This document shows positions 1-64,000 of a stretch of DNA of 64,000 bases, one piece after another. A program made the translations under genes and the position numbers. Source of the DNA: Desulfovibrionaceae bacterium (lineage in GTDB: Bacteria; Desulfobacterota; Desulfovibrionia; Desulfovibrionales; Desulfovibrionaceae); contig JAQXJC010000044.1 in the NCBI GenBank assembly GCA_029008115.1, positions 62,001 through 126,000 on the forward strand. The letters run 5' to 3'. The first letter of the stretch is position 1. Each line of letters starts with the position of its first letter. The notes beneath the pieces were generated by a model. It ran no database searches, was not told the DNA's origin, and worked only from the letters and a program-made list of their open reading frames with translations.

Positions 1-525
1 GTTCAGGGTTGCGGCGAGCATGCTCTCCGCAAGATTGGACGTGGGGGAGTCCTTGTAGCGCTTCAGCTCCGCGATGACCACCTCTTTCTCCATCTCCAGG
101 TCCTTGGGATCGAGCAGGGGATTGAAGGCCATGTCCCGAACCACGTCCATGCCCAGCTTCCACTGATCCGCCGGCATGTCCGTGAGGTAGCAGGTGCGGT
201 CGAAGCTGGTGAAGGCATTCAGATAGCCGCCGGCGGCTTCGATTTGCCGGGCTGTTTCCCCGCCGGGACGGGAGGATGTGCCCTTGAAGACCATGTGCTC
301 CAGCAAATGGCTGATGCCCGCTTCCTCGTCCGTTTCGTAGGCCGAGCCGGCATGCACAAGGAGGCGTATGCTCGCCAGGGGGAAGCGGCTGTCCTTTGCC
401 GCAAGAATGGTCATGCCGTTGGGCAGACGGGCCAGTCGTGTTTCCGGAGCGGCGCCGTATGCGGGGCGCGCCGCCGCAGCCAATGTCATGCAAACTCCTA
501 ATATCAAAGGCAGGAATGTTTTCAT
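1..525 (-). CDS. M16 family zinc peptidase (insulinase/pitrilysin type), 3' end cut off by the window
   Basis: The first 175 codons of a minus-strand gene run off the left edge. The inverted zinc motif HxxEH is at residues 73-77 (H73, E76, H77). A glutamate at 153 sits 76 residues after H77, the usual place of the third zinc ligand. The N-terminus (MKTFLPLILG... to about residue 25) looks like a Sec signal, so the enzyme probably works in the periplasm on peptides or small proteins. The start is supported by AGGTGGAGC just before the ATG. It lies downstream of the liv operon on the same strand but behind a terminator, so it is probably transcribed separately. The family is secure; the substrate is unknown. 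Confidence 0.9.
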   Translation of the reverse strand, partial: MKTFLPLILGVCMTLAAAARPAYGAAPETRLARLPNGMTILAAKDSRFPLASIRLLVHAGSAYETDEEAGISHLLEHMVFKGTSSRPGGETARQIEAAGGYLNAFTSFDRTCYLTDMPADQWKLGMDVVRDMAFNPLLDPKDLEMEKEVVIAELKRYKDSPTSNLAESMLAATLN

Positions 526-546
526 GCTCCACCTATGGTAAAAGAT

Positions 547-576
547 GAGAAAAGGAGGGTTGTGACCCTCCTTCTC
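547..576 (-). terminator. Rho-independent terminator after livF
   Basis: Arms GAGAAGGAGGGT and ACCCTCCTTTTCTC pair around a CACA loop with two bulged bases. On the minus strand they are followed by a T-rich run (ATCTTTTACC). It lies between the end of livF and the M16 peptidase gene. Confidence 0.7.
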
Positions 577-635
577 ATAATCATTCCCGGGATGACCTGC
601 AAGCTGCGCGTGCAGGCTGTGGAGCGCCGCGGATT

Positions 636-1367
636 CTATCCGCCGAGGTAGGCTTCCTTGACTTTGGGATTTTCCAGCATTTCCGCGCCCGGGCCTTCCA
701 GCACCACGCGGCCCACTTCCAGAATATAGGCGTAGTCGGCGACGGAGAGGGCGGCAAAGGCGTTCTGTTCCACAAGCAGCACGGTCTTTCCCTGCGCGTT
801 GATGCGGCGGATGATGTCGAAGATTTCCTTGACCAGCAGAGGAGCAAGGCCGAGCGACGGTTCGTCCAGCATCACCATGTCAGGATTGCTCATGAGCGCG
901 CGGCCCACGGAGAGCATCTGCTGCTCGCCGCCGGAGAGCGTGCCTCCCTGCTGCCAGCTGCGTTCCCGCAGGCGGGGAAAGAGATCGTAGACCTGCTCCA
1001 TATCTGCCCGTATGCCGTCCGTGTCGCTGCGGCTGTATGCGCCCAGCAGCAGATTTTCCTCCACTGTCAGATGGGGAAGAATGCGCCGGCCTTCAGGCGA
1101 AAGGGAAATGCCATGCCGCACCATGTCCTCCGGCTTCAGCCCCATGAGGGAGACTGGCGCGTCCCCTTCGCGGCGGCGCAGCAGGATTTCCCCGCTCACG
1201 GTCTTGTTGAGGCCGGCTATGCTGCGGATGGTACTGCTCTTGCCGGCGCCGTTGGCGCCGATGAGCGTCACAATGCTGCCGCGCGGGATGTTGAGGCTGA
1301 TGCCCTGCACTGCATGGATGCCGCCATAGCGCACATCCAGATTCCTGATTTCCAGCATCATGTCCAT
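636..1367 (-). CDS. livF: Branched-chain amino-acid ABC transporter ATPase LivF
   Basis: 243 residues, the normal LivF length. Walker A GANGAGKS is at 37-44, the ABC signature LSGGE at 144-148 and Walker B VMLDEP at 165-170. With LivG it forms the cytoplasmic ATPase pair that drives leucine/isoleucine/valine uptake through LivHM, fed by the periplasmic binding protein LivK. It is the last gene of livK-livH-livM-livG-livF. Only three bases separate it from the livG stop, so the two are co-transcribed. An internal ATG two codons in (MLEIRN) is an alternative start. Confidence 0.95.
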   Translation of the reverse strand: MDMMLEIRNLDVRYGGIHAVQGISLNIPRGSIVTLIGANGAGKSSTIRSIAGLNKTVSGEILLRRREGDAPVSLMGLKPEDMVRHGISLSPEGRRILPHLTVEENLLLGAYSRSDTDGIRADMEQVYDLFPRLRERSWQQGGTLSGGEQQMLSVGRALMSNPDMVMLDEPSLGLAPLLVKEIFDIIRRINAQGKTVLLVEQNAFAALSVADYAYILEVGRVVLEGPGAEMLENPKVKEAYLGG

Positions 1368-1370
1368 AAG

Positions 1371-2171
1371 CTACAGCACTCCGTCGCCCAGATAGGCCTT
1401 GATGACATCGGGATTGCTGCGGATGGCGTCGGGATCGCCTTCCGCAATGAGCGCGCCGTATTCCATGACCCAGATATACTGGCATACGCCCATGACGACC
1501 TTCATGTCATGTTCGATGAGCAGAATGGTGAGGGCATAGCGTTCCCGAAGGTTCAGGATGAGCCGCAGCAAATCCATGCTTTCCTGCGGATTCATGCCGG
1601 CGGCGGGTTCATCCAGCAGCAGGAACTTCGGCTCCGTGGCCAGAGCCCGGGCGATTTCCAGCCGGCGCTGCGCGCCGTAGGGCAGGCTGCCAGCCGGCTC
1701 GTTCATGTAGGTGTCCAGATCAAGATCATGGATGAGCTGTCTGGATTTTTCCTGCATGGCCTCTTCTTCCCTGCGGAAGGGCGGCAGACCCAGCGGCGCC
1801 ATCCACCAGGGGCAGGTGCGGCGGACATGGCAGCCTACCATGACATTTTCCAGCGCGGTCATGCTCTGCGAAAGGCGGATATTCTGGAAGGTACGCGCCA
1901 TGCCCGCGCGGCAGATTTCGTGCGGCGCCTTGCCCGTGACCTCCCTGCCGTCAAAGATGACGGCGCCCTCGGTGGGCCTGTAGAAGCCGCTGATGATGTT
2001 GAAGGCCGTTGTCTTGCCCGCGCCGTTGGGGCCGATGATGCCGGTGATGCTGCCGCGCGGAATGCGCAGCGACAGATCGTTGACCGCGGTTACGCCGCCA
2101 AAGCGCATGATCACGCTGTCCATGATCAGCATGGCGTCCTCTGTCTGTACGGCCGTGGTGGATGTGCTCAT
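1371..2171 (-). CDS. livG: Branched-chain amino-acid ABC transporter ATPase LivG
   Basis: 266 residues from the ATG at 2171, which overlaps the livM stop as ATGA. An upstream ATG at 2186 would add five residues and is less likely. Walker A GPNGAGKT is at about 47-54; the signature segment (YGAQRRLEIARAL) and Walker B LLLDEP follow. LivG proteins are longer than LivF because of an insert after Walker A, seen here. It is the partner ATPase of LivF in the leucine/isoleucine/valine importer. The ATGA overlap implies translational coupling to LivM. Confidence 0.95.
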   Translation of the reverse strand: MSTSTTAVQTEDAMLIMDSVIMRFGGVTAVNDLSLRIPRGSITGIIGPNGAGKTTAFNIISGFYRPTEGAVIFDGREVTGKAPHEICRAGMARTFQNIRLSQSMTALENVMVGCHVRRTCPWWMAPLGLPPFRREEEAMQEKSRQLIHDLDLDTYMNEPAGSLPYGAQRRLEIARALATEPKFLLLDEPAAGMNPQESMDLLRLILNLRERYALTILLIEHDMKVVMGVCQYIWVMEYGALIAEGDPDAIRSNPDVIKAYLGDGVL

Positions 2172-3199
2172 GCCTTGCGCCCCCATCTGCCGAAGGATTT
2201 CCAGGTGATTTCACGCATGCCCATGATGCCCTCGCGGCGGTACAGAATAATGAGCAGAAGTACGACGGAAAAGACCACCATGCGCATGCCCGGCACGCCG
2301 GGAATTTCCACAAAGCCCAGGTCCATGGGCTCTTCGATGAAGCGCAGCCACTCCAGCAGCACGGTGATGACGCCCGCCCCGATGATGCTGCCGCTGAGGG
2401 AGCCGAGGCCGCCCGCCACCACGAACATCAGTACGTTGAACGTGAGCAGGAAGTTGAACATCTTCGGGTCGATGGTGGAGAGGTGGCTGCCCAGCAGCGC
2501 GCCACCCACCCCCGCCAGAAAGGCGCCGAGGCAGAAGGAGAGCACCTTGTAGGCGAATACATTGATGCCCATGACGCGCGCGGCAATTTCGTTGTCGCGG
2601 ATGCAGCGCAGGACGTTGCCGAAGTTGCTGCCCAGCAGGCGGACAAGGAAGATCAGCGTGAGGAGGAACCAGATGTAGCAGCCCACCAGGTCGGCATGGG
2701 CGGGAATGCCCTTGATGCCCAGCGATCCATTGGTGATGCTGGTGGCGTTGACAATGAGCACGCGAATGATCTCCGCAAAGCCGAGCGTGGCGATGCCAAG
2801 ATAGTCATCCCCCAGACGCAGGACAGGCACGGCAATGACCAGTGCAAAGAGCGCCGCCACCAGGCCGCCCAGCAGAACGGAAATCCAGAAGGGGGTCATC
2901 ATCTCCGAGAAGGGCCAGATGATGGGCTCCAGAATCCACATCATTTCCTTCTGTTCGGGAGAAAGGATGCACAGGGCGGAAATGTAGGCGCCAATGGCCA
3001 TGAAGCCGGCGTGGCCCAACGAAAACATGCCCGTGAAGCCGTAGATGAGATTCAGGGAAAGCGCCAGAATGGCGTTGATGAAAATCAGCTTGAGGATGTA
3101 AATCTGGTAGTCTCCCAGAAATGCGTCCGCGAAGTGCAGCAGCACGCCGCAGGCCAGCATGAGCGTGAGACTCAGCAGGGTGTACTTGTCGAAGCGCAT
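2168..3199 (-). CDS. livM: Branched-chain amino-acid ABC transporter permease LivM
   Basis: 343 residues with many hydrophobic helices. The family-typical stretch ALSLNLIYGFTGMFSLGHAGF lies near residue 50. It is the inner-membrane permease that pairs with LivH. The start codon overlaps the livH stop by one base (TGATG) and its stop overlaps the livG start, so livHMG is translationally coupled. Nothing unusual in length or composition. Confidence 0.95.
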   Translation of the reverse strand: MRFDKYTLLSLTLMLACGVLLHFADAFLGDYQIYILKLIFINAILALSLNLIYGFTGMFSLGHAGFMAIGAYISALCILSPEQKEMMWILEPIIWPFSEMMTPFWISVLLGGLVAALFALVIAVPVLRLGDDYLGIATLGFAEIIRVLIVNATSITNGSLGIKGIPAHADLVGCYIWFLLTLIFLVRLLGSNFGNVLRCIRDNEIAARVMGINVFAYKVLSFCLGAFLAGVGGALLGSHLSTIDPKMFNFLLTFNVLMFVVAGGLGSLSGSIIGAGVITVLLEWLRFIEEPMDLGFVEIPGVPGMRMVVFSVVLLLIILYRREGIMGMREITWKSFGRWGRKA

Positions 3200-4092
3200 C
3201 AGATCTTCTCCTGCAGGCGCTCGCCGAACAGTCCGGTGGGCTTGAACAGCAGCACCAGAATCAGCAGGACGAAGGCAAAGGCATCACGATAGCCGGACAG
3301 TTCCGGCATGAACGCAATGGTCATGATTTCGATGAAGCCCAGCACGATGCCGCCCACGACGGCGCCGGGGATGGAGCCGATGCCGCCGAAGACGGCGGCC
3401 ACGAAGGCCTTGAGCCCGGGCATGATGCCCATGTACGGATGTATCTGCGGGTAGCGCAGCGCCCACATGATGCCGGATGCCGCCGCCAGCGCGGAGCCGA
3501 TGGCAAAGGTCAGGGCGATGATGCCGTCCACCTTGACCCCCAGCAGGCGGGTGGTCTCGATGTCCTTGGAAATGGCGCGCATGGCAAGGCCGGGCTTGGT
3601 GTGATACACCATCCACAGCAGGCCGCTCACCAGCAGCAGGGTGATGCCCGGCACGATGAGGGTCAGCGGCAGCATGCGCACGCCCATGACATTCCAGTTG
3701 CCCACCAGCCATTCTGGTTGCAGCACGGGACGCGGCAGGCCGGTAAAGACCACCACGGCAAGGCTTTCGATAAAGAAGGATACGGCAATGGCGCTGATCA
3801 GCGCGGAAATGCGCGGCGCGTCGCGCAGGGGACGGTAGGCCACGCGCTCTATGAGCACGCCGAAGAGGCTGGCGCCGACAATGGCGATGACCGCCGCAAC
3901 GGCCCACGGCAGTCCGAAGGCAAAGGTGCCGAAAAAGACAAAGTACGCGCCCACCATCAGGATGTCGCCGTGTGCGAAGTTGATGAGGCGCAGGATGCCG
4001 TACACCATGGTATAGCCGATGGCGATCAGCGCGTACAGCGACCCCAGCGTCAGGGCGTTAAAAAAATGCTGCAGGAACAACTCAAGACTCAT
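3199..4092 (-). CDS. livH: Branched-chain amino-acid ABC transporter permease LivH
   Basis: 297 residues from the ATG at 4092 (MSLELFLQHF), preceded by AGGTGACCTC. A longer reading to 4119 would need a TTG with no ribosome-binding site. The segments LYALIAIGYTMVYGILRLINFAHGD and, near the C-terminus, FGGIGSIPGAVVGG are LivH hallmarks. It is the inner-membrane permease partner of LivM. It is separated from livK by about 80 bases holding a strong hairpin, which could set the ratio of binding protein to permease. Confidence 0.95.
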   Translation of the reverse strand: MSLELFLQHFFNALTLGSLYALIAIGYTMVYGILRLINFAHGDILMVGAYFVFFGTFAFGLPWAVAAVIAIVGASLFGVLIERVAYRPLRDAPRISALISAIAVSFFIESLAVVVFTGLPRPVLQPEWLVGNWNVMGVRMLPLTLIVPGITLLLVSGLLWMVYHTKPGLAMRAISKDIETTRLLGVKVDGIIALTFAIGSALAAASGIMWALRYPQIHPYMGIMPGLKAFVAAVFGGIGSIPGAVVGGIVLGFIEIMTIAFMPELSGYRDAFAFVLLILVLLFKPTGLFGERLQEKI

Positions 4093-4129
4093 GAGGTCAC
4101 CTATAGAAAAGGAGGGCAACAGCGAGAAA

Positions 4130-4158
4130 GGGAGAAGGAGGGGCTCCCTCCTTCTCCC
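4130..4158 (-). terminator. Perfect 13-bp hairpin between livK and livH, probable attenuator
   Basis: GGGAGAAGGAGGG and CCCTCCTTCTCCC pair without mismatch around a 3-base loop. No T-run follows, so it is more likely an mRNA-stabilising or partial-termination element behind livK than a full terminator. Intercistronic hairpins after binding-protein genes are common in ABC operons. Confidence 0.55.
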
Positions 4159-4173
4159 CGGCCATGCTGGCGG

Positions 4174-5319
4174 CTACTTGGGGGTGACTTCGCCCACGTA
4201 GACGCGCTTGCCGTCCTTGTATTCGATGATGCCCACGGGCATTTCAGCATCGTGGGTCGCGTTGATGGTCAGCCGGCCCAGAGCGGTGGGCAGGTCCCTG
4301 GTTTCGGCCAGCGCCTTGGTGATGGCGGCAGGTTCGGCGGAACCGGCGCGCTTGATGGCATCCACCACCAGCATGTAGCTGTTGTAGCCCAGGGCGCCGT
4401 TGACGTTGGTTTCCTTGCCGGGATAGGCCTTGTTCCACGCTTCGGTGAACTTCTTGGCCTCGTCGCTCATGTTGGTCATGGCGGCGTCATAGGGGAAGGT
4501 GGTGTGCAGGAAGCCTTCCACGGCCTTGCCGCCGATCTTCACGGTGTCCGGGTTGTCCATGGCGTCCGCGCCCATCAGGCGGAAGGTGGCGCCCAGCTCG
4601 CGGGCCTGCTTCATGATAATGGCGCCTTCAGCGAAGTAGGAAGGCATGAACACGATGTCGGGCTTCTTGGCGATGAGCTCGGTGAGCTGGGCCGTGAAGT
4701 CTTGGTCGCCGGAGCTGTACATCAGCTTGGAGACAATCTTGCCGCCCAGCTTGGTGAAGGACTTGTTGAAGAAGTTGGCCAGGCCCACGGCGTAGTCATT
4801 GGTCATGTCCATCAGGATGGCGGCGTTGTGGCACTTCAGGTTTTCAAAGGCATAGGTGGCGGCCGCCGCGCCCTGATAGGGGTCGATGAAGCAGGCGCGG
4901 AAGTAGTACTTCTTGCCCTGAGTCACCAGCGGATTGGTGCAGGAGGTACCGATGCCGGGCACCTTGGCCTTTTCGCCCACTTCGCCGCCGGCCATGGCCA
5001 GCGAGGAGCCGTAGGTGCCGATGAAGGCCACGACTTTGTCGCGTTCCACCAGGCGCTTCACGGCGTTGGCGGCTTCAACCTTGTCGGACTTGTTGTCCAC
5101 GATCACCAGTTCCACGGGGCGATTCAGCACGGTACCCATCTGCTGATGGGCCAGCTTCACCCCTTCCAGTTCCAGCTGGCCGCCAAAGGCGTTCTGCCCC
5201 GTCAGCGGCAGATAGACGCCGATTTTCACGGCGTCGGCGGCAAAGGCCGCGCCGGCGATGCCCAGTGCCAAGGCGGTCATGGCCAGTGTGGCAAGACGTT
5301 TTCCCAGTTTCATACGCAT
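4174..5319 (-). CDS. livK: Periplasmic branched-chain amino-acid binding protein (LivJ/LivK)
   Basis: 381 residues. A signal peptide with cleavage likely after A27 (AFA-AD) is followed by VKIGVYLPLTGQNA, the standard start of the type I periplasmic binding fold. It captures branched-chain or related amino acids and delivers them to LivHM. AAGGAG precedes the ATG at 5319; a second ATG two codons later is also well spaced. It is the first gene of the liv operon with its own upstream promoter. The ligand cannot be fixed from sequence. Confidence 0.93.
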   Translation of the reverse strand: MRMKLGKRLATLAMTALALGIAGAAFAADAVKIGVYLPLTGQNAFGGQLELEGVKLAHQQMGTVLNRPVELVIVDNKSDKVEAANAVKRLVERDKVVAFIGTYGSSLAMAGGEVGEKAKVPGIGTSCTNPLVTQGKKYYFRACFIDPYQGAAAATYAFENLKCHNAAILMDMTNDYAVGLANFFNKSFTKLGGKIVSKLMYSSGDQDFTAQLTELIAKKPDIVFMPSYFAEGAIIMKQARELGATFRLMGADAMDNPDTVKIGGKAVEGFLHTTFPYDAAMTNMSDEAKKFTEAWNKAYPGKETNVNGALGYNSYMLVVDAIKRAGSAEPAAITKALAETRDLPTALGRLTINATHDAEMPVGIIEYKDGKRVYVGEVTPK

Positions 5320-5391
5320 GCACTCCTTGTTTGCGCGGCGGTCTCTCCCTCTGTGGAAAGACCCTGCGGCGCGTTCAGGTTTGACGCGGCA

Positions 5392-5420
5392 ATACTATAC
5401 TGAAGCCGTGATTATGGCAA
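5392..5420 (-). promoter_or_regulatory. Probable sigma-70 promoter of the liv operon
   Basis: On the minus strand TTGCCA (5415-5420), a 17-base spacer, then TAGTAT (5392-5397). A TATAGT with a 15-base spacer is an alternative -10. It lies about 75 bases upstream of livK and is the best promoter-like pair in this gap. Confidence 0.5.
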
Positions 5421-5469
5421 TACAGTGACCGTTTCTCCGGGGTTTTCGCCGTACAAGTCCCGGAAAGCA

Positions 5470-7269
5470 TCAGACAGAGGCTTTGAAATAGCTGGCGAAG
5501 ATGCGCGGCGGCAGGCGGGAGAAGCCATCCCATTCCGCCGTCAGCTCCATGCGCGGGACAATGGCGCGCACCACGGGCAGGCCGAGATCGGCGCGTGTCA
5601 TCTCCACATAGAGCACCTGCCGGCCGTGCGCGGCAAAGAGGCGCTCCAGCATGGCCACCTCACGCGCCGGACTTTCCAGACGGTATGACGGCAGGTCTTC
5701 CAGCACGCGCTCCGGCAGGCCGCGCAGCCCGGGGCCGGAGGGCTCGCCATAGGGATAGGGATAGGGCGTTTCGGTCAGTGCCGCCAGTGCGGCCGCCGCG
5801 CCGTCCAGCTTGGCCGCCGTGGCGCGGGCCACCTGCCCCCTGCGGTGCATCACGAAGCACTGGTAGCAGGGCAGGCCCAGTGCCGTGGTAATATCCTGAA
5901 ACTGCACATGGATGCCGCGTGCCGCGTAGTCGTCCAGCAGCGCCTGGATGCGTTCGTCCCGGCTTTTCAGCGTGAAGCAGCGGGCGCGGCTGAAGGGAGT
6001 GGTGGCCTCGGCATCGCGCTCGATAATTTCCGTGAGCGCGGCGACCTTGGCCTCGTCCAGCGTGTTGCCGGAGGCCAGTCCCGTGGAGCCGCCGGCCATG
6101 AACAGGGCCTGCTCGTCCAGATTGCAGAACAGATAGGCGGCCTGTGCAGGTACCAGAACGCGCGTGCCGGCGGCGGACTTCGCGTCGATCCAGTGCAGGG
6201 GGCCGCCGGAATAAGGAGCCTCCAGCGGCAGGGTATCCGGGTTCAGGGCGTCCATTCCCCGTGCCTGAAGCTCCGCATAGGTGGCGCGGATGAGCGGCAT
6301 GGGCCGTACCGTACCGACAATTTCCCCGGCGCAGGGCAGCCCGTCCCGCAGTGTTCCGGCCCCGGCATCGCTAACTGAAGCATAGGCCGAGGCCCGCTCA
6401 ATCATTTCCATGGCGTAGGATGCCCGCGCACCTGCCAGCGAAAGGCCGCGTCCGTAGGTGGTGGCCTGTCCGCGCAGGCTGTAGTCCAGACTGCCGTTGC
6501 GTACCGCTATGTCCACATTCCACGGGCGCAGCAGGGCAATGGGAGAAAGCGATGCCTGATGCCGCATTTCCTGCCCGGCGATGATGCCGCATTCCATGAG
6601 CGCATCCAGAGCCTTCAGGGCTGTTTCCTGTGCCGGAGGACGCTGCCAGGCCGGGCCGGCGGGCTCGGCAAGGGCGCGGGCGTGCATGTCCGCCAGCACG
6701 GGCGGGGCGGGAGGCATGTCCGCATCGCGCCATGTTTCCGGCAGGCAGGCCGCCAGCATGGCATCCGCACGGGCCAGCGTCCGCAGCTCTTCCGGCGTGC
6801 AGGGCAGGGGAGCGCCTGCCTCTTCCTCCGCGTCATCGGGGTGCGGCAGGGCGCGATGATCGCAGATATTTGCGCGGAAGAGCTCCGCCCAGGCGCGGGA
6901 GGCCTTCCGATCCGGCAGGGCCGCCCAGCGCAGATAGGGCAGGGGCGTGTGGACTGCCAGCACCGTCACATCGGGCAGGGCGTCCGCCATGTCCGCACAG
7001 TCCGGGCGCAGCAGCGCGCATTCCCGCAGCAGGGCGGCCAGGGGCCCGCGGGCCGCCGCACGGGGCAGCAGGGCGCGCACCTCCGCTGCCGGCAGGGCGC
7101 ACAGGCGGCGCAGGCAGTGCTGATGCAGAAAATCGTCAAGGGGCGTTGCGTCCAGCCGTTCCAGCGCGGCTTCCAGCGTCATGTCCGCTGGAGGATTGCA
7201 GGAAAAGTAGCCGGTGGTCGCTTCCGTAGCCGTATGGGCATAGGTATAGGCAAGAGGGGCGGGCGGCAT
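5470..7269 (-). CDS. YcaO-like ATP-dependent cyclodehydratase-fold protein, stand-alone
   Basis: 599 residues from the ATG at 7269 (AAGGAG five bases upstream; the longer reading to 7323 has no such site). The C-terminal half is a YcaO domain. SYAMEMIER near residues 284-292 matches the SxxxExxER ATP-binding signature. A second acidic motif, TEIIERDA, is near 413-420. The N-terminal ~220 residues are alanine- and proline-rich and match nothing I recognise. YcaO proteins activate amide bonds with ATP to make azolines or thioamides, or help RimO-type methylthiolation. No partner (E1-like protein, dehydrogenase, TfuA) or precursor peptide lies nearby. The usual QxR-like segment after AALTE is replaced by a PYPYPY stretch. 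It follows purM on the same strand behind a hairpin. Confidence 0.8.
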   Translation of the reverse strand: MPPAPLAYTYAHTATEATTGYFSCNPPADMTLEAALERLDATPLDDFLHQHCLRRLCALPAAEVRALLPRAAARGPLAALLRECALLRPDCADMADALPDVTVLAVHTPLPYLRWAALPDRKASRAWAELFRANICDHRALPHPDDAEEEAGAPLPCTPEELRTLARADAMLAACLPETWRDADMPPAPPVLADMHARALAEPAGPAWQRPPAQETALKALDALMECGIIAGQEMRHQASLSPIALLRPWNVDIAVRNGSLDYSLRGQATTYGRGLSLAGARASYAMEMIERASAYASVSDAGAGTLRDGLPCAGEIVGTVRPMPLIRATYAELQARGMDALNPDTLPLEAPYSGGPLHWIDAKSAAGTRVLVPAQAAYLFCNLDEQALFMAGGSTGLASGNTLDEAKVAALTEIIERDAEATTPFSRARCFTLKSRDERIQALLDDYAARGIHVQFQDITTALGLPCYQCFVMHRRGQVARATAAKLDGAAAALAALTETPYPYPYGEPSGPGLRGLPERVLEDLPSYRLESPAREVAMLERLFAAHGRQVLYVEMTRADLGLPVVRAIVPRMELTAEWDGFSRLPPRIFASYFKASV

Positions 7270-7334
7270 GGGAACTCCTTCAGATGATGGGGATGTTCTG
7301 CGCCGGATGCACAATTCCGACACAGCGGCAGAAA

Positions 7335-7381
7335 GGCCCTCCGGCGCTGACGCCTTGCGGGAGGCGCCGCGACAGAGGGCC
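7335..7381 (-). terminator. Hairpin terminator after purM
   Basis: Outer arms GGCCCTC/GAGGGCC enclose inner arms CGGCGC/GCGCCG. On the minus strand TTTCTG follows. It separates purM from the ycaO-like gene. Confidence 0.5.
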
Positions 7382-7434
7382 GTGAAAAATCCCCCGGCAG
7401 CACCGGAAGACGTGTCTGTTGCGGCAATGCCGGG

Positions 7435-8484
7435 CTAGAAGATGACGGAGACCTGCTCCTCGTCATCCTTGCGGCGGGTGATGGTGCCGATTTCCCATGC
7501 TTTGTGCCCGGTGGCAATGATGCGGTCGCGGGTTTCCGCCGCCACGGCTTCAGGCACCACCAGCACATAGCCGATGCCGCAGTTGAAGATTTGCAGCATT
7601 TCCGGCCAGCTCAGGGAGCCCTGTTCCTTCAGCCAGCTGAAGACGGGCAGCATTTCCCAGGAGCCGAAGGAGATTTCCGCCTTGACCTGCTGGGGCAGGA
7701 CGCGCGGAATATTGTCATAGAAGCCGCCGCCGGTGATGTGCACCATGCCCTTGACGGGCAGATCGCGCAGCAGGTGGCGCACTGTCTCCACATAGATAAT
7801 GGTTGGAGCCAGCAGAACGTCCTTGACGGTTCTGTCCGTGCCGGGGAAGATGTCGTCGCCCTTGAGGCCGCTCTGGGCCAGCAGCTTGCGCACCAGCGAG
7901 AAGCCGTTGGAATGCACGCCCGAGGAGGCAATGCCGATGAGCTTGTCCCCCACGCTGATGGTGGAGCCGTCAATGAGCCTGGCATTGTCCACAATGCCCA
8001 CGCAGAAGCCGGCCAGATCGTATTCGCCATCGGCATACATGGAGGGCATTTCCGCCGTTTCGCCGCCCAGCAGGGCGCAGGCGGACTGGCGGCAGCCTTC
8101 GGCCACGCCGGCGATGACGGCCTGGGCCTTGTCCACGTCCAGCTTGCCCGTGGCAAAATAGTCAAGGAAGAAGAGGGGCTTGGCACCCTGCACCAGAATA
8201 TCGTTGACGCTCATGGCCACCAGATCGATGCCCACGGTATCATGCTTGTCAAATTCAAAGGCCAGCTTCAGCTTGGTGCCCACGCCGTCCGTGCCGGAAA
8301 CCAGCACGGGTTCTTCCATGCCGCTGAGATCCGGACGGAAGAGCCCGCCGAAGCCGCCTATGTCGGAAATGACTCCCTTGGTCTGGGTTTTCGCCACCAC
8401 ATCCTTGATGCGGCTCACAAGGGCATTGCCGGCATTGATGTCAACCCCCGCCTCAGTGTATGCTTTAGAACGCCCGGAAGACAT
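7435..8484 (-). CDS. purM: Phosphoribosylformylglycinamidine cyclo-ligase (AIR synthetase)
   Basis: 349 residues, full length for PurM. The N-terminus SKAYTEAGVDINAGNALV, GTDGVGTKLKLA near residue 65 and ITGGGFYDNIPR in the second half are family signatures. It converts formylglycinamidine ribonucleotide to aminoimidazole ribonucleotide with ATP, the fifth step of purine synthesis, in the cytoplasm. AAGGAGAAGCTC precedes the ATG. No other pur gene is nearby. It is divergent from cobO, with about 120 bases between them. Confidence 0.97.
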   Translation of the reverse strand: MSSGRSKAYTEAGVDINAGNALVSRIKDVVAKTQTKGVISDIGGFGGLFRPDLSGMEEPVLVSGTDGVGTKLKLAFEFDKHDTVGIDLVAMSVNDILVQGAKPLFFLDYFATGKLDVDKAQAVIAGVAEGCRQSACALLGGETAEMPSMYADGEYDLAGFCVGIVDNARLIDGSTISVGDKLIGIASSGVHSNGFSLVRKLLAQSGLKGDDIFPGTDRTVKDVLLAPTIIYVETVRHLLRDLPVKGMVHITGGGFYDNIPRVLPQQVKAEISFGSWEMLPVFSWLKEQGSLSWPEMLQIFNCGIGYVLVVPEAVAAETRDRIIATGHKAWEIGTITRRKDDEEQVSVIF

Positions 8485-8603
8485 GAGCTTCTCCTTAAGT
8501 GAATTACTGAATGCCTTACGGTAGCAGAAAAAAGGTGAATACCCAAGAATATTTTTGGGGCCGTGGCAGCGGGGCGGCGGTCTTTGCGAGAAGGAGCGCG
8601 ACC

Positions 8604-9107
8604 ATGATTATTGTCTATACAGGTAACGGCAAGGGCAAAACGTCGGCCAGCGTGGGGCAGTGCGTCCGTGCGCTGGGGCAGGGCATGCGCGTGGTGTTTG
8701 CGCAGTTCATGAAGCGGGATGGGCAGGCCGGCGAGCAGATTATGCTGAAGCGTCTGCTGGGGGAGAATTTTCTGGCTGGAGGCGCGGGATTTTTTCGCCG
8801 CGAGGAGGAGCGCCCGCAGCACAGGGAGGCGGCGCTGCGCGTGCTGGACTGGGCGCGGGAACGGCTGCCCGGAGCGGCCATGCTGGTGCTGGACGAATCC
8901 CTCTATGCGCTGCGAAGCGGCCTGCTGGAGCGTGCGGAGCTGGAAGACCTGCTGGCGGCGGCACGGGAGGCCGGCTGTCATGTGGTGCTGTCCGGACGCG
9001 ATGCCCCGGCCTGGCTGGCGGAGGCGGCGGACATTGTCTCCCGCGTGGACGAGGTCAGGCATGCGTGGCGTGCCGGGAAGCCCGCCCGGAAGGGCATAGA
9101 GTTCTAG
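8604..9107 (+). CDS. cobO: Cob(I)alamin adenosyltransferase, CobO/BtuR type
   Basis: 167 residues from the ATG at 8604 (AAGGAG seven bases upstream; upstream ATGs in frame lack one). The P-loop GNGKGKTS is at residues 7-14, in the reversed-orientation style typical of CobA/BtuR. A VVFAQFMKR segment and MLVLDES follow. It transfers adenosyl from ATP to cob(I)alamin or cobinamide. The E. coli protein is about 30 residues longer; the missing part is the N-terminal lid helix, often absent in anaerobes. It stands alone, divergent from purM. cbiK and cbiB for the same pathway lie elsewhere in the window. Confidence 0.93.
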   Translation: MIIVYTGNGKGKTSASVGQCVRALGQGMRVVFAQFMKRDGQAGEQIMLKRLLGENFLAGGAGFFRREEERPQHREAALRVLDWARERLPGAAMLVLDESLYALRSGLLERAELEDLLAAAREAGCHVVLSGRDAPAWLAEAADIVSRVDEVRHAWRAGKPARKGIEF

Positions 9108-9190
9108 CCGTGCTGCCCCGGGACATCTTCTCCCGGGTGGCGATATGCCTGGGTTCAGAATCGATCCGGGCGGCAGGCGGGTCTCCGCTG

Positions 9191-9841
9191 TCAGCTTCTG
9201 CGGAAGAGCTTCTGAACATCCATATCGTGCCCGAGAATGAGCACGCGCTCCTCGGCCTGAAAGCGGTGCTCCGGCCCGGGCATGGGGCGGAGCGTCTCGC
9301 CCTGCTTCACGCCGAGTATATTGACGCGGTATCGCTGCCGCACCGCCAGCTCCTTTACCGTTTTTCCCGCCCATTCCCGCGGCGTGGCAATTTCATAGAT
9401 GGAATATTCGGGAGACAGCTTCACATAATCGAAAATATAATCGCTGCTATACCGCATGGCCGCCCAGTCGGCAGTCTGCCGTTCCGGATACACCACATCG
9501 TCAGCGCCATTGCGCAGGAGAAACTTGGCATGCACCTCCCGCGAGGCACGGGAGACAACAAAGCGGGCGCCGAGCTCCTTCAGCAACGCAGTGGTTTCCA
9601 GCGAGCTTTGGAAGTCATCGCCTATGGCCACGACGCACATATCGAAGTTGCTGACACCTACGGAACGCAGAAAGGGTTCGCTTGTGGCGTCGCCAATCTG
9701 GGCATTGGTCACAAAATCAAGCGCCTCGTTCACGCGCTGTTCGCTACGGTCAATGGCGAGCACCTCATGGTTCAGCTCGCCCAGCTTCTTCGCCATGCGG
9801 CGGCCGAAGCGCCCCAGCCCTATCAGCAGTACAGATTTCAT
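9191..9841 (-). CDS. ktrA: Potassium channel regulatory subunit KtrA (RCK domains)
   Basis: 216 residues, typical KtrA size. RCK-N has the Rossmann motif GLGRFG at residues 8-13 and D31 at the end of beta-2. An RCK-C domain follows (GKTVKELAVRQRYRVNILGVKQG). It forms a cytoplasmic octameric ring that binds nucleotide and gates KtrB. It is 14 bases downstream of ktrB on the same strand. It meets cobO tail to tail. Confidence 0.95.
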   Translation of the reverse strand: MKSVLLIGLGRFGRRMAKKLGELNHEVLAIDRSEQRVNEALDFVTNAQIGDATSEPFLRSVGVSNFDMCVVAIGDDFQSSLETTALLKELGARFVVSRASREVHAKFLLRNGADDVVYPERQTADWAAMRYSSDYIFDYVKLSPEYSIYEIATPREWAGKTVKELAVRQRYRVNILGVKQGETLRPMPGPEHRFQAEERVLILGHDMDVQKLFRRS

Positions 9842-9855
9842 GCCTCACTCTCCCA

Positions 9856-11199
9856 TTACCCTACGGCCACATCTTCGGAAGGATAGCGGAAGCTGTCCTG
9901 ACGTATGCCGGAGGCGACGGCAAACACGACAGTCAGGCTCCCGACCCGGCCGAAATACATAAGCAGGATCAGTATCCCGCGGGAAATTTCGGAAAGCTCC
10001 GGCGTAGCGCCCAGGGAAAGCCCCACCGTGCCTATGGCCGAAGCCGCCTCGAAAAATGCTGTCATGAGAGGAAGGTCGTCAAGCACGGAGATAAGCCCTC
10101 CTCCCAGCAGAAAGAGCAGCAGATAGAACATGAAGATGCCGGAAGCACGGCGGAGCGCCATGTCTGGCAGCCTGCGGCCGAATCCCCGCACGTCCCTTCG
10201 ATGCAGAAATATGGACGCAAGCCCGAGGAGAAGCACCGCCAAGGTCGTTACCTTGAAGCCGCCTCCTGTGGAGCCGGGTGCGGCCCCCGCCAGCATGAGC
10301 AGGATGGTGACCAGCTTTCCCTGCGGCGTCAGTTCCGTAATATCAACAGTGCAGAATCCTGCCGTGCGGGGCGTTACGGAGTGGAACAGCGCCGCAAGAA
10401 GAGCATCGGGAATCGGCATATTCCAGTGTCCTCCCCGGAATTCATACAAAAAGAAGAAGAGAAAGCCGGTAAGGAACAGGACGGCGCTGACAAGCAGTAC
10501 CAGCTTGCTCTGGAGCCTGTACCGCCGTATATGTACAGTATGGGAACGAATATCATCCCAGGTCAGAAAGCCGAGGCCGCCAATGGTGACAAGCAGCGCA
10601 ATGACCATGCACACCAGAGGATCAGACGCATATCCCATCAGGGAAAAATACGGCTTCGTCTCTCCAAACAGGTCAAACCCGGCATTGCAGAACGCGGATA
10701 CTGAGTGAAAGACCGACATCCACACCCCCCTGGCCCAGCCCATTTCCGGGCAGAAGCGTATGGAAAGCAGCGCGGCCCCGGCCAGCTCCATGATGAGAAC
10801 CGCTTTCAGAATAAAGCCTGTGAGGCGTACTATTCCGGCCAGATGGGGCGCAACAATGGATTCCTGCATCACCCAGCGCATTCTGAACCCTATCTTCTGG
10901 CCGGAGAATACCGCAATCGCCACAGACATGGTGATGACGCCAAGTCCGCCTACCTGAATCAGCAGGAGAATAACGGCATGGCCGAAATCAGACCAGTACA
11001 GCATGGTATCATGAACGACCAGTCCGGTAACGGTAATGGCGGAGGTTGCCGTAAACAGGGCATCCTGAAACGAGGCGGCGTTCCCGCTTCTGGCGGCAAG
11101 GGGAAGCATGAGAAGGGCCGTACCAACAATAATAAGCAGAAAATATCCCAGAATAATAATCTGGGAAGGCGTAATCCTTTTTCTCGTCAGGAACAGCAT
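9856..11199 (-). CDS. ktrB: Potassium uptake membrane subunit KtrB (TrkH family)
   Basis: 447 residues from the ATG at 11199 (MLFLTRKRITPSQII). The frame stays open to 11310, but that extension is polar and unlike the family. The start is uncertain because no strong ribosome-binding site is visible. The four pore loops carry the selectivity-filter glycines: AITVTGLVV, FCNAGFDLF, PRTAGFCTV and IGTVGLSLG. GAAPGSTGGGFK is the conserved intramembrane-loop region. It is a Na+-dependent K+ uptake subunit in the inner membrane, with KtrA directly downstream. Confidence 0.93.
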   Translation of the reverse strand: MLFLTRKRITPSQIIILGYFLLIIVGTALLMLPLAARSGNAASFQDALFTATSAITVTGLVVHDTMLYWSDFGHAVILLLIQVGGLGVITMSVAIAVFSGQKIGFRMRWVMQESIVAPHLAGIVRLTGFILKAVLIMELAGAALLSIRFCPEMGWARGVWMSVFHSVSAFCNAGFDLFGETKPYFSLMGYASDPLVCMVIALLVTIGGLGFLTWDDIRSHTVHIRRYRLQSKLVLLVSAVLFLTGFLFFFLYEFRGGHWNMPIPDALLAALFHSVTPRTAGFCTVDITELTPQGKLVTILLMLAGAAPGSTGGGFKVTTLAVLLLGLASIFLHRRDVRGFGRRLPDMALRRASGIFMFYLLLFLLGGGLISVLDDLPLMTAFFEAASAIGTVGLSLGATPELSEISRGILILLMYFGRVGSLTVVFAVASGIRQDSFRYPSEDVAVG

Positions 11200-11426
11200 G
11201 GTATTTTCAGCATATAGCTGGCAGATTCCGCTGTCCGCATGCACAGAAACTGCATGCGGATGCGTACAGGATAGCAAAGACACGCGCACCGCATGATGTA
11301 TCCTCTGCAAGGACGCCGCGGCATTCTGTACAATGAAGAGGCGCCCGGCAAGGCCATCCGGCGTGACGGGGGATGCCCGGAGGAGAGGAGCGCACTGTCC
11401 CCTCCCCCGGACATGCGGAGGCGCCG

Positions 11427-11957
11427 CTACTGCGGCAGCATGAGATAGCTGGTCACTTCCCGTACGCCTTCGGTCTGTTTGGCGATCTTCACCGCCAGGT
11501 CCTTTTCGCGGCTGTCGTTGACCACGCCCAGCAGGACGACGCGGTTGGCATTGACCTGCGTGTCAATGCGGGTGGAGCTCAGTCCCTTGGTGGAGATCAG
11601 GTTGCTGCGCAGTTTTGTGGCCAGCGCGAGGTCGCTGCTGTCCGCCGTGCGCGCCGCAAACCAGTGGGGCGTGACGGAGCGCACGCCTTTGCATTTGCGG
11701 GCCAGGCTCACGGCCTTGTTGTGCATGTTCTGGGGCACCTCACCCACAAGATAGACTTTGCCGTAGTAGCAGTACACGGAAATATCCCAGCCCTTGGAGA
11801 AGTCCTGCCCCATGAGCGTGGTCTTCACATCCGTGGCAATGGCCTTGTCGCTGCTGATGGTACCGACCATGCGTTTGTCTTCATAGATGCCGTAGCTGGC
11901 GCAGCCCCAGACCTGCGGGAGAGAAACCAGTAGAAGCAGAAGGCAGAGTATGCGCAT
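11427..11957 (-). CDS. BON-domain lipoprotein (DolP/OsmY-like)
   Basis: 176 residues. The signal sequence ends in QVWGC, giving lipid attachment at about C19. Two BON domains follow, roughly 40-105 (ISVYCYYGKVYLVGEV...) and 110-175 (LISTKGLSSTRIDTQVNANRVVLLGVV). BON proteins bind anionic phospholipid and help keep the outer membrane sound; E. coli DolP/YraP has the same layout. It lies 24 bases downstream of murA on the same strand, so the two are probably co-transcribed. AAGGGGG precedes the ATG. Confidence 0.85.
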   Translation of the reverse strand: MRILCLLLLLVSLPQVWGCASYGIYEDKRMVGTISSDKAIATDVKTTLMGQDFSKGWDISVYCYYGKVYLVGEVPQNMHNKAVSLARKCKGVRSVTPHWFAARTADSSDLALATKLRSNLISTKGLSSTRIDTQVNANRVVLLGVVNDSREKDLAVKIAKQTEGVREVTSYLMLPQ

Positions 11958-11981
11958 GAAGTTCCCCCTTGCGCGGCGCGC

Positions 11982-13235
11982 CTATTCCTGTTCGCGGCGG
12001 ATGCGGGCGCCCACGGCGTTGAGTTTGTGTTCAATGTTTTCATAGCCACGATCCAGATGATAGATGCGGCGCACATGCGTGGTGCCGCGCGCGGCCAGGC
12101 CGGCCAGCACCAGCGAGGCACTGGCCCGCAGGTCCGAGGCCATGACGGGAGCGCCGGTGAGCTGGCGCACACCGTGCACCATGGCGGAGCGGCCGGACAG
12201 CTTGATGTTTGCCCCCATGCGCATGAGTTCGCTCACGTGCATGAAGCGGTTTTCAAAGATGCTTTCCTCCACCATAGAGGTATCTTCGGCCAGGCACATG
12301 AGGGCCATGATCTGGGCCTGCATGTCCGTGGGGAAGCCGGGATAGGGGCGGGTCTGGATGTCCACAGCGTTCAGCGTTCTGCCGGCGCGCCGGGCCAGTA
12401 CGCCTTCGGGGGTGCGCTCAAGGTGCATGCCCATGCTCTGGAGCTTGCGGATGACGGCTTCCAGCGCATCCCAGGGGCAGTCCTTCACCAGAAGTTCGCC
12501 ATCCGTAATGCCGGCGGCCACCAGGAAGGTGCCGGCCTCGATGCGGTCGGGCATGATGGCGTAGGTTGTGCCGCCCAGGCGGGAAACGCCCTGAATCCGG
12601 ATGCAGCTTGTGCCCTGTCCGCTGATGCGTGCGCCGCAGGCATTGAGGAAATTGGCCAGGTCGACGATTTCCGGCTCGCGGGCGGCGTTTTCCAGAATGG
12701 TTTCGCCATCGGCAAGGGCGGCGGCCATGAGCAGATTCTCCGTGCCGCCCACAGTGGGCATGTCAAAGCTGATGTGCGCTCCCGTCAGCCTGCGGCAGCG
12801 GCCGATGATGTTGCCTGCGTTGAGATCGAAGCTGGCGCCCATCTTTTCCAGCCCTTTCAGATGCTGATCCACAGGACGCGCGCCAATGGCGCAGCCGCCG
12901 GGCAGGGCCACGGTGGCTTCGCCCAGCCGTGCCAGCAGCGGGCCGAGGCACAGCACGGAAGCGCGCATGGTGCGCACAAGGTCATAGGGAGCCTCCGGCT
13001 TCAGCGCGCCAGGCGTCATGACCACGGTGCCGTTGGAAAATTCGCAGGCGCAGCCGAGCATGGTCAGCAGCCTGATGGTCGTATGGATGTCCCGCAGATC
13101 GGGCACGTTGGTGAAGGTGACGGGCTCATCCATCAGGATGGAGGCGAAGAGGATGGGCAGCGCGGCATTCTTGGAGCCGCTGACAGGGATGACGCCAGTC
13201 AGCGGGACGCCGCCTTCGATGACGAGTTTGTCCAT
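11982..13235 (-). CDS. murA: UDP-N-acetylglucosamine 1-carboxyvinyltransferase
   Basis: 417 residues, standard length. The substrate-binding K22-N23 (GSKNAAL) and the catalytic cysteine C115 ([12 protein letters not shown]) are both present, so the enzyme should be fosfomycin-sensitive in principle. GFPTDMQAQ carries the general-base aspartate. It adds enolpyruvate to UDP-GlcNAc, the first committed step of peptidoglycan synthesis, in the cytoplasm. A BON-domain lipoprotein follows 24 bases downstream. About 240 bases separate its start from tRNA-His, which reads the other way. Confidence 0.98.
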
Positions 13236-13436
13236 GGCAGTGTTGTTCCTCTGCTCTGCCGCGGCGCTCCGGGGCGTGCGCGGCGCTAGGGTAGGCCGCC
13301 GATCCGCCCGGCTGGCGGGGGCGGGTTCCGTCTGGCGGGCCGGGGCTCAACCCCGCCCTTCATATCCCGGAACCTAGCCTGCTTCCCCGGAAAAATCCAG
13401 AAAAAGTCCGGTGCGAAAATTTTTTACAAAAAATGC

Positions 13437-13463
13437 TTGCCTTTTCCAGGGCAGTTGTATAAA
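13437..13463 (+). promoter_or_regulatory. Probable promoter of tRNA-His
   Basis: TTGCCT (13437-13442) and TATAAA (13458-13463) are 15 bases apart, a little short, in an A+T-rich stretch 15 bases before the tRNA. Confidence 0.5.
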
Positions 13464-13477
13464 CACTTCCTCGTTAC

Positions 13478-13554
13478 GGCGGATGTAGCTCAGTTGGTAG
13501 AGCTCTTGGTTGTGGCCCAGGAGGTCGCGCGTTCAAGCCGCGTCATTCGCCCCA
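13478..13554 (+). tRNA. tRNA-His(GTG), CCA encoded
   Basis: A full cloverleaf forms. The acceptor GCGGATG pairs with CATTCGC. The extra G at -1 (13478) pairs with C73, the hallmark of tRNA-His. The anticodon stem CTTGG/CCAGG holds the loop TTGTGGC with anticodon GTG, and the T-stem is GCGCG/CGCGT. CCA is encoded at 13552-13554. Confidence 0.97.
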
Positions 13555-13564
13555 CAAATTTCAG

Positions 13565-13600
13565 CCGGTTACATGAAGTTCCCATGTGACCGGTTTTTTT
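13565..13600 (+). terminator. Terminator after tRNA-His
   Basis: CCGGTTACATG and CATGTGACCGG form an 11-bp stem with one G-U pair, followed directly by seven T. Confidence 0.9.
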
Positions 13601-13951
13601 ATTGTCACCAAACAATGACCGTTCTCCCGAGCCCTTCCGCCGGGCCTCCGTATGGCATCATTTCATTGCCTTCTTTCCAGAACAGTTGCGGGCCGTCCGT
13701 AGGCACGGTCGTGCTTCCATGATGAGCACGCGCGTACATCATCGCGGGAAGCAGAGGCGCGCCGCGTTGCGGGGTGCTGTCCGGCGTGACATGAGCACCT
13801 CCACAGCATTTTGACGATCTGTCCACAGGATGTGCATGGGGACAGCGGAACATCAGGGGCGGTTCCCCTGGCCCCTGCTATATTCTATATTCCCGCATCG
13901 GGTGCTGCTCTGTGCCTGCCATTCCTCCTCCGAGAGGCGCACAGAGTCGCA
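13601..13951. other. Intergenic gap with no recognisable feature
   Basis: About 350 bases between the tRNA-His terminator and the stop of the convergent sulfatase-fold gene. The only open frame (82 codons, minus, 13605-13853) lacks a ribosome-binding site and protein-like composition. I see no RNA gene or repeat in it. Confidence 0.6.
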
Positions 13952-15430
13952 TCAGCGTCCATGCTCCTCCAGATAGTTGTCCGGCATGGGAAAGTGGAAA
14001 TTTTCCCTGAGCCACAGGCCCCACTGGCAGCGGGTGATGCGCGGCAGTCCCGCCGGCATGAGCCTGGCCAGATTCATATCCTTGCGGTAGACAATGGCCG
14101 GCATGTCCGGCAGGCGCGGCTCGTAATACGACGTGTGGTCGCCAATGATCAGCAGCGTCACGTCGTCGGGCATCTTTGCCACATAGTCCCTGAGGGCGTT
14201 GTCAAACAGCCGCGCGCCGCCGAAGTACCCGGCATGGGGGCTGTGCTCCAGTTCCGCCGGCGGGGGGAAATCCCGTGCGGAATGCATGGAGATGGTGACG
14301 ATAAAATGGAAGAATGGCGCGGGATCATTCAGGAAGCGCGCCGCATAGTCCAGCAGATCAGCGTCATGAATCTGCTGCATGAAGGTCTTCGCATTGCCGT
14401 GATAGCCTGCGGCCTCGTATTCTTCCTTGAAATACAGATGGCTAAAGCCCAGCTTTTCATAGGTCGGGCGCAGGCGCATGAACAGGCCCGTCAGGCCGTG
14501 GAAGAAGCGGCTGGAATAGCCCTCGTCCTGAAGGAGCTGATTGAAGGTTTTGGGAATGGAGGGCAGGGCGCCATACATCAGCGCGCTGGGTGAAGCCTGA
14601 CAGCCGGTCAGCCATTCATAGTCTGAATTTGCAGAGCCGAGCTTCTTCATGCCATCCACGCGAAAGACGGCGGCATGCCGCATCAGCTGCTGCAGAAAGG
14701 GCATGGGATAGGGCCGGGGCTGGGTCAGCAGGCCGAAGTCCAGACTTTCCACCTGAATGACCGCCAGCTTTCTGGTAAAGGGGAGCATGGGCATGTTTTC
14801 CGGCAGGCGCGGGCAGGCGGGCATGGCCAGTGCGGATTGCAGCTCGTCGGTGCGGCCTGTGGCAAGTTCCACAATCCACCCGGGCACATATCCGAAGTAC
14901 ATGACAATTTCCGTGCCGTTCATGCGCTGGCTGACACGCTGCGCGCTGTACAGTCTGGAGTGGAGCAGGCAGCCCAGAGCCACGCAGATGCACAGGCAGA
15001 TGGCCAGTCTGGCCTTGCCGGGCAGTGGCAGATGAAGGCGCCGCAGAAGCAGGAGCTGCGCAAGGAGCACGCACAGGCAGGCGGCAACGCTGGGCAGATG
15101 CACATATTCCAGCATGGCGGTGGCGCCCATGCCGCTGAAATCCTCCCAGCCGGAGAGAATGGCAGCCAGAGAAAGCGGAATGCGCAGGAAATGCAGGTTG
15201 GATGCCAGCACGCTGCCGAGGATGCACTGTGCCACGCAGATGACGGCCGTTGCCCGGCGCGGCAGGCACAGCAGCATGAAGGCCACGGCCAGGTCCGCGG
15301 CAAGATTCGCCTGCTGCACGCCGGTCGTGATGGCGGAATGCAGGGAGTCATTGACGCCGAAGGATTGCAGCAGCCAGGCTTCGCCGGCAGTGAGCAGGCA
15401 GAAGGCGACGATGGCGAACAGATTTTTCAT
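13952..15430 (-). CDS. Membrane-anchored sulfatase-fold phosphotransferase (LtaS/MdoB-like)
   Basis: 492 residues. The N-terminal ~170 residues hold about five hydrophobic helices. From ~205 an alkaline-phosphatase/sulfatase fold follows: VIQVESLDFG (metal-site Glu), GSANSDYEWL (nucleophile region), FHFIVTISMHSARDFPPP and LLIIGDHTSYYEP (metal-binding Asp-His). The order and spacing match LtaS and OpgB, which move phosphoglycerol or phosphoethanolamine onto envelope glycans or lipids outside the cytoplasm. In LtaS the nucleophile is Thr in GKTSD; here the matching position appears to be Ser. The glycan target is unknown. It is on the same strand as pbpC, 116 bases downstream of it, possibly with its own promoter. 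Confidence 0.82.
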   Translation of the reverse strand: MKNLFAIVAFCLLTAGEAWLLQSFGVNDSLHSAITTGVQQANLAADLAVAFMLLCLPRRATAVICVAQCILGSVLASNLHFLRIPLSLAAILSGWEDFSGMGATAMLEYVHLPSVAACLCVLLAQLLLLRRLHLPLPGKARLAICLCICVALGCLLHSRLYSAQRVSQRMNGTEIVMYFGYVPGWIVELATGRTDELQSALAMPACPRLPENMPMLPFTRKLAVIQVESLDFGLLTQPRPYPMPFLQQLMRHAAVFRVDGMKKLGSANSDYEWLTGCQASPSALMYGALPSIPKTFNQLLQDEGYSSRFFHGLTGLFMRLRPTYEKLGFSHLYFKEEYEAAGYHGNAKTFMQQIHDADLLDYAARFLNDPAPFFHFIVTISMHSARDFPPPAELEHSPHAGYFGGARLFDNALRDYVAKMPDDVTLLIIGDHTSYYEPRLPDMPAIVYRKDMNLARLMPAGLPRITRCQWGLWLRENFHFPMPDNYLEEHGR

Positions 15431-15546
15431 GAAAGCTCCTTGCGCGATGTTGGCCGTCTATAGCGCAGGGGAGGGGGAAAGACAACCGGTGCGGGCCTCC
15501 GGCGCCCGTCCGTCAGCATGCGCCGCGGGCTGCGCGGGACATCAGG

Positions 15547-17934
15547 TCAGCGGGCGGCCCGCACCCGCAGCGTCCGGCGGGCGGTGCGTCCCAGATTATC
15601 CACGGCGCGCAGCTCCGTACTGCCGGGACGGGGCGTCCAGAGCAGGGGCGCGTCCGGCGGGCTGGAGCCGAGCAGCGTATCTCCCGCGAACCAGAAGATG
15701 ACGGTGGCGTCCGGCGCCGCGCTCGCTGTCAGCGGAATGCGGCTGCGGTGCGGCGCGGAAAGCTGGAGATGATAGGTAACGCCGGCCTTGGGGATGCGGA
15801 TGCGCGGCGGCGGTCCCGCGCTGTCGGCATTGTCCGGCCGGCATTGGGGCATCCATTCCGGCGGCGCGGGCTTGCGTATGCCGGCCTGCGCGAAGATGCG
15901 GGCCAGATCGCTGGGCCAGAATTCCATGACACGGCGCTCCGTGCGCCCCGGTTCGGGGCGGCAGGCACGCAGTCCGCTGGCTTTGTCCACGAGAATTTCC
16001 TGAAAGATACGTGAATTGCGCACGGGGGACACGCCGGGGATGAAGAGTGTGTCCGTTACGTCCGGGCAGAGGCTGGTATCCGTGTCTCCCGTGGCTGTGC
16101 AGATGGGAATGGAGCGCACATTCAGGCGGGAAAGGCGTTCAGCCAGCGTATCATGCAGGGGCAGCAGGCGGCCCAGTGCCCGCGCCATATCCGTGAAGAG
16201 CGGCAGGGCGGTTTCTCCGCCGACCAGCAGAGGATTGGCGCTGTTGTCAAAATTGCCGACCCAGACCACAAGCACATACTCGCCCAGAAGCCCGGCGGTC
16301 CAGGCGTCGCGGAACCCGTTGGAGGTTCCTGTCTTGAAGCGCAGGGGAATGTTGCGATTGCCGCTGCGCACGCGCTCCTGTGCATGCTCCAGCATGGTCA
16401 GGGTAATACAGGCGGCCTCCGGAGACAGCAGGCGTGCGGGCGCCTCATGCTCTCCGGTGCCTGATGTCAGGCGCAGCGGACGGTGCAGCCCCTGATTCCA
16501 GAGCATGGCGTAGAGGCCGGCCAGCTCGCGCATGCTCACCTCCGCACCGCCAAGCACCAGGCTCAGGCCATAATGCTCCTCGTCGTGAGGCAGGGCCACG
16601 CCCGCGCTCTTGAGAAAAGAGTAGAGTCCCGGATCGCGCAGCCTCTGGGCCAGGGTAATGGCAGGCAGGTTGCGGCTGGCCTTCAGCGCTTCATGGGCGG
16701 GCAGCGGGCCGCGGAAGCCCCTGTCAAAGTTTTCCGGGTCGTAGCCGCCGAAGGAGCGCGGCGAGTCTGCCAGCAGGGTCATGGGATGGATGAGCCCCTG
16801 ATCCAGCGCCAGCGCATAGACAAAGGGCTTGAGCGTGGAGCCCGGGGAACGCCGCGCCCGCGAGCCGTCCACCTGTCCGGCAATGCCCGCGTTGTGGAAG
16901 CTGGCGGAGCCAGCCAGCGAGCGGATTTCCCGCGAAGGCGCGTGCACCAGCAGCGCGGCGGCATTATGCAGTCCGTAGGCCGCGCCCCGGGCTGCAAAAC
17001 GGGCCAGCATTCTTTCCAGCAGATGTTGCTCCGGCAGGGAGATGGTGCTGTGTACAATGCTGTCCGCGCCGGGGGCGGCCAGCAGCTCCGCCGCCACATG
17101 CGGCGCTTCAAAGGGCAGATCGGAGGGAGAGAAGATACGCAGCGGCGGAGGCGTTTCTCCGGCGGCCGGCTCTTCCTCCTCCCCCGTGCCGGCCATGATC
17201 CAGCGGGCAGCCAGCAGGGCGCGGGCCGAGGCAAAGCGCGGGCCGTGCAGGGGATGGCGGCGCACGGGATTCTGAGGAATCACGGTAAGCGCCAGCGCTT
17301 CCTGAACAGTCAGCTGGAAGGCGGACTTGTGGAAATAGACGCGCGCGGCCGCCTCAATGCCTTCTATGTTGCCGCCATAAGGGGCGAGATTGAAATATGC
17401 CTCCAGAATCTGCCGCTTGCTGTAGTGGCGCTCCATGAGCAGCGCCGTCCATATCTGGATAATCTTGCTGTGCCATGAGCCGGAGGCAAGGCCCATGCGC
17501 AGGCGGGCCACCTGCATGGTGATGGTGGAAGCGCCAGTGCGTCGTCCTCCGCCCAGCCACGCGGCGGCGGCACGCAGCAGGGACAGGGGATTCACGCCGG
17601 GATGGCGGAAGAAATACTGATCCTCATACAGCAGCAGGGCATGCACGGCGGCAGGAGCGACGGCCTCCAGCGGGACGTGGATGCGGCGCTTTCCGTCCGG
17701 CGTCAGCCCCATGCGCAGGAGCCTTCCCTGCCTGTCCAGAACCTCGCGGGCAAAGGACACGCCTTCCAGCAGGGGGGGCGGCTGGAGCAGCCCCAGTCCG
17801 CCCCAGAGAAGCGGGGGCAGGAGAAGGACTGTGAGCAGAGCCGCCCGGAGCCACCTGCGGGAACGGGTATCCTCCGTGCCGCCCGGCGTGTCCTGTGACG
17901 GAGGCCGGGCGGCACAGCGGCGGCACGGATTCAT
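15547..17934 (-). CDS. pbpC: Penicillin-binding protein 1C
   Basis: 795 residues. There is a short cytoplasmic tail and one membrane anchor (~28-50), then a GT51 glycosyltransferase (LLYEDQYFFRHPGV with the catalytic Glu; GASTITMQVAR). The transpeptidase has SPGSTLKPF (S-x-x-K), ASRNLPA (SxN-like) and KTGTSNG. The C-terminal ~90 residues are the Ig-like PBP1C tail domain. It polymerises and cross-links peptidoglycan in the periplasm. It overlaps the 3' end of the alpha-2-macroglobulin gene by four bases, so the pair is coupled, the same partnership as pbpC-yfhM in E. coli. Confidence 0.95.
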   Translation of the reverse strand: MNPCRRCAARPPSQDTPGGTEDTRSRRWLRAALLTVLLLPPLLWGGLGLLQPPPLLEGVSFAREVLDRQGRLLRMGLTPDGKRRIHVPLEAVAPAAVHALLLYEDQYFFRHPGVNPLSLLRAAAAWLGGGRRTGASTITMQVARLRMGLASGSWHSKIIQIWTALLMERHYSKRQILEAYFNLAPYGGNIEGIEAAARVYFHKSAFQLTVQEALALTVIPQNPVRRHPLHGPRFASARALLAARWIMAGTGEEEEPAAGETPPPLRIFSPSDLPFEAPHVAAELLAAPGADSIVHSTISLPEQHLLERMLARFAARGAAYGLHNAAALLVHAPSREIRSLAGSASFHNAGIAGQVDGSRARRSPGSTLKPFVYALALDQGLIHPMTLLADSPRSFGGYDPENFDRGFRGPLPAHEALKASRNLPAITLAQRLRDPGLYSFLKSAGVALPHDEEHYGLSLVLGGAEVSMRELAGLYAMLWNQGLHRPLRLTSGTGEHEAPARLLSPEAACITLTMLEHAQERVRSGNRNIPLRFKTGTSNGFRDAWTAGLLGEYVLVVWVGNFDNSANPLLVGGETALPLFTDMARALGRLLPLHDTLAERLSRLNVRSIPICTATGDTDTSLCPDVTDTLFIPGVSPVRNSRIFQEILVDKASGLRACRPEPGRTERRVMEFWPSDLARIFAQAGIRKPAPPEWMPQCRPDNADSAGPPPRIRIPKAGVTYHLQLSAPHRSRIPLTASAAPDATVIFWFAGDTLLGSSPPDAPLLWTPRPGSTELRAVDNLGRTARRTLRVRAAR

Positions 17935-20900
17935 CGCACCTCAAGCATGCCGGACGTACTGCCGGCATGCAGATTCTGATCGTACATGGCTTCAGCCTGC
18001 GCAGGCGGCAGGATGAAGCGGCCCCGGTTGACGGCGCGGACGCGATAGCTGTAGCTGAAGGGCCGCGTTGAGAGATGGGCAAAGATAATCATGCGATCAT
18101 CGCGGCGATCCACCCGCACCAGCCCTTCCGGCTGTTCCTGCGCTCCGTCAGGCGACAGCAGCATTTCCACGCCGCCGGGCAGCAGGTCCAGCAGGACGCA
18201 GTCGCGGATGTCGCCGCTGTCGGCGCTGGCTGTCACGGTGACGGTCAGCACCTCGCCCTGCCGGGCCGTGGAGACGGGCTCTCCGGCGGCATTGCGGTAC
18301 ACGCGGCTGATGCGCATTCCCTGGCTGACGTCCTCTGCGGGCGGTATCCTGTCAAAGCCTTCGGTCGTCACCTGCCAGTAGAGTGGCGCCGTGCCGGGCT
18401 GCGGCTCGATGCTGTAGGCGCGGCACTGCGGGGCGTCCAGCGTGAGCAGCGTTCCGCCGGCGCGGAGCTGTGCGGTGGCCTGTGCTTCGCCATCCGCGCA
18501 GGTGAGACGCACTCCCTTCAGGCCGGCCCCTGCGGAAGCGCCCAGCGCGTGCAGGGCCCGCACGGCCTGCGCTGCGGAGAAGGTGGCATAGCGGCCTTCC
18601 CTGATGGCGAGCAGGGTGCTGTCCGCCAGCTCTTCAGCCACGGTTCCGCCTTCCAGCCGTTCCGGGAAGTGCGCGGCCAGCACGGTGGCATGGAGCGACT
18701 GCGCCGCCAGATCGTCGAACCAGTCTCTCCCCGGCACGGCGTCGGGCGCATGGAAGGGCTGCGTGCTGCGCATGCGCATGATGCGCTGGCTGGCGGCAAG
18801 CAGGGCGGCCGTTACGTCGCCCTGCCAGCGGATACCGGCCTCGTCAAGGCCGGTGCGGAGACGCTCCAGCAGCTGCGTGGTCACGCGCCCTTCGCGGGTC
18901 AGGACCCAGATGGCATAGGCCGCGGCGCGCCCGTCCTCCAGCGAGGAAGAGGCATTGCCCACATGACGTTCCAGCACGTCGCACAGGCTGTTCAGCAGCG
19001 GTTCGGGGATGCCCATGCCGGCATCCCGCATTTCCAGCAGCAAATCGGCGGCATAGGCCGTGAGCAGCAGCGATCCGCCGCCGTCCGGCCACGGGGAAAG
19101 CAGGCCGCCGTCAAACTCAGACTGCATGCGCCCCACGGCGGCACTGATGATGCGTTCCCGCTCCCTGGCCGCGGGCGGCAGCTCGGGACGTTCGCGCAGG
19201 GCGACGCAGACGAGCGCCTTGCTGATGCGCTGCTCCAGACATCCGTAGGGATAGCTTTCCAGATAGCGCGCCAGCGTTCCCATGACGGGCAGGGGCAGGG
19301 CGGCAACGGAAGCGCTGCCGCGCGCCTCAAAGTTGAACAGCTCGCGCGGCACGGTGATGCGCGTCGGGCCGCTGACCTTGCCTGCCTGCCGGGTGACGCG
19401 GCGGTGCGTGGCGGGGCGCACGGAGACGGAAGTCCCTCTTTCGGCCCTTGTCCCGTCTTCGGCCCGCGCTGAGAAGGTGACGGCAGCGGCGCCGGGTTCG
19501 GGCATGGCCTCAAAGGGCAGGGGAAGCGTTGTTTCCCCGCCGGCGGGTATGGTGATGCTTGCCGGCAGCGCACCGGCAAATTTCAGCCCCGCGCCGGCGG
19601 AAAGACCCGGACGGACGGTCATCGGCCTGTCGGTACTATTGGCGGCAGTGAGGCTGCCGGTGAAGCGGTCGCCGGGAGTGACGGTAAGGGGCAGGCGCGG
19701 CGTGAGGATAAGCGGTGCGGACGCGGTCACGCTGCGCTCTGCCGAGCCGGCGGACTGCGTGGAGGCGGCCACGGCCATGATGCGGGCCGTGCCGTTGTAG
19801 TAGTCCGGCAGAGGGATGCGCACCGTAGCGGCCTGCGGCCCCACGTCCACCATCTGCCAGGTGGCCAGCGGCGGCTCATCGCGGTGGCGGAATGGATTGT
19901 GGAAGCGCCCGCCGTTCAGGCTCATGCCGCCGCCAAAGCCGGGAATACGCCCCTGAAGCCGGGCGTGATCGGGCATGAGCAGGCGGAATGCCTGCATGGT
20001 GCGCACGTCCAGAGCGCGATCCTCAAGCAGATAGGCCAGCGGAGAGGGCGTGGAGAAGCGGGTGAGCTGAAGAACGCCTTCATCCACGGCGAATACCAGG
20101 GCCCTTCCCGGCTCCCTGGCCGTGATGCGTACATCCAGCGTGCTGCCGGGACTGGCCTTGGGAGGCGCGGAGATGCGCAGCCCCATGTCGTGCCGGGCGA
20201 TGCTGGCGCTGAAGGGGGCGACGGCGCTGGCGCTGGGTTCCATGTAAATATCCGGCGAGGAAAGGGCGCGGGTGAAGGTGACGTTCACATAGCCGCGCCC
20301 TTCGAAATCCCGGGGCAGGGTGATGCGCTGCACGCTGTCGCCGGCCTTGGCCTGGAACCATGCCGAGGCGACGACATCCTCGCGCTCTACGGTAATCAGA
20401 CCCGCGCCGTCATAGGGCACGGACAGGAAAATCTGCATGGTGTCGCCGCTGGCGTAGGTGCTCTTGTCCAGCTTCAGGCGCAGCGTGCCGGCGGCCAGAT
20501 CATGATCCGCCGCAGCAATCCGTTCGCCCGCGACGGTAAAGGGCGTCATGGCCAGCGTGCGTCCGGCGGCATCCCGTACTGCCAGCAGATATTCCCCGGC
20601 CTTGTCCGTCGGGATGGTCCAGCGCAGCCCCTTTGCCGCATCGACGCGCTGCGTGGAGCTGGCCAGTTCCGTATCCACCGGGGTCTCATCATAGCGGTAG
20701 GCGCCTCTGGCGTCCGTGACCAGCGAGGTCACGAAGCGGCGGGCGTAGACGGTAAAGGTCAGCGGCCCGGTGTCCACACGCCGCAGATTGGGATCGACGG
20801 CGACAAATTCCAGCATGGCCTGCCGTCCCTGCGGAATGAATTCCAGATTGGTGGCCCCGCCGGCTGGCTTGAATCCCAGCATCATGTCCAGAGGAGAGAG

Positions 20901-23507
20901 CAGTGCGGCAACAGGCTGGCTCACGGCGCGGCCGCCATCAGCCTCGAAGCCTTCCACAAGCAGGGAACAGCGGACGGTGCTCCCCGCCGTGATGTCCGCC
21001 GGCAGGGAAAGACGGGCCACGCCATCGCCGTCGGTGGTCGCATCGGCAAGATCGCGGGAGACTCCCTCGCCCCGGAAGGGCAGGGCATCATGGAACTGAT
21101 AGTCCTCGAAGCCGGGGAAGGAGAGGACGGCCGGCGCGACATGCAGGGCGGCCGTCACGCGGTGGCCGGCGGCGGGCAGACCATGCAGGTTGCGCAGCCT
21201 GGCCTCCACGGTGACGGGCTGGCCGTCCGTGAGTCCGTCAGCGCTGACGCGCAGCCATCCTGCCGCCGGCCTTGGGTGCACGGCGGCGCGCAGGCCCAGC
21301 GTATCGGGCTGAAATTCCTCCACGCGGACAGCGCCGGAGCCGAGCACCTGTCCGCCATCCAGCTCAATGTCCAGACGGTAGCGTCCCGTGGGGGCATCCT
21401 GCGGCACGGGCCATGAAAATTCCGCCAGCCCATCCGGCCCCACGGTGAAGGTGCGCTTCATGAGCTCCGTTCCGGCCGGGCCCGTGAGCAGCGCGGTGAG
21501 GGGCAGGTCCGCAGGCAGGGCCTTCCAGTCGGCACGGCGGGCAAGGCAGCCGAAGCGCAGCGTTTCTCCGGGGCGGAAGATGCCGCGCTGGGAAAACACA
21601 TAGGCATTGATGCCGCTGGCAGAGGTGGAGCGGCCCGTTACCGGGAAGGCGCTGTACTCCGTCATGAGGCTGCTGTCATGCAGCGGCAGCCAGGCCATGT
21701 CCATCCATGATGTGCCGCTGGCCTCCTTTTCGGCCACCACGGCCACCGGGCGCTTTTCCCGCTCCAGTCCCTGCAATCCGGGCAGGCAGGCATGCCCCTG
21801 CGCGTCGGTACGGGCGCTGGCCACGGGGCGGCCGTTGGCCCCCAGGACGCGCACGCTGGCATCACGCACAGGCGTGCCGCTGTCCAGAGAGCAGACAAAG
21901 ACGTTGTAGCTTCCCGTGGCGGACTGCTTGACCAGCAAGCCAAGGTCAGTGACCAGTACCATGCGCGACGTTTCAGCAACGGTTTCTCCGGCGCGCATGC
22001 CATAGAGCGTCACGCGCATGAGGCCGCGGCAGTCATTGCGCCGGGCCAGCAGGGGGGAAAGGTCCAGCGTGGCGAACTGCGCCCTGCCGGGGGCGGCCGG
22101 CTTCAGGGCGATTTCGCCCTGGGAGCGCTCGCTGGTGCTCTCCAGCGAGATGGCGGCATCCTCCAGCGGCGCGGTGAAGGGGCGTCCGCTGTGGGTGGCG
22201 ACCAGCGCCATGAAAGGATCGCGTACCTGCTGCACTTCCCAGCGGATGACGTCCACGTCCGTGGCATACACGTCCAGCCTGCGCTCGCCGCTCAGGGGCA
22301 GCACGTTGCCCGGCTGGAGAAAGTCCAGCGTGGCGGACTGGCTGGATGCGTGCAGAATCTGCCGCCATTGCCGGCCCAGAGGCAGGCCGGTCGCGCTGCT
22401 GAAGTCCGGCGGCAGATAGACCAGCAGGTAGCTGCCGGGAGCGGCATCCACGCGGAAGCGCAGGGTGGACACGGGGCTGTCGTCCGGCTGGAGGGAGACG
22501 GGAGAGAGCGGGGTGCCCCGGTTCAGCGCGGACGCGGGAACGCTGGGCGCCTGCGCCCAGTTGTAGGGGCTGGATGCCCTGGGAAGCAGGGTGCGCGGAA
22601 GCTGGATGACCTTGAGCTGGCGCAGCACCTCCTGCGGCCGCACATGCAGCGAGGTGGTAAGGCGCAGCTGATAGCCCTGATTCAGCGCATCGTCACGGGC
22701 GTTTTCCAGCACGAGATGTTCCACGGCAAAGAGCCGGGATGAACCCGTGGCCGTCAGGCGGAATTCGGCCGAGGGACGCTGCGTGGCCGGGGAAAAGCGC
22801 AGGCGGCCATACTTGATGTCAAAGCGCCGGATGCCGGGCACATGCAGGGAAACCGGGACATCCTCCCGGGCCAGGCGCTGGACCGGGGCGGAAATGGTGA
22901 CGCTGTCCCGGGCGGCATTCCAGACGCATTCCGTCTGGCCCAGCCGCAGGGAAGAGCCGGCGGGAGGCAGCAGGGACAGGGCCGGCTCTCCGGAAACCGG
23001 CCAGGTGAAGCTGAGCGTAGCGCTGAGGGCATGCGCTCCCCGGGCGGAAGGGTCTGTCCAGAATTTCCACTGCTCCAGCGTGACGGCCTGGGGCATGCTG
23101 ACGAACGTTTCCTGCGTGCGGGTCAGCACGGCCTGCGCAGGCAAATGCAGCTCTTTCAGAGAGACAGTGTAGGTGGCGGCGGGTGTCAGCGGCTGTTCCG
23201 GCGTGAAGCGTATGCTCGTGCCGTCGCTGTCCCAGCGCCACGTGCCGGGCACGGCAGGGCTGATGCGCGCCCCTTTGACGCGATCTCCGGCGCTCCCGAG
23301 GAAGACCCGGCACGCATCCTGCCAGTTCTTTCCATACTTTTTTCGGCACTGGGCCGCGTCCGGCTCCAGGCGGATGAGGATGCCGTCCGTCCAGGGATAG
23401 CAGTTGGTGATGGATGGAGCGAGGTAGGCGGGGGCGGAACGGGTGGCCGCCAGCGCCGTATTGCCGCAAAGAAACATGAGGCTCAGCAGGACGAGGAGAA
23501 AACGCAT
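17931..23507 (-). CDS. Bacterial alpha-2-macroglobulin (YfhM type) with intact thioester
   Basis: 1858 residues from the ATG at 23507 (AAGGAG seven bases upstream); the ATG at 23531 is less likely. The signal peptide ends ALA-A and lacks a lipobox, unlike E. coli YfhM, which is a lipoprotein. Repeated MG-type beta domains fill the first 1200 residues. The thioester motif CLEQ is at 1423-1426 inside SYPYGCLEQR, followed by an alpha-helical thioester domain. These proteins trap attacking proteases in the periplasm by covalent capture, and the paired PBP1C is thought to repair the damaged wall. The bait region cannot be located by eye. Confidence 0.93.
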   Translation of the reverse strand: MRFLLVLLSLMFLCGNTALAATRSAPAYLAPSITNCYPWTDGILIRLEPDAAQCRKKYGKNWQDACRVFLGSAGDRVKGARISPAVPGTWRWDSDGTSIRFTPEQPLTPAATYTVSLKELHLPAQAVLTRTQETFVSMPQAVTLEQWKFWTDPSARGAHALSATLSFTWPVSGEPALSLLPPAGSSLRLGQTECVWNAARDSVTISAPVQRLAREDVPVSLHVPGIRRFDIKYGRLRFSPATQRPSAEFRLTATGSSRLFAVEHLVLENARDDALNQGYQLRLTTSLHVRPQEVLRQLKVIQLPRTLLPRASSPYNWAQAPSVPASALNRGTPLSPVSLQPDDSPVSTLRFRVDAAPGSYLLVYLPPDFSSATGLPLGRQWRQILHASSQSATLDFLQPGNVLPLSGERRLDVYATDVDVIRWEVQQVRDPFMALVATHSGRPFTAPLEDAAISLESTSERSQGEIALKPAAPGRAQFATLDLSPLLARRNDCRGLMRVTLYGMRAGETVAETSRMVLVTDLGLLVKQSATGSYNVFVCSLDSGTPVRDASVRVLGANGRPVASARTDAQGHACLPGLQGLEREKRPVAVVAEKEASGTSWMDMAWLPLHDSSLMTEYSAFPVTGRSTSASGINAYVFSQRGIFRPGETLRFGCLARRADWKALPADLPLTALLTGPAGTELMKRTFTVGPDGLAEFSWPVPQDAPTGRYRLDIELDGGQVLGSGAVRVEEFQPDTLGLRAAVHPRPAAGWLRVSADGLTDGQPVTVEARLRNLHGLPAAGHRVTAALHVAPAVLSFPGFEDYQFHDALPFRGEGVSRDLADATTDGDGVARLSLPADITAGSTVRCSLLVEGFEADGGRAVSQPVAALLSPLDMMLGFKPAGGATNLEFIPQGRQAMLEFVAVDPNLRRVDTGPLTFTVYARRFVTSLVTDARGAYRYDETPVDTELASSTQRVDAAKGLRWTIPTDKAGEYLLAVRDAAGRTLAMTPFTVAGERIAAADHDLAAGTLRLKLDKSTYASGDTMQIFLSVPYDGAGLITVEREDVVASAWFQAKAGDSVQRITLPRDFEGRGYVNVTFTRALSSPDIYMEPSASAVAPFSASIARHDMGLRISAPPKASPGSTLDVRITAREPGRALVFAVDEGVLQLTRFSTPSPLAYLLEDRALDVRTMQAFRLLMPDHARLQGRIPGFGGGMSLNGGRFHNPFRHRDEPPLATWQMVDVGPQAATVRIPLPDYYNGTARIMAVAASTQSAGSAERSVTASAPLILTPRLPLTVTPGDRFTGSLTAANSTDRPMTVRPGLSAGAGLKFAGALPASITIPAGGETTLPLPFEAMPEPGAAAVTFSARAEDGTRAERGTSVSVRPATHRRVTRQAGKVSGPTRITVPRELFNFEARGSASVAALPLPVMGTLARYLESYPYGCLEQRISKALVCVALRERPELPPAARERERIISAAVGRMQSEFDGGLLSPWPDGGGSLLLTAYAADLLLEMRDAGMGIPEPLLNSLCDVLERHVGNASSSLEDGRAAAYAIWVLTREGRVTTQLLERLRTGLDEAGIRWQGDVTAALLAASQRIMRMRSTQPFHAPDAVPGRDWFDDLAAQSLHATVLAAHFPERLEGGTVAEELADSTLLAIREGRYATFSAAQAVRALHALGASAGAGLKGVRLTCADGEAQATAQLRAGGTLLTLDAPQCRAYSIEPQPGTAPLYWQVTTEGFDRIPPAEDVSQGMRISRVYRNAAGEPVSTARQGEVLTVTVTASADSGDIRDCVLLDLLPGGVEMLLSPDGAQEQPEGLVRVDRRDDRMIIFAHLSTRPFSYSYRVRAVNRGRFILPPAQAEAMYDQNLHAGSTSGMLEVR

Positions 23508-23635
23508 GGGCACGCTCCTTGCCGGCGGCATGTTCTGTGTGGCCGGCGTTTGGGGTGAACCGCAAAAGTCTGCCTTGGTACCGTCAGAAAACCCTTGTGT
23601 GAAGCGCTGTGGAAATGGGCGTCTGTCCGCCCGTC

Positions 23636-24037
23636 TTACAGAAAAAGATGCACGAGATAGCTGCCCCAGACCAGCACGATCAGGCTTTGCGCGGTGAACT
23701 GGGCGGCGGAGCCCATGTCCTTGGCCTTCTTGGCTAGGGGATGCAGCTCCAGCGAAATCCGGTCAACGGCGTTTTCAATGGCGCTGTTCAGCAGCTCCAC
23801 AATCATGGCCAGCAGGAGAACTGCGGACAGCAGGATGCTGTCGCCCCAGCTTTCCCCCAGCAGCCAGGCCAGCGGCAGGCCCAGTGCGGCCACGTGGACG
23901 ATCTGGCGGAAGGCTTCCTCATCACGGTAGGCGGCGAGAAAGCCGTCGCGTGAGTAGCGGGTGGCGTTCCAGAGACGTTCCAGTCCCTGACGGCCCTTGA
24001 GCGTGTTGCGGTCGGAAGAAGCATGCTGTTCGGGCAT
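23636..24037 (-). CDS. dgkA: Diacylglycerol kinase
   Basis: 133 residues from the ATG at 24037 (MPEQHASSDR). The frame stays open further upstream but that part is arginine-rich and unlike the family. Three hydrophobic helices follow an amphipathic start (LERLWNATRYSRDGFLAAYRDEEAFRQ). ELLNSAIENAVDR is the DgkA active-site signature. It phosphorylates diacylglycerol to phosphatidate in the inner membrane, recycling lipid left by envelope glycerol-phosphate transfer. The nearby LtaS/MdoB-like protein would produce such diacylglycerol if it uses phosphatidylglycerol as donor; that link is inference. Confidence 0.93.
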   Translation of the reverse strand: MPEQHASSDRNTLKGRQGLERLWNATRYSRDGFLAAYRDEEAFRQIVHVAALGLPLAWLLGESWGDSILLSAVLLLAMIVELLNSAIENAVDRISLELHPLAKKAKDMGSAAQFTAQSLIVLVWGSYLVHLFL

Positions 24038-24144
24038 GACGTGCCGTCCTGTGCGGCCTGCGGCCGTGGTTGCAGGTTGGACGCGGCATTCGGAGCATAC
24101 AGGCGGCGCCTCCCCCGCGTCGCGGGGCGCCATGCCGCTACCGC

Positions 24145-25008
24145 CTATGTCTGCGGATGGAGCTCCGTAAAAATATAATCCCGGAGGGCCTGCGGCCATG
24201 GCCGGGGCGGGACGCCCAGCTCGGCGGCGAGGCGGGACGTATCCAGCACGGAGAAGGCCGGGCGCACTGCCTTCTGAGGCCAGTCGGCGGAGGCGATGGG
24301 TTCCACGCGGCAGTGCGCGCCCGCCAGAGCCACAGCCTCGGACGCAAGTTCGCACCAGCTTGCGCGGCCGCCGTTGACGGCGTGGAAAAGACCTGCTGTC
24401 CGCCGTTCGGCCAGCACGGCGCTCCACTGGGCAAGGTCCAGAGAATAGGTAGGCGAACCTACCTGATCATGCACCACGTGCAGCACATCCCGGCTTCTGC
24501 CCAGCTCCAGCATGGTGCTGACAAAGTTCCTGCGCCCGGGGCCGAACAGCCATGCGGTGCGCAGGATGCAGCACTGCTGGGGAATGAGCTGCCGCAGCAC
24601 CTGCTCCCCGGCCAGCTTGGTTCTGCCATAGGCATTGAGCGGTCTGGTCGGCGCGTCTTCCGTCCACGGCCTTTCCCCCGTACCCGGAAAGACAAAGTCC
24701 GTACTGTAGTGCACAAGATGTACGGGCCGTCCCTTGATGCAGCGGGCCAGCGCATCTGGCAGTCCCCGGTTCCAGTGAAGCGCGTCATCGGGCTGATCTT
24801 CGGCGGCATCCACCTGCGTCCATGCGATGGTGTTGAAGATGACGTCGGGCTGCGTCGTGCCGATGCACTCCGAAAGAAAGGCGCAGTCGTCCACCTGGCC
24901 ATCTTCGCGGCCGAGGGCGGAGACTTCCCAGCCCCTGGCGGCGAGCGTTCGCATCAGGGCCTGCCCCAGCAGGCCGGTGCGCCCGCCGAGGATAAGAGCT
25001 TTGGTCAT
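24145..25008 (-). CDS. dTDP-4-dehydrorhamnose reductase family protein (RfbD-like)
   Basis: 287 residues. The N-terminus KALILGGRTGLLGQAL is the NAD(P)-binding glycine loop. STDFVF, NAYGRTKLAGEQ (catalytic Tyr-x-x-x-Lys) and LRTAWLFGPG are the RfbD signatures. RfbD makes dTDP-L-rhamnose. No rfbA, B or C lies in the window, so the pathway would have to be completed elsewhere, or this is a related sugar-nucleotide reductase (the MAT2B/SDR family is close). Start supported by AGGAGCAAGATC before the ATG. Confidence 0.85.
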   Translation of the reverse strand: MTKALILGGRTGLLGQALMRTLAARGWEVSALGREDGQVDDCAFLSECIGTTQPDVIFNTIAWTQVDAAEDQPDDALHWNRGLPDALARCIKGRPVHLVHYSTDFVFPGTGERPWTEDAPTRPLNAYGRTKLAGEQVLRQLIPQQCCILRTAWLFGPGRRNFVSTMLELGRSRDVLHVVHDQVGSPTYSLDLAQWSAVLAERRTAGLFHAVNGGRASWCELASEAVALAGAHCRVEPIASADWPQKAVRPAFSVLDTSRLAAELGVPPRPWPQALRDYIFTELHPQT

Positions 25009-25191
25009 GATCTTGCTCCTGGCGGACAGGCCGCCATGTCGCGATGGAGACCCCTCGGAGGCGCATCCGCAGAGGACGCTTCCGGGAGTCCTGAGCCATC
25101 CTAGCCGCAGATGCCGGCAGGGTCAACGCAAAAACAGGCCATGCGCGCAGGGCCCTTGCCTCCCCGCTCACGATAGCGTAGGAATTTTTTC

Positions 25192-26007
25192 ATGAAACGC
25201 GCAATCCTGCTTGCGGCGTACGGAGCCGCCACATTGCAAAGCGAGGCCGCCCTGCGCCATTTTGCCGCCGTGGCCCGGGAGCGTTTTCCCGGCGTGCCCG
25301 TGCGCTGGGCATTTACGTCCTGCCGGGTGCGCGAACGCATGGCCGCCGCGCGCAAGAAGACGGATTCCGTGCAGAAGGCCCTGCAGAAGCTCTGGTTTGA
25401 AAAATTTACCCATGTGGCCGTGCAGCCGCTCCAGACCATTCCCGGCAGGGAAAACATGGATATAGGCGCCGCCGTGCGCGACATGGCGCGGGATACGTCG
25501 CTGCGGTTGCGCGTGGGGGCGCCCCTGCTGGCCTGCCGGGAGGATGTGGCGCGGGCGGCGGCAGCCGTCGTGGCGCATCTGCCTGCCGAGAGACGTCCAG
25601 ACGAGGATGTCGTGCTCATGGGGCATGGCGCAAAGCATGCCGCCGTGGAACGCTATGCCGCGCTGGCGCAGGCTGTGGCCGTTCTGGACAGGCGGGTGCA
25701 TGTGGGGGCCATGAACGGAGCGGTCTGTCTGGAAGATATTCTGCCTGGCCTTGCCTCCCGGCGCGTATGGCTGATGCCCCTGCTGTCTGTGGTCGGGCGG
25801 CACGCGCTGGAGGATATGGCGGGCCACGGCCCGAGCTCATGGCGTTCGCGCATTGAGGCGGCGGGGCACGAATGCCGTCCCGTGCTGCGCGGTACTGCGG
25901 AATATGGAGGATTCATTGCCCTGTGGCTCGATCATCTGGAGGAAGCTATGCGGGGCCTGACCGGAGGCGGTCTTTCAATTCAGACCAAGGATGAAACGGA
26001 TGAGTAA
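25192..26007 (+). CDS. cbiK: Sirohydrochlorin cobaltochelatase CbiK, cytoplasmic form
   Basis: 271 residues. H145 (VLMGHGAKH) and H204 (VVGRHALED) match the two metal-binding histidines of characterised CbiK (H145 and H207 in Salmonella). It inserts Co2+ into sirohydrochlorin in the anaerobic cobalamin pathway. Desulfovibrio species are known to carry a periplasmic and a cytoplasmic CbiK; this one has no signal peptide, so it is the cytoplasmic type. The downstream gene overlaps its end by 17 bases. cobO (8.6 kb) and cbiB (40.3 kb) serve the same pathway but are not linked to it. Confidence 0.92.
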   Translation: MKRAILLAAYGAATLQSEAALRHFAAVARERFPGVPVRWAFTSCRVRERMAAARKKTDSVQKALQKLWFEKFTHVAVQPLQTIPGRENMDIGAAVRDMARDTSLRLRVGAPLLACREDVARAAAAVVAHLPAERRPDEDVVLMGHGAKHAAVERYAALAQAVAVLDRRVHVGAMNGAVCLEDILPGLASRRVWLMPLLSVVGRHALEDMAGHGPSSWRSRIEAAGHECRPVLRGTAEYGGFIALWLDHLEEAMRGLTGGGLSIQTKDETDE

Positions 26008-26794
26008 GCTTGCTGTGAACACATGCGCCTGTGCGCTGGGCCTGCTGCTGGCGGCCGCGCCCTGCTGTCTGGCCGCATCGGCCAATGACTACAACCCCTA
26101 CATGCGCGAAAGTCTCCCCAATCTGCGCCAGCCGACGGCGCAGGGCCGCCAGTTTCTGAAGTCGCTGGGCGCGCATGAGACCAGCCTGGAAAATGAGGCT
26201 GCGCATCGCGCCGACTGGAGGAGCGAGGTCTATCCCGTCGTGTTTGGCGACAGAACCGCGCCCGGAGAGGTGCTGGTGCTTCTGGATTTCTCCCGTCCTG
26301 AGAGCGAGCAGGTCTGGAAGGCCGTGGCCGGCGCCGCCCGCCAGATGCGTCCGGCAGCCGCCAAGATTGTGGTGCTTGCCAACAGCGCCGAGCACTTCGG
26401 TACGGATTTGACGGGCTTCGGCATCTGGATTGCCGCCCAGCGTCCCGGGCAGGCTGTGGACTATTTCTCCTACGCCCTGCACCGCTGGAACGAGGTCAAG
26501 GCGGCACAGCGGTCGCGCAGCTGCCTGCGGAAGTTCAGCAACGAGTATGATGCTGTGGCGACGGACAGGGATATGCCCATTCATTATGCCTACATGGGAC
26601 GTCTGAAGCCGCCTGTGCCCGCGGCCGAGGAACTGGCAGTGGCCAGATATGCCTATGGCGCGGGCAGCGTCAACCAGTATCAGGCCACGCAGATTGCCAG
26701 ATATTATGGCGTGGAAGGCCTTCCCGCCGTGATTGTCAACGGCCGCGTGCTGGAGCGCGTATCTGCCGACGCCATTGTGCAGGCGCTGCGCTGA
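25991..26794 (+). CDS. Secreted thioredoxin-fold (DsbA-like) protein without a CxxC
   Basis: 267 residues, or 264 from the second ATG at 26000. A signal peptide ends near LAASA. From about residue 88 the pattern is DsbA-like: a strand VLVLLDFSRPESEQVW where CxxC would sit, a central helical part (ARQMRPAAAKIVV...), and VEGLPAVIVNGRVLERV with the conserved cis-proline near the end. The active-site position reads SRPES, so the protein cannot be a thiol oxidase by the usual mechanism. It overlaps the cbiK stop and must be co-expressed with it. A role in metal or cofactor handling in the periplasm is only a guess. The terminator at 26847 closes the pair. Confidence 0.72.
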   Translation: MKRMSKLAVNTCACALGLLLAAAPCCLAASANDYNPYMRESLPNLRQPTAQGRQFLKSLGAHETSLENEAAHRADWRSEVYPVVFGDRTAPGEVLVLLDFSRPESEQVWKAVAGAARQMRPAAAKIVVLANSAEHFGTDLTGFGIWIAAQRPGQAVDYFSYALHRWNEVKAAQRSRSCLRKFSNEYDAVATDRDMPIHYAYMGRLKPPVPAAEELAVARYAYGAGSVNQYQATQIARYYGVEGLPAVIVNGRVLERVSADAIVQALR

Positions 26795-26846
26795 CAATCT
26801 GTCCATGCTTCTTCCGGCTGCGGCGTGTGACGCGGCAGGATGAAAG

Positions 26847-26880
26847 AGGCGGCGTCCTCCCGTGCAGGAGAACGCCGCCT
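26847..26880. terminator. Bidirectional hairpin between the thioredoxin-fold gene and gatA
   Basis: AGGCGGCGTCCTCC and GGAGAACGCCGCCT pair almost fully around a short loop. It sits between two convergent genes and can serve both. The T-run is weak on either side. Confidence 0.6.
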
Positions 26881-26905
26881 GTTCATTTCTGAAGCGCGCG
26901 ACGGG

Positions 26906-28372
26906 CTACAGCGCAGCCAGTCCCACGGGGGGCAGAGCCTGCTCCAGCACGGCGCCCACGCTCAGCAGATCAGCCTCCGCAAAGGCGCGGCCAAAGAACT
27001 GCATGCCCACGGGCATGCCGCTTTCCGCGCCGCGCCCCACTGGCAGGGAGAGGCCGGGCAGGCCGGCAAGGTTCAGAGCCAGCGTATAGATGTCCATAAG
27101 ATATGTTTGCAGGGGCGACTGGCTGTGCTCGCCCAGCTTCCATGCGGTGACGGGAGAGGCCGGCGCGCACAGCACGTCGCACTGCTCAAGGGCCGCGAGG
27201 TATTCCTCGCGAATGATGCGGCGGACCTGTGCGGCCTTGCGGTAGTAGGCGTCATAGTAGCCGGAAGAGAGGACGTAGGTGCCCAGCAGGATGCGGCGCT
27301 GGACTTCTTCGCCAAAGCCTTCGCTACGGGAGCGGATATACAGGTCCTCCAGCTTTTCACAGCCGCTGGCGCGGCGGCCGTAGCGCACGCCGTCAAAGCG
27401 GGCAAGGTTGGAGCTGGCTTCGGCCATGGCGATGATGTAGTAGGTCGCAATGGCGGCATCCGTATGCGGCAGGCTCACGGGCACAATCTCCGCCCCCAGC
27501 GTGCGGCATGCGTCCACGGCCCTGAGGCAGGCGGTCTCCACTTCCGGCGAAAGCCCTTTGCCAAAAAATTCCCGGGGCATGCCGATGCGCAGGCCGCGGA
27601 GATCGGTGCGGGCTGTCAGCGCGGCCATGTAGTCGTCCGCCGGGCGCGGATCGCTGGTATCATCGCGGGAGTCGTGTCCGGCGATGGCCTGAAGTACCAT
27701 GGCGCAGTCCTCCACCGTACGGGTCAGCGGACCGACCTGATCCAGCGAGGATCCATAGGCGATGAGTCCGTAGCGGGAGACACGCCCATAGGTGGGCTTC
27801 AGCCCCACGCAGCCGCACATGGAGGCAGGCTGGCGGATGGAGCCGCCCGTGTCCGAACCGAGCGAGGCAAAGCACTGGCAGGCGGCCACGGATGCGGCGG
27901 AACCGCCGCTGGAGCCGCCGGGAATGCGCTCCGTGTCCCACGGGTTGCGTGTGGGGCCGTATGCTGAATTTTCCGTGCCCGAGCCCATGGCGAATTCATC
28001 CATGTTGTTCTTGCCCAGAATGATTGCGCCGGCCTCGCGCAGTCGCTGTACGGCGGTGGCATCGTAGAAGGGCACGTGGCCTTCCAGAATTCTGGAACCT
28101 GCCGTGGTGGGGATGCCCCGCGTGACAAGGGCGTCCTTGACGGTGACGGGCACGCCCCACAGGGGGCGGGAGGGATCGGGGCCTTCCCTGTCCAGGGCAC
28201 GGGCCGCTTCCAGCGCACCGGCCTCATCCACGGTCAGCATGGCGTGAATGCGGGGTTCCGTGGCCGCCATGCGATCAAGGCAGGCGCGCACGCTTTCCTC
28301 GGCGCTGACCTCGCGGGAGGCAAGGCGGCGGCGCAGGGATGCCAATGTTTCGGTATGAAGTGCGTTCATCAT
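26906..28372 (-). CDS. gatA: Aspartyl/glutamyl-tRNA amidotransferase subunit A
   Basis: 488 residues. The amidase triad is complete: K79 (TVKDA), S154 (GGSSGGS) and S178 (SDTGGSIR), the same numbers as in Staphylococcus aureus GatA. With GatC and GatB it converts Glu-tRNA(Gln) and/or Asp-tRNA(Asn) to the amidated forms. gatB is not in this window. It is third in lpoA-like - gatC - gatA, 11 bases after gatC. Confidence 0.97.
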
Positions 28373-28383
28373 AGTTCCGCGGG

Positions 28384-28680
28384 TTAGACGATTCGGGGGA
28401 CGATGAAATACTGACCGTCCTGCTCGGGAGCATTCCCCAGCACTTCCGCGCGTTCGCGGCGGTTCTCCGCCGCGTCGGGGCGGGGATTGGAGGCATGCAG
28501 CACGGGGCTGTACAGCGGTTCCACGCCGGCCGTATCCACCTGGGCGAGAATGTCCATATAGGAGAGGATGTCGCCAAACTGCCGGGCAAACAGTTCCTGA
28601 CGTTCGGCTGGCACGTCCAGCCGGGCGAGCCTGGCCATCTTGGCGACTTCTGCCGTGCTGATGTCATTTTTCTGGGACAT
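28384..28680 (-). CDS. gatC: Aspartyl/glutamyl-tRNA amidotransferase subunit C
   Basis: 98 residues, standard GatC length. It opens with the helix [49 protein letters not shown], the family signature, and ends YFIVPRIV. It is a small scaffold that joins GatA and GatB. It lies 23 bases after the LpoA-like gene and 11 bases before gatA. Confidence 0.95.
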
Positions 28681-28703
28681 GGGAATTCCTTGTGTGCGCC
28701 GGG

Positions 28704-30644
28704 CTATCTGGCGCCGGGCAGCTGGAGTTTGTGCGTGGAACGCGGGGTAGTGGACAGGGGCTGCTGCTGCCCATCCTGCGCGGCGGGACTGGCGCCGTCT
28801 TCCTGCGTCATGTCGGGCCTGTTCTGCCGCAACAGCCTGAAGGAGTCAATATTCAGAGGTGTCATGCCGGCGGCCGGCGTAAAGAGCTGCATGGCCTGGT
28901 GGGCCACGCCCTGTCCGTCCCAGCTGATGGGCGCCATGGTCCATGCCTGCTGCTGCGCATTGCGGGCGCGGGCAGTGATGCCGGCGGCATCGGGCCTGTC
29001 GTCCATGTTCATGGCCGCGGCAAAGCGCACGAAATCATAGCCGAGCAGCTTCCAGAAGTCGGCCCTGCCGCCGGCGGCAAGAGAGGTCGGCACGGAGCGC
29101 GGATTCCATGCGGCGGGAAACACCGCCAGTTCCATGTTCTTTGCCTGCGGCGCGGAACTGGTCGAAAGGCTCTGCTCCCAGAGCGCGGTGCCCAGCAGCA
29201 CGGTACGCCCGGAAAGGCAGGGAAGCAGGCCCTTGACCAGCCTGTCCATCTTTTTCCATGAGTCGGGAAGGAAGATGGCTTCCGGCAGCTCTCCGTTGCT
29301 GTCCTGAAGCAGACGGCCGGCGGCTTCCTCCGGATTGGCGCCGGCGGACGGCGCGTAGCCGGCGGACAGCACCCTGGCTCCACGCTGCTGTGCGGCCTGT
29401 GTGAAAAGCTCGTTCATGCGCCGGCCATAGCCTTCTTCCGGATAGACGGAAGCCAGGGAGCGCAGTCCAAGATCATCGGCAGCCAGACGAAGCACGGCAT
29501 CCACCTGATCCTGCGGGCTGGGGAAGAAACGCCAGGCCAGATTCCCCTCTTCACCCGCGTTCAGCTGGGGCATGAAGGCAAAAACCGCATGGCGGGAAAG
29601 TGTTCCGGCAGACTTCATCTTCTGGAAATTGCCGGCTCGCAGCGGACCGCCCACCACGACGCATTGCGGCGGCAGCGAGGCCAGCTGCGAGAGCCAGTCA
29701 GGCTGCTCCGTATCAATGGTTTCCAGCTGCACCTGCGTGCCCTTCTGCTCCAGCTCCTGCTGCGCAAGGGCTGCGCCCGCGCCGACTCTGCGCCCGATGG
29801 CGGACACCGAACCGCTGCCGGGCAGGGCCAGCACCACGCAGACTCCTTCCTGCGCCCGCTTCAGAGCCTTGTCAGGCAGGGATTTGTCCGCAAAGGCGCC
29901 ACGCACGCGGGCCAGCAGGGCCGCGCTCTGATCCGGCTGGCTTCTGGCCAGGCGGCGGGCCTGTTCCAGAATCAGGACGGAGTAGGGAAAGGTCGCGTCC
30001 TTTCCGGCGGGAATGGCCTTTATGACGCCGCTCAGCACGGCGGAGGAGGTGCAGCGGGCTTCCGCCAGCAGACGCTGCTCCAGAGCGGGGCGGCGGCTGG
30101 AGGGGGCATGGGCATACATGGCGGACATGCGCGGCGCGGCCTGCAGAATCTGCTGGGTCGTGAAAGAACGGCCCGTCAGGATGAAGGCGGCATGCAGACG
30201 CAGCAGTTCAGGCATGGTTGCATCCTGCCAGATGGCTTTGGCCAGCGCGGTGGCACGGGCGGGCGGCGAAGCCTGGGCGCAGGTAAACCAGGCATCCTGC
30301 CATGCGGCCTCGGCGCGGGCCCCGGGTTCGGCCTTCAGCCATGCCTGAAGACTTTTCAGACCTTCGCCGGGCCTGCCGTTGCGGGCGGCCGCCGTGGCAT
30401 GGCGGCTCCATGCCTCGCGTTTTTCCGCCTGCGTGATGCCGGCGGTCCTGATGAGCGCGCCATAGAGCTTTTCCGCGCGGGCCATGTTGCCCGCCGTCCA
30501 GGCCTTGCGGGCTTCTTCCACGGCAGGGATGGAAGCCGGCGCCATGCCGCTGCCGAAGGGCAGCGTCATGCAGGCAGTAAGCGAAAGGCAGAGCAGCAAG
30601 GCAAGCAGGGCCTGTAGGGGACGGTATTGGCGTGAATCAGCCAT
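28704..30644 (-). CDS. LpoA-like penicillin-binding protein activator lipoprotein
   Basis: 646 residues from the ATG at 30644 (AGGTGAATTTCCC upstream; the frame is open to 30701 without a site). The lipobox LSLTAC puts the lipidated Cys near residue 25. Residues ~40-260 are helical and TPR-like. Residues ~270-600 resemble a type I periplasmic binding fold (VCVVLALPGSGSVSAIGRRVGAGAALA; VVVGGPLRAGNF). This two-part layout is that of LpoA/YraM, the outer-membrane lipoprotein that activates PBP1A. Its peptidoglycan partner here is unproven. It is the first gene of an operon with gatCA. Confidence 0.82.
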   Translation of the reverse strand: MADSRQYRPLQALLALLLCLSLTACMTLPFGSGMAPASIPAVEEARKAWTAGNMARAEKLYGALIRTAGITQAEKREAWSRHATAAARNGRPGEGLKSLQAWLKAEPGARAEAAWQDAWFTCAQASPPARATALAKAIWQDATMPELLRLHAAFILTGRSFTTQQILQAAPRMSAMYAHAPSSRRPALEQRLLAEARCTSSAVLSGVIKAIPAGKDATFPYSVLILEQARRLARSQPDQSAALLARVRGAFADKSLPDKALKRAQEGVCVVLALPGSGSVSAIGRRVGAGAALAQQELEQKGTQVQLETIDTEQPDWLSQLASLPPQCVVVGGPLRAGNFQKMKSAGTLSRHAVFAFMPQLNAGEEGNLAWRFFPSPQDQVDAVLRLAADDLGLRSLASVYPEEGYGRRMNELFTQAAQQRGARVLSAGYAPSAGANPEEAAGRLLQDSNGELPEAIFLPDSWKKMDRLVKGLLPCLSGRTVLLGTALWEQSLSTSSAPQAKNMELAVFPAAWNPRSVPTSLAAGGRADFWKLLGYDFVRFAAAMNMDDRPDAAGITARARNAQQQAWTMAPISWDGQGVAHQAMQLFTPAAGMTPLNIDSFRLLRQNRPDMTQEDGASPAAQDGQQQPLSTTPRSTHKLQLPGAR

Positions 30645-30807
30645 GGGAAATTCACCTGTGTGTTGGGGGATGGGAAAATGTCCGCGCATGCGCCTGTGCA
30701 CGCGCCCCGCGCGGCAGCACGTTCTGCCGGTGCGGGCGTCTCAATCCCTGTTTGTACCCGTAAGCGGCGGACAAGGCAAGGCCGGGGCAAAGCGCGGTGC
30801 GCAAAAA

Positions 30808-30833
30808 GGGCGCCCCCCGGGTAGGAGGCGCCC
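30808..30833 (-). terminator. Terminator after dnaK
   Basis: On the minus strand GGGCGCC and GGCGCCC form a 7-bp G+C stem with C-rich inner bases, followed by TTTTTG. It lies 25 bases beyond the dnaK stop. Confidence 0.85.
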
Positions 30834-30857
30834 CTGCAACTCCGCGTCCGCGGAGGA

Positions 30858-32765
<1,908 letters not shown>

Positions 32766-32920
32766 ATATTTAATCCTCCTCGGCAATCAGCATAGTCATG
32801 CGCTTTTCCGCGCGACGAAAATGTAAGTCTTCCTGCGGTCCCGTCCAGAGGCAGGCAGGAAAAAAGTGAAAAATTTTTTTGCCGGCGCAGCTTTTCCGCC
32901 CCGGCAGGGTGCGTCCGGAG

Positions 32921-32949
32921 TTGACATACGGCGGGCATCACGTCAAAAT
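32921..32949 (+). promoter_or_regulatory. Sigma-70 promoter of the split-Soret cytochrome gene
   Basis: A perfect TTGACA (32921-32926), a 17-base spacer and CAAAAT (32944-32949). The gene starts 45 bases further on with a strong GAGGAGG. Confidence 0.75.
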
Positions 32950-32993
32950 AACAACACTTTATCAGGGTTATTCCATATTGAGGAGGTATTATT

Positions 32994-33845
32994 ATGGAAC
33001 TGACCAGACGCAATCTGCTGTGCGGACTGGGCGGCGTGGCCGCCGGTACTGCCGTGGCCGGTCTCATCGGCTCCGTGGCCAATGCCGCTGAACCTGCGGT
33101 GAAGGCCCCCACGGCCGGCGAAGTGAAGCGCTTTGCGCAGGTGGGCGGCGAGTTCGGCTGGAAGCCCCACAAGCTGGACCCCAAGGAATGCGCCCAGGTG
33201 GCCTATGAAGGCTACTGGTACAAGGGCTATGCCTGTGGCTACGGTGCGTTCTATGCGCTCATCGGCCTCATGGGCGAAAAGTTCGGCGCTCCCTACAACC
33301 AGTTCCCCTTCAGCATGCTGGAGACGAACAAGGGCGGCATTTCCGACTGGGGCACCATCTGCGGCGCGCTGTACGGTTCCGCTGCGGCCTTCGGCCTGTT
33401 CTGGGGCCGCAAGGAGCGCACGCCCATGGTGAACGAGCTGTTCCGCTGGTATGAAGTGACCAAGCTGCCCATGTACAACCCCGGCGATGCCGCCAAGGGC
33501 GTGAAGGGCGATGTGCCTTCCAACGTCGCCGGCTCCGTGCTGTGCCACATTTCCGTGTCCAAGTGGTGCAGCGAGCAGAAGCAGCAGGCCAGCAGCAAGA
33601 TTCGCAGCGAGCGCTGCGGCCGCCTGACCGCGGACGTGGCCTACAAGGCCTGTGAAATCCTGAACGCCAAGATTGATCAGGGCAAGAACTACAAGGGAAC
33701 CATGCCGTTGCAGAAGGCCAATTCCTACTGCGGCGAATGCCATGCCAAGGGCAAGGATGCCGACATCGTGAAGGGCGTGATGGACTGCACTCCCTGCCAC
33801 AGCGGCAGCGAGCATCTGGCGAACAAGTTCAAGGATCATCCGTAG
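32994..33845 (+). CDS. Split-Soret cytochrome c, dihaem, Tat-exported
   Basis: 283 residues. The N-terminus ELTRRNLLCGLGG carries a twin-arginine motif. The mature part begins near residue 32. The central portion has the C_GCAxxG-type cysteine pattern (ACGYGAFYALIGLMG, GTICGALYGSAAAFG). Two haem c sites lie at the C-terminus: CGECH at 246-250 and CTPCH at 265-269. This fits the split-Soret cytochrome of Desulfovibrio desulfuricans, a dimeric periplasmic protein with two haems per subunit. Its role in sulfate or nitrate-linked electron transfer is unsettled. It is monocistronic, with its own promoter and the terminator at 33913. Confidence 0.92.
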   Translation: MELTRRNLLCGLGGVAAGTAVAGLIGSVANAAEPAVKAPTAGEVKRFAQVGGEFGWKPHKLDPKECAQVAYEGYWYKGYACGYGAFYALIGLMGEKFGAPYNQFPFSMLETNKGGISDWGTICGALYGSAAAFGLFWGRKERTPMVNELFRWYEVTKLPMYNPGDAAKGVKGDVPSNVAGSVLCHISVSKWCSEQKQQASSKIRSERCGRLTADVAYKACEILNAKIDQGKNYKGTMPLQKANSYCGECHAKGKDADIVKGVMDCTPCHSGSEHLANKFKDHP

Positions 33846-33912
33846 CAGCGCGGGCCGTCTTCCGGCGGCCCTGCATGAAGAGCTGTGCGCGCCCTGCGCG
33901 CGGCATGCAGGC

Positions 33913-33955
33913 AAAGGCGTCGCTTTCCCGAAGAGCATGGGAGAGCGGCGCCTTT
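33913..33955. terminator. Bidirectional terminator between the cytochrome gene and recR
   Basis: AAAGGCGTCGCTTTCCC pairs with GGGAGAGCGGCGCCTTT, giving a long stem with A-T ends on both sides. It suits the convergent genes. Confidence 0.75.
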
Positions 33956-33990
33956 CGTCATTGCAGAAGACTGCCTATTGCTTCTCCGGC

Positions 33991-34599
33991 TTAGAGCGCC
34001 TGGCGGAAGCGCAGGGACTGGCGCAGCGTTTCCCTGTCCATGAACTTCACTTCGGCGCCCAGAGGAATGCCCTGCGCCAGCCGGGTGACGGCAACATGGG
34101 GAAAGCGCGCCCGCACCAGGTCGCGGATGTAGGTGGCGGTGTTCTCCGCCTCCGCCGTGGCGCCCAGGGCGAGGATAAGCTCCGTGACAGCGCCTTCCTG
34201 GAGGCGGCGGACAAGGCGATCCACATCCAGCATATCGGCGTTCACATGTTCCAGCGGTGCCAGCAGGCCGCCAAGGATGAGATATTGCCCGTGGTAGAAG
34301 CCGCCTTCTTCCAGCGTGAGCATGCTGTCCCACTCTGCCACAAGGCAGAGCGTTTCCTGCGAGCGGCCGGCATCGGCGCACACGGCGCAGGGATCGGAGG
34401 CGGAAAGGCCGCCGCAGCGCGAGCACAGATGGAGATTGTCCCGCAGATCATGGATGGATGCGCCAAGCCGGCGGGTTTCGGCTTCGGGCCATTTGAGCAG
34501 GCTCATGGCGATGCGCATGGCTGATTTGGGGCCAAGGCCGGGCAGACGGGCCAGCTGTTCCACCAGCGCGGAGAGCGGTTCGGGAATGGTGTGCATCAT
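33991..34599 (-). CDS. recR: Recombination protein RecR
   Basis: 202 residues. The N-terminal HhH (LARLPGLGPKSAMRIA), the four-cysteine zinc finger (LCSRCGGLSASDPCAVC) and the Toprim domain (LCLVAEWDSMLTLEEGG) are in the normal order. It loads RecA on gapped DNA with RecF and RecO. It is last in dnaX-ybaB-recR, the classical gene order. Confidence 0.97.
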   Translation of the reverse strand: MMHTIPEPLSALVEQLARLPGLGPKSAMRIAMSLLKWPEAETRRLGASIHDLRDNLHLCSRCGGLSASDPCAVCADAGRSQETLCLVAEWDSMLTLEEGGFYHGQYLILGGLLAPLEHVNADMLDVDRLVRRLQEGAVTELILALGATAEAENTATYIRDLVRARFPHVAVTRLAQGIPLGAEVKFMDRETLRQSLRFRQAL

Positions 34600-34710
34600 G
34601 TTGTTGCTGTGGGGAAGGCATCCCGGAGGGCTTGTCTCATGAAAGGCTCCCGGGGGCAGGGCGGGCGGCGTCCACAGTGAAGCCGGAGAACGCCGCCCGG
34701 GAAACGGGGC

Positions 34711-35022
34711 TTAGAAAATGCCGGGCAGCTTGATGCCGCCGGAAATGGCGCTCATTTCGCGTTCCATGCTGTCGCGGGCAATGCGGGCAGCTTCGTTGAC
34801 CGCGGCCAGAATGAGGTCCTGGAGCATTTCCACATCGCCGCCTTCCAGCGCCTTGGGATCGATGGTCAGGGCCTTCAGCTCCTGCTTGCCGGTGACAACG
34901 GCCTTGACCATGCCGCCGCCGCTGCTGGCCTCGAAGTCTTTCGTGGCCATTTCCTGCTGCATTTTCGCTATCTTGTGCTGCATCACCTGCGCCTGGCGCA
35001 GGATGTCGCCCATATTTCTCAT
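34711..35022 (-). CDS. ybaB: Nucleoid-associated protein YbaB/EbfC
   Basis: 103 residues from the ATG at 35022 (AAAGGAG eight bases upstream). The frame is open to 35190 but that part is not family-like. MRNMGDILRQAQVMQHKIAKMQQEMA is the standard opening and GGIKLPGIF the standard end. It is a small DNA-binding dimer, nearly always found between dnaX and recR, as here. Confidence 0.95.
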   Translation of the reverse strand: MRNMGDILRQAQVMQHKIAKMQQEMATKDFEASSGGGMVKAVVTGKQELKALTIDPKALEGGDVEMLQDLILAAVNEAARIARDSMEREMSAISGGIKLPGIF

Positions 35023-35113
35023 ATCGCGTGCTCCTTTGGTTACAGCGGGAGCGCCGGCAGGCGCGGCCCGCGGGGAATGGATGGAACCGGCGCGGTACGC
35101 CGGAAATTTGCTG

Positions 35114-36928
35114 TCAGCCCAGAGGTTCGCAGTGCACCAGCGTGGCGTCCAGTACATCGCAGCAGCGCTGTATTTCCTCACGCCGGGCAAACTCTTCCTT
35201 CAGCTGGGCGTCCGTGCGGCACTGCTGGGCCGGAGGGGCCACGGTCACGCGGACGGGCCTGCCGCAGTAGGCCGCAAGCAGACGGGAGAGATCGGCGGCA
35301 TTCTTTTCCAGCAGACTGCACAGCACGCGGGTTCCCGTGGCTATCTGGCAGCCTTCCGCCGAAAAGACCGCTTCCGCCTGCTTCATCATGGGCATGGGCA
35401 GCGGCATGGGGCGTCCTTCTTCCTGCTCCCGTGCGCAGAAGGCACAGAAGTCATCCCATGAGCGGGAAGCTGCCGTGGCGGCCGGCGCATCCGGCGGCGG
35501 GGCTGCGGCGCCGGTGTCCTGCGATGGCGTGCGCATGTCCGCCATGCCATCCGGCGCCGGGGCTTCCGTGCCAGCGGCGGGTACAGGGGTACTGCATACT
35601 TTTTCCAAAGCAGGCCGCGCGGCAGTTCGGTCCGCCGAAGGGGCCGGCAGGGGATTCCCTGTGCGCGGCGCGGGGGCCGGCATGGGGATGTCCCTGCGCG
35701 CCGGGGGCGTCACGGAATTGCCGGCGGAAGCGCCGGCGGTCTGGGCTGCGCTGGCTTTGGCCGGGGCCGGCTGGCCGGCGGCGGGGGAATGCGGCGTCTC
35801 CTCCAGCGCTCCGGGCAGGCGATCCAGCGGCAGCAGGCGAGGCAGCAGGGCCAGATGCAGCAGCAGCAGTTCCAGTGCCGCCGCCGGCTCCGGACTCTGG
35901 ATGATGCGGCGCTGGGCGTCCAGCACCATCTGCCAGGCCGCATGGATGTGCGGCAGGCTGAAGCGCGGGGCCTGCTCCATCCACACGCGCGCCTCGTCTT
36001 CCGGCAGTTCCAGGACGGGCAGGACGCGCTCGCCGGACTGCCGGAGCAGGAAGAGCATGCGCCAGATGTTGGCAAGCTCGCGCAGGAAAAATCCTATATC
36101 CACGCCCTGATCCAGCAGGCCACGCAGCAGCTGGGCCACGGCGGCGCAGTCCTGCGCCAGCAGAGCGTCCAGCAGCGCCGTGAAGGCCTCCTGCCCGGCA
36201 AGGCCCAGTACCGCGCGGACGCCGTCCTGCGTGAGCCTGTCGCCGCCGAGAGCGAGGGTCTGGTCAAGCAGGGACATGCTGTCACGCACACTGCCGGCGG
36301 CGCGGCGGGCAAGAAGCCGCACGGCGCCCGCTTCAAAGGGAACGGACTCGCGTTCCAGAACATTGGTCAGGTGCGCGGCGATGGCAGATTCCGGCAGATG
36401 CCGGAAGATGAAGTGCTGGCAGCGGCTGACAATGGTAATGGGGAACTTGTGCGCTTCCGTGGTGGCAAAGATGAAGACGACGCGCGCCGGCGGCTCTTCC
36501 AGCGTTTTCAGCAGGGCGTTGAAGGCCGAGCGCGACAGCATGTGGGCTTCGTCGATGATGAAGACCTTGTACCGCCCCTCCATGGGGGCGTAGCCGATCT
36601 TTTCGCGCAGGGCGCGGGCATCCTCCACGCTGTTGTTGGAGGCGCCGTCAATTTCCGCCACGTCCACATGCACGCCCTGCGTGATCTTGCGGCATTGTTC
36701 ACAGGCATTGCAGGGGTCCGCCGCAGGCGCATGGGCGCAGTTCAGGGCCTTGGCAAAAATGCGGGCGATGGTGGTCTTGCCCACGCCGCGGGTGCCGCTG
36801 AACAGGTAGGCCGGAGCCACCTTGTCCTCGGCGGCGGCGCGGGAAAGGACGGCCTTGACCATGTCCTGCCCGGCGACATCCGCAAAGGTCTGGGGGCGGT
36901 AGCGCGAGGCGAGCGAGATGTTTTGCAT
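35114..36928 (-). CDS. dnaX: DNA polymerase III subunit gamma/tau
   Basis: 604 residues. The P-loop GTRGVGKT is at 45-52. Zinc cysteines are C64, C73, C76 and C79. DEAHMLS and the sensor region are present. After ~370 a Pro/Ala-rich linker leads to a tau C-terminal region. It is the clamp-loader ATPase in the replisome. I did not identify a slippery heptamer that would make a separate gamma. It is 42 bases after ilvE and precedes ybaB-recR. Confidence 0.95.
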   Translation of the reverse strand: MQNISLASRYRPQTFADVAGQDMVKAVLSRAAAEDKVAPAYLFSGTRGVGKTTIARIFAKALNCAHAPAADPCNACEQCRKITQGVHVDVAEIDGASNNSVEDARALREKIGYAPMEGRYKVFIIDEAHMLSRSAFNALLKTLEEPPARVVFIFATTEAHKFPITIVSRCQHFIFRHLPESAIAAHLTNVLERESVPFEAGAVRLLARRAAGSVRDSMSLLDQTLALGGDRLTQDGVRAVLGLAGQEAFTALLDALLAQDCAAVAQLLRGLLDQGVDIGFFLRELANIWRMLFLLRQSGERVLPVLELPEDEARVWMEQAPRFSLPHIHAAWQMVLDAQRRIIQSPEPAAALELLLLHLALLPRLLPLDRLPGALEETPHSPAAGQPAPAKASAAQTAGASAGNSVTPPARRDIPMPAPAPRTGNPLPAPSADRTAARPALEKVCSTPVPAAGTEAPAPDGMADMRTPSQDTGAAAPPPDAPAATAASRSWDDFCAFCAREQEEGRPMPLPMPMMKQAEAVFSAEGCQIATGTRVLCSLLEKNAADLSRLLAAYCGRPVRVTVAPPAQQCRTDAQLKEEFARREEIQRCCDVLDATLVHCEPLG

Positions 36929-36970
36929 GGCGGCGCAGGCCGGGGGAGAAGACTCCCCCGGCAGTGGTGG

Positions 36971-37891
36971 TTAGAAGGTGTAATGGCTGAGCCAGGAGGC
37001 GTACTTGGGATTTTCACCCTTGACGATCTTGAAGAATTCCTGCTGGATATGCTTGGTGACGGCGCCGGCGCGGCCCGCGCCGATGACGCGGCGGTCCACT
37101 TCGCGGATGGGCGTCAGCTCGGCAGCGGTGCCGGTGAAGAAGGCTTCCTCGGCGATGTACAGCTCGTCACGGGTGAAGAGCTGCTCTTCCACCGTGTAGC
37201 CAAGGTCGCGCGCCAGCGTGATGATGGAGCTGCGGGTAATGCCGCCGAGGATGGAGGTCAGCGGCGGGGTCTTGATGACGCCGTCGTGCACCATGAAGAT
37301 ATTTTCGCCCGAGGCTTCGGCCACAAAGCCATTGGTATCCAGCATCACGGCTTCGTCATAGCCGTCTTCCTTGGCTTCCACCTTGGCAAGAATGGAGTTG
37401 ACATAGTTGCCGGCGGCCTTGGCCTTGCTCATGAGCGTATTGGCGTGCATGCGCGCAAAGGAGCTGGTCTTGCAGCGGATGCCCATTTCCAGCGCCTCGG
37501 GGCCGAGGTAGGCGCCCCACGGCCATACGGCGATAATGGTATGGATGGGATTGGCGCCGGGATAGACGCCCATTTCGCCCGCGCCCACGAAGGAGAGCGG
37601 ACGCACGTAGCCGCCGTCCAGCTTGTTGGCCTTTAGGGTGTCCAGAATGGCCGTGGCCACTTCCTCGGCGGTGAGGGGGATTTCCAGACGCAGGATTTTT
37701 GCGGAGTTGATCAGGCGCTGGGCGTGTTCTTCCAGACGAAACACTGCGGAGGTGCCGTCGGCGCACTTGTAGGCGCGAATGCCTTCAAAAACGGCGCTGC
37801 CGTAGTGCAGGGCGTGCGTCATGACGGACACATTGGCCTCAGCCCAAGGAACCAGCTTTCCATCAAACCAGATAAATTCAGTTGTTTTCAT
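36971..37891 (-). CDS. ilvE: Branched-chain amino-acid aminotransferase
   Basis: 306 residues from the ATG at 37891 (GAGG nine bases upstream). It has FIWFDGKLVPWAEANV, HYGSAVFEGIRAY, the PLP-lysine segment KAKAAGNYVNS, and GFVAEASGENIF. It is a fold-type IV PLP enzyme that makes Leu, Ile and Val from the 2-oxo acids. It stands at the head of the dnaX-ybaB-recR block. No other ilv gene is present; the liv importer at the start of the window handles the same amino acids but is not linked to it. Confidence 0.96.
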   Translation of the reverse strand: MKTTEFIWFDGKLVPWAEANVSVMTHALHYGSAVFEGIRAYKCADGTSAVFRLEEHAQRLINSAKILRLEIPLTAEEVATAILDTLKANKLDGGYVRPLSFVGAGEMGVYPGANPIHTIIAVWPWGAYLGPEALEMGIRCKTSSFARMHANTLMSKAKAAGNYVNSILAKVEAKEDGYDEAVMLDTNGFVAEASGENIFMVHDGVIKTPPLTSILGGITRSSIITLARDLGYTVEEQLFTRDELYIAEEAFFTGTAAELTPIREVDRRVIGAGRAGAVTKHIQQEFFKIVKGENPKYASWLSHYTF

Positions 37892-38077
37892 ACGATACCT
37901 CGCGGTTGGGCTCGTGCACCTCCGTTGGATGCGGGGATACATGGCAAGAACTCAAGGCTACGGGAAAGCAGGGGTTCTGGTCAAGTCTTTTCGCGGCATC
38001 CCGCCGGGGCCTCCCCGTCGTTCCGCTTGTCATCAGCAGGGGGGAGCGATACAAGGATGCCAACAGCGAGGTGAGCC

Positions 38078-39748
38078 ATGTTTTTAGGGATAGATGCGGG
38101 CGGCACGCATACTGACGCCGCCGTGGTGGAGCGGGGACGGATTGTGGCCTCAGCCAAGGTCGTGACCCGGCATGATGATCTGCCTGCGTCCATAGGCGCC
38201 GTGCTGCGCGCGCTGCATGGCGTGGACCTGAGCCGCGTATCGCGGGTGACACTGGGAACGACGCTGGCCGTGAACGCCGTGGTGCAGGGAAAGGCGGATG
38301 CCGTGGGCCTCCTGCTCAGCGCGGGGCCGGGACTGGCGCCGGAACGCGCGGCGCTGGGAGACTGCGTGGCTGTGGTGCCGGGCGGTCTGGATCACCGGGG
38401 GCATGAAGTGACGCCGCTGGACGTGACAGGCGTGCCCGGGATTGTCCGGAGCTGGCGGCAGGCCGGGGTACGGGCCTTTGCCGTCGCGGGAAAGTTCTCG
38501 CCGCGCAATCCGGCGCATGAGGCGGGCATGGCCGACGCCGTGCGCGCCGTACTGCCGAATGCCGCCGTGACGCAGGGCCGCCTGCTTTCCGGAGCGCTGA
38601 ATTTTCCCCGCCGCGTGGCCACAGCCTACTACAGCGCGGCGGTTTCCCGCCTGCATGGGGAATTTCTGGATGCTGTGGAGGCCGCCCTGCATGCCGCGGG
38701 CATTGCCGCGCCCGTGCGGCTGCTGAAGGCGGATGGTGGCGCCGCGCCCCTGTCGCTCTCGCGGCGGGAACCGGCGCAGTCCATCATGTCCGGCCCGGCG
38801 GCCAGCGTCATGGGACTGCTGGCCCTGTGTCCCGCCGTTGCGGCGCAGGATTCCCTGCTGCTGGATGTGGGCGGGACGACGACGGATATTGCGCTGTATG
38901 CGGAGGGTTCGCCTGTGCTGGATCGTGACGGCATGCGGCTGAACGGACGTTCCACGCTGGTGCGCTCGCTGGCGACGCTGTCCATCGGCGTAGGCGGAGA
39001 TTCGCTGCTGCGCCGGGAGGGGGGTGCGGTTGTGACCGGGCCGCTGCGCCAGGGACCGGCGGCGGCCTTTGGCGGGACGGCGGCCACGCTGCTGGATGCT
39101 CTCAATGTGCTGGGGCCGCGGACGGCTGGCGACGCGGCCGCCTCCCGTACCGCGCTGGAGGCGCTGGCGGGCGCATGGGGCATGACGGCGGACGCGCTGG
39201 CGCAGGCCGGCGTGGAAAGCGCCGTGAGCCAGATTGCCGCCGCGGTGCGCGAGCTGGTGGCGCGGGTGAATGCCGCGCCTGTCTATACGCTGGCCGCGCT
39301 GCTGGAGGATCGGCAGGTGCGCCCGGCCCATGCCTGGCTGGTGGGCGGGCCCGCCGGCCTGCTGCGCGGGCGGCTGGCAGATGCGCTGGGCATGCCCGTG
39401 ACCGTGCCGCCGCATGCGGAGGTGGCCAATGCCGTGGGCGCGGCGCTGACCCTGCCCACGGCCTCGCTGGAGCTTTTTGCGGATACGGGCGAGGGGCTGA
39501 TGCGCATTCCTGCCTGCGATATCGCGCGCAGGGTGCCGCGCTCCTACGGACTGGAGCAGGCGCGGGAGGATGCCGAGGCCGCCCTGCTGGACATGCTGCG
39601 GGCCGAAGGGGTGGACGGCCTGCCTGTGGAGACGGTGGAGGAGAATCTCTTCCCTACGCTGGATGACAGCGGGCGCGGCAGCAGGGACATTCGCGTGGTG
39701 TGCCAGCTTTCGCCGGGCATTGCCGGCGTAATTGCGCCGCAGGCATGA
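38078..39748 (+). CDS. HyuA/hydantoinase A-like ATP-grasp/ASKHA family protein
   Basis: 556 residues. MFLGIDAGGTHTDAAVV is the phosphate-1 loop of hydantoinase A/N-methylhydantoinase A. SIMSGPAASVMG and LLLDVGGTTTDIAL (phosphate-2) are also present. Relatives hydrolyse hydantoins or 5-oxoproline or carboxylate acetone with ATP, usually with a HyuB subunit. None is nearby, and the protein is shorter than most HyuA (~650-700). The substrate is unknown; it may be the single-subunit type seen in many anaerobes. trmL and cbiB follow on the same strand. Confidence 0.8.
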   Translation: MFLGIDAGGTHTDAAVVERGRIVASAKVVTRHDDLPASIGAVLRALHGVDLSRVSRVTLGTTLAVNAVVQGKADAVGLLLSAGPGLAPERAALGDCVAVVPGGLDHRGHEVTPLDVTGVPGIVRSWRQAGVRAFAVAGKFSPRNPAHEAGMADAVRAVLPNAAVTQGRLLSGALNFPRRVATAYYSAAVSRLHGEFLDAVEAALHAAGIAAPVRLLKADGGAAPLSLSRREPAQSIMSGPAASVMGLLALCPAVAAQDSLLLDVGGTTTDIALYAEGSPVLDRDGMRLNGRSTLVRSLATLSIGVGGDSLLRREGGAVVTGPLRQGPAAAFGGTAATLLDALNVLGPRTAGDAAASRTALEALAGAWGMTADALAQAGVESAVSQIAAAVRELVARVNAAPVYTLAALLEDRQVRPAHAWLVGGPAGLLRGRLADALGMPVTVPPHAEVANAVGAALTLPTASLELFADTGEGLMRIPACDIARRVPRSYGLEQAREDAEAALLDMLRAEGVDGLPVETVEENLFPTLDDSGRGSRDIRVVCQLSPGIAGVIAPQA

Positions 39749-39854
39749 CGGGCCGGGCGCGGGATGGCCGCCGGCCTGATCCGGCAGGCACACCCCATCA
39801 CGGAACAACAGAACCGGCAGGCTTCGCTCTGACGCGGGAAATGAAGGACAGTGC

Positions 39855-40316
39855 ATGGAAATAGTGCTTTTTCATCCGGAAATACCTCCGAATACGGGAA
39901 ATATCGCCCGTCTGTGCGCCGCAACGCGTACGCCCCTGCATCTTGTTGAGCCGTTGGGCTTCAGCCTGGAGGATCGCTATCTGAAGCGTGCCGGTCTGGA
40001 CTACTGGCCGCATGTGGAGAAGCATGTCTGGCCGGATTTTGCCGCATATCTGCGCCATGCGGGGCGGGACAGGCGTCTGGTGATGACCTCCGCGCGCGGC
40101 GGCGAACCCGTGCAGCACTTTGCCTTTTCCTCACGGGATGCCCTGGTCTTCGGCCCGGAATCCCGCGGCCTGCCGCAGGACATGCTGGAGCGTTCTCCCT
40201 GGCATGTCCGCATTCCCATGGGGGGTGCCGTGCGCAGTCTGAATCTTTCCACCTCGGCGGGCATTGTGCTCTATGCCGCGCTGGCGCGCTGCGGGATGCT
40301 GGAGGCATGGGGCTGA
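39855..40316 (+). CDS. trmL: tRNA (cytidine/uridine-34 2'-O) methyltransferase TrmL
   Basis: 153 residues. It is a minimal SPOUT protein: VLFHPEIPPNTGNIARLCAATRTPLHLVEPLGF at the start, then LVFGPESRGLP and IPMGGAVRSLNLSTSAGIVLYAALA forming the trefoil knot. It methylates the wobble base of tRNA-Leu with SAM. The cbiB start overlaps its end by ten bases. Confidence 0.95.
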   Translation: MEIVLFHPEIPPNTGNIARLCAATRTPLHLVEPLGFSLEDRYLKRAGLDYWPHVEKHVWPDFAAYLRHAGRDRRLVMTSARGGEPVQHFAFSSRDALVFGPESRGLPQDMLERSPWHVRIPMGGAVRSLNLSTSAGIVLYAALARCGMLEAWG

Positions 40317-41287
40317 TGCTGGCTGGCATGCAGTGGTTGTGGCTGGTGCCGGCGGCGCTTGTGCTGGATTTGGCGCTGGGGGACCCGCGTCTGCCGTGGC
40401 GGCATCCTGTCTGCTGGATAGGATCGTGGCTGAACTGGCTGGAGCCACGGGCGCGGCGCCTGGGCGGCGGGCGCGCCGTGGGCGCGGCCTGCGTGGTGCT
40501 GACGGTGCTTCTGGCCTCGGGGCTGGTGTGGCTTCTGTCCTCCCTGCCCTATGTGGGGCCGCTGTTTGCGCTGTATTTTGCCTGGGCCGGACTGGCCATA
40601 GGTTCCCTGACGGACACGGGGCGCCGCGTACTGCGCTCGCTGGAGGAAGATGAGCTGCCCGAGGCCCGCGCCTCGCTGAATCAGCTTGTGAGCCGGGAGA
40701 CATCGGCAATGGATCGTCCCCGGCTGAAGAAAACGCTGGCGGACACCTTGTCGGAGAACTTTACCGATGCCTGCATCGCGCCGCTGTTCTGGCTGGTGGT
40801 GGGCGGCCCGGCGGGACTGTGGATGCACCGTGCGGTGAGCACCATGGATTCCATGTGGGGCTACAGGACGCCGCGCTGGCTGCGGCTGGGCTGGGGCGGC
40901 GCGCGTGCGGACGACGTGCTGGCGTGGATTCCGGCACGGCTGGGCGTTGCCATTCTCTGGCTGACGGACAGGCTGACGGGCACATCCGCACGCTGGCAGG
41001 GGAGCTGGCCGGGCTTCCGCCGCGTGGCCGCGCAGGCTTCGGGCATGCCCAGCCCCAATTCCGGCTGGTCCATGACGGCCTGCGCCTGGCTGCTGGGTGC
41101 GCGCATGGGAGGAGATGAGGTCTATTTTGGAGAGGCTGTGCGCAAGCCCCTGCTGGGGCCGGATGACGACGGCGGGCGCGTATGGGACGGCCCTCGCCTG
41201 TCCGCGCTGTGTCAGCTGATGACGCAGGCATCGTGCATCGGCGCCTGCCTGATGTATGCCGCCGCACTGCTCATTGTGCTGGCATGA
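40307..41287 (+). CDS. cbiB: Adenosylcobinamide-phosphate synthase
   Basis: 326 residues. LVLDLALGDPRLPWRHPVCWIGSWL near the start and SENFTDACIAPLFW...GGPAGLWMHRAVSTMDSMWGY in the middle are CbiB/CobD signatures, with several membrane helices. It attaches (R)-1-amino-2-propanol phosphate, or ethanolamine phosphate, to adenosylcobyric acid in the inner membrane. The start could be 40307 or the ATG at 40316 that overlaps the trmL stop (TGATG); neither has a perfect site. Confidence 0.93.
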   Translation: MGLMLAGMQWLWLVPAALVLDLALGDPRLPWRHPVCWIGSWLNWLEPRARRLGGGRAVGAACVVLTVLLASGLVWLLSSLPYVGPLFALYFAWAGLAIGSLTDTGRRVLRSLEEDELPEARASLNQLVSRETSAMDRPRLKKTLADTLSENFTDACIAPLFWLVVGGPAGLWMHRAVSTMDSMWGYRTPRWLRLGWGGARADDVLAWIPARLGVAILWLTDRLTGTSARWQGSWPGFRRVAAQASGMPSPNSGWSMTACAWLLGARMGGDEVYFGEAVRKPLLGPDDDGGRVWDGPRLSALCQLMTQASCIGACLMYAAALLIVLA

Positions 41288-41296
41288 TTATCGGGC

Positions 41297-41755
41297 TTAT
41301 CCCTGCCGCGCAAGCCGCATGTGCAGCAGGGGGAAGGCATTGCCATGCCCGTCGTCTGCCGTGCGGGCCTCTGCCGCAAAACCCATGCGCCGGTAAAAGG
41401 CCAGAGCGCGCGTATTCTGCTCATTGCAGTCAACGGCATCGGCATGAAGCCGCTGGATGGCATGCTCTACCAGCGCCCTTCCTGTGCCGCGCCCGAAGTG
41501 GGCCGGATGGAGGAAGAGCATTTCAATCTTCCGCCCCTCTACGCCCATGAAGCCGACGGGCATGCCGGTACTGGCAAGAACAAGGGTGGATACGGCGCTG
41601 GCCCCTGAACGCACCAGAGGTCTGAGGCCGGCAATATCCTCTTCAGACAGGAAGTCATGGGTGGCGCGCACGGAGGCTTCCCAGATGTCCAGAACAGTCG
41701 GGAGCCATGCGGCCCTGTTGGCCCGGGGGATGTCCACAAGTGTCACGGTATTCAT
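41297..41755 (-). CDS. GNAT acetyltransferase, YjaB-like
   Basis: 152 residues from the ATG at 41755 (MNTVTLVDIP). EMLFLHPAHFGRGTGRALVEHAI carries the acetyl-CoA pyrophosphate loop (Q/RxxGxG/A form HFGRGTGRAL). NEQNTRALAFYRRMGF is the motif B/C helix. The overall layout is like YjaB. The substrate is unknown. It converges with cbiB, ten bases from its end. A long run upstream in the same frame is open but has no good start. Confidence 0.85.
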   Translation of the reverse strand: MNTVTLVDIPRANRAAWLPTVLDIWEASVRATHDFLSEEDIAGLRPLVRSGASAVSTLVLASTGMPVGFMGVEGRKIEMLFLHPAHFGRGTGRALVEHAIQRLHADAVDCNEQNTRALAFYRRMGFAAEARTADDGHGNAFPLLHMRLARQG

Positions 41756-41854
41756 GTTCTGCTTCTGAGCGGGGAAAACGATGGCTGCGGCACCATGCGG
41801 CGGGATACCCTGGCCAGGGGCCTGCCGTGGCATGGGGGGCGGTGTCGCTCGTCG

Positions 41855-42490
41855 TCATGTCTCTGCGTCGCGGGGCTCCACCAGCGCGCCGCCGTCTGTC
41901 AGTTCCGCCAGTGCCAGCGCAAAGGCTGAGGCGTGCTCCTGCGGCAGGCTGACGCTGAACACGGCGTCCGTGCCGAATTCCTCGGCGGTGACAACGGCCT
42001 CGTGCGCGGGCAGAAGCCGGCGAAAGCGCTCGATGAAGGCGTATTCCAGAATGACGTCCAGATGCGAGGGGATGATGCGCTCGCGCGTGGGCAGGGTGCC
42101 CATGTTTTCCTGCACAGCCCCCTGATAGGCGCGTACCAGCCCTCCGGTCCCCAGCTTGATGCCGCCAAAGTAGCGCGTCACCACGCTCACTATCTCGCCC
42201 ACGCCGCCATGCAGCAGCACGGTGAGCATGGGACGGCCCGCGGTGCCGTGCGGCTCGCCATCATCGGAAAAGCCAACCCGCGCGGTATGCCCGGGCGCGC
42301 CGGCGGCGAAGGCCCAGCAGTTGTGGGTGGCATCGGGGAATTCCTGCCGGATGCGCTCCACAAAGGCCCGCGCCGCCTCGCTGCTGGGGGCATGAGCTGT
42401 GGAGGTGATGAAGCGGCTGCGCTTGATGATCTGCTCTGTGCGGTGCAGGGCCTGCGGCGGCAGGTGGGGAATGGGGTAGCGGTCGGTCAT
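41855..42490 (-). CDS. yigZ: YigZ/IMPACT family protein
   Basis: 211 residues. THNCWAFAAG, FSDDGEPHGTAGRPML and VVTRYFGGIKLGTGGLVRAY are the YigZ/IMPACT N-domain signatures. The C-terminal ~70 residues form the ferredoxin-like DUF1949 domain. Its role is not settled; links to translation control have been proposed for the family. Monocistronic. Confidence 0.93.
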   Translation of the reverse strand: MTDRYPIPHLPPQALHRTEQIIKRSRFITSTAHAPSSEAARAFVERIRQEFPDATHNCWAFAAGAPGHTARVGFSDDGEPHGTAGRPMLTVLLHGGVGEIVSVVTRYFGGIKLGTGGLVRAYQGAVQENMGTLPTRERIIPSHLDVILEYAFIERFRRLLPAHEAVVTAEEFGTDAVFSVSLPQEHASAFALALAELTDGGALVEPRDAET

Positions 42491-42597
42491 GCCGCCTTGT
42501 AGCGGGGCGGCCAGACGGCGTCAACTCTCCGGCCGTCGGAGCCGTGCAGGTTTTTTTCGCAAACGGAAAGAAATACCTTTACATACCTGTGGTTTTT

Positions 42598-42626
42598 TTG
42601 TAAACAGGAATTGTTTTCAATAAAGA
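42598..42626 (+). promoter_or_regulatory. Rubrerythrin promoter with an internal palindrome
   Basis: TTGTAA (42598-42603), a 17-base spacer and TAAAGA (42621-42626). The palindrome ATTG-TTTT-CAAT (42610-42621) fills the spacer and touches the -10. That is where a PerR/Fur-type repressor would bind, though the match to a known box is loose. Confidence 0.6.
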
Positions 42627-42676
42627 CAGGCAGTGAAATCTTTTCCAGCCAATGTTACCGTAACGAGGAGTGAACA

Positions 42677-43180
42677 ATGAGCAAGACTCAGCAGAATCTG
42701 ATGGACGCCTTTGCCGGCGAATCCCAGGCTAACCGCAAGTATCTCGCCTATGCCGTGGCCGCCGAGAAGGAAGGCCTGAAGCAGGTGGCCAAGCTCTTCC
42801 GCGCCGCTGCCGCCGCTGAAACCATCCATGCCCATGCCCACCTGAAGAACGCCGGGCACATCGGTGATACCGTGGCCAACCTGAAGGACGCCGTCGCGGG
42901 CGAAACCCACGAATTTACCAAGATGTATCCTGCCATGATCAAGGAAGCGCAGGAAGAAGGCAATACCGCCATCGCCAAGTACTTCGACTTCGTCAACAAA
43001 GTGGAAGAAGTGCATGCCGGCCTGTACAAGAAGGCTCTGGAAGACCCCGCGAATCTGCCTGAAACGGATTACTACGTCTGCAAGATTTGCGGCTACACCC
43101 ATGAAGGCCCCGTGGACAAGTGCCCTATCTGCGGCGCTGGCAAGGCTGCCTTCTTCAAGGTGGACGAAACCGCCATGTAG
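42677..43180 (+). CDS. rbr: Rubrerythrin
   Basis: 167 residues. The ferritin-like four-helix domain has E15, E48, H51, E76, E79 and E111/H113 in the diiron pattern. The C-terminal rubredoxin domain has C135, C138, C149 and C152 (CKICG, CPICG). It reduces hydrogen peroxide in the cytoplasm of anaerobes using electrons from rubredoxin. GAGGAG precedes the ATG. It is monocistronic, with its own promoter and a UUCG-capped terminator. Confidence 0.98.
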   Translation: MSKTQQNLMDAFAGESQANRKYLAYAVAAEKEGLKQVAKLFRAAAAAETIHAHAHLKNAGHIGDTVANLKDAVAGETHEFTKMYPAMIKEAQEEGNTAIAKYFDFVNKVEEVHAGLYKKALEDPANLPETDYYVCKICGYTHEGPVDKCPICGAGKAAFFKVDETAM

Positions 43181-43210
43181 CAGCGTGCCTCTCATGGCGC
43201 AGATGCTGAA

Positions 43211-43236
43211 GAGCCGCCCTTCGGGGCGGCTCTTTT
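43211..43236 (+). terminator. Terminator after rubrerythrin
   Basis: A 9-bp stem GAGCCGCCC/GGGCGGCTC is closed by a C(TTCG)G tetraloop and followed by TTTT. Confidence 0.95.
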
Positions 43237-43413
43237 GCGGCATGGCGCATGCTTCCTGCCGGCGTGCCGCCGGGGTGGGACAGTCCTGCCGTTGCCGCAG
43301 AAAAGGAGTGGTGTCCTGTCCGCGTTTGAAAGGGAGGACAGACGCGGTCACAGATGTCATGCCGGCGGCGCACGCAGCCTTGCCTCGTCGGCGGCAGGGC
43401 AGGGCGTTGCGCA

Positions 43414-44043
43414 TCAGCGTATTCGTGGCAGGTTCCAGTGTCGTGCAATGGCCAGCAGGCGGATGACAAGGACAACGCAGAAGCCCAGCGACATGGCGGC
43501 TTCAGGCGGCACGCGGCTCCAGAGGAAGGCAGTGCAGACAGCGCCGGCCAGTGCGGCGACGGCATAGATGTCTTTCACGCATACGGCAGGCATTTCCTGC
43601 GCCAGCATGTCGCGCAGAACGCCTCCTCCCACGCCGGTGACAACCCCGAGGGATACCGCGAGAAAGAAGGTCGGGCTGGCGGATTCCATGCCGATGCTGA
43701 CACCGTTCACCGTGAAGGCGGCCAGCCCCAGCGCATCCGAGAGCGCCAGCGTCCGTTCGTACAGTGCGGCGATGCGCCCGGGGGGAAGCCGCCTGTGCAG
43801 GGAGGCGACGGCAAAGACGACATTGGCCGTGAGAATGGCGATGGTGGCGTATGCCGGATGCAGGAACATGACCGGAGGCGTCTGTCCTATCAGCAGGTCG
43901 CGGATGGCCCCGCCGCCCACGGCCGTGGCCAGGGCCAGAATATTGACGCCGAACAGATCCATTTTCTTCTGCACGGCAAGCATGGCCCCGGAGACGGCAA
44001 AGGCGGCCGTTCCAAGAACAGATGTCCACAGCAGGAAATCCAT
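43414..44043 (-). CDS. TRIC-type trimeric cation channel family protein (YicG/UPF0126)
   Basis: 209 residues with seven hydrophobic helices in a repeated half pattern: AVGGGAIRDLLIGQTPPVMF and GVGGGVLRDMLAQEMPAV. These GGGxxRDxL motifs define the bacterial TRIC family of monovalent cation channels. It is 54 bases downstream of the hybrid kinase gene on the same strand, so it may be read from the same transcript. Confidence 0.9.
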   Translation of the reverse strand: MDFLLWTSVLGTAAFAVSGAMLAVQKKMDLFGVNILALATAVGGGAIRDLLIGQTPPVMFLHPAYATIAILTANVVFAVASLHRRLPPGRIAALYERTLALSDALGLAAFTVNGVSIGMESASPTFFLAVSLGVVTGVGGGVLRDMLAQEMPAVCVKDIYAVAALAGAVCTAFLWSRVPPEAAMSLGFCVVLVIRLLAIARHWNLPRIR

Positions 44044-44097
44044 GCTGGCATTCTCCTCGCGCGGCTGTGCCGCAATATGGCGGGGACTGCCGCCGTG

Positions 44098-47568
<3,471 letters not shown>

Positions 47569-47652
47569 GGCGGCCCGGATACCCCTGAAAGAAAAGATGG
47601 CGGGAAGGAGCGTCCCCTCCCTGCGCACATGGGGAAGTGGGAAAAAATAAAA

Positions 47653-47677
47653 AGGTTACGGTATCTACCCGTAACCT
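47653..47677 (-). terminator. Terminator after tRNA-Val
   Basis: AGGTTACGG and CCGTAACCT form a 9-bp stem with a 7-base loop. On the minus strand TTTTTATTTTTT follows. It lies 27 bases past the CCA end of tRNA-Val. Confidence 0.95.
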
Positions 47678-47704
47678 ATTATCTTTTCAACCAGACGGTT
47701 TTCA

Positions 47705-47780
47705 TGGTGGGCAGTGAGGGGCTCGAACCCCCGACCCTCGCCTTGTAAGGGCGATGCTCTACCAGCTGAGCTAACTGCCC
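47705..47780 (-). tRNA. tRNA-Val(TAC), CCA encoded, intact
   Basis: GGGCAGT pairs with ACTGCCC in the acceptor. The anticodon stem TCGCC/GGCGA holds the loop CTTACAA with anticodon TAC. A T-arm with GTTCGAG is present, and A73-CCA is encoded. It marks the left border of the duplicated junction around the A+T-rich insert. Confidence 0.97.
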
Positions 47781-47792
47781 GTGAACCACGCC

Positions 47793-47822
47793 ATATTTGC
47801 CCGAGAATCTTTTCCTTGTCAA
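47793..47822 (-). promoter_or_regulatory. Promoter of tRNA-Val
   Basis: On the minus strand a perfect TTGACA (47817-47822) with AAATAT/CAAATA 17-18 bases on, about 13 bases before the tRNA. It lies in the short spacer between the glycosyltransferase remnant and the tRNA, so the tRNA kept its promoter when the insert arrived. Confidence 0.7.
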
Positions 47823-47832
47823 GCCCGGGCGA

Positions 47833-47951
47833 TCAGGCGAGTAGGTAGTCCCGGCCAGCGCGGAGCCCGCGGCTCTCAAGCCAGGCGGCGGCCTCTTCCG
47901 GCGCACCGTGCCCGGTGAGGCAGATCAGGATGAAGATGCCCGCCGGCAGGG
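47833..47951 (-). pseudogene. Remnant: last ~39 codons of a glycosyltransferase gene
   Basis: This matches the 3' end of the intact glycosyltransferase at 50060-51124. Over 109 aligned bases (47843-47951 against 50070-50178) I count five differences and no gap. Several are silent or conservative in the reading frame (the end is YLLA here, YLIA there; WLES here, WLRS there), and the stop codon is kept. It lacks any start. It sits 52 bases before tRNA-Val, as the intact copy sits 56 bases before the decayed tRNA-Val at 49934. It is therefore a displaced gene end left by insertion or duplication. Confidence 0.88.
47843..47951. repeat. Left copy of a 109-base direct repeat
   Basis: 104 of 109 bases match 50070-50178 in the same orientation. 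The two copies bracket the unique insert 47952-49933. Together with the tRNA-Val pair further out, the repeated unit is about 245 bases on each side. Confidence 0.92.
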
Positions 47952-47960
47952 AATAGGGAA

Positions 47961-47987
47961 AGGAGGGCACTTGGAAGGAGCCCTCCT
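47961..47987 (-). terminator. Hairpin at the end of the island operon
   Basis: AGGAGGGC and GCCCTCCT form an 8-bp stem with an 11-base loop, followed on the minus strand by TTTCCCTATT. It lies about 80 bases past the small lipoprotein gene. The T-run is poor. Confidence 0.4.
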
Positions 47988-48066
47988 GCTTCATAATGGT
48001 ATGCGCATGCCGTATGAATACAGGTATGAGAAAAAAACAGGATTCTGTCCGGAGCGTTATATATTA

Positions 48067-48219
48067 TCACTCTAACATTTGCTTATATAGTCTTTGATCT
48101 TTTTCTATCTGAGCCTTCAGCATATCTCTCTCTGCCTTGAGTTTTTTTACTTCATCAAGATTATCACAGCCTGTACAGAGAAGCCCAAAAATCAGAGCTG
48201 CCAACCATGCCTTTTTCAC
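48067..48219 (-). CDS. Small probable lipoprotein, 50 residues, GTG start
   Basis: It starts with GTG at 48219, with AGGAGG eight bases upstream, and overlaps the stop of the membrane-protein gene as GTGA. MKKAWLAALIFGLLCTGC is a signal peptide with a near-lipobox (CTG-C; a strict lipobox would have Ala or Ser at -3), giving lipidation at C18. The mature ~33 residues are charged and heptad-like (LDEVKKLKAERDMLKAQIEKD), suggesting a coiled coil. I recognise no family. Tight coupling to the membrane protein suggests they act together. The tiny size and coiled coil recall spanin-like or entry-exclusion lipoproteins, but there is no direct evidence. Confidence 0.72.
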   Translation of the reverse strand: MKKAWLAALIFGLLCTGCDNLDEVKKLKAERDMLKAQIEKDQRLYKQMLE

Positions 48220-49061
48220 TGTTCATTCCTCCTGTATGGCATTATGAGCATCAATATTGAAAAATATGTCATTACTCCTTCTGAAATAATTGTATATATA
48301 AAATAAATTGGCTTTCCGAAAAATGGAAAGTTCATGACCTGCTGAATAGTAAGTTCATAGATATAAAGATGTTTTATAATAACCCTAAGAGGCCACGAAA
48401 CACTTCGGTTGTCTATGGCTTCTAGAGTCGTCTTAAGTAATTCTCCAATATTTTGGGCGACCACAGGCTCCATAGTGATCAAGTTATATGTTGAAACTCC
48501 CATGGCTGCGATTGAAGCAATCATGAATGGAATCAAATATTGTTTTAGAACACTATTGACATCTTTTCTGATAGCTGAGTGTCCTGAATATGATTTTTTA
48601 TTAAATAGTACATATTCTGTAATCGCAAGGCATAAAAATATGTATTGTGATTTATGAACGCTTGTTAGAGCGAAGAATGTTAATATGTTAACGGAAAGCG
48701 CAAATGCTACAAAAGCAGCTATAACTCGAACAACATATCCGTGTGAAAAAAATTTATATATTCCAGATTCTATATCTAAAAATGTCTGTAAAAATATTCT
48801 GTATAGGACAAGTTTTATTTGAATAACATGACGTGCTAGGAAAAATGTTAATATTGCAACAAGTAAGTATGTAAAATAGTTATTAGATAAAGGTGCGATA
48901 TAAAACAATCCAAAAAAAGAATGCTCTGCAAATATAAAATATCCAGTAATGTATATAGTTAAAAGATAAAAAAATAGTGTGGAAATGTTTGTACTTTTCG
49001 CAGATAAAGATTCTTCAGTATCGATTTTGTTCTCATTATCTTTAGTAAATTTATCTGACAT
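48216..49061 (-). CDS. Unknown six-helix inner-membrane protein of the A+T-rich island
   Basis: 281 residues; AAGGAG eight bases before the ATG. The first ~25 residues are polar and charged (SDKFTKDNENKIDTEESLSAKS). Hydrophobic helices lie near 28-45, 62-79, 107-130, 136-151, 175-195 and 254-276. A soluble loop at ~200-250 holds no motif I know. Codon choice is A+T-rich and unlike every neighbour outside the island. It is translationally coupled to the 50-residue lipoprotein. The divergent XRE gene could control it. It could be a phage-exclusion, bacteriocin-immunity or transport protein; none is shown by sequence. Confidence 0.8.
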   Translation of the reverse strand: MSDKFTKDNENKIDTEESLSAKSTNISTLFFYLLTIYITGYFIFAEHSFFGLFYIAPLSNNYFTYLLVAILTFFLARHVIQIKLVLYRIFLQTFLDIESGIYKFFSHGYVVRVIAAFVAFALSVNILTFFALTSVHKSQYIFLCLAITEYVLFNKKSYSGHSAIRKDVNSVLKQYLIPFMIASIAAMGVSTYNLITMEPVVAQNIGELLKTTLEAIDNRSVSWPLRVIIKHLYIYELTIQQVMNFPFFGKPIYFIYTIISEGVMTYFSILMLIMPYRRNEQ

Positions 49062-49225
49062 ATCAATTTCGCTCCTTGCTTGTGCAGGTTATTCTGCTTG
49101 ATGCGGGTATCTTCCTGCGCCCAGGAGCGGCTCATGCGTTCTGTGCCGCTCTGGTTCTGGAGCCAGAGTTCAGCGCAAATGGCCGTCCCTGCCAGGACGG
49201 CAAGTACTCCGGCAAAAAACCGCAA
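48959..49225 (-). CDS. Doubtful small ORF with signal-like N-terminus, overlapping the membrane protein start
   Basis: 88 codons from a TTG at 49225 with no good ribosome-binding site. The first ~57 residues (MRFFAGVLAVLAGTAICAELWLQ... then a polar stretch rich in Gln and Arg) have normal G+C content and look like a signal-anchored peptide. The last ~30 run into the A+T-rich gene in another frame and look random. It may be a truncated gene cut at an internal island junction, or chance. Confidence 0.25.
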   Translation of the reverse strand: MRFFAGVLAVLAGTAICAELWLQNQSGTERMSRSWAQEDTRIKQNNLHKQGAKLICQINLLKIMRTKSILKNLYLRKVQTFPHYFFIF

Positions 49226-49356
49226 TGCAGCTGGGGAAAAATTCGCCTTCCCATGTCAGTCATGCAGCCCCCTTTTTCCCGAAAATGTTGAATAGTTATC
49301 TACGACCGCACGTGTTTTCCTTCCTGTCCGGTACGCAGGCACTCCCTTTATTGGGT

Positions 49357-49389
49357 ATTTTGAATAAAATGTCAATAATTGGTTTTTAT
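49357..49389 (+). promoter_or_regulatory. XRE gene promoter with two palindromes
   Basis: TTGAAT (49360-49365) and TTTTAT (49384-49389) are 18 bases apart. ATTTT-GAAT-AAAAT (49357-49370) overlaps the -35, and CAAT-A-ATTG (49373-49381) lies in the spacer. Both are candidate sites for autorepression by the XRE protein. Confidence 0.45.
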
Positions 49390-49446
49390 GCTGTTTTTTG
49401 GGGCATATTTCCCATGTACTCTTTTCGGGCAGGAAAGGAGGTCAGC

Positions 49447-49794
49447 GTGGCCGAACAAAAAAAGCAGCGGCTTGCAACCATTGTAGGAGCTAACATCACT
49501 GCACAGCGACGCCTCATGGGTTGGAATCAGGCTGAATTTGCCGAACGGCTCGGTATTGGCCCTGATTCGCTGTCGCGTATAGAACGGGGGTTGGTAGCTC
49601 CGCGCTTTCCACGTCTTGAGCAGATGGCATCCTTGCTGGAATGCTCGGTGTACGAACTGTTTCAGACGCAGGAAGAGCGCGAGCAGGCGACGGAACGCTC
49701 TGGCACCGTCGGTTCTTTCAGCAGTCTTGATTTGAGCACCCGCCGGGAAGTGATGCTCATGGCAGAAAGAATTATTCAGCTTATGCGTTCCTGA
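49447..49794 (+). CDS. XRE-family helix-turn-helix regulator
   Basis: 115 residues from a GTG at 49447, five bases after AAAGGAGG. Frames further upstream lack a site. The HTH spans ~13-68: IVGANITAQRRLMGWNQAEFAERLGIGPDSLSRIERGLVAPRFPRLEQMASLLECSVYELF. The C-terminus ends with a helix (REVMLMAERIIQLMRS) that may dimerise. It is divergent from the island membrane operon with 385 bases between starts, so it probably controls that operon and itself. Confidence 0.9.
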   Translation: MAEQKKQRLATIVGANITAQRRLMGWNQAEFAERLGIGPDSLSRIERGLVAPRFPRLEQMASLLECSVYELFQTQEEREQATERSGTVGSFSSLDLSTRREVMLMAERIIQLMRS

Positions 49795-49933
49795 TCTATC
49801 ACCCTACCTATATCGTTCAGCCTATTTCACAGTCATGTTATCTTCTTGAGCGGAAAGAATGCGCGCCGTGCGTCATGGCAGGCAGTGTCTTGTCCACGGC
49901 GCAGAGGCTTCTGTATTTTTCAGGAGGCACAGC

Positions 49934-50003
49934 AGGCAGTATATTCCTCGGTAAGCCCTCGCCTTGTAAGGGCGAGGCTCTGCCAGGCATGCAAAAACTG
50001 CCA
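49934..50003 (-). pseudogene. Decayed tRNA-Val copy
   Basis: The 20 bases 49956-49975 are identical to the anticodon arm of tRNA-Val (47735-47754), anticodon TAC included. Flanking D-arm bases (GGCAGAGC) and both acceptor ends (GGCAGT, ACTGCC) are still visible. The T-arm is shortened by four bases and has lost GTTCGAG; no CCA. It cannot be a working tRNA. It lies 56 bases past the stop of the intact glycosyltransferase, mirroring the tRNA-Val/remnant pair at 47.7-47.95 kb. Confidence 0.8.
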
Positions 50004-50059
50004 TGAGCTGCAACAGATTGGCCTGAACCTGCGCATGCTGTCAGACCGCATGTGCCATG

Positions 50060-51124
50060 TCAGGCAATGAGGTAGTCCCGGCCAGCGCGGAGCCCGCGGC
50101 TCCTGAGCCAGGCGGCGGCCTCTTCCGGCGCGCCGTGCCCGGTAAGGCAGATCAGGATGAAGATGCCCGCCGGCAGGGCTTCTCTGGCGATCACGGGAAT
50201 GCCGTGTACCATATTGCCTATCTTGTGCGGATCGATGTCCACCCATGCGCGGATGCGGATGCCGTGTGCCTGAAGGGGGAGGGCGCGCCGCCGGGAAACC
50301 CTGCCGCCTCCGATGACGCAGACCTCCCTGCGGCCTTCCCGCAGCAGATGCCGCGCCAGCCACAGGGCGCGGGTCTGCGTAAAGGCCGCTTCCGCATAAT
50401 GTGCGTCCGTGCGCGTCAGCCTGCCCGGCGGATCATTCCACACAAGGAGAGTCTCCGGCAGTTTTTCCATGAGGACGCCGGCATCCATCCAGCGCAGCCA
50501 CAGCTCCCAGTCCTCGGGGAAGGGGCCTTCCCTGTAGCCGCCATACCGCACCGGCAGCTCCGCGCGAAACATGACGGAAGGATGCGGGATGGGCGTCTCG
50601 CGAAAGCGATTCACGCGCAGCTCCTCGTTGCTGCGGCAGGCGTTCATCCAGTCCACAAGCCGCGCAAAGCCCCCCGCGCGCCGCGCATCGCCGCCAAAGC
50701 GCACCAGACAGGATACCAGCCCTGTTTCCGGGTGGGCGTCCAGAAAATCCCGCTGCCGACGCAGACGGCCGGGCAGGCTTACGTCATCCGCGTCCATGCG
50801 GGCGATGAAGCGTCCGCGTGCCGCCGCCAGCCCCGCATTCAGCGTGCCGGCTATGCCCTGATGCGGCAGATGTAGGACGCGCAGGCGGCGGTCCCGTGCG
50901 GCCAGAACATCCAGCAGGGGGCCCGTGCCATCGGTGGAACCGTCGTCCGCCGCGATGATTTCCAGCGCCGGACAGTCCTGCGCAAGCAGGCTGTCCACGG
51001 CCGCGGTGACGGTGGACGCGGCATTGAACACGGGCAGGAGAACGCTTACATCCGGGATGGAGGGCGGTGCGTCGGTGTGACAGGCGCTGCAAACGGCAGC
51101 GGCGTCGGAAGAACAGGATGACAT
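50060..51124 (-). CDS. Family 2 glycosyltransferase with a C-terminal Rossmann-like domain
   Basis: 354 residues from the ATG at 51124 (MSSCSSDAAA; site weak; the frame is open to 51178). The GT-A domain opens with VSVLLPVFNAASTVTAAVDSLLAQ and has DDGSTDG, the metal-binding D111-A-D113 and E204-D205. After ~262 a separate domain begins, EVCVIGGGRVSRRRALPLQAHGIRIRAWVDIDPHKIG, a nucleotide-binding Rossmann start, ending GHGAPEEAAAWLRSRGLRAGRDYLIA. The acceptor is unknown. Its last ~37 codons are the right-hand copy of the 109-base repeat, so the present 3' end may have come from the inserted unit. Confidence 0.85.
   Translation of the reverse strand: MSSCSSDAAAVCSACHTDAPPSIPDVSVLLPVFNAASTVTAAVDSLLAQDCPALEIIAADDGSTDGTGPLLDVLAARDRRLRVLHLPHQGIAGTLNAGLAAARGRFIARMDADDVSLPGRLRRQRDFLDAHPETGLVSCLVRFGGDARRAGGFARLVDWMNACRSNEELRVNRFRETPIPHPSVMFRAELPVRYGGYREGPFPEDWELWLRWMDAGVLMEKLPETLLVWNDPPGRLTRTDAHYAEAAFTQTRALWLARHLLREGRREVCVIGGGRVSRRRALPLQAHGIRIRAWVDIDPHKIGNMVHGIPVIAREALPAGIFILICLTGHGAPEEAAAWLRSRGLRAGRDYLIA
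50070..50178. repeat. Right copy of the 109-base direct repeat
   Basis: It matches 47843-47951 at 104 of 109 positions. It lies inside the intact glycosyltransferase gene, coding for its last residues. Confidence 0.92.
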
Positions 51125-51153
51125 GGCAGGCTCACACGGCGGTGCGGAAGATA

Positions 51154-51183
51154 TGAAAAAAGCCCCCGTGAGAAACACGGAGG
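51154..51183 (-). terminator. Terminator at the end of the tRNA array
   Basis: CCTCCGTG and CACGGGGG form an 8-bp stem with one G-U pair, followed by CTTTTTTC on the minus strand. It lies ten bases past the last tRNA-Gly and just before the glycosyltransferase start. Confidence 0.85.
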
Positions 51184-51193
51184 CGTACTGACA

Positions 51194-51268
<75 letters not shown>

Positions 51269-51314
51269 AACGGAGCATCCGCCAATGGACGGAAAAGGCG
51301 TTCTCCAGATGCGG

Positions 51315-51389
<75 letters not shown>

Positions 51390-51422
51390 ACGAATGGGGA
51401 GAACGCAACCGCTTCCAAAGAA

Positions 51423-51452
51423 AAAGCCCTTACATCTTTCAGCAAGGGCTTT
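51423..51452 (-). terminator. Terminator inside the tRNA array
   Basis: AAAGCCCTT and AAGGGCTTT form a 9-bp stem followed by TTTTCTTT on the minus strand. It lies ten bases past tRNA-Gly(CCC) and before the last two tRNA-Gly(GCC). Confidence 0.85.
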
Positions 51453-51461
51453 CACAGCTCT

Positions 51462-51536
51462 TGGAGCGGGAAACGGGATTTGAACCCGCGACCTTCAGCT
51501 TGGGAAGCTGACACTCTACCGCTGAGTTATTCCCGC
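51462..51536 (-). tRNA. tRNA-Gly(CCC)
   Basis: Acceptor GCGGGAA/TTCCCGC, anticodon stem TCAGC/GCTGA with loop TTCCCAA (anticodon CCC), CCA encoded. Its backbone is nearly the same as the GCC copies, so the two species share an origin. Confidence 0.97.
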
Positions 51537-51553
51537 AAGGGAAACAGGCATAG

Positions 51554-51628
<75 letters not shown>

Positions 51629-51658
51629 ACGATATGCGAGAAGCACCACTGATGCGTT

Positions 51659-51733
<75 letters not shown>

Positions 51734-51746
51734 ATCAGTCAGCGTG

Positions 51747-51822
<76 letters not shown>

Positions 51823-51835
51823 TCAACGAGGAAGA

Positions 51836-51864
51836 GATATACGCGGCTCGCCCGTGTTCGTCAA
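51836..51864 (-). promoter_or_regulatory. Promoter of the tRNA array
   Basis: On the minus strand TTGACG (51859-51864), exactly 17 bases, then TATATC (51836-51841). A+T-rich sequence lies upstream, as usual for stable-RNA promoters. Confidence 0.8.
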
Positions 51865-52011
51865 TAAAAAAATGAGAAAAAGGTAAAAATATTTTCTTCC
51901 GCTGAAAAAGTTATGTGATGGCATATGGTTATAAAAAATGCGGGACGCTCCGCCCGAAGCGTCCCGCACCGCCCCTCCGTGCTGGCGGGGAGGCATGTGG
52001 CGTGCCTGCGG

Positions 52012-53313
52012 CTACTTGGGCCGCTTGTCGATAATGCGCTTGGCCTTGCCTTCGGAACGCTCGATGGAGCGCGGGCTCAGCAGGGTGATCTTGGCGGAAA
52101 CACCGAGGAATTCCTTAATGTTCTTCCTCAGGCGGGCTTCCAGAGCCTGAAGCTTGCGGATTTCGTCCGAGAACAGGGTCTCGTTCATTTCCACCTGCAC
52201 TTCGATGGTGTCCAAGTTGTCCACGCGATCCACGATGATCTGGTAGTTGGGGCTGAGGCCCTCGGCTTCCAGAATCAGTCCTTCGATCTGCTGTGGGAAG
52301 ACGTTCACGCCGCGAATGATCAGCATGTCGTCGGAACGGCCGCGCAGGCGTCCGATGCGCACGTGCGTGCGGCCGCAGGCGCAGGGGGTGTAGTCCAGCG
52401 TGGTGAGGTCGCGCGTGCGGTAGCGGATGAGCGGGATGCCTTCCTTGGTCAGCGTGGTCAGAACCAGCTCGCCCACCTCGCCCTCGGGCAGGCTTTCGCC
52501 CGTCACGGGGTCGATGATTTCCGGCAGGAAGAAGTCTTCCCACAGGTGCATGCCGGTCTTGGATTCCAGACAGTCCATGGCGACGCCGGGGCCCATCACT
52601 TCGGAAAGGCCATAGATGTTCATGGCCTGGATGCCCATTTTCTGCTCAATGTCGCGGCGCATTTCTTCCGTCCACGGTTCCGCGCCAAAGACGCCGACGC
52701 GCAGCGGCAGTTCGCGGAAGTCAATGCCCACTTCCTGCCCGGCTTCCCACAGGTGCAGAGCGTAGGAGGGCGTGCAGCACAGGACGTTGGCGCCGAAGTC
52801 GCGCATCAGCTGCACCTGACGGCGGGTGGCGCCGCCGGAGGCGGGAATGACGGTGGCGCCCAGGCGTTCCGCGGCATAGTGCGCGCCAAGGCCGCCCGTG
52901 AACAGGCCGTAGCCATAGGCCACGTGCACAATGTCCCTGGGGGTGACGCCGGCGCAGCAGAGGCTGCGCGCGCCGCATTCGGCCCAGTGCTGAAGGTCGC
53001 GCGCGGTATAGCCTACCACGGTGGCCTTGCCCGTGGTGCCGCTGGAGGCGTGCAGACGGACGATGTTTTCGCGGGGAGCGCAGAAGAGGCCGAAGGGATA
53101 GTTGTTGCGCATGTCCTGCTTTTCGGTGAATGGCAGGAGCTTCACGTCGTCAAGACGCTTGATGTCGCCGGGGGTAATGCCGATGTCATTGAAACGCTTG
53201 CGATAGAAGGGCACATTGGCATAGACGCGCGCGCACAGGTCTTGCAGGCGGCGCAGCTGTAGGGCCTCGATTTCCTCACGCGGGAGCGTTTCCATGGGTA
53301 TATTGAAAAGCAC
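52012..53313 (-). CDS. paaK: Phenylacetate-CoA ligase family protein
   Basis: 433 residues from a GTG at 53313 (AAGGAG eight bases upstream); an ATG six codons later is an alternative. [17 protein letters not shown] is the adenylation P-loop. [11 protein letters not shown] and [21 protein letters not shown] are PaaK signatures. It joins phenylacetate or another aryl acid to CoA with ATP. In anaerobes it often works with indolepyruvate ferredoxin oxidoreductase in aromatic amino-acid breakdown; those genes are not in the window. It is divergent from rsfS. Confidence 0.93.
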
Positions 53314-53519
53314 CGTAGTCACTCCTTGTAAAAAAGCTCTCCTTGCATTGCCATGAACGGCCGGCGCGACCGTGCCGCAACGCACGCCGGAGGCGATCTT
53401 CCGGCAACGGCGCACGTATAACAAATTTGTACATCCAGCGCAATGGAGAGCGCATCGCCATCGGCGGAAAGGCCTCCTTGGCATTTGCGGTCGGCGCGCA
53501 TTTGGGGTATGCAGTGCGC

Positions 53520-53891
53520 ATGCAAATATCACAACCCACCCCCAAGAAATATTCCGAGGCCTCCACCGCCGACAAGGCGGCGGACATCGTCGCCTGGCTC
53601 AACGAGCACAAGGCGGCGGACGTTACCCTTATCAACCTTTCCGGCAGATGCGCCTTTGCCGAAGCCCTGCTGGTGGCCACGGCCTCTTCCGTGCGCCATG
53701 CCCAGAGCCTGGCAGACGGCGTCAACGCCCTGTGCGGGGAGCGAAACTATGAATTCCTGCGCATGGAAGGCTATCAGGCCGGGCAGTGGATTCTGGTGGA
53801 CATGAATGACATCGTGCTGAATATCTTCCAGCCCGCAGTGCGCGACATGTACAAGCTTGAAGCACTGTGGAACCTGCCCGACGAGGCATAG
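53520..53891 (+). CDS. rsfS: Ribosomal silencing factor RsfS
   Basis: 123 residues from the ATG at 53520; the frame is open to 53343 but the extension is arginine-rich and unlike the family. [38 protein letters not shown] and [30 protein letters not shown] are the RsfS core and tail. It binds uL14 and blocks subunit joining when nutrients are short. Ten bases before gpmI. No strong ribosome-binding site was found, so the start is less sure. Confidence 0.9.
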
Positions 53892-53900
53892 GAGCCGGCC

Positions 53901-55433
53901 ATGACGCCCACGCTGCTGCTCATTCTGGATGGCTGGGGACTGGCGCCCGACGGACCGGGCAATGCCCCCGCCGTGGCCCGGACTCCCAATATGGACGCGC
54001 TGTTCGCCGCCTGCCCGCATTCCCGGCTGGCGGCCTCCGGTCGGGCCGTGGGCCTGCCTGAAGGCTATATCGGCAATTCCGAGGTGGGACATCTGAACAT
54101 CGGCGCGGGCCGCCTTGTCTATCAGGACATGACCCGTATCGACGTCGCCATCGAGCAGGGAGAGCTTGCCCGCAATCCCGCCTTTCTGGAGCTGATCCGC
54201 GCCGTCAGGGAGAAGGGGGGGCGCCTGCATCTGGCCGGCCTGCTCTCCGATGGCGGCGTGCACAGCCACATCCGCCACCTGAAGGAGCTGGCCCGCATTG
54301 CCGCCGCCGGCGGTGTGGAGGTGCTGGTTCACTGCTTCATGGACGGGCGCGACACGGCCCCGCAGCGTGGTGCGGACTACCTGCGCGATCTGTGCGCCGC
54401 GCTGGCGTCTCTGCCCGCCGCGCGCGTGGCCACCATCATCGGGCGCTACTACGCCATGGATCGGGACAGCCACTGGGAGCGCGTGGCCGAGGCCTGGAAC
54501 CTGCTGGTGCACGGGCGGGGCGCGGCGGCTGATGATCCCGTGGCCGCTGTGGAGGCCGCCTATGCGGCGGGCCTGACGGACGAGTTCATCACGGCCACGC
54601 GCGTGACATCCTCCCGCATTCCTGACGGGCGCGTGCGCGACGGCGACGGCCTGTTCTGCTTCAACTTCCGCGCGGATCGCATGCGCCAGCTGGCCAGGGC
54701 CTTCGTGCTTCCCGGCTTCGATGGCTTTGAGCGGGGTGCGGTGCCGCATCTTGCGGGCATGGCCAGCATGACGGCCTACGACGCGACGCTGGACATTCCC
54801 GTAGCCTTTCGCAAGGAAAGCCTGTCTGACGGACTGGGCGAGACCGTGTCCCGGGCCGGCCTGCGGCAGCTCCGGCTGGCGGAGACGGAAAAGTATGCTC
54901 ATGTGACCTACTTCTTCAACGGCGGCAGCGAGACGCCCTTTGCCGGCGAGGATCGCCTCATGGTGCCCTCTCCGCGCGACGTGGCCACCTATGATCTGAA
55001 GCCTGCCATGAGCGCGCGGGAAGTCACCGATCGCTTTGTGGAAATGTGGCCCGACTATGACCTCGTGGTCTGCAATCTGGCCAATGGCGACATGGTGGGG
55101 CACACGGGCAATCTGGCCGCTGCCGTGCAGGCCTGCGAAGTGGTGGATGAATGCGTGGGCCGGATGGTGACCGCCGTGCGCGCCCGCAGGGGGCGCATGC
55201 TGCTCATTGCGGATCATGGCAACTGCGAGTCCATGCTGGACGCCAGTGGCGGGCCGCAGACCAGCCACACGACCAATTTCGTTCCCTGCATCCTGCTGGA
55301 CGAGGGCGCGGACGTGCGCCTGCGGGACGGCAAGCTGGCCGACGTGGCCCCGACGCTGCTCCGCCTGTGGGGGCTGGACATCCCCGCCGCCATGACCGGC
55401 GAGATTCTTGCGCAGGAGGTGTCCCGTGGCTAA
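53901..55433 (+). CDS. gpmI: 2,3-bisphosphoglycerate-independent phosphoglycerate mutase
   Basis: 510 residues. The nucleophile S60 is in YIGNSEVGH. ILDGWGLAP at the N-terminus and LIADHGNCESM near the C-terminus supply the Mn-binding Asp and His residues. It interconverts 3- and 2-phosphoglycerate in glycolysis and gluconeogenesis. AGGAG precedes the ATG. It follows rsfS by ten bases and overlaps the zinc-ribbon gene by eight, so the three form one operon. Confidence 0.97.
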   Translation: MTPTLLLILDGWGLAPDGPGNAPAVARTPNMDALFAACPHSRLAASGRAVGLPEGYIGNSEVGHLNIGAGRLVYQDMTRIDVAIEQGELARNPAFLELIRAVREKGGRLHLAGLLSDGGVHSHIRHLKELARIAAAGGVEVLVHCFMDGRDTAPQRGADYLRDLCAALASLPAARVATIIGRYYAMDRDSHWERVAEAWNLLVHGRGAAADDPVAAVEAAYAAGLTDEFITATRVTSSRIPDGRVRDGDGLFCFNFRADRMRQLARAFVLPGFDGFERGAVPHLAGMASMTAYDATLDIPVAFRKESLSDGLGETVSRAGLRQLRLAETEKYAHVTYFFNGGSETPFAGEDRLMVPSPRDVATYDLKPAMSAREVTDRFVEMWPDYDLVVCNLANGDMVGHTGNLAAAVQACEVVDECVGRMVTAVRARRGRMLLIADHGNCESMLDASGGPQTSHTTNFVPCILLDEGADVRLRDGKLADVAPTLLRLWGLDIPAAMTGEILAQEVSRG

Positions 55434-55659
55434 GCCCACTGCTCCGGTGGCCCCCTGCGGCATGGAACTGGTGTTCTTCTATGCCTGTCCGTCCTGCGGC
55501 AGGCAGATTCCCCTGCTGAGTCCCACGCAGCCCGCCATGACCACCTGCGAGGCCTGCGGCCAGTCCTTCCCCATTCTGCCCGTGGATGAGCGTTCCGTGC
55601 AGTATGTTCGGATTATGCTGGACAGCGGCAGGGCGGCCGTGGCCCCGGACTTTATCTGA
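55426..55659 (+). CDS. Small zinc-ribbon protein of unknown role
   Basis: 77 residues from a GTG at 55426 (AGGAGG six bases upstream), overlapping the gpmI stop. Two CxxC knuckles (ACPSCGRQ, TCEACGQS) are spaced about 20 residues apart and would bind one zinc. No other domain. The overlap shows it is expressed with gpmI. I know no function for it. Confidence 0.8.
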   Translation: MAKPTAPVAPCGMELVFFYACPSCGRQIPLLSPTQPAMTTCEACGQSFPILPVDERSVQYVRIMLDSGRAAVAPDFI

Positions 55660-55684
55660 GCCTGGCGCTCCGTCCCCTTTTTCC

Positions 55685-55708
55685 GCCCCGTTTCGACGGG
55701 GCTTTTTT
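55685..55708 (+). terminator. Terminator after the gpmI operon
   Basis: GCCCCGT/ACGGGGC with a TTCG loop, followed by six T. The rest of the ~280 bases up to the AGCS gene shows no gene or clear repeat. Confidence 0.93.
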
Positions 55709-55986
55709 GTACGCATGCCCGGAAAAATGCGAAAAGGACGGAACTGGCGTGCGGGCATCCGCCCGCGCTGCTGCCATGAACGGATGCAACGCGCTCTTTT
55801 TGTTCATGAATCATGCAGGGAAGAGCATGCGGCCGCCAGACGTTTTTTGCGCTTTGTTATTTTACAAAAATGGCGTATCGTACACCCTCGCGGGCCGCAG
55901 GCGGCCCGTTTGCTTGAGGAGCTGTGATTCGGCAAGGGACACAGAGGACACAATCTATCATTCATGACAGGGGGAAGCGGAAGACA

Positions 55987-57348
55987 ATGGACGCACTGAC
56001 AAAACTGGTTGCAGACATTAACGGGGTGCTGTGGGGGGTGTACGGCCTGATTCCCATTCTTGTGGGCGCGGGCATTTATTTCACGCTGCGCTTGAACTTT
56101 GTGCAGCTGCGCCGCTTCGGGCGCGCGGTGAAGTACACCTTCAGCGGCATTACTCTGAATGGCGAGAAGGCCGGCAGCGAAGGCATGAGCTCGTTCCAGT
56201 CGCTGGCCACGGCCATTGCCGCGCAGGTGGGCACGGGGAACCTTGCCGGCGCGGCCACGGCCATTGCCATGGGCGGCCCCGGCGCCATCTTCTGGATGTG
56301 GATCGCAGCCTTCTTCGGCATGGCGACCATCTTTGTGGAAGCGGTGCTTGCGCAGGTGTACAAGAGCACGGATGACCAAGGCAACGTCATTGGCGGCCCC
56401 GCCTACTACATTTCCAAAGGCCTTGGCAACAAGCCTCTGGCGGCCTTCTTCGCGGTGTCCATCATCATCGCCCTGGGCTTCATCGGCAACATGGTGCAGG
56501 CAAACTCCATCGCCGGCGCCTTCGATACGGCCTTTGGCGTGCCGCCGCTGGCCGTGGGCGCCGTGGTGGCCGGCTTCGTGGCCTTCATCTTCATCGGCGG
56601 CATGAGCCGCATCGCCTCCTGCACGGAAAAGCTGGTGCCGCTCATGGCCCTGCTGTATCTGGGCGGCGGCTTCGTGGTGGTGCTCACCAATCTTGACCAG
56701 CTTCTGCCCGCCTTCAAGATGATCTTTGTGGGCGCCTTCGATCCGGCGGCCGCCACCGGCGGCGTCGTGGGCGCGGGCATCAAGGAAGCCATGCGCTATG
56801 GCGTGGCGCGCGGCCTGTTCTCCAACGAAGCCGGCATGGGCTCCACCCCGCACGCCCACGCGGTGGCCAAGGTGAAGCATCCTGCGCAGCAGGGCTTCGT
56901 GGCCATCATGGGCGTCTTTGTGGATACCTTCATCGTGCTGAACATGACGGCCTTTGTCATCTTCATGACCGGCGCGCTGGACGGCCAGACCACGGGCATC
57001 GCCCTGACCCAGAAGGCCTTTACCCTCGGCCTCGGCGAGCACGGGAACTCCTTCGTGGCCATCTGCCTGTTCTTCTTCGCCACCTCCACCATCATCAGCT
57101 GGTGCTTCTTCGGCGAGCAGAACGTGAAGTATCTGTTCGGCAGCAAGGCCGTCCGCACCTACCGCGTGCTGGTCATCCACTTCCTCGTGCTGGGCGCCCT
57201 GCTTCAGGTGAACCTGGTGTGGGAACTGGCCGACCTCTTCAACGGCCTGATGGTTCTGCCCAACATTGTGGCGCTGGTGGCTCTCTTCAAGATGGTCAGC
57301 GCCGCCCTCAAGGAATATGACGTGGACGTGCTGGGCAAGATGAAGTAG
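55987..57348 (+). CDS. Sodium:alanine/glycine symporter (AGCS family)
   Basis: 453 residues from the ATG at 55987 (GGAAG upstream; the frame is open to 55924). About ten membrane helices. TAIAAQVGTGNLAGAATAIAMGGPGAIFWMWIAAFFGMATIFVEAVLAQVY is the AGCS signature and RGLFSNEAGMGSTPHAHA is the conserved central segment. It imports alanine or glycine with Na+ in the inner membrane. Monocistronic, ended by the hairpin at 57375. Confidence 0.95.
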   Translation: MDALTKLVADINGVLWGVYGLIPILVGAGIYFTLRLNFVQLRRFGRAVKYTFSGITLNGEKAGSEGMSSFQSLATAIAAQVGTGNLAGAATAIAMGGPGAIFWMWIAAFFGMATIFVEAVLAQVYKSTDDQGNVIGGPAYYISKGLGNKPLAAFFAVSIIIALGFIGNMVQANSIAGAFDTAFGVPPLAVGAVVAGFVAFIFIGGMSRIASCTEKLVPLMALLYLGGGFVVVLTNLDQLLPAFKMIFVGAFDPAAATGGVVGAGIKEAMRYGVARGLFSNEAGMGSTPHAHAVAKVKHPAQQGFVAIMGVFVDTFIVLNMTAFVIFMTGALDGQTTGIALTQKAFTLGLGEHGNSFVAICLFFFATSTIISWCFFGEQNVKYLFGSKAVRTYRVLVIHFLVLGALLQVNLVWELADLFNGLMVLPNIVALVALFKMVSAALKEYDVDVLGKMK

Positions 57349-57374
57349 CAGCCCGCTCTTGCGGCGCAACAGAA

Positions 57375-57400
57375 AAAGGCGGTCCGAAGGGGCCGCCTTT
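57375..57400. terminator. Bidirectional hairpin between the AGCS gene and prfC
   Basis: AAAGGCGGTCC and GGGGCCGCCTTT pair over 11 positions with one G-U and a GAAG loop. A and T ends suit both converging genes. Confidence 0.8.
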
Positions 57401-57423
57401 CTGCGTGTGCATGGGGAAGGATG

Positions 57424-59040
57424 CTATTCCTCGCCGTCTCTGGTCTGGCATTCACGGGTCGCGAGATAGTCGATGTCCGGCCAGCGTTCCTTGATACATT
57501 TGAGCTGCCATTCGCTGTTGGCCAGCAGGGTGAGGTAGCCCTTGGCGTCGTGTGTCAGCTGGCCGCGGTTGTCCTCCTCAAAGGCGCGCAGCATGTTGCG
57601 GTCGGCGCACTGTATCCACCGGGCCGTTTCATAGGGCACGGGCATGTAGCTGGCGTCCACGCCGTATTCCTCGCGCAGGCGGGAGACGATGACTTCGAAC
57701 TGGAGTTCGCCCACGGCGCCGAGGATGAGATCACTGCCCACCAGCGGGATGAAGAGCTGGGCCGCGCCCTCGTCCACCAGCTGTTCCAGCCCCTTGCGGA
57801 GCTGCTTGGACTTCAGCGGGGTCTTGAGCAGCACCTTGCGGAAATGCTCCGGCGCGAAATTGGGAATGCCCGTGAAGGTGAGCGCCTCCTTGCCGTCGGT
57901 GAAGGTATCGCCGATGCGGATGGTGCCGTGGTTGCGGATGCCGATGATGTCGCCGGGCCAGGCCTCTTCCACGGAGGTGCGGGACTGCGCAAGGAACATG
58001 ATGGGGTTGGCGATGACCACTTCCTTGCCCACGCGGTGATGGTGCAGCTTCATGCCCTTTTCGAACTTGCCGGAGCAGATGCGCAGGAAGGCGATGCGGT
58101 CGCGGTGGGCGGGGTCCATGTTGGCCTGCACCTTGAACACGAAGCCGGAGAAGCGCGGCTCGTCGGGCTCCACCATGCGAGTTTCCGTGGGGCGCGGCAT
58201 GGGGGCGGGGGCCAGGCGGATAAAGCCCTCCAGCAGTTCGCGCACGCCGAAGTTGTTGACGGCGCTGCCGAAGAAGACAGGCGTCTGGCCGCCGATGAGA
58301 TAGTCCTCGTGCGAATAGGGATTGCCGGCGGAGAGCAGCTCCAGATCGTCGCGCAGCGCCTGGGCCTGCTCGCCCAGCAGCTCGTCCAGCTTCGGGTCGT
58401 CCGGGCCGGAGAGGGCGACGGGCTCAGTGGGCAGGGCATGGCGGTCGCCGTTGAAGAGGGTCAGCTCGCGGCGCTCCAGATGATAGATGCCCCTGAAGTC
58501 CGAGCCTATGCCCACGGGCCAGGTGAGCGGCACGCATTCGATTTGCAGGATGTCCTCGATTTCCGCCAGCAGGTCGAAGGGATTCTTGCCCTCGCGGTCA
58601 AGCTTGTTGATAAAGGTCATGATGGGCGTGTTGCGCATGCGGCACACTTCCATCAGCTTGCGGGTCTGGGTTTCCACGCCCTTGGCGCAGTCAATGACCA
58701 TGACGGCGCTGTCCACGGCCGTCAGCACGCGGTAGGTATCCTCGGAAAAGTCCTGGTGCCCGGGAGTGTCCAGCAGGTTGATCTGGTGATCCTGATAGTC
58801 GAACTGCATGACGGAGCTGGTAACGGAGATGCCGCGGTCGCGTTCGATGGACATCCAGTCACTGGTGGCATAGCGCCCGGATTTGCGGGCCTTGACGGAG
58901 CCGGCCATCTGGATGGCGCCCCCGAACAGCAGCAGTTTTTCCGTCAGCGTGGTCTTGCCCGCGTCAGGATGGCTGATGATGCCGAAGGTGCGACGCTTGG
59001 CAATTTCACGCCGGGCTATGGTAAGGTTGAATTCGCTCAC
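57424..59040 (-). CDS. prfC: Peptide chain release factor 3
   Basis: 538 residues from a GTG at 59040 ([32 protein letters not shown]); the frame is open to 59196, but that part is not family-like. G1 is HPDAGKT, G3 DTPGHQDF and G4 NKLDRE. It is a GTPase that recycles RF1/RF2 from the ribosome after termination. It is isolated from the nickel operon upstream by a terminator. Confidence 0.96.
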
Positions 59041-59070
59041 AAAAGGTACTCCCGCAGGAAAAAGAGTCGG

Positions 59071-59094
59071 AAAAAAAGCCCCGCGCCCCGCGGG
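59071..59094 (-). terminator. Terminator of the nickel-import operon
   Basis: CCCGCG/CGCGGG with a GGG loop, then GCTTTTTTT on the minus strand, about 140 bases past the nikO stop and just upstream of prfC. Confidence 0.8.
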
Positions 59095-59236
59095 TCCATC
59101 CGGCAGGCGCGCTGGCGGTGGAAAGAGGGACGCGGAACACGGTGAAAGTGCAGAAAAATGTTCCAGCACCTTACAGAGTCCGCCACAGAAAGACAAGGCA
59201 TTATTGCGGCCGGGCAGGCGCGGCCGGGCGGGCCTG

Positions 59237-59965
59237 CTAATGCGTGTGCGGCGCGTCGCCCAGAGGATGCGCGTGCATGTGGCTGTGCGGCAGCGAGGGG
59301 GCGGCGTCGGTCAGCTTTCCCTGCACAATGGTGAGGAAGGCGTTGGAGGTGCGCGTCAGAAAATCCCAGTCGTGGGAGATGATGACGCGCGGCGTGTCCA
59401 GATGATGCAGCAGATGCGTGATGCGCTCCTGCGCTTCGGGATCAAGGCCGTTGGTGGGTTCGTCCAGCAGCAGCACTTCCGGCCGCATGGACAGGACGGT
59501 GGCGATGGAAACCAGCTTCTTTTCCCCGCCGGACAGCCGGTGCGTCAGCCGGTTCTCAAAGCCGCGCAGCCCCACGTCTTCTAGAGCGGCCGTGGCGGCC
59601 TCAAGGGCCTCGTCCATGCGCATGCCCATGTTCAGCGGCCCGAAGGCCACATCCTCGATGACCGTAGGGCTGAAGAGCTGATCCTCCGCATTCTGCATGA
59701 CCAGGCCCACCTTCTGCCGCAGGTGGCGGAAATCCGCTGCCGAGCGGATGGGGGTGCCGTGCAGCAGCACTTCCCCCGTATGCGGTTTGGTCAGGCCGGT
59801 GACGATGCGGAAGAAGGTCGTCTTGCCGCTGCCGTTGGGGCCGTACAGGCCGATGTGCTGTCCGGCGGCAAGCTGGAAGTCCGCATTGCTGAACACGGGC
59901 CGTCCGGGCGCATAGTGAAAGGAAATACCCCGCAGGGCGAGAATGGGCGCGGCGGCATCAGACAT
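59237..59965 (-). CDS. nikO: Nickel ECF/ABC transporter ATPase NikO (CbiO family), His-rich tail
   Basis: 242 residues from the ATG at 59965, overlapping nikQ by eight bases. Walker A GPNGSGKT, the Q-loop QNAEDQLF, signature LSGGEKKL and Walker [13 protein letters not shown] are all present. The last 15 residues read [16 protein letters not shown], a metal-binding style tail. It powers the NikKMLQO importer. Confidence 0.93.
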
Positions 59966-60722
59966 GGAACAGCTCCCGGTGATCAAGAATCAGGATGGCG
60001 GCCAGCCCGCAGAGCATGGCCAGGGCGAACAGGGCGTCGCGCGGGCGTGTGCGGAAACGCACCACGGTATAAAAGCGCCCGTGAAAGCCGCGCAGCAGCA
60101 TGGCCTCATAGATATGGCGGGCGCGTTCGTAGCTGCGTACCAGCACCATGCCCAGCATGTAGCCCAGCGTGCGGTAGGTGTGCATGTCCGTGCGGGGGCG
60201 AAAGCCGCGCAGCAGGGCGGCTGTCCGCATGCGCTGCCATTCATCCGCAATGACATGCAGATAGCGGTAGGTGAACAGGAACAGGAACACCAGCTTGGCA
60301 GGCATGCCCAGCCGCGCCAGCGCGCAGCCCGCCGTGGGGGAGGGCATGCTGGCGGCCAGCGCCACGAACAGAAAGAGAATGGCATTGGACTTGAGCGTCA
60401 CCAGCAGGCAGAGTTCCAGACCTTCCCGGCTGACGGACAGACCGTATGCGCTCCACAGGGAGGCTCCGGGTACGCTCCACGGCACGGTAGTCCAAAGAAA
60501 AAGAATGAACAGATTGACCACGGCCCAGCGGCGCACCAGCGGCCCCGGAGGCGGCAGGCTGCATGCCAGCAGCGCGGCGCTCAGGGCCAGTCCCGCGCAG
60601 GCCGCCTCCGGCGCGTGCGTCACCGCCAGACAGCAGGCTCCGCCCCCTGCCGCCGCCAGACGCACGCGCGGATCAAGCCCGTGAATGGGGGAAGGGCCCT
60701 GGGCAAAAGGTTCGTCAAACAT
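59958..60722 (-). CDS. nikQ: Nickel ECF transporter transmembrane subunit NikQ (CbiQ family)
   Basis: 254 residues from the ATG at 60722 (AGGAAG upstream). It has five or so hydrophobic helices and the cytoplasmic segment ALLRGFRPRTDMHTYRTLGYMLGMVLVRSYERARHIYEAMLLRGFHGRF, the twin Ala-Arg-Gly coupling helices of T-components. It couples NikO to NikM. It overlaps nikL by eight bases. Confidence 0.92.
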   Translation of the reverse strand: MFDEPFAQGPSPIHGLDPRVRLAAAGGGACCLAVTHAPEAACAGLALSAALLACSLPPPGPLVRRWAVVNLFILFLWTTVPWSVPGASLWSAYGLSVSREGLELCLLVTLKSNAILFLFVALAASMPSPTAGCALARLGMPAKLVFLFLFTYRYLHVIADEWQRMRTAALLRGFRPRTDMHTYRTLGYMLGMVLVRSYERARHIYEAMLLRGFHGRFYTVVRFRTRPRDALFALAMLCGLAAILILDHRELFHV

Positions 60723-61410
60723 GCGGCTGCTTCCTGCGGAAATAGGCGGCAATGCCGCACAGGCCGAGGAGCCAGCCTATGCCGCCGATAATGTCGCGCA
60801 GGCTGGGGCCGCTTTCCTGCGCTGCCGCCAGACCGCGCTTCAGCGGTGCCAGCTGTGCGGCCAGCTCGCTGCGGATAATGCCCTCCACGTCGGTGCGGGT
60901 GAGCGGCGCGGCGGCCGCGGGTGGCAGCGCCTCTCCAGCCGGGGAGGCGGGGGGAGCAGAAGAGACCGCCGGGGCGGCGACTGTCTGTCCGGCCAGGGGC
61001 GCGCTTGCCGGACGGTCCGGTTCCGGCGCTCCGCCGGCGGCCTGTGCCGGTGCGGGCGAGGAGGTAGTGCCGGCGGCGGGATATTCGTCCGCGCCCACAA
61101 TCCATTCATTCTGATGTCCCTCGCCGGCGATGACGCGGATGGCGAGATCGTGCCGCGCCGCACGGGCCTGTTGGGGCAGGGGGAAGCGGAACGTTCCCTG
61201 CTGGTCGGTGGTACCGCGCACCAGCAGATCGCGTGTGACCGCGTCATAGACTTCAATGCCGCCGTTTTTGACCTTGGAGCTCTTGTTGAAGGCGCATTCC
61301 ACAACCACATCTTCCTGATCCACAAAGGCGAAGATATTGACGCGGTGCGCCAGCGTGGGCGAGGCCGCGAGCAGAACGGCGCAAAGAACGGCGGGGATGA
61401 CTGCTTTCAT
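60715..61410 (-). CDS. nikL: Nickel transport accessory protein NikL
   Basis: 231 residues from the ATG at 61410 (MKAVIPAVLC); the longer frame to 61563 is shadow sequence of nikM. A signal peptide ends SPTLAH. The next ~100 residues are a beta-rich domain (RVNIFAFVDQEDVVVECAFNKSSKVKNGGIEVYD). A Pro/Ala linker and one C-terminal helix (IGGIGWLLGLCGIAAYFRRK) follow. This is the NikL layout that replaces NikN in NikKMLQO systems. His at the mature N-terminus may bind metal. Confidence 0.85.
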   Translation of the reverse strand: MKAVIPAVLCAVLLAASPTLAHRVNIFAFVDQEDVVVECAFNKSSKVKNGGIEVYDAVTRDLLVRGTTDQQGTFRFPLPQQARAARHDLAIRVIAGEGHQNEWIVGADEYPAAGTTSSPAPAQAAGGAPEPDRPASAPLAGQTVAAPAVSSAPPASPAGEALPPAAAAPLTRTDVEGIIRSELAAQLAPLKRGLAAAQESGPSLRDIIGGIGWLLGLCGIAAYFRRKQPHV

Positions 61411-61414
61411 GGCA

Positions 61415-62029
61415 TTATCCGTGACTGTTGGCTGAAAAGGAGAGAATGTCCGGCTGGACTCTGGCGAGAAAGCCCACGACCAGCATGGTGATGACGCCTT
61501 CGGCAAGCATGACGGGCAGATGGGCCGCCAGCAGGAGGCAGGCCGCCTGGACAAAGCCCTCATCCGTCCATGCCAGCGACAGGGAGGTCAGCAGGGCCGC
61601 GCCGGCCACGGCGCCCGCGCCGCAGCAGAATGCGCCGGCCAGCCGCGCCTTGCCGCCGCGCCGGATCAGCGGCCGGCAGCACAGGCCGCCCAGGACGGCG
61701 GGCATGGCCATGTTGAAGGTATTGACGCCCAGCACGGTGAAGCCGCCGAACTGGAAGAGCAGGGCCTGGAGCAGCAGGGCCACAAAGATGGAGGGAAAGG
61801 CCGCCCAGCCCAGCACGGCCCCGAGCAGGCCGTTGAGGATCAGATGGACGCTGCCCGGCCCCACGGGGACATGAATCAGCGAGCCGACGAAAAAGGCCGC
61901 CGACAGCAGCGCCACGGTCATGAGCCTGTCATAGTCCAGCCGGCGCAGGCCCACGGCCATGCCGGCCGCTGCCAGCGCGGCCCCTGCTCCCAGCACCGCC
62001 GGAGCGAGGACGCCTTCGGAAATGTGCAT
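61415..62029 (-). CDS. nikM: Nickel ECF transporter substrate-binding membrane protein NikM (CbiM family)
   Basis: 204 residues from the ATG at 62029 (GGAAGG upstream). It begins MHISEGVL; the second-residue His is a metal ligand in all NikM/CbiM, which fixes the start. LIHVPVGPGSVHLILNGLLGAVLGW, with further His ligands, and FQFGGFTVLGVNTFNMAMPA follow. Nickel rather than cobalt is inferred from the nikK and nikL neighbours and the NikR-like operator. Confidence 0.94.
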   Translation of the reverse strand: MHISEGVLAPAVLGAGAALAAAGMAVGLRRLDYDRLMTVALLSAAFFVGSLIHVPVGPGSVHLILNGLLGAVLGWAAFPSIFVALLLQALLFQFGGFTVLGVNTFNMAMPAVLGGLCCRPLIRRGGKARLAGAFCCGAGAVAGAALLTSLSLAWTDEGFVQAACLLLAAHLPVMLAEGVITMLVVGFLARVQPDILSFSANSHG

Positions 62030-62241
62030 GCGTTCCTTCCTTGAAATGCCGCTGATACCTCTGTCTGCCCCTGCGGCGGGCGGCAGTCGCCCGGGGCTGC
62101 GGGAACGGGCTTGTTCTCCGGCAGGTTCGTGCGGGAGGAGCGTCTCCGTCGGGGCAGGCGGTGAAGCGCGCTCCGCCCGCACGGGCAGCCCTTTCGTCAT
62201 GGCGGATCATGTACCATAGCGTCCGGGCGGCGCAAAGTGAA

Positions 62242-63015
62242 TTATTTTGCCTTGCGGGGTGCGGTAAAGCGCGCCCAGAGCACGGCGCCCTGCTCCACAG
62301 GCTTGGGCTTGCCGTCGCGCAGCATGGGTTCCCTGGCCGTGGTGAGCGCGGCAAAGCCCCACCAGCCCGCGAAGGGAACGGCATAGGTGAACACGCCGTT
62401 GGCATCAGCCCTGACGACCTGCGTCACCATGTAGTCATTTTCGGCCTGATATTTCCTGTCACGATTGTAATATTCAATCTCCACGTCCGCGCCGGGCACG
62501 GGCTTACCGTCGGCCAGCACCTGTCCCTGAAAGACATTGCCGGCATAGTTGCCGAAGGGCCGCGTCAGCGGCACGATTTCCGTCTTCAGACCGGCGGGCC
62601 TGTCCCAGCCTTCCTCCTCACCAAAGGCCGCCACATAGGTCTTGGTGTAGTGAATGATGTAGCAGTCTTCCGCAGGCTCCCAGTAGGGCTGCGGCTCCAC
62701 GATAAACTGGTATACGCCGGGCTTTTTCACAGTGTAGGCCGCCTTCCAGGCCTTTTTGCCCAGCATGGGATTTTCCCGCAGCGTGCCGCGCAGGTCCTGC
62801 GTGCCGTTTTCGCTCACTACGGAAAAGACACGGGGCTTTTCCATGTCCATGCCGACCATTTCCATGGGATGGAGAAAGGCGATGTCCAGAGAGAGGGCCG
62901 CATCCTTTTTTTCCGTAACCGTGGCGGACGAGGGGATGACCATGCCAAAGTGGGCCAGCGCGGCGCTGTGCATGCCCAGGGTAAGGGCGGCGGCGCAGAT
63001 CAGAGTTCTCCACAT
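62242..63015 (-). CDS. nikK: Periplasmic nickel-transport protein NikK (DUF4198)
   Basis: 257 residues. Signal peptide ending SAALAH, so the mature protein begins AHFGMVIPS with His near the N-terminus. The DUF4198 body has [15 protein letters not shown] and a C-terminal carboxypeptidase-regulatory-like fold ([16 protein letters not shown]). NikK is the periplasmic component of NikKMLQO and probably presents Ni2+ to NikM. It is first in the operon, with 212 bases between it and nikM. GGAGG lies ten bases before the ATG. Confidence 0.88.
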
Positions 63016-63055
63016 GAGAGTCGTGCCTCCATATCGTGTGATATTTTTTAAAAAC

Positions 63056-63082
63056 GTGTTACCGGATGACTGTCAGTAGCAC
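63056..63082 (-). promoter_or_regulatory. NikR operator upstream of nikK
   Basis: GTGTTAC (63056-63062), 13 bases, GTAGCAC (63076-63082). The Desulfovibrio NikR site is known as GTGTTAC-N13/14-GTAACAC, so only one base differs. A promoter-like CTGACA-N17-TTTTAA on the minus strand overlaps it, which fits repression when nickel is plentiful. It lies 40 bases from the nikK start. Confidence 0.85.
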
Positions 63083-63238
63083 GAAATTTAAAAAAATAGC
63101 AAGCAAATTTTTCCTGTGCATGCGCGGCGTGCGGGCCATTCTCCGGCAGGCGTCCGGGGTGGCAGGCTGTGTTTGGATGCCGGGGGCGAACCGCACGGGA
63201 AAAAGGAAGCGCGGCCCGCCCCGTGGAGGAGTGGCGCG

Positions 63239-63979
63239 TCAGCGCGCGATCCAGATGACGCTGGCCTGCCGGCCGCAGTGTCGGCTGCGGCGGTAGGAGA
63301 AGAACAGATCATCCATGGTGGCGGTGCAGCAGTCCAGCCCGAAGATATGGCTGTCCGGCAGGCCGGCGGCCCGGAGCTGGGCGCGGGTCAGGCTCCACAG
63401 ATCCATGGTCTGCTCCCGCGCGGCGAACCATGCCGCAAAGTCCGCGCCCCATTCCCTCTCGAAGTTGATGAACTGCGCCGTGGCCGGGCCGAGGCTGGGG
63501 CCGCGCACGGCCAGCACGTCGCGCGGCAGAAGGCCGTACTGCTCGCAGAAGCGCGCCACGCCGCTGCCGGGAAAGTCGCAGCGGTTGCCGCGCCAGCCGG
63601 CATGCAGGGCCGCGATGTGCCGTCCGTCCCTGTGCGCAAGCAGGATGGGCTGGCAGTCGGCAGTCTTGATGCACAGGCCGAGGCCGGGCCGCGTGGTGGC
63701 CATGCCGTCGGCGTCCATGACGGCCCTGTCCTCCGGCGCCACGGGAGCGGGATCGAACACAAGGTTGTCCGTGTGAATCTGATGCAGCTCCGCGAAGGCG
63801 TCCAGCCCGAGGTCGCGCACAAGAGAACGCCTGTTTTCCAGGACGCTGGCGGGATCGTCGTCAACGTCCCACGAAATGTTGCCGCCGCAGGGGCCGGATA
63901 CGCCGGGCGTGCGGGTCTGAAAGGCGCAGCGCACGCCGGAAAGGCCGGGGAAACGGAAGTGGATGAAGTTCAGAGCCAT
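63239..63979 (-). CDS. pgeF: Peptidoglycan editing factor PgeF (YfiH, laccase-domain)
   Basis: 246 residues. TADCQPILLAH and AALHAGWRGN carry the Cys and His that bind zinc in the YfiH active site; GPSLGPATAQF and LDCCT supply the rest. It is a purine-nucleoside phosphorylase/adenosine deaminase-like enzyme, also shown to keep L-Ser out of peptidoglycan. Nothing links it to the nickel operon downstream. Confidence 0.93.
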   Translation of the reverse strand: MALNFIHFRFPGLSGVRCAFQTRTPGVSGPCGGNISWDVDDDPASVLENRRSLVRDLGLDAFAELHQIHTDNLVFDPAPVAPEDRAVMDADGMATTRPGLGLCIKTADCQPILLAHRDGRHIAALHAGWRGNRCDFPGSGVARFCEQYGLLPRDVLAVRGPSLGPATAQFINFEREWGADFAAWFAAREQTMDLWSLTRAQLRAAGLPDSHIFGLDCCTATMDDLFFSYRRSRHCGRQASVIWIAR

Positions 63980-64000
63980 GTCAGTCCTCGTTCGGTGCAG

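Follow-up and report, generated by a model that had tools for sequence, protein, structure and literature searches.

We tentatively interpret the locus described here as the remnant of a genomic island integrated at the junction between a glycosyltransferase (GT) gene and a tRNA-Val gene, with the crossover most likely located in the anticodon loop of the tRNA. The duplication of this junction, its decay pattern, and the island affiliation of a regulator gene between the two copies are established. The locus lies in a stretch of 64,000 nucleotides (the window), which is part of contig C44 (141 kb) in a Desulfovibrionaceae draft genome of 1.88 Mb and 52 contigs, placed in the family by the named relatives of its GT protein.

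In our preferred reading, incoming DNA that brought a second version of the junction (3' end of GT, promoter, and 5' part of the tRNA) would have recombined with the resident copy, leaving an intact GT on one side, an intact tRNA-Val on the other side, and the insert between them. The island would have supplied the 5' half of the tRNA and its promoter, and the resident 5' half, once displaced, would have decayed. As tRNA-Val is apparently a single-copy gene, an insertion here must leave one working copy. The agent may have been homologous recombination or a tyrosine integrase. Later deletions would have removed the recombinase along with most of the island, and what remains is an HTH regulator, the scrap of a gene, and an A+T-rich cargo of two genes.

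The duplicated junction

On the minus strand, the intact GT is followed by a decayed promoter and tRNA, the insert, a GT 3' fragment, and finally a promoter and the intact tRNA-Val(UAC) (Table 1). Six tRNA genes (five Gly and one Cys) lie directly upstream of GT at 51194-51822 of the window, the first two tRNA-Gly copies being identical over 76 bp.

The junction is present at 47735-47951 and again at 49956-50178, with a similarity far above chance. Two blocks, collinear in both copies, are well kept: the GT end, a direct repeat of 119 bp with 93% identity, and the anticodon arm, where 29 of 31 bp are identical, whereas 100 shuffled versions of the flank gave a best tRNA match of 22/31. The GT end matches the genome at these two places alone, with no third copy, and a 20-mer of the anticodon arm has exact genome matches only in the intact tRNA and the decayed copy. 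A chance repeat was dropped as an explanation on the basis of these genome matches and the shuffle comparison. Joining of two loci during assembly would also produce such a structure, and the genome is indeed a fragmented draft; however, this is very improbable, as the repeat copies differ at no fewer than ~7% of positions, which makes confusion unlikely, and both flanks are continuous within the contig.

The two copies have diverged unevenly. Inside GT, 107 bp of the repeat contain five differences, while the last four codons of GT, the ~50-bp promoter, and nucleotides 1-15 of the tRNA (the outermost 14-15 nt) are strongly decayed, with gaps. The spacer between the kept blocks is still roughly collinear but differs at 16 of 49 aligned positions, in addition to gaps, and its similarity is marginal by itself (shuffle p 0.02-0.06). 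The promoter of the intact tRNA has a TTGACA box, whereas the second promoter has been reduced to TGACA and broken sequence. Beyond the anticodon arm, no significant similarity was detected between the decayed copy and the 3' half of the tRNA. Relative to the GT of aligned relatives, a gap of ~2 residues is common to both GT ends, indicating that the two copies split within this lineage.

An earlier note on this DNA had described a direct repeat of ~245 bases running through the tRNA. The duplication itself stands and extends to the anticodon arm, but the repeat is not uniform, consisting of two kept blocks with decayed sequence between them, and homology is not demonstrable for the tRNA 3' half. 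Its observation that the tRNA is intact and the gene a fragment on the left, with an intact gene and a decayed tRNA on the right, was borne out by ARAGORN, Rfam, and the Glycos_transf_2 domain.

Table 1. Features of the GT/tRNA-Val locus (window positions unless a contig or locus is named) and related elements elsewhere.
Feature	Position	Strand	Basis
tRNA-Val(UAC), intact	47705..47780	-	ARAGORN; Rfam 71.4 bits
R1 anticodon-arm block, counterpart of 49956-49986; candidate core for attachment	47735..47765	-	repeat comparison
Promoter/spacer of intact tRNA, TTGACA box	47781..47832	-	alignment with tRNA-Val upstream region of same-genus G001
GT 3'-end fragment with stop codon (R1), either displaced or carried in	47833..47951	-	repeat comparison
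A+T-rich part of insert, 33% G+C	47952..49084	.	composition
Putative lipoprotein, 50 aa	48067..48219	-	ORF; lipoprotein matches all sub-threshold
Helical, probably membrane, orphan protein, 281 aa	48216..49061	-	family and relative searches
Segment with truncated small membrane-protein start (MRFFAGVL...)	49085..49363	.	with regulator 82% identical to G309
Regulator cassette: upstream region and HTH_3 gene (49447-49794)	49364..49794	+	Pfam; nucleotide identity to relatives
Decayed tRNA-Val copy, anticodon arm kept, 5' end altered	49956..50001	-	repeat comparison; no tRNA score in ARAGORN/Rfam
Decayed promoter/spacer of second junction (R2)	50002..50059	-	alignment
GT 3' end within intact gene (R2)	50060..50178	-	repeat comparison
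Glycosyltransferase family 2 gene (GT), intact, Glycos_transf_2 domain	50060..51178	-	ORF and domain search
Host integrases 3' of tRNA-Leu(GAG), tRNA-Leu(CAA), tRNA-Ser(GCT), tRNA-Ser(TGA)	contigs C39, C4, C43, C51 (L188-L191)		
~150-bp dispersed repeat, examples	L182:14706-14850, L183:1227-1375, many others in L183-L186		

The insert and its island affiliation

The insert is a mosaic island remnant. Its composition changes from 33% G+C at ~47990-49085 (~1.1 kb) to ~52% G+C at 49085-49955 (~0.9 kb), such that the 2-kb A+T-rich unit described previously holds for the first part but not for the second. In agreement with the three genes and lack of a recombinase that had been reported, the ORFs encode the 50-aa lipoprotein, the 281-aa membrane protein, and the HTH regulator, together with a truncated N-terminal piece, and no recombinase domain was found in them by profile search. 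On contig C44, there was no match to the tyrosine recombinase family (PF00589). The lipoprotein gene overlaps at its start with the stop of the 281-aa gene upstream of it, indicative of an operon. The 281-aa protein belongs to no family, and searches of viral contigs, phages, plasmids, and 198 other genomes of the family gave no relative; among 348 genomes of the order, its gene has one doubtful match and is otherwise absent. Its structure model (pLDDT 52) is too poor for a structure search. With a defence-system library, the noteworthy matches were limited to generic HTH and WYL hits, and no convincing Rfam match was obtained beyond the tRNAs.

The regulator and its upstream DNA were found in accessory regions of other Desulfovibrionaceae, with nucleotide identities of 87% to G005 and 70-83% to several genomes of another genus; positions 49085-49796 are 82% identical to G309. 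In G005 and G195, the genes after the regulator encode an ERF protein, a second conserved protein, and a CbbQ-type ATPase, a module that connects the insert with island DNA. The module stretch in G195 ends with an integrase-like ORF, read from sequence and without a profile score, and tRNA-Leu(GAG). The occurrence of the regulator in accessory islands of relatives and the near absence of the 281-aa gene from the order uphold the foreign, mobile-element origin that had been proposed for the insert. In G309:C19 (L182), at 6397-6991 and 12982-13950, a 515-bp segment present twice (83.5%) follows the HTH regulator cassette; before the first copy, only an 80-bp piece is left of the region upstream of the regulator. 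A ~150-bp dispersed repeat occurs in both orientations and many copies in genomes of one related genus.

A serious rival to our reading is that the junction was duplicated in tandem, or that a circle was integrated by plain homologous recombination, without a site-specific recombinase; two working copies would have existed first, followed by decay of one tRNA and one GT, with foreign DNA arriving or remaining between them. We consider this explanation unlikely, although the insert encodes no recombinase and is a mosaic of differing composition, both copies have the lineage-specific gap in common, and a duplicated unit in G177 demonstrates that such duplications occur in the family: two complete tRNA-Val/tRNA-Asp pairs lie ~10.9 kb apart (~11 kb) in G177:C1 (L164, L167). 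The second anticodon-arm copy in G177 was also considered as a parallel to the decayed copy and was rejected because both copies are complete tRNA genes. A duplication of the full junction, however, should include the 3' half of the tRNA, for which homology is undetectable in the second copy, and the regulator is part of a module seen in islands.

Position of the crossover

The genus is represented by only three species in our comparison, and the tRNA-Val context was checked in full for one of them, G001. In the relatives checked, all of other species and including G001 and G005, GT is not linked to tRNA-Val, and the plain GT/tRNA-Val junction that had been suggested as the empty site was thus not found among them. 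In both G001 and G005, tRNA-Val lies near tRNA-Met and does not adjoin GT, and GT in G005 is followed by other DNA. The upstream region of the intact tRNA aligns with that of tRNA-Val in G001, a member of the same genus. Judged from these sequences, the GT/tRNA-Val junction seems to be specific to this lineage.

Recombination between two junction copies would yield the same structure whatever the position of the crossover within the repeat. Within the repeat, the tRNA anticodon arm is a better candidate core than the GT end, and the anticodon loop is favored because the arm is a well-kept block within an otherwise decayed tRNA copy. Weak support also comes from symmetry: the decayed arm is a perfect 7-7-7 inverted repeat (CCTCGCC-CTTACAA-GGCGAGG), compared with 5-bp arms in the intact tRNA, and this resembles the core layout of tyrosine integrases (PMC8371274). 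A single base change underlies the symmetry, however, and the surrounding 6 kb contain three 7-7-7 repeats of this kind, by chance or otherwise. In addition, tRNA-Val(UAC) apparently serves as an island site in another genome. In G010 (L155, G010:C1:2405000-2421500), ~9 kb (6690-15908) separate an intact tRNA-Val(UAC) from a displaced tRNA-Val 3' fragment that ends at the anticodon loop, the loop reading TTACAA in the fragment versus TTGTAA (its reverse complement). This interval contains TRAP-transporter-like and dehydrogenase-like genes, with IS3-like ORFs nearby (functions read from sequence), and is probably a canonical tRNA-Val island.

The earlier note had favored a site-specific element that crossed over inside the GT 3' end and restored the gene with its own end. 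The displaced resident end would then have gone with the untouched promoter and tRNA, and the tRNA scrap at 49956 would have come in with the element. The foreign insert bounded by a duplicated junction is retained from that proposal; a crossover in the GT end is possible but not favored, and we regard it as rather improbable. It would account for the retention of the GT coding end in both copies, with codon changes that are synonymous in four cases and non-synonymous in two, and for the unbroken run of identity at the repeat's upstream edge. It would also account for the decay of the promoter and tRNA 5' end only in the copy adjoining the intact GT, since decay in non-coding DNA at that place fits a long-useless passenger promoter and tRNA scrap. 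A duplicated gene end is, moreover, the usual geometry for integration into gene 3' ends. However, this model gives no reason for the presence of a tRNA-Val anticodon arm in the element or for its retention at 29 of 31 positions, and the arm in the decayed copy forms a symmetric core of the integrase type. No GT-end fragment comparable to R1 was noticed among the matches listed from other family genomes, and neither the GT-end pattern nor GT relatives were found in viral contigs. A further reading, in which the attachment segment spans the GT end, the promoter, and the tRNA 5' half, so that one insertion keeps both genes working and the element supplies the gene end on one side and the tRNA start on the other, appears improbable as a whole.

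Several observations argue against an island with its crossover in the anticodon loop, which we nevertheless prefer. The insert encodes no recombinase, and the contig gave no tyrosine recombinase match. No empty site was found among the relatives of other species, and none of the relatives checked has the GT/tRNA-Val linkage from which a donor copy could have come. A displaced resident tRNA promoter should not decay much faster than a useless GT fragment, yet it has. Lastly, four tRNA-linked integrases in the host genome all lie 3' of their tRNAs (Table 1); these indicate several ordinary tRNA islands or prophages, from which this locus differs.

Comparison with known systems

Integration into the 3' ends of protein genes, such as icd, is well known. 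As in that case, the gene end is duplicated here to the stop codon, with an intact gene on one side and a fragment on the other; the repeat reaches the GT stop codon and the gene is intact, and either copy may be the native one. Unlike icd-type integration, the repeat continues past the gene into the tRNA and there is no integrase. Insertion of dusA-associated islands gives the target gene a new 5' end and a new promoter (PMC4482086), as may have happened here, but dusA is a protein gene, and those islands possess an integrase and 21-bp attachment repeats. The HTH-ERF-CbbQ ATPase islands of G195 and G005 share the regulator cassette (70-87% identity), whereas the rest of the module and the integrase are absent from our locus, and the G195 element adjoins tRNA-Leu(GAG).

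Overall, the locus is ordinary to mildly unusual, its main peculiarity being the position of the surviving tRNA beyond the insert, on the far side. A new type of target is not needed, because anticodon-centered islands with a displaced 5' fragment are already known (PMC4383910) and would give this geometry. If the crossover did lie in the anticodon loop, the locus would be another rare tRNA island that restores the 5' half and promoter of its target, and would reveal over what upstream distance host sequence can travel with an element of this kind. Failing that, its interest is local, as a curious case of island decay. It is no pointer to a new kind of system.

The closest comparison is with the Islander collection, in which 159 of 3919 islands have displaced 5' tRNA fragments and 2083 sites are anticodon-centered (PMC4383910). 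Islander looks for an intact tRNA with an end fragment in the same orientation and on the correct side, an integrase (PF00589) inside, and a length of 2-200 kb. Here, no integrase is encoded in the insert ORFs or on contig C44, the insert is barely 2 kb, the fragment is decayed at its outer 5' end (the outermost 14-15 nt), and the duplication runs 119 bp into a protein gene, all of which differ from the Islander 5'-fragment class. By contrast, an intact tRNA and a fragment in the same orientation bracket foreign DNA, the kept 5' part of the tRNA copy lies upstream of the intact tRNA, where Islander expects a 5' fragment (although a decayed 3' half may adjoin it), the match is centered on the anticodon loop, and ~2.2 kb separate the cores, at the lower limit of length. 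Although not a proven member, the remnant resembles this minority 5'-fragment class, and its geometry fits it.
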